A stretch of 22,419 nt of DNA from a virus, in IMG/VR virus record IMGVR_UViG_3300009514_000096, positions 1 through 22,419 of that record. One strand, given 5' to 3'. The notes beneath the pieces were generated by a model. It had not been told where the DNA came from. It saw only the letters and a list, made by a program, of their open reading frames with translations, and did no database searches. Numbering within the stretch: position 1 is the first letter of the stretch; each line of letters starts with the position of its first letter. Below, piece by piece: positions 1 through 22,419 of the stretch. The position numbers were made by a program, and so were the translations under genes.

Positions 1-3000
1 CCGACCAATGACTTGGCTATTGCCATAGTCGTACCCGATGGAGTGACGATAAGGTTTCCTAGATTGTTAACGTAGAAGTCTGAGTAAACTGTATCGGTGG
101 CGTAGGTAAGTCTAAATTGAGCTGTATTATCATTACGGAATATATCCATAGGTCTTGATGGAGTGGAAGTTGCAACACCAATAAGCCCGCTATTGAGTAT
201 CCGCATAGCTTCTGTTGCACCGTTATTTCCTACCTGGAAGATATGATCAGCTCCGGCAGCTCCGACTCCTGTAGTCGTTTTGTAGGTAAGAGTTGAAGTC
301 GTGCCTGTACCGCCAATGATGAGAGGGGTTGTGAGGGTTGTGGCTAGACCGACACCGATATTGACAGTTCCTGCAGAGCCATCCACATAGAATAAAGAAA
401 CTCCCTTCCCATCACCGATTGCGAAGTCTCTAAAGCGGGTTGTGCCGCCTAAATAACCAACACCGTTAACGCTGATGATTCGATCATCGCTATCACCAAG
501 CTGCGAGGATAATGTCACATTCCCGGCCGCACCTGATTGCCATAGATTTCCTAGTCTCGTAGACCCATTTGTTGAATCAAACAATAATTGTGAATTTGTC
601 TTTGGAGATAGTGAGCCTGTTGCGGAATTTGCAAAGAGTAGAAAACAAGTTGTGTCTGCTGATTCATCAGCAACCGTAACCGTTGCGGCATTTCCTGTGG
701 TGTTTTGGTTAAGCGTGGGGAATGTACAGTTGGCTAAGTTGCCAGAAGTCGGAGTTCCGAGAATTGGAGTGACAAGAGTTGGACTTGTATTAAACACAAC
801 CTTATCAGTTCCGGTTTCGTCTGTAAGAAGCCCTGCCAAGACAGATGAAGCAAAGGTGTTAAGGTCGTCTGCAGGATCAAGTTTGTTACGAGTGATTGCC
901 TGTCCGCTGATTGTGATGTAGTCAGGCGTTCCTGCTAGAGTAACGTCACCTGTGTTTGTGCCAGAATGAGTGCCGCCGCTAAGAGTGGTTGTGGTTCCGT
1001 CCGTTGCTGTTATCGTAGCTGATGTGGCAGGTGCGGTTAATGTAACCTTGTTGATACTTGTGGCTGTGGCAACTCCAAGAATTGGCGTAACAAGCGTCGG
1101 TGACGTATCGACAACAAACTTCGTACCAGTGCCAGTCTGGGAAGCTATAGATGTGGCATTTCCAACTGATGTGATCGGGCCTGTTAGGTTTGCGTTAGTA
1201 GCGTCATTCCCATTTAACTTCTGAATAGCCTCTAGGATTGAGTCTGTTGCTGCCACAGTTCCAGCACCTGAGACGTATCCGGTGAGAACCTTCGCAATTA
1301 CAGGTGCGTTTGTGAGGGTGGTTGCGTTGCCTACCGAGGTAACATCACCTGTCAGATTAGCGTTTGTAATCACTGTGGCTGCAAACGACCCCGTTCCTGA
1401 ACCTGTAACGCCTCCAGTAAGCGTAATGGTCTGATCACCTGAGTTTGTACCAGTTAAGCCCAAGTCAGTTTTGAGGGTTGCCAAAGTATTTACTTCCGGA
1501 ACACCCGTTCCTGCTGTCTTGCGGTAAATAAGACTCGATGTGGTCATGTCTGCCATCTTTGCAAGTGTCACTACGCCGTTTGCGATCGTTGTGACATTGG
1601 AATCAATGGGTCTTGTGACATCGCCTGTATACGCAAACGGAAGTGCGGTTAATACCTCAACATTCCCCGTTGCTGCTGTGGCGCGACCTAGAATAGAATC
1701 TGTGGCCATCGTTGCCATCTTTGCTAGGGTTACAGCGTTATTTGCTATCGTGGCAGCAAAAGACCCCGTACCACTTCCGGTTACATCTCCAGTAAGAGTT
1801 ATGGTTTGATCACCGCTATTTGTGCCTGTGAGACCAAGATCAGTTTTTAGTGTTGCTAGGGTATTAACCTCGGGCACACCAGTACCGGCGGTCTTACGAT
1901 AGAACACACTGCTTGTAACCACATCATCCATCTTGGCGAGGGTAACGGCTTTATTTGTAATCGTGGTAGCGTTCCCTACGGAAGTAACAGGGCCGGTAAG
2001 ATTGGCGTTGGTAGTAACATTTCCAGCGGTAAGCCCTGAAGCCGTCCCTGTGATGTTTGTCCCTACCAAAGTAGATGGAGTTCCAAGATTTGGCGTTGTG
2101 AGAGTCGGGCTTGCCTGCATGACGAAAGTGGTTCCGGTTCCGGTCTGGGACGCAACAGAGGTGGCGTTACCCACGCTCGTTATCGGGCCAGTCAGGTTGG
2201 CATTGGTTATTACTGTCGCCGCAAAGGAACCTGTACCGCTACCAGTAACTCCACCGGTGAGCGTGATTGTTTGGTCTCCGGTGTTCGTGCCGCTTGAAGT
2301 CCCTGAAAATGTACCTGATTGTGTTGCGAGCGTTCCGAGTCCGAGGGTTGTCCTTGCATCCCCAGCCGTAGCATCATCTATCAAGGAAGCCCCGAAAGTT
2401 GTGATGCCTTTTATTCGAGCAAGTTCTGTTAGAGAGGGGTAGGTTGCTACCGCCGCAGAAGCTAGGTTTTTGCTTGCATCTGTGATTACTATTTCAGAAG
2501 CTGTCAGTCCTGAAAGATTTAGCCCTGTTCCTGCTATGGAGTTACCAGTCCAAGTGGCAGCAGCTGTTCCTGTGTCTTGGTTTCCAATAAAAGAATCAGC
2601 GTTTACCTTTAACGAGCCATTACCAACTCCAGATACAAGAACTGTTCCTACTCTTGAGACATAAGCACCAGAAGTTCCCGACGGTCTAACATTGACCAAA
2701 TCTCCCGCTACAGTAGTAGAAACCCAAACCGCATCACCCGTTGAGAAAGCTGAGGTATTGATACTTGTAATCAGTCCAACGGCCATCACTTGCCCGAAAG
2801 CATTGTCGGCAATATCTTGAAATGTTACCCCCACCACCGGTAAGGTAGTTAAGCTATTAGCTTTGGCTAAGGAAATATTTGGCACATTTCCTGTTGAGCC
2901 CGAAACATACACCGGCTTACCTTTATCGATCTGCGCTCCTGAAGTATTTTTGGCTATAAAAACATTGTCTCTGACAAAAACTAAATCAGACCCCATCTCG

Positions 3001-4019
3001 TTCTGTTGCTTTAGTCTGGTGATTCCGTGGAAGGTGCTAGCGTATAGGTTCAGTGTCCCTGCGGTTGGGCTAGATGGGTCAGATGATTGGTCAACAAGGT
3101 TTATATATCCAGCCCCTGCTGTGCCCGCGACTGCTACTGCTCCTGTAGTTAATAGGTCTGTGTCGGTATCAAAAGTGAATGCAGTATCTCCCTCTAAAGT
3201 CCCGTCACCAGTCCATACACCGACTTGGTTATCTACAGGAGTCCCGACTTTGGTGACGTATCCAGATAGGTCTTGATCGCCCGTGTTCGTGCCGGAAAGA
3301 TTAGAAGCCGAGACCGTCCCGGCGATAATCATACCGGTGGCGTTCCAGTGAGCGGCCAGAGTACCGGCTATCGACACGCCGATCTCGCTTACGTCCTTGC
3401 GATAGAACCCCGTGGATTGCTCGTTGTTGAATGAGATCCCAGGGACAGAAACATTACCGTCGGGGTTGGCAAAGACTCCTGCGGCTGTGATGGATGACAA
3501 AGAGTTCCCAAAACCACCGTAGAACGTGGCGAGGTTGCCACTTTGAGACCCGGGGAATGGATTACCCCTAATCTCAAGCCCCGTGTCCGTAGCGGAGGTG
3601 ATGTTAAGGCGTAGCTTCGTGGTGGTGGTTAGGGCTGTCCCGCCGATAGAAGCGGCGTCGTTCGTCTTGTCGTAGAGAAACCCGGCGTCCTCTCCAACGA
3701 CCCCGTTGTCGTCGAATAGGACACGTTTATCCGTTCCACCGGTGATCGGAGTCGTGGATATGGCAAGACTTGATGCACCAATTTCTGTAACGGTTCCGGC
3801 ATCATCTTTGGTGTAAAGAGCGCTCGTCCCAGATTTGTCTTTTAGATAGAGTTTCACTCCGGTTGTAGATGGGGTTGATGGGTCAGACCCTCTTTCATAG
3901 AATAGAATGCTCTGCTTGGCTACGCGCAGATCGGAGCGCCCATCAATAGATGATTCGCCGTCAGCCCAGGCGTGAGTCGATAGAAGCAAACAAATACTTG
4001 CGACGATTCTTTTAAACAT
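1..4019 (-). CDS. Giant repeat-rich tail-fibre-like protein with signal peptide (C-terminus off the window)
   Basis: The frame is open from an ATG at 4019 to the left edge, giving at least 1339 residues with no stop. The start overlaps the stop of the upstream coiled-coil gene (TAATG). Residues 1-20 form a Sec-type signal peptide: a Lys/Arg start, a hydrophobic core and a cleavage-like AWA before DGES. The rest is low in Cys and charge and rich in Gly, Thr, Ser, Asn and Val. Residues 50-75 have the 'LYLKDKSG...LYTKDDAGT' style seen at phage fibre N-termini. Residues about 355-465 look like a beta-rich fibre domain (GKPVYVSGSTG, GDAVWVS). After that come repeats of 'NLTGxVTSVGNAT', 'GTNSGDQTITLTG' and 'SPTLVTPILGTP' type, common in phage fibres. 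A C-terminal chaperone such as Peptidase S74 may lie beyond the window. A signal peptide is not expected on an ordinary virion fibre. Fibre-like nature is fairly sure; role and localisation are not. Confidence 0.85.
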   Translation of the reverse strand, partial: MFKRIVASICLLLSTHAWADGESSIDGRSDLRVAKQSILFYERGSDPSTPSTTGVKLYLKDKSGTSALYTKDDAGTVTEIGASSLAISTTPITGGTDKRVLFDDNGVVGEDAGFLYDKTNDAASIGGTALTTTTKLRLNITSATDTGLEIRGNPFPGSQSGNLATFYGGFGNSLSSITAAGVFANPDGNVSVPGISFNNEQSTGFYRKDVSEIGVSIAGTLAAHWNATGMIIAGTVSASNLSGTNTGDQDLSGYVTKVGTPVDNQVGVWTGDGTLEGDTAFTFDTDTDLLTTGAVAVAGTAGAGYINLVDQSSDPSSPTAGTLNLYASTFHGITRLKQQNEMGSDLVFVRDNVFIAKNTSGAQIDKGKPVYVSGSTGNVPNISLAKANSLTTLPVVGVTFQDIADNAFGQVMAVGLITSINTSAFSTGDAVWVSTTVAGDLVNVRPSGTSGAYVSRVGTVLVSGVGNGSLKVNADSFIGNQDTGTAAATWTGNSIAGTGLNLSGLTASEIVITDASKNLASAAVATYPSLTELARIKGITTFGASLIDDATAGDARTTLGLGTLATQSGTFSGTSSGTNTGDQTITLTGGVTGSGTGSFAATVITNANLTGPITSVGNATSVASQTGTGTTFVMQASPTLTTPNLGTPSTLVGTNITGTASGLTAGNVTTNANLTGPVTSVGNATTITNKAVTLAKMDDVVTSSVFYRKTAGTGVPEVNTLATLKTDLGLTGTNSGDQTITLTGDVTGSGTGSFAATIANNAVTLAKMATMATDSILGRATAATGNVEVLTALPFAYTGDVTRPIDSNVTTIANGVVTLAKMADMTTSSLIYRKTAGTGVPEVNTLATLKTDLGLTGTNSGDQTITLTGGVTGSGTGSFAATVITNANLTGDVTSVGNATTLTNAPVIAKVLTGYVSGAGTVAATDSILEAIQKLNGNDATNANLTGPITSVGNATSIASQTGTGTKFVVDTSPTLVTPILGVATATSINKVTLTAPATSATITATDGTTTTLSGGTHSGTNTGDVTLAGTPDYITISGQAITRNKLDPADDLNTFASSVLAGLLTDETGTDKVVFNTSPTLVTPILGTPTSGNLANCTFPTLNQNTTGNAATVTVADESADTTCFLLFANSATGSLSPKTNSQLLFDSTNGSTRLGNLWQSGAAGNVTLSSQLGDSDDRIISVNGVGYLGGTTRFRDFAIGDGKGVSLFYVDGSAGTVNIGVGLATTLTTPLIIGGTGTTSTLTYKTTTGVGAAGADHIFQVGNNGATEAMRILNSGLIGVATSTPSRPMDIFRNDNTAQFRLTYATDTVYSDFYVNNLGNLIVTPSGTTMAIAKSLV
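1374..1571 (-). repeat. Fibre repeat unit, copy B (198 nt)
   Basis: This 66-codon block encodes VTLAKM, then TSSLIYRKTAGTGVPEVNT and LATLKTDLGLTGTNSGDQT, ending in GSGTGSFAAT. It lies exactly 375 nt from copy A at 1749-1946. The proteins are nearly identical while many third codon positions differ, so the duplication is old and held at protein level. Confidence 0.8.
1749..1946 (-). repeat. Fibre repeat unit, copy A (198 nt)
   Basis: Partner of the 1374-1571 block in the same frame, with a 375-nt period (125 residues). A third, partial copy covering only the GTNTGDQTITLTG to GTGSFAAT segment lies at about 2214-2291. Such modular repeats lengthen fibre shafts and recombine easily. Confidence 0.8.
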
Positions 4020-4885
4020 TAGCCCCTTTTGAGTGCAGCCAGTTGTCTTGCGACAGACTTCTGTTTGACGAGTTTTTTAAATCTCAACACATCGATTTGA
4101 TGCACCTTTTTTTCTTCCTCAAACGCAAGGCGCTCGCGTCCGTGAGATTTCATTTTTGCTTCATATTCGATTCGCTCGGATTGAAGACTCTCGATTTCCT
4201 CTTTTAGTGATGCCCGAGCCCTTTTGCTATCGGATAGGATATTTTCGAGTTCCGCGTTCTTATTCTTCGCCAGAGCCAGTTCGTCGGATACGGCCTTAAT
4301 CTCATCTGCTTTTTTATTGTTCTTCGCAATCAGATCAGCCTTCAGAGTCTCGATATCTTCTTTGAGAGTTTCAAAAGCCCTTCTCTCGGAAGCCGCAACG
4401 ACCATCGCTTTGATATTGTTAGAGTGTTCGTCTTTAATTGCGCCCAGAGAGATATTAAGGTTTTCGATTCTAGCCTTGACTGCCCTGTCTTTATCTTCCA
4501 ATTCAATCCGAAGCGCTTTGAGATTATCAGACGCCTTCTCCGATGCTTTCCGGGCAGTCTCAAGTTCGTTCTTATGACGCGCTATTTCTCGCAACTGGTC
4601 GCGGTGTTTATCCCCCTGCTCCCTGAGACAATCTTGACCTTTCGATATGTCCGAATTCAATCCATCTACAATACGCTTCAAGTCTTCTGATTCTTTGCGT
4701 AATTGCTTTATAGATGGGTCGAGGCGGTCGCGCTCAGATCGAAAACCGACTATCTGGGAATTGATTTCATCCAAGATTTTTTGAGACGATTTTATAGACG
4801 ATTCAAGAGATTTCTCTTTGATGGTAAGCCGAGCAACCTCCGCAAGCAGCTTTGTGACTTTTTCCTTTTCGATGTTCGGCACCAT
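4019..4885 (-). CDS. Long coiled-coil protein of unknown function, 288 aa
   Basis: Not a family I recognise. Almost the whole protein is predicted coiled coil: Glu, Lys, Leu, Arg, Ser and Ala with heptad-like spacing, almost no Pro or aromatic residues, and a basic tail (FKKLVKQKSVARQLAALKRG). No signal peptide or membrane segment is seen. The ATG at 4885 has a good SD (AAGGAG) that overlaps the stop of the preceding gene, and its own stop overlaps the fibre start, so the two are probably translationally coupled. It could be a rod or adaptor for the fibre or an assembly chaperone. That is inferred from position only. Confidence 0.8.
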   Translation of the reverse strand: MVPNIEKEKVTKLLAEVARLTIKEKSLESSIKSSQKILDEINSQIVGFRSERDRLDPSIKQLRKESEDLKRIVDGLNSDISKGQDCLREQGDKHRDQLREIARHKNELETARKASEKASDNLKALRIELEDKDRAVKARIENLNISLGAIKDEHSNNIKAMVVAASERRAFETLKEDIETLKADLIAKNNKKADEIKAVSDELALAKNKNAELENILSDSKRARASLKEEIESLQSERIEYEAKMKSHGRERLAFEEEKKVHQIDVLRFKKLVKQKSVARQLAALKRG

Positions 4886-4892
4886 TATCTCC

Positions 4893-5240
4893 TTACGCCG
4901 TGATTTCAGAGGATTTTACGATTCCTCTTACAGTTCCAGTCGTGTTTGCGTTTGTCACTTGAATCCGAATTTCATCACCGGCTCGCAAGTTCATTTCCCC
5001 TTGAGGCCGCCAGACGTGATCCTGCTCACCGACAAAATCGACGCTGTTTAAAACCGTGTCGTAGTTTGCCCCGTTTGCTGAGTCAATCGTAATCGTGATC
5101 GTCTCGGTAATCGCGACCGATGCTCGAATCGAGATTGATTCCAGTTTTACAGAACGCCCAAAGTCTGTCGTGTAAGACAGGGCGCCGGCGGACAAATCCT
5201 GAGAAAATGTCTTGTCCGCCTTCAGCGCTGGTCTCCACAT
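4893..5240 (-). CDS. Small beta-rich virion-like protein, 115 aa
   Basis: The frame is open further upstream, but that part lies inside the 5243-5548 gene. I chose the ATG at 5240, which directly follows that gene's TAA (TAAATATG) and suggests coupling; no strong SD is seen. The protein starts MWRPALKADKTFSQDLSAG. It is rich in Thr, Ile, Val and Asn with alternating hydrophobic residues (ITETITITIDSANG), suggesting a beta sandwich. It has no signal peptide, unlike the similar-sized secreted proteins of this cassette. Two WRP motifs occur (residues 2-4 and about 80). Possibly a virion, fibre-accessory or glycan-binding protein; the function is unknown. Confidence 0.7.
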   Translation of the reverse strand: MWRPALKADKTFSQDLSAGALSYTTDFGRSVKLESISIRASVAITETITITIDSANGANYDTVLNSVDFVGEQDHVWRPQGEMNLRAGDEIRIQVTNANTTGTVRGIVKSSEITA

Positions 5241-5242
5241 AT

Positions 5243-5548
5243 TTATGCCGTCAATCCAAGTATTGGACTGGTATAAATCAACACTTTGCTGATGTCTGTG
5301 GCAGTTGTAAGGTATAAACCCTTTACCGGAACAGGATTTGCAGGACTCCAATATATAGATCTGTGGTTAGCGACATCCGAGTCGGCTTGGAATACCAGCT
5401 CTCCGCCAAGCGCATCATGCAATACGCATGACCAAGTATCGGCAGACGCAATAACCACAATGCTGCTGATCGCCATAGCACGATTGACGAGCGACGTCGC
5501 GCCGGCGGTGTCGAGAACGATTGGATTTGTAACTAATTTGTTTGCCAT
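5243..5548 (-). CDS. Small virion-like protein of unknown function, 101 aa
   Basis: The ATG at 5548 has a strong SD (AAGGAG, 6 nt upstream). The sequence (MANKLVTNPIVLDTAGATS...; SSIVVIASADTW; PVKGLYLTTATDISKVLIYT) resembles small beta-barrel proteins found beside phage capsid and fibre genes: an N-terminal strand, an 'A-D-T-W' turn and a C-terminal 'GLYLT...VLIYT' hairpin. The resemblance is by style only, and I cannot name a family. It sits between the sulfotransferase and the 115-aa protein with no real gaps. Confidence 0.75.
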   Translation of the reverse strand: MANKLVTNPIVLDTAGATSLVNRAMAISSIVVIASADTWSCVLHDALGGELVFQADSDVANHRSIYWSPANPVPVKGLYLTTATDISKVLIYTSPILGLTA

Positions 5549-5561
5549 TTCATACTCCTTT

Positions 5562-6191
5562 TTAAGAGACTCTCGCCCCTCGTACTTTTGAGGTATTAAA
5601 GTCCGGTTCGATTGATAAAAACTCAGAGAGTTTCTTCATAACTGCTGTCGGATCTTCACAAAACTCTTCATATTTTGTGATGAAACAGTTTGGGTTATCC
5701 TTCTTTGACAAAACGAGGTTGGTGCATTTCTCGTAGCGTTTGATTAAATCCTCTTCGGATGTGCCTTCGTTCCAGTAGGCTTTACGCATGGATGATAGGG
5801 TAGCTTCGCGTTCTCTCCAGATTAATGCCCACTTGGGGGAAAGGAGTTTATTGAACGGCCCGAATTGACAGCGAGTAAAATCAACCCATTTATCACCGAT
5901 ATATTTATATGAGCCACCACAAAATTGTTCATAGATGTCAGGCCATGAGTTTCGAAGAATGGAGATGAAGCGATTACGTTCTTCCTTCTCCATCTTCCAG
6001 TTTAAAATTGGGTTGAACCACTTCTTTTCCTTACCTTCTTCACCGGACTTGATGATATCTTGAAGCCATGCGATGAAGTAAAGTGGGCCTTCTTCGTTTC
6101 CCATGCGGATTTCAGGATGTGTTCCAATAGTATCTGCGAAGATCGTTGTTCCACTTCGCTCACATCCAGAGACAAGTAGGTAGCTAGGCAT
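5562..6191 (-). CDS. Sulfotransferase family protein (PAPS-dependent), 209 aa
   Basis: The N-terminus has the 5'-phosphosulfate-binding loop of the sulfotransferase superfamily: a beta strand YLLVSG followed by CERSGTT (residues 10-16). A second family hallmark, an Arg followed about eight residues later by Ser (WREREATLSSMRKAYW, residues 125-140), fits the 3'-phosphate-binding site. The family moves sulfate from PAPS onto sugars, lipids or proteins. Beside a glycosyltransferase and an O-antigen polymerase/ligase, the likely acceptor is a surface glycan (inference). I chose the ATG at 6191, preceded by GAGG and overlapping the glycosyltransferase stop by 8 nt; a TTG at 6200 is less likely. 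The protein is short for the family but both cofactor motifs are present. The segment is visibly more AT-rich than the capsid genes. Confidence 0.85.
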   Translation of the reverse strand: MPSYLLVSGCERSGTTIFADTIGTHPEIRMGNEEGPLYFIAWLQDIIKSGEEGKEKKWFNPILNWKMEKEERNRFISILRNSWPDIYEQFCGGSYKYIGDKWVDFTRCQFGPFNKLLSPKWALIWREREATLSSMRKAYWNEGTSEEDLIKRYEKCTNLVLSKKDNPNCFITKYEEFCEDPTAVMKKLSEFLSIEPDFNTSKVRGARVS

Positions 6192-7023
6192 AGACCTCAA
6201 CCTTCTTTTTGTGTTCGTTCATCTGCTTGCAATGAACCCAGTTGTTTAAGAGACTCTTAAATCCGTGTGATTTTAGGAGTGGGCCGTATGTTACGTCCGG
6301 CCCCATGATACCCATGAATTTATTCTGCATGAGCGTCGATCGAAAGAGATGGCCTCGGATTAAGGTGCAGCCAAAGGTTGTTGCCCCGACTTCCTCTACA
6401 CCACCGTGTTGTTTATCCACATAATAGACTTCGTATTCCGTGTTCACAAAACCGTTAGATACAACGTGACGAGGAAAGCAGTTCCAAGCAAGGGTCTTAC
6501 CACGATGACGACCATTCGGACGATACGGTACACGACCGCAGATTTGACCTATGTGGTTATTCTCCATGTATGGAAGGAGCTGAGAGTACGCCGTCTCCGG
6601 GGCTATGATATCGTCCTCAAGAAGTAGGACGTAATCAGGGTCGTTTACATACTCACGTGAGAAGTTATATCCATCGGTGATCGCTTGGTTGCGGTCTGTC
6701 CAATTCCCACCCTTTTTATCCCCACCATTCACCACCTGGTGTTCATGGTTAATGACAAGTGTCTTGGAGTGGAAACCGGAGAGTTTTAGAAACTCCTTCT
6801 TGAGCTTAATGGCAAATGCCTTCTTGCCCTTTGGGAAACCGAGCCAGAGAATGTGCGTCTTACCTTTCGGGAACTTCATCTTATGGAAGTTCTTTAACCA
6901 CACGTTGAACATCTGCTCACGAGCAACAAACATCGTGAGTACTGTGAGTTCAGGGCGGCCACGTTTTGAGATAACGGGTAGAACGTCTACTCCGTCACCA
7001 GCACAATAGATACCATCCCACAT
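6184..7023 (-). CDS. GT-A fold glycosyltransferase, 279 aa
   Basis: A Rossmann-like N-terminal half (LTVLTMFVAREQ; KTHILWLGF) leads to LLLEDDI at residues 133-139, a DxD-type metal and nucleotide-sugar site. The C-terminal part has GPDVTYGPLLKSHG (241-254) and WVHCKQM (262-268), where family members place the acceptor Asp and a metal-binding His. It should transfer a sugar from a nucleotide donor; donor and acceptor cannot be read from the sequence. No membrane segment or signal peptide, so probably cytoplasmic. The start has an excellent SD (CCGGAGGAAAT then ATG). It overlaps the sulfotransferase, so the two probably act on the same glycan. Confidence 0.85.
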   Translation of the reverse strand: MWDGIYCAGDGVDVLPVISKRGRPELTVLTMFVAREQMFNVWLKNFHKMKFPKGKTHILWLGFPKGKKAFAIKLKKEFLKLSGFHSKTLVINHEHQVVNGGDKKGGNWTDRNQAITDGYNFSREYVNDPDYVLLLEDDIIAPETAYSQLLPYMENNHIGQICGRVPYRPNGRHRGKTLAWNCFPRHVVSNGFVNTEYEVYYVDKQHGGVEEVGATTFGCTLIRGHLFRSTLMQNKFMGIMGPDVTYGPLLKSHGFKSLLNNWVHCKQMNEHKKKVEVYA

Positions 7024-7035
7024 ATTTCCTCCGGA

Positions 7036-7485
7036 CTATCTTTTTTCTTGAGTATAAAGATACGCGGTGACGGTTGTTCCGGTCGCGTTCCCGGTGATGC
7101 CTTCAGCCACAAAACGAATGTACTTTATTGACGGAACAGTCATATTTCCTGCGCTCGCATAAGGCGTGGATGTCGTTGCAAATATGTCATTTGGTACGAC
7201 TGTCTGCATCGTAGCAAACGTAGTGGATGCCCCGTCATACGATCCTTCCATCGACATACGTATCGCAGACCCTTCTGGAGTTGCTGCCTTCGTAGCTTTA
7301 AACCAGTACCCCATCTTATCTACCGAGCCGACATTGAACACACGGCTTGTAACCGTGGATCCTGTACCTGATACGGCTACGCCGTCAAATATAATTTCGG
7401 ACTTGCCGCTGGACGCAAAAGCATTGGTTCCGATGAAGATCGTTATTGCAGCTATTACAAATATTGCGTTTATCTTTTTAAGCAT
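7036..7485 (-). CDS. Secreted beta-rich protein with signal peptide, 149 aa
   Basis: Residues 1-25 are a clear Sec signal peptide (MLKK, a hydrophobic core IFVIAAITIFIG, and the cleavage-like motif AFA before SSGKSE). The mature 124 residues are rich in Thr, Ser, Gly and Val with alternating strands (SEIIFDGVAVSGTGS; YIRFVAEG; TTVTAYLYTQ), suggesting one beta-sandwich domain. There are no Cys residues. The ATG at 7485 follows AGGGGAA and overlaps the O-antigen polymerase/ligase stop by 8 nt. I do not recognise the family; the style resembles small phage virion or carbohydrate-binding modules. Export with such a fold suggests a periplasmic or surface role. Confidence 0.8.
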   Translation of the reverse strand: MLKKINAIFVIAAITIFIGTNAFASSGKSEIIFDGVAVSGTGSTVTSRVFNVGSVDKMGYWFKATKAATPEGSAIRMSMEGSYDGASTTFATMQTVVPNDIFATTSTPYASAGNMTVPSIKYIRFVAEGITGNATGTTVTAYLYTQEKR

Positions 7486-8806
7486 ATTGTTCCCCTGTGT
7501 TTTCTATGTTGTGAAGAAGTCCGATGATGGTTAACGAGTAAAAAAGCGTGGCCCCGATCTGGAACACGAACGTTCCGCCGGCTGCGATCGAAACGCACAG
7601 GAAGCTCGCTAGTAAGGGTCTACGTTCTGTCATATCCCCAAAGAAGCAGCTCCTTTTGAAGATCCAAACAATCGCTCCGATCCACAAGAAAAGCCCGATC
7701 ATGCCCGAGTTGTAAGCGCCTTCAAGATATTCGTTGTGCGCCTGATGAAACGTGTTCGGATGGTTCTTGTAAATCTTCCAGAGATTGATCGCGCCATTCG
7801 GAACGCCGGAACTTTTCAAGAAATCAGGCGTCCATTCTTTCGGATTTAGGCTTCGGGATTTTGGATATCGGCGCAGGATCGCGTGGAACGGATTCACCTT
7901 CTTGAGATTGACGTAAATATTTGGATGGTCTATGTGATAAACGTATTTGAAACTTCCGAGGCCGCGGCCGGTGAGCGGGTATGAGTTTGGTATGTTCCTA
8001 TCCAGAGGATTTCTTATATCGTTTGCGATATGCCGCCACTGAATGAATCGCTCGTTGTCTCCGACAAACTTCCGGACTTGCGGAGACGTGAAGCATCCGA
8101 CCGCGAGGCCGATTCCGAGGATTGTCATAAGTGACGCAAAAGTGATGAACCGACTCCGGCTTCGCATCCCGAAATAGAAGACCATTGAAACCAAGAGCGC
8201 GCCGCTCGCGATCTGACTGTCCGGAATCAGCGCTCCGGCCAGGATCACAATAGCTTCTTTCCACATGCGAAGGTAGAAAGCCATCGGAAGCATCATCGCG
8301 ATAAAAGGAGCGACAAGCGTCGGGTTGCCGATGAATCCAGCCGTCCGGCCTTTCGGATCTGATACTGACAAGGCGAAAAACTGATCAATCCAGAAGTGTT
8401 GAAGAATGACGTAAAGTGCCATGAAGCTCGCGCACCAGACCATGACCTTCATAATCATCCGTCGGTCGCAGTATTGAAAATTCGCGCTTGAGAGCGATAC
8501 CAGATATACCGAAAAAACTGCGATATAAGCAAGCGGCTTCCAGGCCCAGAAGTTCGAGACGTTGATGCCGACCAGTGTCACATCAGGCGCTGGCGAGAAT
8601 GCAACGCTGATCGGAATGTAGGCCAAGAGCGCCAAGAACCACGGATTGCGGAACGGCTTGAACTGGCCTTTATAGAGCGCTGCTGTACCGAGGAATAATG
8701 CTGCCGCAAAAGCGACAAGCATTTGTATCTCGCGCATATCGCTTCCAGGATAGAAAGCGAAAGGCGTCGAAATAATTCCAAAGTACAGCAGTGCCATATA
8801 AAGCAT
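7478..8806 (-). CDS. O-antigen polymerase/ligase family membrane protein (Wzy/WaaL-like), 442 aa
   Basis: About eleven hydrophobic segments surround one long hydrophilic loop (residues about 250-355), the layout of the Wzy_C/WaaL superfamily. The loop has GRGLGSFKYVY and ends in HNEYLEGAYNSGMIGL (from His 357), matching the family 'H-x-x-[YF]-L-x...G-x-x-G' signature; in WaaL this loop His is needed for activity. The family joins or polymerises lipid-linked glycans at the periplasmic face of the inner membrane. The frame is open to 8878, but that part lies inside the upstream gene. The ATG at 8806, 4 nt past the upstream stop, is the better start. Lysogenic phages sometimes use such enzymes to change host O-antigen. 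Ligase versus polymerase cannot be decided here. Confidence 0.85.
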   Translation of the reverse strand: MLYMALLYFGIISTPFAFYPGSDMREIQMLVAFAAALFLGTAALYKGQFKPFRNPWFLALLAYIPISVAFSPAPDVTLVGINVSNFWAWKPLAYIAVFSVYLVSLSSANFQYCDRRMIMKVMVWCASFMALYVILQHFWIDQFFALSVSDPKGRTAGFIGNPTLVAPFIAMMLPMAFYLRMWKEAIVILAGALIPDSQIASGALLVSMVFYFGMRSRSRFITFASLMTILGIGLAVGCFTSPQVRKFVGDNERFIQWRHIANDIRNPLDRNIPNSYPLTGRGLGSFKYVYHIDHPNIYVNLKKVNPFHAILRRYPKSRSLNPKEWTPDFLKSSGVPNGAINLWKIYKNHPNTFHQAHNEYLEGAYNSGMIGLFLWIGAIVWIFKRSCFFGDMTERRPLLASFLCVSIAAGGTFVFQIGATLFYSLTIIGLLHNIENTGEQYA

Positions 8807-8810
8807 GGGT

Positions 8811-9344
8811 TTAGAAGGTTCCCTTAACCCAATCTTCGCCGTTGGCGCCAGTCGCCGCGGGAGTACGCATTTCTTCAATGTACCAGCCGCTCGCAGTTCC
8901 GACGATCTTCAACGTGCTGCTCGAAGATGCCGGTGATGTGACACGACTTCCGAATCCGACGATATGCACCGCAGCCGATGAAGTTCTCACCGAAAGCGTC
9001 TGGTTCGTCGCGACTAGGAATTCATACGTCAGGCCTGCAGCCGCAGTCGGTAGGGTTAGCGTGTAACCCACGCCACCCGGGACCGGACCAGTCTGGGATC
9101 TAAGAACCCAAATGTTTCCAGTTCTGGCTGCCGTGACCGAAGAGGGCGTGTCAGCAGACGAATCAATCGTATGCACCGTCCGCTTCATTCCCTGCGTGTC
9201 GAAGTTCGTGAACGACCACGCACCCGACGAGTTTTCGCTCGTATACGGATCGCGATAGACATCGCCATCCGCCGCGTATGCCTTCCCGGAGATTAAACAA
9301 ATCCCGAAAAGGAGGAACGCGATTAGTGTGAATCGCTTTTTCAT
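8811..9344 (-). CDS. Secreted virion-like beta protein with signal peptide, 177 aa
   Basis: I chose the ATG at 9344, which follows AAAGGAG and opens a clean Sec signal peptide (MKKR, core FTLIAFLLFGICLI, AYA before ADGDVY). The frame is open upstream to 9440, but only through capsid sequence and the hairpin at 9364-9393. The mature part includes SVTAARTGNIWVL and a stretch of 'YTLTLPTAAAGLTYEFLVA' style that is common in phage fibre and capsid-associated beta domains. So it is a virion-style protein with an export signal. It lies directly after the major capsid gene, where a head-completion or tail gene would be expected. Function unknown. Confidence 0.8.
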   Translation of the reverse strand: MKKRFTLIAFLLFGICLISGKAYAADGDVYRDPYTSENSSGAWSFTNFDTQGMKRTVHTIDSSADTPSSVTAARTGNIWVLRSQTGPVPGGVGYTLTLPTAAAGLTYEFLVATNQTLSVRTSSAAVHIVGFGSRVTSPASSSSTLKIVGTASGWYIEEMRTPAATGANGEDWVKGTF

Positions 9345-9363
9345 GTTCTTCTCCTTTGGTATT

Positions 9364-9393
9364 CCCCCGACCGTCGCACAGGACGGTCGGGAG
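9364..9393 (-). other. Strong hairpin in the major capsid 3' leader region
   Basis: A 12-bp inverted repeat (CTCCCGACCGTC / GACGGTCGGGGG on the minus strand, one G-U pair) closes a 6-nt loop. It lies 14 nt past the capsid stop and about 20 nt before the next start. No T-run follows, so it is not a standard intrinsic terminator. It may protect the capsid mRNA 3' end or serve as a processing site (inference). Confidence 0.6.
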
Positions 9394-9406
9394 GTTACGG
9401 TTTTGT

Positions 9407-10354
9407 TTAAACGCCCGTAGAGGCGAATCCTGCGCGCCAATTATCGGCACCGCAGTCAAACAGCATACGACCGGCGAAGCAATACGCCTCAATGCCGTAA
9501 TCCACCCACGAAGTGAAGTGGGGCCGCGCAGACCAGATCATTTTCAGATGACCGAGCTGCGGGAATATGATGTACCAAGCCGTGTCGGAACCCGCCCGAC
9601 CCTGGCCGGCGGCGAGCCACCACCACTCAACCACCTTGTAATTGAACGTCTTGCCCTTGCCGACGAACCGGTTGATATCACGAGTCGTCACGCCCGGACG
9701 TTCAGACGCACGTTCATTCATCACGCGAGCCACCGCACCGCGCAAATTGGGCGGGATAAGCAGGATCGGATCCCCGTAAGGCATGATGGGAATGCCGTCC
9801 TCGGCAATGAAGTTATCCGAAATCTGCGTTTCCGCAGCTTCCAGATTGTCGTGACTGAACGCGCCGGAGAGAAGATTCGAGTAGGTCGTACCCGTCTCTT
9901 CGGCATTCTTCGGATGGTCGGTGTCGAACAAGAACTGACCGTCCGGGCCGGCAGTAGAGAAGCCGGTGTTTAGGACAGCCGAGGTTGTGCGCTCGACTTT
10001 CGCATTTCCACCACGACCCATAGCCTTCGCCGTGCCGACTTTGGACAGGATTGCCTGCTCGTCCATATCGACCGCTTCAAATGAAACCTTGAAGCGCTTC
10101 AGGCGTTTCACCTGGGTGAAGGTCTTCGGGTACCCGCTCACCGGGTCCGCGAATCCACCGTCATCGAACTCAGTGGAGTCTTCCCATTCGCCAAGACCTG
10201 ACATGCTGTTGGTGATGTAATTCAGGGTCTTGTCGTCAATCGTTTTGAAGCCGGCCTCTTCATAAACCTGCTTCTGCTCATTGTAGGCGTTGAACATGTA
10301 CTCGTCATAAATCGGCGTGTACAGTTGCGCTACTCTGTCTCTATTGGTTGCCAT
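9407..10354 (-). CDS. Major capsid protein, HK97 fold, Mu gpT-like, 315 aa
   Basis: Forms the icosahedral shell. The sequence matches the Mu gpT-like major head subunit family in pattern: an N-terminal alpha helix (VAQLYTPIYDEYMFNAYNEQ), a strand-rich region, the family hallmark FLFDTDHP (residues 141-148), 'ILLIPPNLRGAVARVMNE' (about 195-215) and a C-terminal 'FTSWVDYGIEAYCFAGRMLFDCGADNW'. The length is normal for the family. There is no obvious protease-removed delta domain; the separate scaffold candidate could take that role. The SD-like AAAGGA lies about 10 nt before the ATG. Order after scaffold and decoration-like genes supports the call. Codon third positions are GC-rich compared with the glycan genes downstream. 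Confidence 0.93.
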   Translation of the reverse strand: MATNRDRVAQLYTPIYDEYMFNAYNEQKQVYEEAGFKTIDDKTLNYITNSMSGLGEWEDSTEFDDGGFADPVSGYPKTFTQVKRLKRFKVSFEAVDMDEQAILSKVGTAKAMGRGGNAKVERTTSAVLNTGFSTAGPDGQFLFDTDHPKNAEETGTTYSNLLSGAFSHDNLEAAETQISDNFIAEDGIPIMPYGDPILLIPPNLRGAVARVMNERASERPGVTTRDINRFVGKGKTFNYKVVEWWWLAAGQGRAGSDTAWYIIFPQLGHLKMIWSARPHFTSWVDYGIEAYCFAGRMLFDCGADNWRAGFASTGV

Positions 10355-10384
10355 TGCGTTAGTTCCTTTCCCTTTGAACCTGGT

Positions 10385-10870
10385 TTACGATGCTGCGGCG
10401 AAGTCGAAGTGGCCGATCGCGTAGCCGAAAGAATTGGCTGCGAGAGCCGCTGTCGAAATGTCGATAGCGTCGATGAAAAATCCAAGACCAAGTGTTACCT
10501 GATCACTATTGTCGATTCCGTCTTCGGACTGTAAATCGACAATTTCGCCGACATCGGTTGCCTGGACGAGAACATTGTCCTCATCGGGAACCATGAAGTC
10601 GTACTGAGGCAGCGCCGGGATGACTTCAGTGTCAAGACCGCCGGTGCCTGCCGCTGTATTCTCGGCTGCGGTGCTGGCTTCGTTGCAAATACCGACGAAC
10701 TTGGGGTCTGCTCCAAGCTGGAAGGTCGTTGCGAGGGCCAAATAACCGCTCGTCAGAATTACCGCGTCACCGATGGCATAAACCACGCCGGTCGTGTTCA
10801 GGTATGTCCTGATCTTGCAGAGTTGGTTCAGGAGTCGGAACCCCGGAACGTACTTGTTGGGTGTGGACAT
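10385..10870 (-). CDS. Capsid decoration / head-fibre-like protein, 161 aa
   Basis: The ATG at 10870 has a strong SD (AAGGAG). The protein runs MSTPNKYVPGFRLLNQLCK, then a compact beta-barrel-like section (GVVYAIGDAVILTSGYLALAT), an acidic region (DEDNVLVQATDVGEIVDLQSEDG) and a hydrophobic C-terminus (GYAIGHFDF). The 'IGDAVILTSG...A' and 'GICNEA' pattern resembles small phage capsid decoration proteins, which lie just upstream of the major capsid gene in many phages. Position between scaffold candidate and capsid supports this. Identity at family level is inferred, not proven. Confidence 0.7.
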   Translation of the reverse strand: MSTPNKYVPGFRLLNQLCKIRTYLNTTGVVYAIGDAVILTSGYLALATTFQLGADPKFVGICNEASTAAENTAAGTGGLDTEVIPALPQYDFMVPDEDNVLVQATDVGEIVDLQSEDGIDNSDQVTLGLGFFIDAIDISTAALAANSFGYAIGHFDFAAAS

Positions 10871-10888
10871 TTAATGCTCCTTCTGTTT

Positions 10889-11062
10889 TTAGTATTTCGA
10901 CAGATCGATTTTAATCACAGAAGGAAGTTTGGTATATATATGGGCTCGGCCCTTATATCCACACACATCACAGTCGTTCGGTTGAGACGAAACAAGGTAA
11001 AACTGCTTTGTCCGGCATCTGCCGCAAAGGTAATACGCTTGTTCGTCTCTCGTTACGCTCAT
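10889..11062 (-). CDS. Zinc-ribbon microprotein, 57 aa
   Basis: A small gene that fits exactly between the scaffold candidate and the decoration-like gene. Its ATG overlaps the scaffold stop as ATGA, and its TAA lies 18 nt before the next ATG. Cys13-x2-Cys16 (LCGRC) and Cys31-x2-Cys34 (CDVCG), 14 residues apart, form a typical zinc ribbon; the C-terminus is KLPSVIKIDLSKY. There is no catalytic signature. It may bind nucleic acid or support structure in head assembly. The Cys spacing and coupling make a chance frame unlikely. Confidence 0.75.
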   Translation of the reverse strand: MSVTRDEQAYYLCGRCRTKQFYLVSSQPNDCDVCGYKGRAHIYTKLPSVIKIDLSKY

Positions 11063-12288
11063 GCGCCTGCGCGTTCCATTCTTCGCTTCTGCATCTTTTT
11101 GAAGTCCTCGAGATTCTTGCCTGGAAAACTCTTTTTGAAGAGCTCGAATTGAGCCTTCTCGATATCGCCCATCTTCGTTTCCCTGGCACCGTTCCCGTTG
11201 GAATTCAATCCTTCATCAATTCGGGCAAGTCGTTGCCTTTCGGCCTCCGCTGCCTCGCGAGCAATCCGCGCGTCGCGGTCTTCTTGCGACTCTCCAGCTT
11301 TCCCGCTAGTTTTCATACGCTTTTCGATTTCCTCGACAACCATTTCCGGACCGTTCTCGGCCAGAAGGTACTTATCTGGATTCGATTGGATGATTTCAGC
11401 CGCGAGCTTCGCTTTGGGATTCTCGGCGAATATGGTTGCCTGAATCTCACGCTCAGTCTTGCCTTCGGCCTGTAAAGCAGACACCCGTGCGGTTACGTTC
11501 AGCTCCGGATGCTTGGCTTCCGCCCGCGATCTGGAACCTGCCTGCTTGGCGATTATTGCCTCGGCCTGTCTGTCGGCGTCGCTTCCACCGTTAAGACGGG
11601 CTGCATCGGCATCGCGTTCGCGTTCCCGGCGTAGTTCCTGCTTGGCAAGCCAGCGGTTCGCGCCGGCCATGTCCTCGATCATCCATTCGGTCAGGTCTTC
11701 ATCGGACATCTCGCGCCGCTTCTCCTTCGGGAGAGCCTTGTCTGCTTCGACATACTTCTCCACGCGGGCAGCTTCGAGCTTCTCGATTTCGTCCTGAGTC
11801 TCCCCAGACGCATTTCCGAGCTTCTTGAGTTCGGCCTCAAGCGCTGCGATCTTCTCCTTGTCTTTGGATCGTTCGTTGCGCTCAGCCTTGAGCTCGCCGG
11901 CGATCTGGTCTATCCGTTTCTGGATATTCGCTTCGCGCTCGGCTTCCTTCGCGACCTTTCTGGCCTCGACGATTTTCTGCTTCTGGGCATAGTCGTCATC
12001 GGTCAGCTCTTCCTCTTTTGCTTCGAGGATTCGCTTCTCTTCGGCTTCATTCGACTTCTGTTCGGCCTCGACGGCGGCGGCTTTCGCGGCCTTCTGCGCG
12101 TCATCGAGTTTGTCATCGGGGGTCTCGAGCAAGGTCTTGGCTTCTTTTGCCTTCGCCTCAGCCTGTACCTTTGCGTCCTCTTCCACCTTTTGTTCAGGCG
12201 TAAGGGCAGCAATGCGCTTGGATTCCTTCTCGGTCTCCAGGTCTTTCAGCGCTTTTTCACCGAGTTCAATCGTCCGTTCGATAGTCAT
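11059..12288 (-). CDS. Putative scaffolding protein, coiled coil, 409 aa
   Basis: Very rich in Glu, Lys, Ala, Arg and Gln. The N-terminal half (about 1-190) is predicted coiled coil (KVQAEAKAKEAKTLLE; EARKVAKEAEREANIQKRID). The second half is more mixed, with a region ending in 'KAQFELFKKSFPGKNLEDFKKMQKRRMERAGA' (about 375-409), a short basic helical tail of the kind scaffolds use to bind capsid subunits. It has no Cys and almost no aromatic residues. It lies upstream of the capsid and downstream of portal, the usual scaffold position. The ATG at 12288 has a strong SD (AAGGAG). Scaffold is by composition and position, not sequence identity. Confidence 0.75.
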   Translation of the reverse strand: MTIERTIELGEKALKDLETEKESKRIAALTPEQKVEEDAKVQAEAKAKEAKTLLETPDDKLDDAQKAAKAAAVEAEQKSNEAEEKRILEAKEEELTDDDYAQKQKIVEARKVAKEAEREANIQKRIDQIAGELKAERNERSKDKEKIAALEAELKKLGNASGETQDEIEKLEAARVEKYVEADKALPKEKRREMSDEDLTEWMIEDMAGANRWLAKQELRRERERDADAARLNGGSDADRQAEAIIAKQAGSRSRAEAKHPELNVTARVSALQAEGKTEREIQATIFAENPKAKLAAEIIQSNPDKYLLAENGPEMVVEEIEKRMKTSGKAGESQEDRDARIAREAAEAERQRLARIDEGLNSNGNGARETKMGDIEKAQFELFKKSFPGKNLEDFKKMQKRRMERAGA

Positions 12289-12350
12289 AGATCACTCCTT
12301 GTTGTTTGTCTTCCATGTGGAGGCCGCCACAAGTCGGGATCTTCTTCCAT
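12285..12350 (-). CDS. Possible 21-aa leader peptide before the scaffold gene
   Basis: In the 97-bp gap between two genes, an ATG at 12350 opens a 21-codon frame (MEEDPDLWRPPHGRQTTRSDL) whose TGA overlaps the scaffold ATG as ATGA, the coupling used by many genes here. An AAAAAGG precedes the ATG but is very close. The frame has no stop for some distance upstream. It could be a coupling leader or chance. Confidence 0.3.
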   Translation of the reverse strand: MEEDPDLWRPPHGRQTTRSDL

Positions 12351-12385
12351 GCCTTTTTGGAGCCCAGGCAAGGGGGCTTTAAAAC

Positions 12386-12754
12386 TTAATCCGCCGCTGC
12401 TTCCGCTTCTTCGAGCGCGTCTTCGAGCTTGGCGACTTTCTTCTTCAAATACTTTGAATCCGGATCAGCGTCGAGCTTCTTCTTGGCTTCGGCGAGCCGC
12501 TTGCGGAGACTCGATACCTTATCCTCGACCGGAGGCGCTTCGACGGCCTGCTTGGATGCACCGCGCGACCGATGCTCTTCGAGCGTCTTGATTCGAGCGT
12601 TCTCTGCTGCGATAGCCGCTTCCTTCTCGATGGCGTTTTCCTTCAAAACCTCGTCTCTGGACATGAACTGCCGTCTCGGGTCATCCTTTTTCGGGATGAC
12701 AACCACCGGCTTGCGCTTTGCTGTGATACCACCGACCTCTTCTTTTGTTGCCAT
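12386..12754 (-). CDS. Small charged helical protein, 122 aa
   Basis: Unknown family. The N-terminus is basic (KRKPVVVIPKKDDPRRQFMSRDE) and the rest is a Lys/Glu/Ala helix (SSLRKRLAEAKKKLDADPDSKYLKKKVAKLEDALEEAEAAAD) likely to be coiled coil. The ATG at 12754 has a strong SD (AAGGAG) that overlaps the preceding gene's TGA; a TTG two codons upstream is less likely. Between portal and scaffold it may be a minor head-assembly protein. Confidence 0.75.
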   Translation of the reverse strand: MATKEEVGGITAKRKPVVVIPKKDDPRRQFMSRDEVLKENAIEKEAAIAAENARIKTLEEHRSRGASKQAVEAPPVEDKVSSLRKRLAEAKKKLDADPDSKYLKKKVAKLEDALEEAEAAAD

Positions 12755-12756
12755 TT

Positions 12757-13029
12757 TCAATCTCCTTCTTCGTTTATTTGTTTTTCGGTCTTTCTGATGA
12801 AGCTGCCGAATAGATCAAGCTGCATTTTGCAGTCGTCCAATAGGGCCTTAGCAATCTGCGCCTTGACCAGATTTCCTTCCTCAACGGCCTTGTTCACCTT
12901 CGTTTGAAGGATCCCACGCCGGTCCTTCTTCAAAAAGTTGACCCAAATCAACCACTCCGGGCTCGTCAGTAGCGCTCTAGCCTGAGCCAGTTGCTCGCGG
13001 AGCTCTTCTTTGAATTTATCGTCCATCAT
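12757..13029 (-). CDS. Small helical protein following portal, 90 aa
   Basis: Unknown family. An alpha-helical, charged protein (FKEELREQLAQARALL; VNKAVEEGNLVKAQIAKALLDDCKMQLDLFGSFIRKTEKQ) with one Trp pair (PEWLIWVNF). The ATG overlaps the portal TGA by 4 nt (ATGATG; a second in-frame ATG follows at once). No membrane segment is visible. Its close link to portal suggests a head or packaging accessory role. Confidence 0.8.
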   Translation of the reverse strand: MMDDKFKEELREQLAQARALLTSPEWLIWVNFLKKDRRGILQTKVNKAVEEGNLVKAQIAKALLDDCKMQLDLFGSFIRKTEKQINEEGD

Positions 13030-15272
13030 TCGCCGGCTCCAAATCCGTTGTTACCAGCTCCGACCGGGGCTTGATTACCCATCGGGGCGGCTCCGGGAGC
13101 CATTCCTTGCGCATTAGGCTGCCGTGGCTGCCTGCCCGCACCAGGCTGACCCATACCCATGCGTTCAAGGCTCTGCGCGGCCTGAGAGGCAATTTGCATG
13201 GCCATCTGCTCTTGCTGAATCTTCTGAATGAACTTCTGGTAGTTGTGATACGCCTTGAAGAGATAGTTGTCGAATATCGGACGGTATTCTTCATCGACCT
13301 CGTGGTACTCGGTTTCCTTGTAACGGATGAAAGTGGCAAGACACGGCACGATATCCGGGCTGTCCGGCCCCGGCGGCTCAGGTGTCTCGCCTTGTTTGAT
13401 TTCGTTGAAGTGCTCTTCGGCCTGCTTCGAGTAATCCATCTGGTCTTTTGGCTGAGGCGGAAGAATGCGCTCGGGATTCGACATGCCTTGAGCCCGGAGA
13501 GCTTCCTTCCAAAGAATCCAATTCCCTCTTGGATTGATTCTCGGGTCGAGCCAAATGCACCCACTTGACGCGGCCTGGACCGCGAAGAGCGACACCTGCT
13601 TCTCATACGCTTTTGAGCCCGAAGTCACGTCAGGCGAGAGAATGAGATCCATGTTTCCGCGCAGCGAATTGATTGAAAGGTTCTTGATGATTGCTTTACC
13701 GTCTTCCCCGATGACGCGCGTTGCAAGGTCCGGCGGAGCGTTTTCCTGATAGAGCTGAAAGAGCTGGTTTAAGGCTTCGGCGATATCGATCTGGATACGC
13801 CGGACCCACAGACCGAACTTCACCTGTCCTTTTTCCTCGACGATATTGTCGCGGGTCGCTGTGGTGTCAGGCTGATTCGATGTCAGGAAGTAGGACGCGG
13901 CTCCCGTCAGGCGCTCCAAAGTCTCCATGAGGAACTGGATGAACTGATATCCCCATGCCATCGACCGTGTGCGGTTCGGGAAGAATACGAGTTTATTCGG
14001 GTCTCCGTCGACAGGCGTGAGCTTGCCCGGGAATACGTCCTGAATCCCCGGAGCCAACGTATCCTGATTCTTGTCGAAGTAGCCATCCGGGCAATTCTGG
14101 AAGTATTGGAAATCCGATATCTGGTTGATGGCGTTGTTGATGAAATTGATGACCGGGGCAATGAGCTGCGTGAGAGAACCACCGCGAAGGAATCCAGGGC
14201 GCCGTCTCAGCGGCCCGCCGGCATACGGTATCTTGCCCGAGCGGTTAATCTTTCGCAGCGGCTTGCCCGAAAGGAACGTCCGCGTGCTCTTTTCAATCCA
14301 GAATCGATACTTCTCCCGGCGGTTGCCCTTCGTGAAAAAGCAATACGCCTCATGAATGTCGATGGGTTTGTTGCGCTTCTCGGCATCACCGCTTTGAGGC
14401 GTCATTTCGTTCGATCCCAAACCTTGAGCGTCAACAGACTTTAGCTTGTCACCTCGGTCGGTCTTCGGTAATCCGGAGAACACGCCGTCTTTGTAGTTGA
14501 CGATGATCTTTCGGTCGGCCAGGTCGTCCAAATCCGACTGCGTGATGTGCAGGATTTCGATGAAGAATGACAGCTTCTGGATATCCTTGCCGTAATCCGG
14601 TATCAGGATATCGTCGAGCTGGTCGATATTTTTAATGTATCCGCGCTCACATCTGCGGTACTCAGTCTCGATGTCATAGCGCAGCAGCTTGCGGTCGTCG
14701 GCCTTGTCGAAGATCGGCATCCGCTTATCGACCCACTCATAACGGACTTCCCAAATAATCTTGAAGCAAGAGAATCCGAGACCGACGCGGTTGTTAATGA
14801 AGTCATCGACCTCGGGATCGAAGTTTGCTTCCGCCGGCCCGACTACCCATTTCATGAACTTGGTCGCGTTGTCGCGGTTGTCGATGTCGTTTTCTTTGGT
14901 CGCCTTGAAACTCATCTTCTCAGGGTTCCAGCACGTCGCGCCAAGCGTCGCCTGATAGATGTCGTTGATGCCGGCGGCCAGACCGATGTTCCGGTCGGAT
15001 TGCCACGCTTCTTTATTCGAGCCTTCGATGATGGACGGCTTCTCAGAATTGAGGTGCCGGAGGTCTTGGAGCTTCTGGACCTTCCATTCGGCCATTGCTT
15101 CTTCGCCGATGGTGATATCGTCTAAAACCATTTCAACAATTTTGAGCTGCTCGTCCGGAGAGAATTTGTCCGACTCAAGATCGGGTTCAACGCGCATCAC
15201 GCCTTCGGCCTTGCGGTCGCGCTCGTCGTCGTTGATTGGATTCTTGTCTTTACCTTGAAACGGCCATTTCAT
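13026..15272 (-). CDS. Portal protein, 748 aa
   Basis: Forms the dodecameric ring through which DNA enters the head. Features: an N-terminal charged region; the wing part with 'AWQSDRNIGLAAGINDIYQATLGATCW' (about 85-110) and 'DDFINNRVGLGFSCFKIIWEVRYEW' (about 155-180); the stem/crown helix 'LMETLERLTGAASYFLTSNQPDTTATRDNIVEEKGQVKFG' near residues 470-510, typical of portals; and a Gly/Pro/Gln/Met-rich C-terminal tail (last about 60 residues). Large, close to the long portals of some podoviruses. I chose the ATG at 15272 (GGAG 10 nt upstream) over an in-frame start at 15323, which would lie in the terminator hairpin. It follows terL plus one gene, as usual. Confidence 0.88.
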   Translation of the reverse strand: MKWPFQGKDKNPINDDERDRKAEGVMRVEPDLESDKFSPDEQLKIVEMVLDDITIGEEAMAEWKVQKLQDLRHLNSEKPSIIEGSNKEAWQSDRNIGLAAGINDIYQATLGATCWNPEKMSFKATKENDIDNRDNATKFMKWVVGPAEANFDPEVDDFINNRVGLGFSCFKIIWEVRYEWVDKRMPIFDKADDRKLLRYDIETEYRRCERGYIKNIDQLDDILIPDYGKDIQKLSFFIEILHITQSDLDDLADRKIIVNYKDGVFSGLPKTDRGDKLKSVDAQGLGSNEMTPQSGDAEKRNKPIDIHEAYCFFTKGNRREKYRFWIEKSTRTFLSGKPLRKINRSGKIPYAGGPLRRRPGFLRGGSLTQLIAPVINFINNAINQISDFQYFQNCPDGYFDKNQDTLAPGIQDVFPGKLTPVDGDPNKLVFFPNRTRSMAWGYQFIQFLMETLERLTGAASYFLTSNQPDTTATRDNIVEEKGQVKFGLWVRRIQIDIAEALNQLFQLYQENAPPDLATRVIGEDGKAIIKNLSINSLRGNMDLILSPDVTSGSKAYEKQVSLFAVQAASSGCIWLDPRINPRGNWILWKEALRAQGMSNPERILPPQPKDQMDYSKQAEEHFNEIKQGETPEPPGPDSPDIVPCLATFIRYKETEYHEVDEEYRPIFDNYLFKAYHNYQKFIQKIQQEQMAMQIASQAAQSLERMGMGQPGAGRQPRQPNAQGMAPGAAPMGNQAPVGAGNNGFGAGE

Positions 15273-15296
15273 TCTTCGGTCTCCGGTTAAATGCGG

Positions 15297-15367
15297 CCGG
15301 AAGGAAATAAAAAAAGGGAGCAAGCTCGTTAGAGCTCGCCCCCCCTCGAGGGCTTACTTCCTTCCGG
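15297..15367. repeat. Outer inverted repeat enclosing the terminator (14 bp arms)
   Basis: Arms CCGGAAGGAAATAA (15297-15310) and TTACTTCCTTCCGG (15354-15367) are complementary at 13 of 14 positions; on minus-strand RNA the mismatch is a G-U pair. They flank the terminator hairpin and include part of its T-run. A third hairpin, ATCCGTG/CACGGAT, lies at 15371-15395. Confidence 0.8.
15309..15343 (-). terminator. Intrinsic terminator between the 100-aa gene and portal
   Basis: On the minus strand an 11-bp stem (GGGGCGAGCTC / GAGCTTGCTCC, two G-U pairs) with loop TAAC is followed by C and seven T. This is a strong rho-independent terminator. It ends 37 nt before the portal start, so portal must be transcribed by readthrough or a promoter I cannot see. 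Confidence 0.85.
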
Positions 15368-15370
15368 ACT

Positions 15371-15395
15371 ATCCGTGGGGGATCAGCTCACGGAT
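15371..15395. repeat. Short inverted repeat upstream of the terminator
   Basis: Perfect 7-bp arms ATCCGTG (15371-15377) and CACGGAT (15389-15395) with an 11-nt loop containing GATC. It lies between the stop of the 100-aa gene and the outer repeat. Possible operator or mRNA hairpin. Confidence 0.5.
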
Positions 15396-15403
15396 TCAAA
15401 GAT

Positions 15404-15706
15404 TTAATTCTTGCGACCTCGCAATGCGTCGAAAAACTTTCCGTTGCCGTTCGGTGTGATAATCTTTTTCTTCTGAGCTTGCATCTTGAGCGCGTAGCGG
15501 AAAGCGTTGAGCGCGTCGCGGACTTCGATTTCAACCAGACACGCTTCCTCGTAGTTCTTGATTCGGATGGAGACGTTCTTGATTTTTCCGGATTCTGGAT
15601 CGCGAGTGACGAAAAGCGGCAGCTCATCGACATTCATAAACAAATCCGGATTCTGCTCAAAGAGCTCGGCCTTCGTTGGCTGACGCTGTTCTTCGCCTTC
15701 GCTCAT
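15404..15706 (-). CDS. Small protein between terL and portal, 100 aa, possible moron
   Basis: Unknown family. An acidic N-terminus (MSEGEEQRQPTKAELFEQNPDLFMNVDELPLFVTRD), a middle with strand and helix (SIRIKNYEEACLVEIEVRDALNAFRYALKMQAQKKK) and a basic end (ALRGRKN). The ATG at 15706 has only AAGGGGG about 13 nt upstream. It has its own candidate promoter (15732-15759) and terminator (15309-15343), so it looks like an independent unit. It could be a packaging accessory or an inserted moron gene. Confidence 0.75.
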   Translation of the reverse strand: MSEGEEQRQPTKAELFEQNPDLFMNVDELPLFVTRDPESGKIKNVSIRIKNYEEACLVEIEVRDALNAFRYALKMQAQKKKIITPNGNGKFFDALRGRKN

Positions 15707-15731
15707 AATTTTTAAATTCCCCCTTGTTGAT

Positions 15732-15759
15732 ATTCTGACAGGTATTGCAAACCGTTCAA
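15732..15759 (-). promoter_or_regulatory. Candidate promoter for the 100-aa gene
   Basis: TTGAAC (15754-15759), 16 nt, then CAGAAT (15732-15737). The -35 region TTGAACGGTTTGCA matches TTGAACAGTTTGCA of the candidate promoter before the terminase genes at 13 of 14 positions, with the same spacing to its -10. It overlaps the terL stop codon. The repeated sequence and spacing argue for function; it is a prediction. Confidence 0.55.
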
Positions 15760-17297
15760 TATCTTTTTTTTACTTCCTCAAGCGGTTGTTCCAAATTCCG
15801 ATCACGATAACGCGGATTCGACATGAAATAATATCGTGTGCAATCCGGGAAGTCTTTGTACTTCTCCAAAAGACCCGGCGCGTCCTTCACGTCCCCGCTT
15901 GGCGTATCACGGTCCTTGCGGGAGTATCGGCTCATGTGCCGGATGGAGTTCTCGCACGTCTCCGAGAAATACGCGGTCGGCTTTGACACCCATTCCTCGC
16001 CGCGGAGTTCGTAATGCAGGTGCTTTTTGACCACCAGATGCCCGGCCTCGATAGCGTCGATGCCGTCGATGAAGTGAAACCCGAGGCGCTTGAGCTCCTG
16101 CTTCGGGGTCGTCTTGGACTGTCCGCCCTCGCGTTCTGCCTTCCGTTCGGTCGCGTTCCCGGAGTTCGGGTCGATGATACGCTTGGACACCGAGCGCCCG
16201 AATTCCTCCATGAGCTCGTATTCGGTCTCTTTGATGACCTTCGCGTAATCCGAATAGGTCTTGTCATCGAAGTCTATCTCGTTGAAGTTCCGCTTCCAGG
16301 GGTACTCCCGGACCAGGTAATGCCTGCCGGCGCGGTCCGCGGCCCACCATTGCATGGCCCAGGGCTTGTGGTCGTGCGGGTCCAGGACCATCGTCAGCGA
16401 TACATGGCGATTCGGCACGTCCGCGGCGCGCATGACGTGGATGAGCTTGGAGAAGTTCGGGTATACGCGCCCGGATAGGTTCGTCGGCATACCGTAGATT
16501 CGGCAGCGCTTGTCTTGGCGGTCCATCACCTTCACGTCATCGGCCAGTCTGGCCTGCCGGACGTATGGGTTCTCAGTCGTCCATAGCATGAAGAACACGG
16601 CCTCGCCCTTCACCACAACCCGCGGAAGGGTCTCGTCGATAAGCGGGGCATACTCGGATTCAATGACATCGTGGTCCTCAAAGAGCTCCTGCATGAGCTC
16701 GGTGATGCCGTTGAGCGAGGTCATGGTGAAGATCATTTCCCCATCCCGGTCGATGAGACGCATCTTCTGCTCTTTGTAAATCTCCATCGGCGGCTCTTCA
16801 TCGTTCCAGATACCGTCGCAGTCATCGGAGGCGAACGCTTTGGCCTTCTGGTCGTAGGACTTGAAGAGGATGGTCGAGCCGTTCTTGAAGACGATCTTGC
16901 CGTGCCGGAAGCCGTTTATCTCGTCGTAGAAGGCATATTTGATGACGTTCTTCGGGATGAGGGTCCAGATTTTGCGCTGCTGCACCTCGACGGAGAGCTT
17001 GAAGGTCTCAGCGCACGCCCACCACCGCTGCTTTGGCTTGGCTAGGCACTTGCGGATGACGTACTCGGCGCCCTTCTCGGTCTTCCCGGAGCGATTGCCA
17101 CCGAATAGACCTTTGATTTTCGCCGTACATTCATCGAATTTCTTTTGGAGTCTTAAATCCTCGAAGAATTCAAGCGGGTTCAGCAGCCGGCGCTTCCGGA
17201 TTACTTCCTGGAGCTCCGCTTGATACAAGCACAAGTCTTGCAGTTTCTCTGGCGGCCTCAAGAAGCTCTTTGGCGCTTGCGTCTTTGTATTTTTCAA
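15756..17297 (-). CDS. terL: Terminase large subunit, about 513 aa
   Basis: Packages DNA into the head using ATP and cuts the genome. Walker A GGNRSGKT is at residues 66-73, and Walker B with catalytic Glu is in the 'CDGIWNDEEPP' segment (160-170). A C-terminal RNase-H-like nuclease follows, with Asp 306 in TMVLDPHDH, IIDPNSGN and 'GIDAIEAGHLVVKKHL'. The N-terminal 'NPLEFFEDLRLQKKFDECTAKIKGLFGGN' is typical. No ATG or GTG lies between an upstream TAG at 17328-17330 and Walker A; the first possible start is the TTG at 17297, with weak SD support, which gives a 128-nt overlap with terS. The true start may be a later TTG. Family identity is very likely. Confidence 0.93.
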   Translation of the reverse strand: MKNTKTQAPKSFLRPPEKLQDLCLYQAELQEVIRKRRLLNPLEFFEDLRLQKKFDECTAKIKGLFGGNRSGKTEKGAEYVIRKCLAKPKQRWWACAETFKLSVEVQQRKIWTLIPKNVIKYAFYDEINGFRHGKIVFKNGSTILFKSYDQKAKAFASDDCDGIWNDEEPPMEIYKEQKMRLIDRDGEMIFTMTSLNGITELMQELFEDHDVIESEYAPLIDETLPRVVVKGEAVFFMLWTTENPYVRQARLADDVKVMDRQDKRCRIYGMPTNLSGRVYPNFSKLIHVMRAADVPNRHVSLTMVLDPHDHKPWAMQWWAADRAGRHYLVREYPWKRNFNEIDFDDKTYSDYAKVIKETEYELMEEFGRSVSKRIIDPNSGNATERKAEREGGQSKTTPKQELKRLGFHFIDGIDAIEAGHLVVKKHLHYELRGEEWVSKPTAYFSETCENSIRHMSRYSRKDRDTPSGDVKDAPGLLEKYKDFPDCTRYYFMSNPRYRDRNLEQPLEEVKKRY

Positions 17298-17775
17298 TGA
17301 GAGGGTCCTGTAGGCCGTGGTCGATTTCTACCTTGTCGCGCCACTCGGTGATATTCTTGGCCGCGAATATCCCGTAGTTGGCATTGTACAGACCTTTGAG
17401 GGTATTTGAATGGAGCATTTCGGCTTGAAGAGCTCGCGCACGCGCGTAAGATTCGGAAAAGTCCTTGTGAACCTTCTTCCACTCATGCAACGTATCTACA
17501 TTTACGTTTATTAACCTAGCAAACCCTGTAATGAACGGCAGCGGACAGCCCGTCTCTTTAAACTCCTGCTTGATGCCGTTCTTGCTCTTGGTCTCGGATA
17601 TGAGCTTCGTCTCGGAATGAGGAACGTCGAAGAAGTCTATAATCATCTGACAATACTTTGGGTCGTAGGTGGTCGGACGGCCGGTTGCGTTCTTGCCGTT
17701 GGCTTTCTTTTTGAAGACGGACTTTGCTCTTGGAGGATTTGGAGCTGGGAACTCAGGGATAGAGTCTTCGGTCAT
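17170..17775 (-). CDS. terS: Terminase small subunit, 201 aa
   Basis: Recognises phage DNA and starts packaging. After a Pro/Lys-rich N-terminus comes GRPTTYDPKYCQMIIDFF (residues 32-49), the start typical of one small-terminase group. Then an HTH region 'PLPFITGFARLINVNVDTLHEWKKVHKDFSESYARA' (about 78-113) and 'GLYNANYGIFAAKNITEWRDK' (about 128-148), also characteristic. The Ala/Pro/Glu-rich tail lies in the part that overlaps terL. The ATG at 17775 overlaps the upstream microprotein stop (ATGA) and has AGGA upstream. Position next to terL agrees. Confidence 0.9.
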   Translation of the reverse strand: MTEDSIPEFPAPNPPRAKSVFKKKANGKNATGRPTTYDPKYCQMIIDFFDVPHSETKLISETKSKNGIKQEFKETGCPLPFITGFARLINVNVDTLHEWKKVHKDFSESYARARALQAEMLHSNTLKGLYNANYGIFAAKNITEWRDKVEIDHGLQDPLIEKYKDASAKELLEAARETARLVLVSSGAPGSNPEAPAAEPA

Positions 17776-17942
17776 CGGTTTATTTCCTCTTCAATCAGAA
17801 CTGCTAACTTGCGGGCTTCTTTACCTATCTCCCGGAACGGTTTGGTATTAAAAGACTTCCTCCGGCATTGCGGACACTTGCACGTTGGCAGACAAACAGG
17901 AATATTGAAGTTTCCCCGGGATTTGGAGCTCATGTATTCCAT
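17772..17942 (-). CDS. Cys-rich microprotein before terS, 56 aa
   Basis: Cys17, Cys21, Cys23 and Cys26 (VCLPTCKCPQC) form a compact metal-binding knuckle, followed by a basic segment (RRKSFNTKPFREIGKEARK) and an acidic helix (LAVLIEEEINR). The TGA overlaps the terS ATG as ATGA. Two starts are possible: the ATG at 17942, or the ATG at 17933 (MSSKSRG) with GGA just upstream. If the candidate promoter at 17941-17968 is real, transcription starts near 17934, so the 17933 start would be almost leaderless. Function unknown; possibly a DNA-binding partner in packaging or late control. Confidence 0.65.
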   Translation of the reverse strand: MEYMSSKSRGNFNIPVCLPTCKCPQCRRKSFNTKPFREIGKEARKLAVLIEEEINR

Positions 17943-17968
17943 TATCCGTATCCGTGCAAACTGTTCAA
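17941..17968 (-). promoter_or_regulatory. Candidate promoter for the terminase/packaging genes
   Basis: TTGAAC (17963-17968), 16 nt, GATAAT (17941-17946, 5 of 6 to consensus). It lies just past the strong terminator at 17974-18004 and shares TTGAAC[A/G]GTTTGCA with the site at 15746-15759. Terminator followed at once by a promoter fits a switch between transcription units. Confidence 0.6.
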
Positions 17969-17973
17969 GTAAT

Positions 17974-18004
17974 AAAAAAACCCCGAGGCGATTAAACCTC
18001 GGGG
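17974..18004 (-). terminator. Intrinsic terminator closing the right-hand operon
   Basis: Minus-strand stem CCCCGAGG / CCTCGGGG (8 bp, perfect), loop of 8 nt, then seven T. It lies 13 nt past the stop of the 65-aa gene. A textbook rho-independent terminator separating the replication-side genes from packaging. Confidence 0.92.
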
Positions 18005-18017
18005 CTTCTCAGATCTG

Positions 18018-18215
18018 TCAGAGCGCCGTATTCTTTCCGCTGTCCGGAGCGGTGTCTTCGCCTGCGTGCATACGGCTCCAACATCCGCAGTCTATTCTCG
18101 GATGACCGCAGGCGATATATTTTCCTCCGAGAACCCATGCCTGATTTTTGTAATCGTAGCCGTGCATCAGGCGACCGTCTTGAATCTGAACCTCGTTGAA
18201 TGATAGGCGTAACAT
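18018..18215 (-). CDS. Small Cys/His-containing protein, 65 aa
   Basis: The ATG at 18215 overlaps the upstream stop (TAATG) and has a GAGGGAA SD; an upstream in-frame start lies inside the previous gene. It starts MLRLSFNEVQIQDGRLMHGY. Cys36-Gly-His and Cys43-Gly-Cys45 (IACGHPRIDCGCW), with nearby His50, could bind zinc. Last gene before the terminator. Family and function unknown. Confidence 0.7.
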   Translation of the reverse strand: MLRLSFNEVQIQDGRLMHGYDYKNQAWVLGGKYIACGHPRIDCGCWSRMHAGEDTAPDSGKNTAL

Positions 18216-18634
18216 TAAAATTCCCTCACGTTCCACCAGGTCAGAAGCCGCGTAGTCTTGTCGAAGGAAAACACGATCTTCACGCCATGCGGTTGGAGTC
18301 TTTGGAATTCCGCTTCACGCTTTTTCCGTTCGCCGGCTGCCTTGATCATGTAATAAAGATTGCTCCGGCGCTCTTGATTGAAATTCACGTTCACGTTCTG
18401 GGCGACCGGCGGTGCGACAGGATTCGTCAGCTTCGTCCATTCGGCGACAAATATTTTATCGCCCTGGGTCACCCTGTCCGGCTGTCCGAGCTTCGAGATT
18501 GCTTCATCGTATGGCATACGCCCAATTTGGGATGAGAGCTCGCGGTTGAGCTGCGCGTACTCCGCCGGCGTGCCGACCGCGTTCGCGTTGACCGACATGA
18601 GCAATATGTAAATCACAAGTATCAGTTTTTTCAT
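18215..18634 (-). CDS. Secreted BamE/SmpA-like small protein, 139 aa
   Basis: The ATG at 18634 follows GGGAGGG. Residues 1-20 are a Sec signal peptide (MKKLILVIYILLMSVNANA); there is no lipobox Cys, so it is probably soluble and periplasmic. 'IGRMPYDEAISKLGQPDRVTQGDKIFVAEWTK' (about 36-68) has the 'helix, LG-x-P, strand, W' pattern of BamE/SmpA-like domains. A basic helix (ERRSNLYYMIKAAGERKKREAEFQ) and a final strand 'VKIVFSFDKTTRLLTWWNVREF' follow. Such proteins occur in hosts and some phages; the role here is unknown. The fold call is by pattern. Confidence 0.75.
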   Translation of the reverse strand: MKKLILVIYILLMSVNANAVGTPAEYAQLNRELSSQIGRMPYDEAISKLGQPDRVTQGDKIFVAEWTKLTNPVAPPVAQNVNVNFNQERRSNLYYMIKAAGERKKREAEFQRLQPHGVKIVFSFDKTTRLLTWWNVREF

Positions 18635-18635
18635 G

Positions 18636-18914
18636 TTACCCTCCCTTTTTGATCCCACTCGCCGGAACGCTTCGGCGTCTCCGGTACTTCACCCGCTCAT
18701 TAAATTCGTCCCAATCCTTGATTCTCGGATTCGACAGACTTTCTTTGACCATGTGAATCACCAGCACAACCAAATCCCGAGCTGCGCTCACGTCTTTCAC
18801 CGAGCTTTGAATCTGAATGACATCGTTCACGAACTCCCGCGTATCGAAAGGATACTTCGGATTCGGCTGACGTGCGGCTGCGGACACTGCCGGTCCTGGC
18901 TTATGACGAGACAT
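18636..18914 (-). CDS. Small basic protein of unknown function, 92 aa
   Basis: The ATG at 18914 overlaps the upstream microgene stop (TGATG). A basic N-terminus (MSRHKPGPAVSAAARQPNPKYP) leads to a helical middle (FVNDVIQIQSSVKDVSAARDLVVLVIHMVKESL) and a basic tail (RVKYRRRRSVPASGIKKGG). The middle is moderately hydrophobic but too broken for a clear membrane span. No motif recognised. Confidence 0.7.
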   Translation of the reverse strand: MSRHKPGPAVSAAARQPNPKYPFDTREFVNDVIQIQSSVKDVSAARDLVVLVIHMVKESLSNPRIKDWDEFNERVKYRRRRSVPASGIKKGG

Positions 18915-19018
18915 CAGAAACCCACCGGGATCATGTCGTGCTTTACGATCTCGTAATAAATCCAGCCACTGACCAAGACAATCAAAACTACATACGCCAA
19001 GATCATCCAGTTCTTCAC
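18914..19018 (-). CDS. Single-span membrane microprotein, 34 aa
   Basis: A GTG start overlaps the upstream stop as GTGA and the TGA overlaps the next ATG, so it fills the gap exactly. The protein MKNWMILAYVVLIVLVSGWI is one hydrophobic helix followed by YYEIVKHDMIPVGF. Small size and one span could fit a holin-type or inner-membrane spanin part, but no lysin is nearby. Coding status rests on tiling and hydrophobicity. Confidence 0.55.
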   Translation of the reverse strand: MKNWMILAYVVLIVLVSGWIYYEIVKHDMIPVGF

Positions 19019-19650
19019 GCTTTTTCTACGGCCTCGACCCACTTGCTTTTTACCGAAGCGTACTTGACGCCGGCGTGCTCGAACTGCGTTCCTTCGATCG
19101 CGCCGTTTTTCAAGCGCGTGATGACGATGTAATCACCCGGCGAGACTTCGTATCGGTACTCCGGCCCGACAGCCACGACCTTCGCCCGGACGTCTCCGAT
19201 GGTTGCCTTGTCGCGGTCGGCGATCAGGAAGATGCTTGAGCCTTCAACGGTTGACTGGTATTCGAGCTCCACGATTACGCGGTCCGCCGGCGCCCGGAGA
19301 GTATCATCGGCACCCAGAGCAGCTTCGACCCATTCGTTGTGGATAAAATAGTGAACTTTGCCCTGTAAGGTCGCCCGATTGACTGGCCTTGCCATCCCCC
19401 TGAACGGCCACATAATATCGCCAGGGCGAGCCCAATATGTGCCCAAACAGGGCTTCCTGAATGACCTGTCCATGAACTCCGGACCGACCTTCACGACTTT
19501 GACCTTCTCGATCTTCGGGTTCTTCTTCATGTCCTTGACCACGATGAGCCCGGATTCGGTCTCGTACTGCCCGAGGATGGGCAGGCAAAGCAACTGACCC
19601 GGCAGCGGATGAACGTCGTTTATCGTGAGACCAATCATTTCAGCTTGCAT
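19015..19650 (-). CDS. Tandem double GroES-like (Cpn10) protein, 211 aa
   Basis: The second half (about 118-208) reads like a GroES domain: 'PADRVIVELEY', a mobile-loop-like section ending in SIFLIADRDKATIGDVRAKVVAVGPE, then 'VSPGDYIVITRLKNGAIEG' and 'GVKYASVKSKWVEAV'. The first half (about 15-110) repeats this more loosely: 'PLPGQLLCLPIL', SGLIVVKDMKKNPKIEKVKVVKVGPE, 'ARPGDIMWPF', 'KVHYFIHNEWVEAAL'. GroES is the lid of GroEL; phages such as T4 encode their own version (gp31) for capsid folding. A fused pair is unusual. The ATG at 19650 has GGAGG. A role in folding a phage protein with host GroEL is inferred. Confidence 0.8.
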   Translation of the reverse strand: MQAEMIGLTINDVHPLPGQLLCLPILGQYETESGLIVVKDMKKNPKIEKVKVVKVGPEFMDRSFRKPCLGTYWARPGDIMWPFRGMARPVNRATLQGKVHYFIHNEWVEAALGADDTLRAPADRVIVELEYQSTVEGSSIFLIADRDKATIGDVRAKVVAVGPEYRYEVSPGDYIVITRLKNGAIEGTQFEHAGVKYASVKSKWVEAVEKA

Positions 19651-19743
19651 CTATTTCATCCTCCGATGATATCCCCATAATCCGCGCCTTCTCAAGAAGC
19701 GCCGGAACCTGTACCAAAAAAATCTGACAATCTTTTTATTCAC
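19651..19743 (-). CDS. Arginine/aromatic-rich micro-ORF, 30 aa
   Basis: A GTG at 19743 overlaps the preceding stop and the TAG ends directly before the next ATG (TAGATG), so the frame fills the 85-bp gap precisely. The product MNKKIVRFFWYRFRRFLRRR followed by GLWGYHRRMK is extremely cationic and rich in Phe, Trp and Tyr. The SD is poor (AAGG very close). It could be a real cationic peptide, or a reading frame kept by chance. Confidence 0.4.
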   Translation of the reverse strand: MNKKIVRFFWYRFRRFLRRRGLWGYHRRMK

Positions 19744-19999
19744 AACCTTTTTTCATAACTCCCTCACCAAGCAGATGTTGGACAGCGTTCAACCGTTCTT
19801 CCTTGATACGCGCAATATTCCTCTCGCTCTGTGGGAACTGACGTGCAAGCTCAGTGTCATAGTGGTCTAGGATTTCTGACAGCTTGTCTCTCATGTCGAT
19901 GGCTCTCTTGTCTCCAAGAGCTTCTTTAGCAACCTGGTAATCCGTCACCTGGCTTGCATAATAATTGAGAGCAGTCCTTAGCTTCTCAACCTCAGTCAT
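19736..19999 (-). CDS. Small helical protein, 87 aa
   Basis: The ATG at 19999 overlaps the NinG-like stop as ATGA and has GGAG at good spacing. The protein is mostly helical and charged (MTEVEKLRTALNYYASQVTDYQ; DKRAIDMRDKLSEILDHYDTELARQ). No known motif, no signal peptide. Unknown function. Confidence 0.75.
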   Translation of the reverse strand: MTEVEKLRTALNYYASQVTDYQVAKEALGDKRAIDMRDKLSEILDHYDTELARQFPQSERNIARIKEERLNAVQHLLGEGVMKKGCE

Positions 20000-20484
20000 G
20001 GCTTCTCCAACAATTCCACTTTTTGTTTATAAATCTCGATCATCGACCAATATTCAACAAGACCCCACGCCGGCGATTTGATACTTCTCTGCAACGAAAG
20101 ACGGGTCAAGACTTCCGGTCCGAGACGCCGAACAATCCCGATCGTATAACCTTGCCGGTTGCCTTCTTGGAACGTGTTACAAGTTGTGCACTGGGAATGC
20201 ACGTTGTCTTCGTTGAAACGCATGGAGTTCTGAGGACAAACACTGACCGGCCAGTAGTGACCAGCCTGGGTTCCGCGTCTTACGCCACATGAAATACACA
20301 TCTCGTTTTTGTCGCGCAGACGAATGAATTTATTGAATATGGTTGTCAGATTCCTTTTGGCTGTCTTGCGCGGATCTGATTTGGCGCGGGCCAGCTTTTT
20401 TTCAGCGGCGGTCTTAGGTTTGCGCTTTAGCCAGGACCGACGAAGCGGCTTGCGGCGCGCGATCACTTTTTCTTCTCCATGCAT
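19996..20484 (-). CDS. NinG-like HNH family protein, 162 aa
   Basis: Resembles the lambda NinG/Rap family: a basic N-terminus with repeated Lys/Arg, then Cys63-x2-Cys66 (MCISCG), AGHYWPVS (about 74-81), 'RFNEDNVHSQCTTCN' (about 89-103) and a helical C-terminus ending in WSMIEIYKQKVELL. The Cys pairs and the H/N residues fit the treble-clef zinc/HNH fold. Lambda Rap is a Holliday-junction nuclease aiding Red recombination. I chose the ATG at 20484 over a TTG two codons upstream. It overlaps the small gene before it by 22 nt. Confidence 0.85.
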   Translation of the reverse strand: MHGEEKVIARRKPLRRSWLKRKPKTAAEKKLARAKSDPRKTAKRNLTTIFNKFIRLRDKNEMCISCGVRRGTQAGHYWPVSVCPQNSMRFNEDNVHSQCTTCNTFQEGNRQGYTIGIVRRLGPEVLTRLSLQRSIKSPAWGLVEYWSMIEIYKQKVELLEKP

Positions 20485-20594
20485 TTCCAATCTTTCGCGT
20501 GTTTCATAAATTCGTGGTAGTCATCGGTTCTAAAGCCACAGGCACAGCGCCATCTACCGCTTGGTGTGTTGGTTTTTTTGGAAAGATTATTCAA
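20463..20594 (-). CDS. Cys/His microprotein, 43 aa
   Basis: A TTG start follows the preceding TAA directly (TAATTG), with GGAGG at good distance. Cys17-x-Cys19 (RWRCACGF), His27, His32 and Cys38 (DWKCMEKKK) suggest a small zinc-binding unit; 'GFRTDDYHEFMKHAKDWKC' is helix-like. The C-terminus overlaps the NinG-like gene by 22 nt in another frame. Support comes from SD, tiling and composition. Confidence 0.55.
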   Translation of the reverse strand: MNNLSKKTNTPSGRWRCACGFRTDDYHEFMKHAKDWKCMEKKK

Positions 20595-20795
20595 TTAACC
20601 TTCCTCCCCTGGTTCTCGATGAACTGTGATTTTTATTTCCGGTTCAGGCACATCGTCCTGCGCGGTCTTGATTTTAGATTCGATTATGGATTTGCAATGC
20701 TCACATAGAAATTGATTCTTATAGATCCAAAGAAGAGTCTTTGCATCAAACTGGAGATCACGCTTCGAGCAAAGGAAACAGATTCGGTCAGCCAT
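20595..20795 (-). CDS. Zinc-ribbon protein, 66 aa
   Basis: Two Cys pairs, Cys6-x2-Cys9 (CFLC) and Cys31-x2-Cys34 (CEHC), frame a 21-residue segment, as in zinc ribbons. The tail is charged (IKITVHREPGEEG). The ATG at 20795 overlaps the upstream stop by 8 nt. SD is weak, but coupling is plausible. Probably a DNA- or protein-binding accessory beside the replication genes. Confidence 0.75.
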   Translation of the reverse strand: MADRICFLCSKRDLQFDAKTLLWIYKNQFLCEHCKSIIESKIKTAQDDVPEPEIKITVHREPGEEG

Positions 20796-21396
20796 TCGTT
20801 GCTCGGTACACCGCAACCGCCATCATATCTTTGATTTTCTTGTCGTTTTTTATCGAGTCCATGAGTCTTTTGAACTCAACTTCGTTCGCTTCGGAGTCAA
20901 TTTTGTGCTTCAAACGGGTTGCGATTAGGGTTTTAATGACCTTTTCTTGGGGTTTTTTAAATAGACCTTCTTTTACGGTTTGGTTTGGTACGGTTTGGTA
21001 TGGTTGGGTATGGTTGGGTATGGTATGACGAGAATCAGCCCCCAATTCTCCGAGATTTGTTCCCCGATTCATGGTTCTTTTCTTATATTCAATGCGCTTT
21101 TTCACCAAATCTCCGCAAAAATGAAGCCAATCATGGACCTTCATTCCGTCCAAAAATTCGCACGTTTGAAGCAATTTTATTAACTTCTTTGGGTCGTCCT
21201 TCCAGAACACAGACTCCGCTATAAACTTGACCGGATAACGCCTTAAATCGCCGTCCTTCCAAGCGTTTTTAAGCGTGAAATGCCATAGTAGGTGTAATGT
21301 TCCGATTATCTCCGGAACGCTTTTTCCGCTCAGTTCCACAAATTTTTGCGTCTTCCAATGCGCTGCGAGCTCTTCGTGCGATTCTATCCACGCCAT
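20788..21396 (-). CDS. Putative replisome-organiser/replication protein with internal iterons, 202 aa
   Basis: Residues 1-105 form a winged-helix-like domain starting MAWIESHEELAAHWK, with 'VPEIIGTLHLLWHF', 'GDLRRYPVKFIAESVFW', 'KKLIKLLQTCEFLDG' and 'VHDWLHFCGDLVKKRIEYKKR'. This domain is shared with the next gene upstream. A linker (about 122-141: TIPNHTQPYQTVPNQTVK) is encoded by 10-nt repeats. The C-terminal helical part (145-202) is charged. The layout (DNA-binding N-terminus, repeat linker, C-terminal loader-binding part) matches phage initiators such as lambda O, where the origin lies inside the gene. The ATG at 21396 overlaps the previous stop (TGATG). Initiator role is inferred. Confidence 0.75.
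   Translation of the reverse strand: MAWIESHEELAAHWKTQKFVELSGKSVPEIIGTLHLLWHFTLKNAWKDGDLRRYPVKFIAESVFWKDDPKKLIKLLQTCEFLDGMKVHDWLHFCGDLVKKRIEYKKRTMNRGTNLGELGADSRHTIPNHTQPYQTVPNQTVKEGLFKKPQEKVIKTLIATRLKHKIDSEANEVEFKRLMDSIKNDKKIKDMMAVAVYRATNG
20975..21026. repeat. 10-nt iteron array inside the replication gene (possible origin)
   Basis: Four direct 10-nt units on the plus strand, TGGTTTGGTA, CGGTTTGGTA, TGGTTGGGTA and TGGTTGGGTA (20981-21020), flanked by partial units. The period equals about one helical turn. An AT-rich run with GGGGTTTTTTAAATAG lies next to it at 20949-20964. This looks like an initiator-binding array and unwinding element. Confidence 0.65.
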
Positions 21397-21941
21397 CAGC
21401 GCGCCCACTTTCTTGAGTTACAAGGCCTGCAAGCAACGCGTAAATTTGTTTCTGCGTGTACGCCGCCACGGGCGAGTGGTATTACATGGTCCAGCGTTAC
21501 TTCTTTTGATTTAAGAGGAGAGAGGCATAGATAGCAGGTGCTTTTATCGCGTAGAATGATGACCTGCCTGTTTACTTTTTCGATGGTGGCTTTTTTGAGT
21601 CGAGCCCGATACTTGGACCGCTCGTTACAGGCCGCGTGTCTTCTTTTTACGCTAGCCAATCCAATCTTCGACCAGTCATTTATCTGCATGTTTTTGGTCA
21701 GCCATCCGGTCTTTTTGAGGGCTTTTATGAGTTTGTCCGGCTTGCCATTCCAGTCGCAGGCATCAGCAATATCTTTATGGAATAAACCTGATAGGTCGCC
21801 ATTTTCGCGGTTGTCGAGCGCCCACCACCAAAGCATATGAAGATGGCCAATAGCCGCGGCCCGTGAGACTCCAAGCAATTCGCATAGCGGTTTCAATTTC
21901 TTGTGCGTTCTAAGTGTTGAATGTGATTCAATCCAGGCCAT
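21396..21941 (-). CDS. Winged-helix-like domain fused to HNH endonuclease, 181 aa
   Basis: Residues 1-105 are a paralogue of the next gene's N-terminus (MAWIESHSTLRTHKKL; 'GHLHMLWWWALDNRENGDL'; 'KLIKALKKTGWL'; 'INDWSKIGLASVKRR'). Residues about 130-181 are an HNH nuclease: Cys136-x2-Cys139 (CYLC), LDHVIPLARGG (Asp151-His152), Asn166 and CRPCNSRK (171-178), all key residues present. The ATG at 21941 has GGAG 7 nt upstream, which directly follows a terminator T-run; the frame upstream of it lies in that terminator. May be a nicking or homing-type enzyme directed by the same DNA-binding domain as the initiator (inference). Confidence 0.85.
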   Translation of the reverse strand: MAWIESHSTLRTHKKLKPLCELLGVSRAAAIGHLHMLWWWALDNRENGDLSGLFHKDIADACDWNGKPDKLIKALKKTGWLTKNMQINDWSKIGLASVKRRHAACNERSKYRARLKKATIEKVNRQVIILRDKSTCYLCLSPLKSKEVTLDHVIPLARGGVHAETNLRVACRPCNSRKWAR

Positions 21942-21951
21942 TTGAAACTCC

Positions 21952-22003
21952 AAAAAAAACCCAACCGGCATTCGGAGGGTATGAGACGCACCGGCCGGCT
22001 GGG
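21952..22003 (-). terminator. Intrinsic terminator directly before the HNH gene RBS (possible attenuator)
   Basis: Minus-strand stem CCCAGCCGGC / GCCGGTTGGG (10 bp with one G-U), 24-nt loop, then eight T. The SD of the HNH gene begins right after the T-run. Since the candidate promoter lies upstream at 22080-22108, the hairpin sits in the leader and would limit transcription unless overcome. Confidence 0.8.
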
Positions 22004-22072
22004 AAAAAATAGCAGAGTTGCCCCTGTATTTTTTTATATTTTGAATTTGTGTGCATTTTCGGTGTGTCTCAT
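21981..22072. repeat. 13-nt inverted repeat, arms 66 nt apart
   Basis: ATGAGACGCACCG (21981-21993) and CGGTGTGTCTCAT (22060-22072) are complementary at 12 of 13 positions. One arm sits at the predicted start of transcription, the other in the terminator loop. Could be paired operator sites or a long-range RNA pairing. Confidence 0.6.
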
Positions 22073-22079
22073 GTGAAAA

Positions 22080-22108
22080 ATTCTCCCAAACATTAGGCCC
22101 TACGTCAA
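22080..22108 (-). promoter_or_regulatory. Candidate promoter for the right-hand operon
   Basis: TTGACG (22103-22108), 17-nt spacer, GAGAAT (22080-22085). The -35 matches consensus at 5 of 6 positions and the -10 at 4 of 6. Predicted start near 22073, just before the inverted-repeat arm. Confidence 0.5.
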
Positions 22109-22172
22109 CATAAATCGGAACTTTCCCCTATAAAACTTTCAGTAAATCTACCCCTCCTTGACCAGTGGATGT

Positions 22173-22419
22173 TCATAGAAACGGCACCGTGATCTGAGCC
22201 AACCTGTTCTCAGCGATCGTGATGTACTCAGTGTTCAACTCAATGCCGATGTATTCTCGGCGGTTGTTCTTGCAAACCACCCCTGTCGTACCAGCGCCGA
22301 AGAACGGATCTAGGACTACGCCGCCTTCTGGACACCCAGCCTTCACACACGGCACAATCAAGTCCTCTGGGAAGGTAGCGAAGTGTGCGCCTGAGTAGGG
22401 CTTGGTGGTGACCGTCCAG
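22173..22419 (-). CDS. DNA methyltransferase, N4/N6 type, C-terminal fragment
   Basis: The frame enters from the right edge (first full codon TGG at 22418) and ends with TGA at 22173, giving 81 residues of the C-terminus. 'KPYSGAHFATFPEDLIVPCVKAGCP' is followed by VLDPFFGAGTT, the SAM-binding motif I, and 'YIGIELNTEYITIAENRL'. Motif I at the C-terminal end means the catalytic DPPY-type motif lies before it, outside the window (beta-class order). It methylates A or C in DNA. In phages this usually protects against host restriction. No restriction partner is seen here. Confidence 0.9.
   Translation of the reverse strand, partial: WTVTTKPYSGAHFATFPEDLIVPCVKAGCPEGGVVLDPFFGAGTTGVVCKNNRREYIGIELNTEYITIAENRLAQITVPFL

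Follow-up and report, generated by a model that had tools for sequence, protein, structure and literature searches.

Gene organization of the window

The DNA analyzed here (the window) is a fragment of 22,419 nt (~22.4 kb) from an uncultured virus, positions 1 to 22,419 of the IMG/VR record IMGVR_UViG_3300009514_000096. All late-operon genes are on the minus strand. Upstream of the major capsid protein (MCP) gene are genes for TerS, TerL and portal, as well as genes that appear to be scaffold-like and decoration-like, so the window carries a podovirus-like head module. Two further genes are also on the minus strand. The product of one, upstream of the terminase genes (18215-18658), is small, has a predicted signal peptide (MKKLILVIYILLMSVNANA) and no family match, and may be related to small outer-membrane-assembly lipoproteins. 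The other (19015-19650) encodes a GroES-like co-chaperonin of double length (phrog_3188, 1.7e-11, matched in two stretches), and GroES-like genes were also found in the relatives L010 and L013.

The cassette that follows the MCP gene is listed in Table 1. A first-pass annotation had described a tight operon of glycan enzymes and exported, virion-like proteins in this place, and the order it gave was recovered gene by gene, with small or negative gaps between the genes. Shine-Dalgarno-like sites precede the starts of the signal-peptide (SP) proteins, and the ATG of the giant fibre overlaps the stop of the preceding gene. The start of v2 was inferred from an alignment, and the match of the giant fibre to PF19264 (4e-4) was below the cut-off. 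The same annotation was also correct that the cassette is placed where tail genes should be: in longer relatives the adaptor, nozzle and collar genes are found further downstream.

Table 1. The MCP gene and the genes of the cassette, in order of transcription, with positions in the window
Gene product	Position	Strand	Features
MCP (major capsid protein)	9407-10354	minus	PF10124 Mu-like gpT 1.2e-8; phrog_371 major head protein 2e-11; anchor gene upstream of cassette
Exp1, predicted exported beta protein, 177 aa	8811-9344	minus	predicted signal peptide MKKRFTLIAFLLFGICLISGKAYA/AD; conserved Wzy partner
Wzy/WaaL/PglL-superfamily polytopic membrane protein (probable), 442 aa	7478-8806	minus	Wzy_C, WaaL fold, profile match
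Exp2, predicted exported jelly-roll protein, 149 aa	7036-7485	minus	predicted signal peptide MLKKINAIFVIAAITIFIGTNAFA/SS; behind Wzy in the window's lineage
Glycosyltransferase-like protein, 279 aa	6184-7023	minus	Pfam GT2 E 0.013, below cut-off; window only
Sulfotransferase, 209 aa	5562-6191	minus	Sulfotransfer_3 PF13469 1.8e-8; window only
Small protein v1, 101 aa	5243-5548	minus	no signal peptide; window only
Small protein v2, ~115 aa	4893-5240	minus	no signal peptide; kept in lineage
Coiled-coil protein, 288 aa	4019-4885	minus	no signal peptide; coiled coil at equivalent position in relatives
Giant fibre, predicted exported, >1339 aa	3-4019	minus	predicted signal peptide MFKRIVASICLLLSTHAWA/DG; DUF5907-like repeats; truncated by window end

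Signal peptides were called with our own rule (a basic n-region, a hydrophobic core and small residues at -3/-1), accompanied by controls, and not with SignalP. Exp1, Exp2, the giant fibre and the nozzle protein of the relatives satisfied this rule for a Sec type I signal peptide. The rule is lenient, scoring 12% of shuffled N-termini as positive, and more weight was therefore given to conservation and to comparisons with head genes and with control phages. SP-like N-termini were found in 48 of the 84 genes after the MCP gene vs 2 of the 108 genes up to and including it. Alanine, which the rule favors, was present at -1 in 54 of the 56 predicted cleavage sites.

Identity of the Wzy/WaaL-type enzyme

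The Pfam family Wzy_C (PF04932) was matched by all eight members of the Wzy group that were scanned (best 1e-12) and scored above the curated cut-off in 7 of 11 contigs. The window protein taken alone gave an E value of 0.04 and 14.1 bits, under the cut-off of 31.7 bits. In its AlphaFold2 model (pLDDT 76.6, pTM 0.77) the best fold match was the WaaL O-antigen ligase 7tpg (Z 20.6, rmsd 4.5, 349 residues aligned), followed by FtsW/RodA (Z 11-12), and the sequence profile also retrieved the same WaaL entries (4.4e-9). R253 was invariant in 12 Wzy sequences and H357 was present in at least 90%; in a second alignment R247 and H307 were invariant in 11 sequences. An HN motif (H357-N358 in the window) was found in all 39 Wzy proteins. 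The conserved Arg and His would correspond to R288 and H338 of E. coli WaaL. Because of the Wzy_C matches, the WaaL fold, the profile match and the retained Arg and His-Asn, the window Wzy is very probably a member of the ligase/polymerase/oligosaccharyltransferase superfamily with its active-site residues intact.

WaaL and PglL cannot be separated by BLAST (PMC3643930), and likewise the sequence of the window Wzy gives no indication of its acceptor. The PglL_A motif (PF15864) was absent from the Pfam hits of the eight members scanned, at E values up to 1; PilO also lacks this motif (PMC3643930). A search of viral contigs with the single window Wzy sequence returned nothing, and Wzy alignments were needed to find relatives.

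Conservation within the window's lineage

The close relatives of the window, identified among viral contigs by capsid proteins 50-77% identical, were metagenomic fragments throughout. The order MCP, SP protein, Wzy/WaaL-family membrane enzyme, SP protein recurred in independent contigs. By our count, the MCP gene was followed by an SP protein gene and then a Wzy-like gene in 13 of the 16 virus types that span this slot. In this lineage there is normally another SP protein 3' of the Wzy-like gene, and then v2, the coiled coil and the exported fibre. No Wzy was found at the slot in L041/L042, L044 and L050, and other SP proteins were encoded nearby.

The glycosyltransferase and the sulfotransferase had no relative in any of the lineage contigs examined, and both were rejected as part of the core. 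Other members of the lineage have different genes, or none, between exp2 and v2, which indicates that this is a variable cargo spot. The sulfotransferase assignment exceeded the curated cut-off (PF13469, 35.4 bits vs 27), and the name glycosyltransferase is tentative because the family match is weak. In other words, the core of the gene order is conserved and the full three-enzyme cassette is not.

No match for the MCP, the window Exp1 or any Wzy tried was found in cultured or deposited phage genomes. When the MCP alignment was used to look for a host, the matches in MAGs reached just 28-33%, unusable as host evidence.

The SP protein and Wzy pair in unrelated phages

Searches with Wzy alignments extended to unrelated phages that differ in capsid and tail type, and showed that the pair of an SP protein and a Wzy is present in many uncultured tailed phages, usually just after the capsid genes. 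These carriers included podoviruses with T7-type tail proteins (L128: phrog_394, phrog_376; capsid phrog_3437), podoviruses with Hc3 nozzles (L170), phages with another capsid type (L130 and L135) and sheath-bearing myoviruses (L146). Most of the podoviruses have the pair downstream of the capsid genes and ahead of those for the tail adaptor or tubular proteins. Cultured phage records contained no Wzy relative with the queries tried.

Among the 37 Wzy genes whose upstream neighbor was complete, 36 had an SP protein encoded in that position, separated from Wzy by 20 nt or less or overlapping it in 34 of those 36. The lenient SP rule sets a baseline of 43 positives among 137 other late-operon genes of similar size, about one third. 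The sole exception was a second Wzy copy in L133, which has two Wzy genes (1159-2388 and 5986-7122), just the latter with the usual SP neighbor. A Wzy of 435 aa in another phage contig (L166, 4926-6233) stood alone, with no capsid genes or exported partner in view.

One carrier, L126, has a capsid of the window's lineage (48% identical), and its Exp1 and Wzy were nearest to those of the T7-like contigs L134, L128 and L125. Identities to T7-like contigs were 58/42% for Exp1 and 40-49% for Wzy, vs 24% and 31% to the window. That the L126 pair resembles those of T7-like phages more than those of the lineage to which its capsid belongs shows movement as a unit. In addition, the distances of Exp1 and Wzy were correlated (Mantel r 0.39, p 0.0001), and inside the window's lineage the Wzy proteins were as far apart as between lineages. 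Together these comparisons show that the pair travels and evolves together, and that it has been transferred jointly at least once.

The predicted exported partners

The Exp1 proteins are 139-256 aa long, and most have a common beta-rich domain (TLP..GL.Y.F ... W); no glycosylation-site motif was evident in their sequences. The SP partner in the myoviruses is a different protein, similar to the cement proteins of phages (PF09956, 1.8e-4, slightly below the cut-off). Its mature part is homologous to the neck fibres of the Anabaena cyanophage A-1(L) (36% across 105 aa), and against the solved structure of A-1(L) gp82 the E value was 8.5e-4. The domain is thus shared with the A-1(L) neck fibres gp81 and gp82, but A-1(L) gp81 has an ordinary N-terminus with no signal peptide. 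This homology indicates that, at least in the myoviruses, a virion fibre-type domain with a signal peptide is paired with Wzy. The window Exp1 was considered as a homolog of this cement-like partner and rejected, as the profile comparison aligned the signal peptide only. The SP partners are therefore not all homologous, which is a poor fit to a single ligase-acceptor specificity.

The fold of Exp2 is a generic jelly roll: the best PDB match was XepA (Z 11.4), and numerous jelly rolls of unrelated proteins scored nearly as well. A SUMO-like identity for Exp2 was discarded because the PDB profile matches look like chance.

Predicted signal peptides on tail proteins

In longer relatives of the window, the tail module downstream encodes an SU10-type adaptor, a nozzle-like protein, a collar-domain fibre, an Mtd-domain protein and more. 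Nozzle proteins in the L004 and L043 contigs and in L117 matched Hc3 families, that of L118 matched a virion structural family, and that of L032 aligned to L031 at 50%. The protein upstream of the nozzle matched SU10_adaptor or phrog_399, in agreement with a nozzle of the P22 gp10/Hc3 kind. The adaptor, Hc3 nozzle and collar fibre are thus in the same order as in the SU10/P22-type podovirus tail.

A signal peptide was predicted for the nozzle in all five contigs that contain one (for example MIKRLLVIFTLLFATTVHA/QE and MRKLVISIILLVFISPVALA/QE), and in none of the five for the adaptor directly before it. The five nozzle N-termini keep the SP pattern though their residues are not conserved. Collar, Mtd-like and long fibre proteins of this lineage also have predicted signal peptides, and head proteins do not. 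In contrast, none was found on the nozzle and fibres of SU10, P22 and LUZ24, nor on the tail proteins of C75C1 and ctSlx955. The deposited podovirus ctLwi270 (L119, MW202554) has signal peptides on its collar protein, identified by eye, and on a lectin-like protein and none on its nozzle, and is a partial form of this pattern.

Nozzles with a signal peptide were found again in L130, L132 and L135. In the T7-like carriers of the pair, the tail tubular proteins are ordinary and have no signal peptide, which shows that the pair can occur where tails are not exported. The lineage of the window thus combines two features, the cassette and the predicted exported tail, that are separable.

The tail region of one relative (L030, IMGVR_UViG_3300035698_003617) is followed, on the minus strand, by an ORF of more than 3200 aa with SNF2-type helicase matches, possibly an ejected protein; pentapeptide-repeat-like proteins are encoded near it.

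Possible functions of the cassette

The reading preferred here is that the core of the locus is a two-gene late cassette, in which a small fibre- or decoration-like protein would be exported by Sec in vivo and an inner-membrane glycan ligase is encoded right behind it. This ligase, of the WaaL/Wzy/PglL superfamily, would have its active site facing the periplasm. It may transfer a lipid-linked host glycan to the exported phage protein, much as PglL-type enzymes act on the adjacent pilin. By analogy with bacterial PglL-pilin pairs, a probability of about 0.45 is assigned to the proposal that the pair consists of a phage-made exported protein and its own dedicated periplasmic glycan ligase. It is favored by the gene order and its conservation, the adjacency, the rule-based signal peptides, the ligase family and predicted fold, the catalytic-type residues and the joint transfer, as well as by the kinship of the myovirus partner to virion neck fibre and cement proteins and the predicted signal peptides on the five nozzles, with none on the adaptors or on the tail proteins of the control phages. 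Counting against it are the PglL_A motif that was not found, the lack of a glycosylation-site motif and the three virus types of the lineage with no Wzy at the slot.

The closest known arrangement is that of PglL or PilO/TfpO with a pilin gene (PMC3643930), where a Wzy_C membrane enzyme that retains the superfamily residues is likewise encoded next to, and in the same orientation as, an exported protein. Twenty-one of 31 pglL genes adjoin their pilin targets (PMC3643930), and adjacency to an exported acceptor candidate was found here in 36 of 37 cases. The phage pairs differ in that they belong to a late operon, the partner is fibre- or decoration-like rather than a pilin and is a candidate acceptor, and PglL_A was not found. 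Phage enzymes that glycosylate phage structural proteins are known from mycobacteriophages, whose glycosyltransferases modify capsid and tail tube proteins (Freeman 2023, as cited in PMC12363180 and PMC12619734), and if the reading of Exp1 is true this would be a further likeness. The mycobacteriophage enzymes are taken to act in the cytoplasm, whereas the enzyme here would be a periplasm-facing ligase with predicted exported proteins.

The main rival, judged somewhat unlikely, is that Wzy changes the polymerization or ligation of the host O-antigen or capsule late in infection, so that released progeny do not adsorb to debris or to cells that are dying, or so that rivals are kept out; the exported protein would then assist Wzy or block the surface on its own. 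Serotype conversion is the known role of Wzy in phages D3 and epsilon15 (PMC4815439); these Wzy proteins are likewise phage-encoded, polytopic and Wzy-type, that of epsilon15 also has a Wzy_C domain (PMC4815439), and the window genome additionally encodes a glycosyltransferase-like protein and a sulfotransferase. However, D3 and epsilon15 are temperate, and their wzy genes lie after the tail genes, outside the late operon and on the opposite strand, near the integrase, accompanied by an inhibitor of the alpha-polymerase and by no exported partner. A serotype-conversion locus of this kind, outside the late operon near attP or an integrase and with a polymerase inhibitor, was not found here: Wzy is inside the late operon after the MCP gene, with an SP partner. 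No tyrosine integrase was found in 11 contigs, which may be incomplete. Surface remodelling also leaves the near-constant SP partner unexplained.

In a further reading, which is quite unlikely, the exported proteins are virion parts that undergo maturation in the periplasm and attach to heads at lysis, and Wzy has another target or is incidental. This would account for the signal peptides predicted on the nozzle, collar, Mtd-like and long fibre proteins of the lineage, and the myovirus partner has neck fibres as its relatives, but the strict adjacency of Wzy would be unexplained and the T7-like carriers of Exp1 and Wzy have no signal peptides on their tail tubular proteins. The N-terminal segments could instead be hydrophobic segments for assembly or membrane contact, with the clustering of Wzy an accident of cargo. 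The rule-based calls and the 12% of positives among shuffled N-termini allow for this, yet it is highly improbable given the basic n-regions and hydrophobic cores, the alanine at -1 in 54 of 56 sites (favored by the rule), the pattern kept by five nozzles of unconserved residues and the 36/37 adjacency.

Under the preferred reading of a dedicated periplasmic ligase, the lineage of the window may follow a wider program, since the nozzle, collar fibre, receptor-binding-like proteins and long fibre also have predicted signal peptides. Distal tail parts with signal peptides could therefore be modified outside the cytoplasm and meet heads only at lysis; for a nozzle in the periplasm and a filled head, mixing at lysis is one possibility. 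A complete split assembly in some tailed phages, with DNA-filled heads, portal and adaptor made in the cytoplasm, and nozzle, fibres and decoration proteins exported by Sec, glycosylated by the phage ligase in the periplasm and joined to the heads at lysis, is considered unlikely.

These results revise the first-pass annotation in several respects. Joint function of the cassette, as it proposed, is supported for Exp1 and Wzy, which are adjacent in 36 of 37 cases, occur in unrelated phages and have moved together at least once. The case is weaker for Exp2, seen in one lineage, and the two enzymes without counterparts in any relative, the glycosyltransferase and the sulfotransferase, lend it no support. 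The search for the same order in other contigs, which it proposed as a check, gave MCP, SP protein, Wzy and SP protein and did not extend to these two enzymes. Of its three options, virion parts that pass through the periplasm gain support in the window's lineage, as the nozzle itself has a signal peptide in five of five relatives. The annotation knew of no described system with this layout; no precedent was found here either, and the nearest parallel is the PglL-pilin pair. The literature search, from which most subscription papers and preprints were absent, gave no precedent for signal peptides on phage tail proteins or for virion operons that contain an O-antigen ligase.

Should the two genes indeed encode an exported protein and the glycan ligase dedicated to it, phages would glycosylate proteins in the periplasm, a process for which no description was found, and the cassette would supply compact oligosaccharyltransferases together with natural acceptors. 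The signal peptides predicted for nozzles and fibres in turn question whether the assembly of tailed phages is wholly cytoplasmic.

The glycosyltransferase-like gene and the sulfotransferase may have been added in the window genome, perhaps to alter the glycan. Since neither was found in relatives, the phage-made sulfated polymer suggested in the first-pass annotation would be at best peculiar to the window genome. The podovirus ctSlx955 (L110, MW202743), which has a related terminase and neither Wzy nor signal peptides, contains annotated glycosyltransferases and methyltransferases between its capsid gene and nozzle (7108-15939), and such genes may therefore recur at this slot independently.

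Follow-up and report, generated by a model that had tools for sequence, protein, structure and literature searches.

A phage gene that couples a replication-initiator DNA-binding domain to an HNH domain next to an initiator gene, a candidate origin-directed nuclease

The closest described system is Odn of vibriophage ICP1, in which a T5orf172 nuclease is joined to a domain resembling the initiator RepA of a satellite; according to the accessible part of the report, Odn cuts the satellite's origin, and the iterons are required (PMC8263062). Odn-like nucleases of the same T5orf172/RepA_N composition were predicted for ICP1 gp5 and for coliphages, and the available sections of that paper do not describe an HNH nuclease on a phage initiator domain or inside an initiator gene (PMC10448857). 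HNH endonucleases of the ShiLan type are inserted in phage methylase genes without a detectable intron or intein, are distributed sporadically, and were inferred to home, as stated in the accessible text (PMC11855218). In the RepA_N protein Rep of pSK41, the N-terminal winged-helix domain binds boxes in its own gene, and the origin encodes the central linker, as given in the available portion of the source (PMC5703833). A literature search, from which subscription journals were mostly absent, found no description of an HNH nuclease fused to the domain of a phage initiator.

The window, which is the whole stretch of DNA analysed here, is a virus record of 22,419 bases classed as linear, and its minus strand carries tail-fibre-like, head, portal, and terminase genes. 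Two genes, A upstream of B, are located at its right end on the minus strand, with the following features.

21396..21941, minus strand: gene A, 181 aa, ATG at 21941; phage-initiator DNA-binding domain plus predicted HNH nuclease
Parts of gene A product: initiator-type DNA-binding domain, residues 1 to about 90; long helix, 90-131; HNH domain, about 132-181
20788..21396, minus strand: gene B, 202 aa, predicted phage replication initiator; ATG at 21396 inside the stop codon of A
Parts of gene B product: binding domain, residues 1-115; disordered linker, about 116-150; helical C-terminal tail, 151-201
21394..21398, minus strand: TGATG stop/start overlap of A and B, read from the sequence
20977..21024, minus strand: ten tandem ACCNN pentamers (putative iterons) within the linker-coding stretch of B
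20595..20816, minus strand: cysteine-rich ORF, 73 aa, overlapping the end of B; zinc-finger-like matches, weak only

The first-pass annotation had placed two genes with a shared N-terminal domain at 20788-21941. Both were found there on the minus strand, and their N termini were 41% identical over 102 residues (E 9e-18), with domain identity ranging overall from 39 to 41%. The sequence GGAG, read by eye, lies six bases 5' of the ATG of gene A, and the TGATG overlap is consistent with translational coupling of the two genes. Overlaps of this kind were also seen at loci L147 (TAATG), L219, L083, and L003. Both proteins matched PHROG 9474, "replication initiation protein" (A, E 5e-28 over residues 11-127 of a longer ORF; B, E 2e-20); the MAWIESH-type N-terminal domain of this family is present in both, and its repeat linker and C-terminal tail in B alone. 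The C terminus of gene A matched Pfam HNH_5 and HNH, both above the curated cut-offs. Both CxxC pairs and the DH...N...CN core were present, in agreement with the earlier statement that the HNH version holds all key residues, and the HNH nuclease is intact-looking. Searches against PADLOC anti-phage defence models and NCBIfam returned only weak matches to the HNH part of A in the former and matches below cut-off to the HNH portion of IscB and Cas9 models in the latter. No close donor of the domain of A was found, the best viral-contig match having 49% identity, and a DNA-level search of isolated phages for near relatives of the A/B locus recovered a methylase stretch only.

AlphaFold models of A and B were built separately and had mean pLDDT values of 84 and 81, respectively, with residues 127-147 of B below 50. 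On the DNA-binding side, the best structure matches listed for both models were 4pql, 5kbj, and 4pt7 (Z 5.3-5.4 for residues 5-89 of A and 5.1-5.3 for residues 1-89 of B), modest scores obtained over 76-77 aligned residues at an rmsd of 2.6-3.0. Their listed titles are "N-terminal domain of DNA binding protein," "Structure of Rep-DNA complex," and "Structure of initiator," and we take them to be RepA_N plasmid initiators. The predicted folds of A and B thus resemble those of plasmid initiators. The proposal of a common initiator-type domain was upheld by PHROG 9474 and by the separately predicted structures, which are not unrelated to each other. The likeness to RepA_N initiators, such as the one described in the accessible text on pSK41 Rep, is one of fold only (Z 5.1-5.4), as neither A nor B matched the Pfam RepA_N profile at E values up to 1 (PMC5703833). 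The other half of the A model resembled HNH enzymes, with the nicking HNH 4h9d as the top match among those listed.

An iteron-like array had also been noted at 20975-21026, and ten ACCNN pentamers were indeed located at 20977-21024. The four-unit ACCNN pattern gave 7 overlapping matches in the window, all of them inside this tract, compared with 0.04 expected from shuffles. Runs of at least four ACCNN units were present in 57 of 135 initiators (non-redundant at 70% identity, at least 170 aa long, and with 150 or more bases remaining beyond the domain), compared with 9.65 expected from synonymous-codon shuffles; among eleven other triplets at the same period, the maximum was 19 (AAC). Because these shuffles keep the protein, the excess indicates that the repeat was selected as DNA and not merely as peptide, and selection at the DNA level inside an initiator gene fits an origin. 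From these sequence comparisons, the ACCNN repeats are probably a replication origin. The synonymous-shuffle test replaced a reading-frame argument for DNA-level selection, which was dropped since a 5-base period visits every frame in turn and yields one kind of peptide in any case. The linker encoded by the array is disordered in the predicted model of B, and gene B is similar to pSK41 Rep, as far as the available portion of that source goes, in having repeat boxes within the linker-coding part of its own gene (PMC5703833). No ACCNN array was found in L049 and L052. Other repeat words (GATGTCAC, CACGTGCG, GGACGTCC) occupied the same linker in L053, L069, L100, L102, L200, L088, and others, and one initiator family seems to have several iteron types.

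The relationship between the two domains was examined in a tree of 46 domains. B was placed in a starred set of eight (100/98) together with L340, L341, L343, L344, L368, L126, and L158, none of them an HNH fusion, and A was placed in a different starred set of eight (95/84). A tree forcing A and B together was rejected (p-AU 0.0148 with the 46 domains and 0.045 with an earlier 51-row set), which speaks against A as a local tandem duplicate of B. The description of the genes as tandem paralogues therefore holds in that both belong to PHROG 9474 and fails in that the trees oppose a local duplication: judged by sequence, A did not arise by duplication of B in place and comes from a different branch of the same family. 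The pair at L147, a prophage of Cohnella kolymensis, was likewise rejected when held together (p-AU 0.0025), and the question of one origin for the two tandem HNH-bearing domains (A of the window and A of L147) gave a p-AU of 0.092. Both window rows are long-branched, so their exact placement is unsure. The view that the domain of B is aberrant was dropped once the closer relatives L340-L345 turned up. L340, L343, L344, and L345 have a single initiator, of the B type, and no HNH ORF in the stretch covered around it.

We then compared 173 distinct MAWIESH-type binding domains, pooled from several scans with the window and Harrison included, each viral scan contributing its best loci up to 80. 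An in-frame HNH was found in 7 of these listed family members, and 166 were without it. Two of the seven are tandem fusions, namely, gene A and L147 (identical to L162); one, L109, is a short fusion with no second initiator in the stretch examined; and in four (L049, L052, L072, and L122) the HNH lies between the binding domain and the remainder of one initiator. Among the 173 listed, only the window, L147, and their copies had two different domains side by side. L147 has the same layout as the window: its downstream initiator gene holds an ACCNN array, and the next gene, read from its translation, encodes a DnaB-type helicase. The DH, N, and CxxC pairs were kept in gene A, in the fusions of L147, L083 (two), and L219, and in seven in-gene HNHs of a second, MAR-type initiator family. 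Five HNHs of another lineage have YDH (L049, L072, and L109) or YDR (L052 and L122), the first catalytic histidine being lost in two of the four in-gene MAWIESH HNHs.

These counts bear on whether A aids replication of its own phage, by nicking the origin or as a second initiator-like regulator. The operon-like overlap of A with initiator B, the presence of an HNH inside four MAWIESH and seven MAR-type initiators, and the predicted match of the HNH fold to the nicking enzyme 4h9d agree with such a function. However, most listed relatives are without an in-frame HNH, the domains of A and B are from different branches, and the loss of a catalytic residue tolerated in two full-length initiators (L052 and L122) speaks against a needed role in replication, so that we regard this explanation as distinctly improbable. 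Of the three roles suggested in the first-pass annotation, nicking at the phage's own origin is therefore disfavoured by the scarcity of HNH-bearing relatives and the missing histidines, whereas the recurrent, sporadic occurrence of the fusions, the separate branches to which A and B belong, and the precedent of Odn in the literature speak for cutting of a rival's origin and for homing.

HNH genes were found in front of several initiators. In the window, L147, L219, L003, and L085, an HNH domain ends within 60 bases of the initiator start. Within 600 bp, an HNH was encoded upstream of 13 of 127 initiators, the window among them, compared with downstream of 2 of 121 (Fisher p 0.006; three HNH-fused rows were excluded as anchors). 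Two HNH genes lie directly 5' of the MAWIESH initiator of L083, and their N-terminal domains matched PHROG 16167 (E 2e-37) and PHROG 2447 (E 2e-13), both "replication initiation protein" and neither the family of the neighbour. In its sister L068, which has no HNH upstream, DNA homology with L083 begins at the initiator start codon. The HNH directly upstream of the L219 initiator has another N-terminal domain, for which no initiator PHROG appeared in the best 25 of 36 matches. The HNH profile also picks up a second HNH-like type, for example in Paenibacillus phage Harrison. Small genes of this second family gave 22 matches within 1 kb upstream of an initiator, most within 220 bases (e.g., L015 3629-3961, L016, L017, L001, L041, L077, L136, and L147 2685-2996). 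In phages of Pseudomonas and Escherichia (L014 3097-3843, L240 56-802, and L241 2480-3280), the gene directly 5' of the initiator encodes another HNH protein, in which an N-terminal HNH is followed by roughly 170 or more residues without a known function.

Gene A could also be a remnant of an HNH-bearing initiator that was displaced by a newly acquired B and then truncated. This account would explain why A and B belong to different branches, and initiators with an internal HNH exist as possible ancestors. However, truncation right after an intact HNH together with a stop/start overlap recurs in the window, L147, L219, and both genes of L083, and the cores are intact in all of these although decay is expected of remnants. 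We consider this origin very unlikely.

In the second family (MARARNIKP- or MAR-type), an in-frame HNH was present in 8 of 84 distinct ORFs, comprising 7 inside a full-length initiator and the short fusion of L083; this sample is enriched for HNH because the query itself contained one. Five candidates (L269, L289, L308, L255, and L256) had long matches to the P27 domain-HNH query but no in-frame HNH. The initiator of Pseudomonas phage P27 has an in-gene HNH and that of JBD44 does not, whereas their flanks are 99.6% identical (817 and 2,798 bases). In P27, 619 bases replace 385 bases of JBD44, an exchange of the domain-plus-HNH block only, with the left edge about eight codons into the gene and the right edge at a repeated CTGATTC tract that is identical in both phages. 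JBD94b, vB_PaeS-D14C, and LC3I3 showed JBD44-like coverage. Since the block was swapped and the CTGATTC repeats remained identical, two diverged domains serve the same repeats; from the alignment, homing with co-conversion or ordinary modular recombination could have given the exchange. PHROG 5718, annotated solely as "HNH endonuclease," spans the MAR-type domain and the HNH together (1-173 of the L083 short fusion and 1-209 of the P27 initiator), so that such fusions are already within a database family, although of a different initiator family from that in the window.

The P27/JBD44 swap has the appearance of a cassette, which raises the alternative that A is in the main a selfish gene for a homing endonuclease, residing beside an initiator, with a domain that finds HNH-less initiator alleles and harm to rivals as a by-product. 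The sporadic presence of the HNH (7 of 173 listed) next to a conserved gene, its upstream excess, its in-frame position inside the initiators of two families, with the binding domain on one side and the remaining initiator sequence on the other, and its optional nature in L083 and L068 agree with this alternative, as does the lost histidine of L052 and L122, which is as in a degenerating homing cycle. The sporadic insertion into another phage gene is shared with the ShiLan-type HNHs, which, in the accessible text, are out of frame with the host gene and not in frame with a binding domain as here (PMC11855218). In contrast, the different branches of A and B leave A unmatched to the allele of its neighbour, and near-identical MAWIESH phages with and without A were not found in our searches. 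We consider this alternative rather unlikely as the main explanation.

The preferred reading is that A is an origin-directed, homing-type nuclease analogous to Odn, and we judge the arguments for and against it to be evenly poised. The initiator-type domain would steer the HNH to ACCNN-type iterons within initiator genes, where A would cut or nick the initiator gene or origin of co-infecting or resident related elements and block their replication. Repair using the genome carrying A as template would then spread the cassette, and an initiator B of another branch may be an escape route for the origin of the carrier. Interference with rivals and homing are compatible and not mutually exclusive. 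The domains, the stop/start overlap, the iterons and their DNA-level selection, the different branches, and the repeated occurrence of the design are observations; binding, cleavage, target, and carrier protection are what we infer for A. The domains and HNH core, the initiator-like folds, and the DNA-level selection of ACCNN count for the origin-directed reading, together with the non-sister relationship of A and B, the Cohnella tandem, the fusions of L083 and L219, and the excess of upstream HNHs. The block replacement ending at the repeats in P27 and JBD44 and the Odn precedent, as far as the available text describes it, are counted in the same direction (PMC8263062). Against it count the array of the carrier, which is likewise ACCNN and poses the chief difficulty, that of self-protection, the lack of a donor closer than 49% identity in our searches, the modest Z scores (5.3-5.4), the long branch of A, and the option of ordinary recombination in P27/JBD44.

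In the part of the Odn report available, Odn and A are alike as chimeras of a nuclease and the DNA-binding domain of a replication initiator, and the RepA_N type of the Odn domain is also the best structural match predicted for the DNA-binding side of A (PMC8263062). They differ in that the nuclease is T5orf172 in Odn and HNH in A, and in that the Odn domain resembles a satellite RepA, whereas that of A is of a phage-initiator family in which the adjoining B is also placed. The overlap of gene A with gene B is a further difference from Odn (PMC8263062), and the nuclease activity of A is predicted. The ICP1 gp5 and coliphage nucleases, in the accessible sections, resemble A in that initiator-type domains were joined to homing-type nucleases repeatedly (PMC10448857). 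The recurrence of such hybrids in other phages suggests a nuclease directed at origins of replication, perhaps of viral competitors. A broader proposal is that HNH nucleases guided by initiator domains form a widespread class that arose repeatedly as phage weapons or selfish genes, in which the HNH is grafted onto domains of several initiator families, before or inside the initiator of the carrier, and reads the origins of competing phages and satellites; we offer it tentatively, with slightly more doubt than confidence. If A cuts iterons, origin mimicry would be a general phage tactic extending beyond T5orf172 nucleases and satellites through a different nuclease, the frequent exchange of initiator domains and origins among phages would have a concrete explanation, and such genes would supply nucleases whose specificity for iterons is already built in.

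Elsewhere in the window, a 211-aa protein (19015-19650) carries a GroES-like Cpn10 domain in its C-terminal half (Pfam E 1e-7), and a NinG/Rap-type junction endonuclease (19996-20490; Pfam E 3e-29) is encoded 3' of the initiator in a lambdoid-like gene order. In addition, a tail-fibre-like ORF of 1339 aa on the minus strand (3-4019), open at the end of the record, contains repeated TNTGDQTITLTG-like motifs, and the many plus-strand ORFs opposite it are its shadow.
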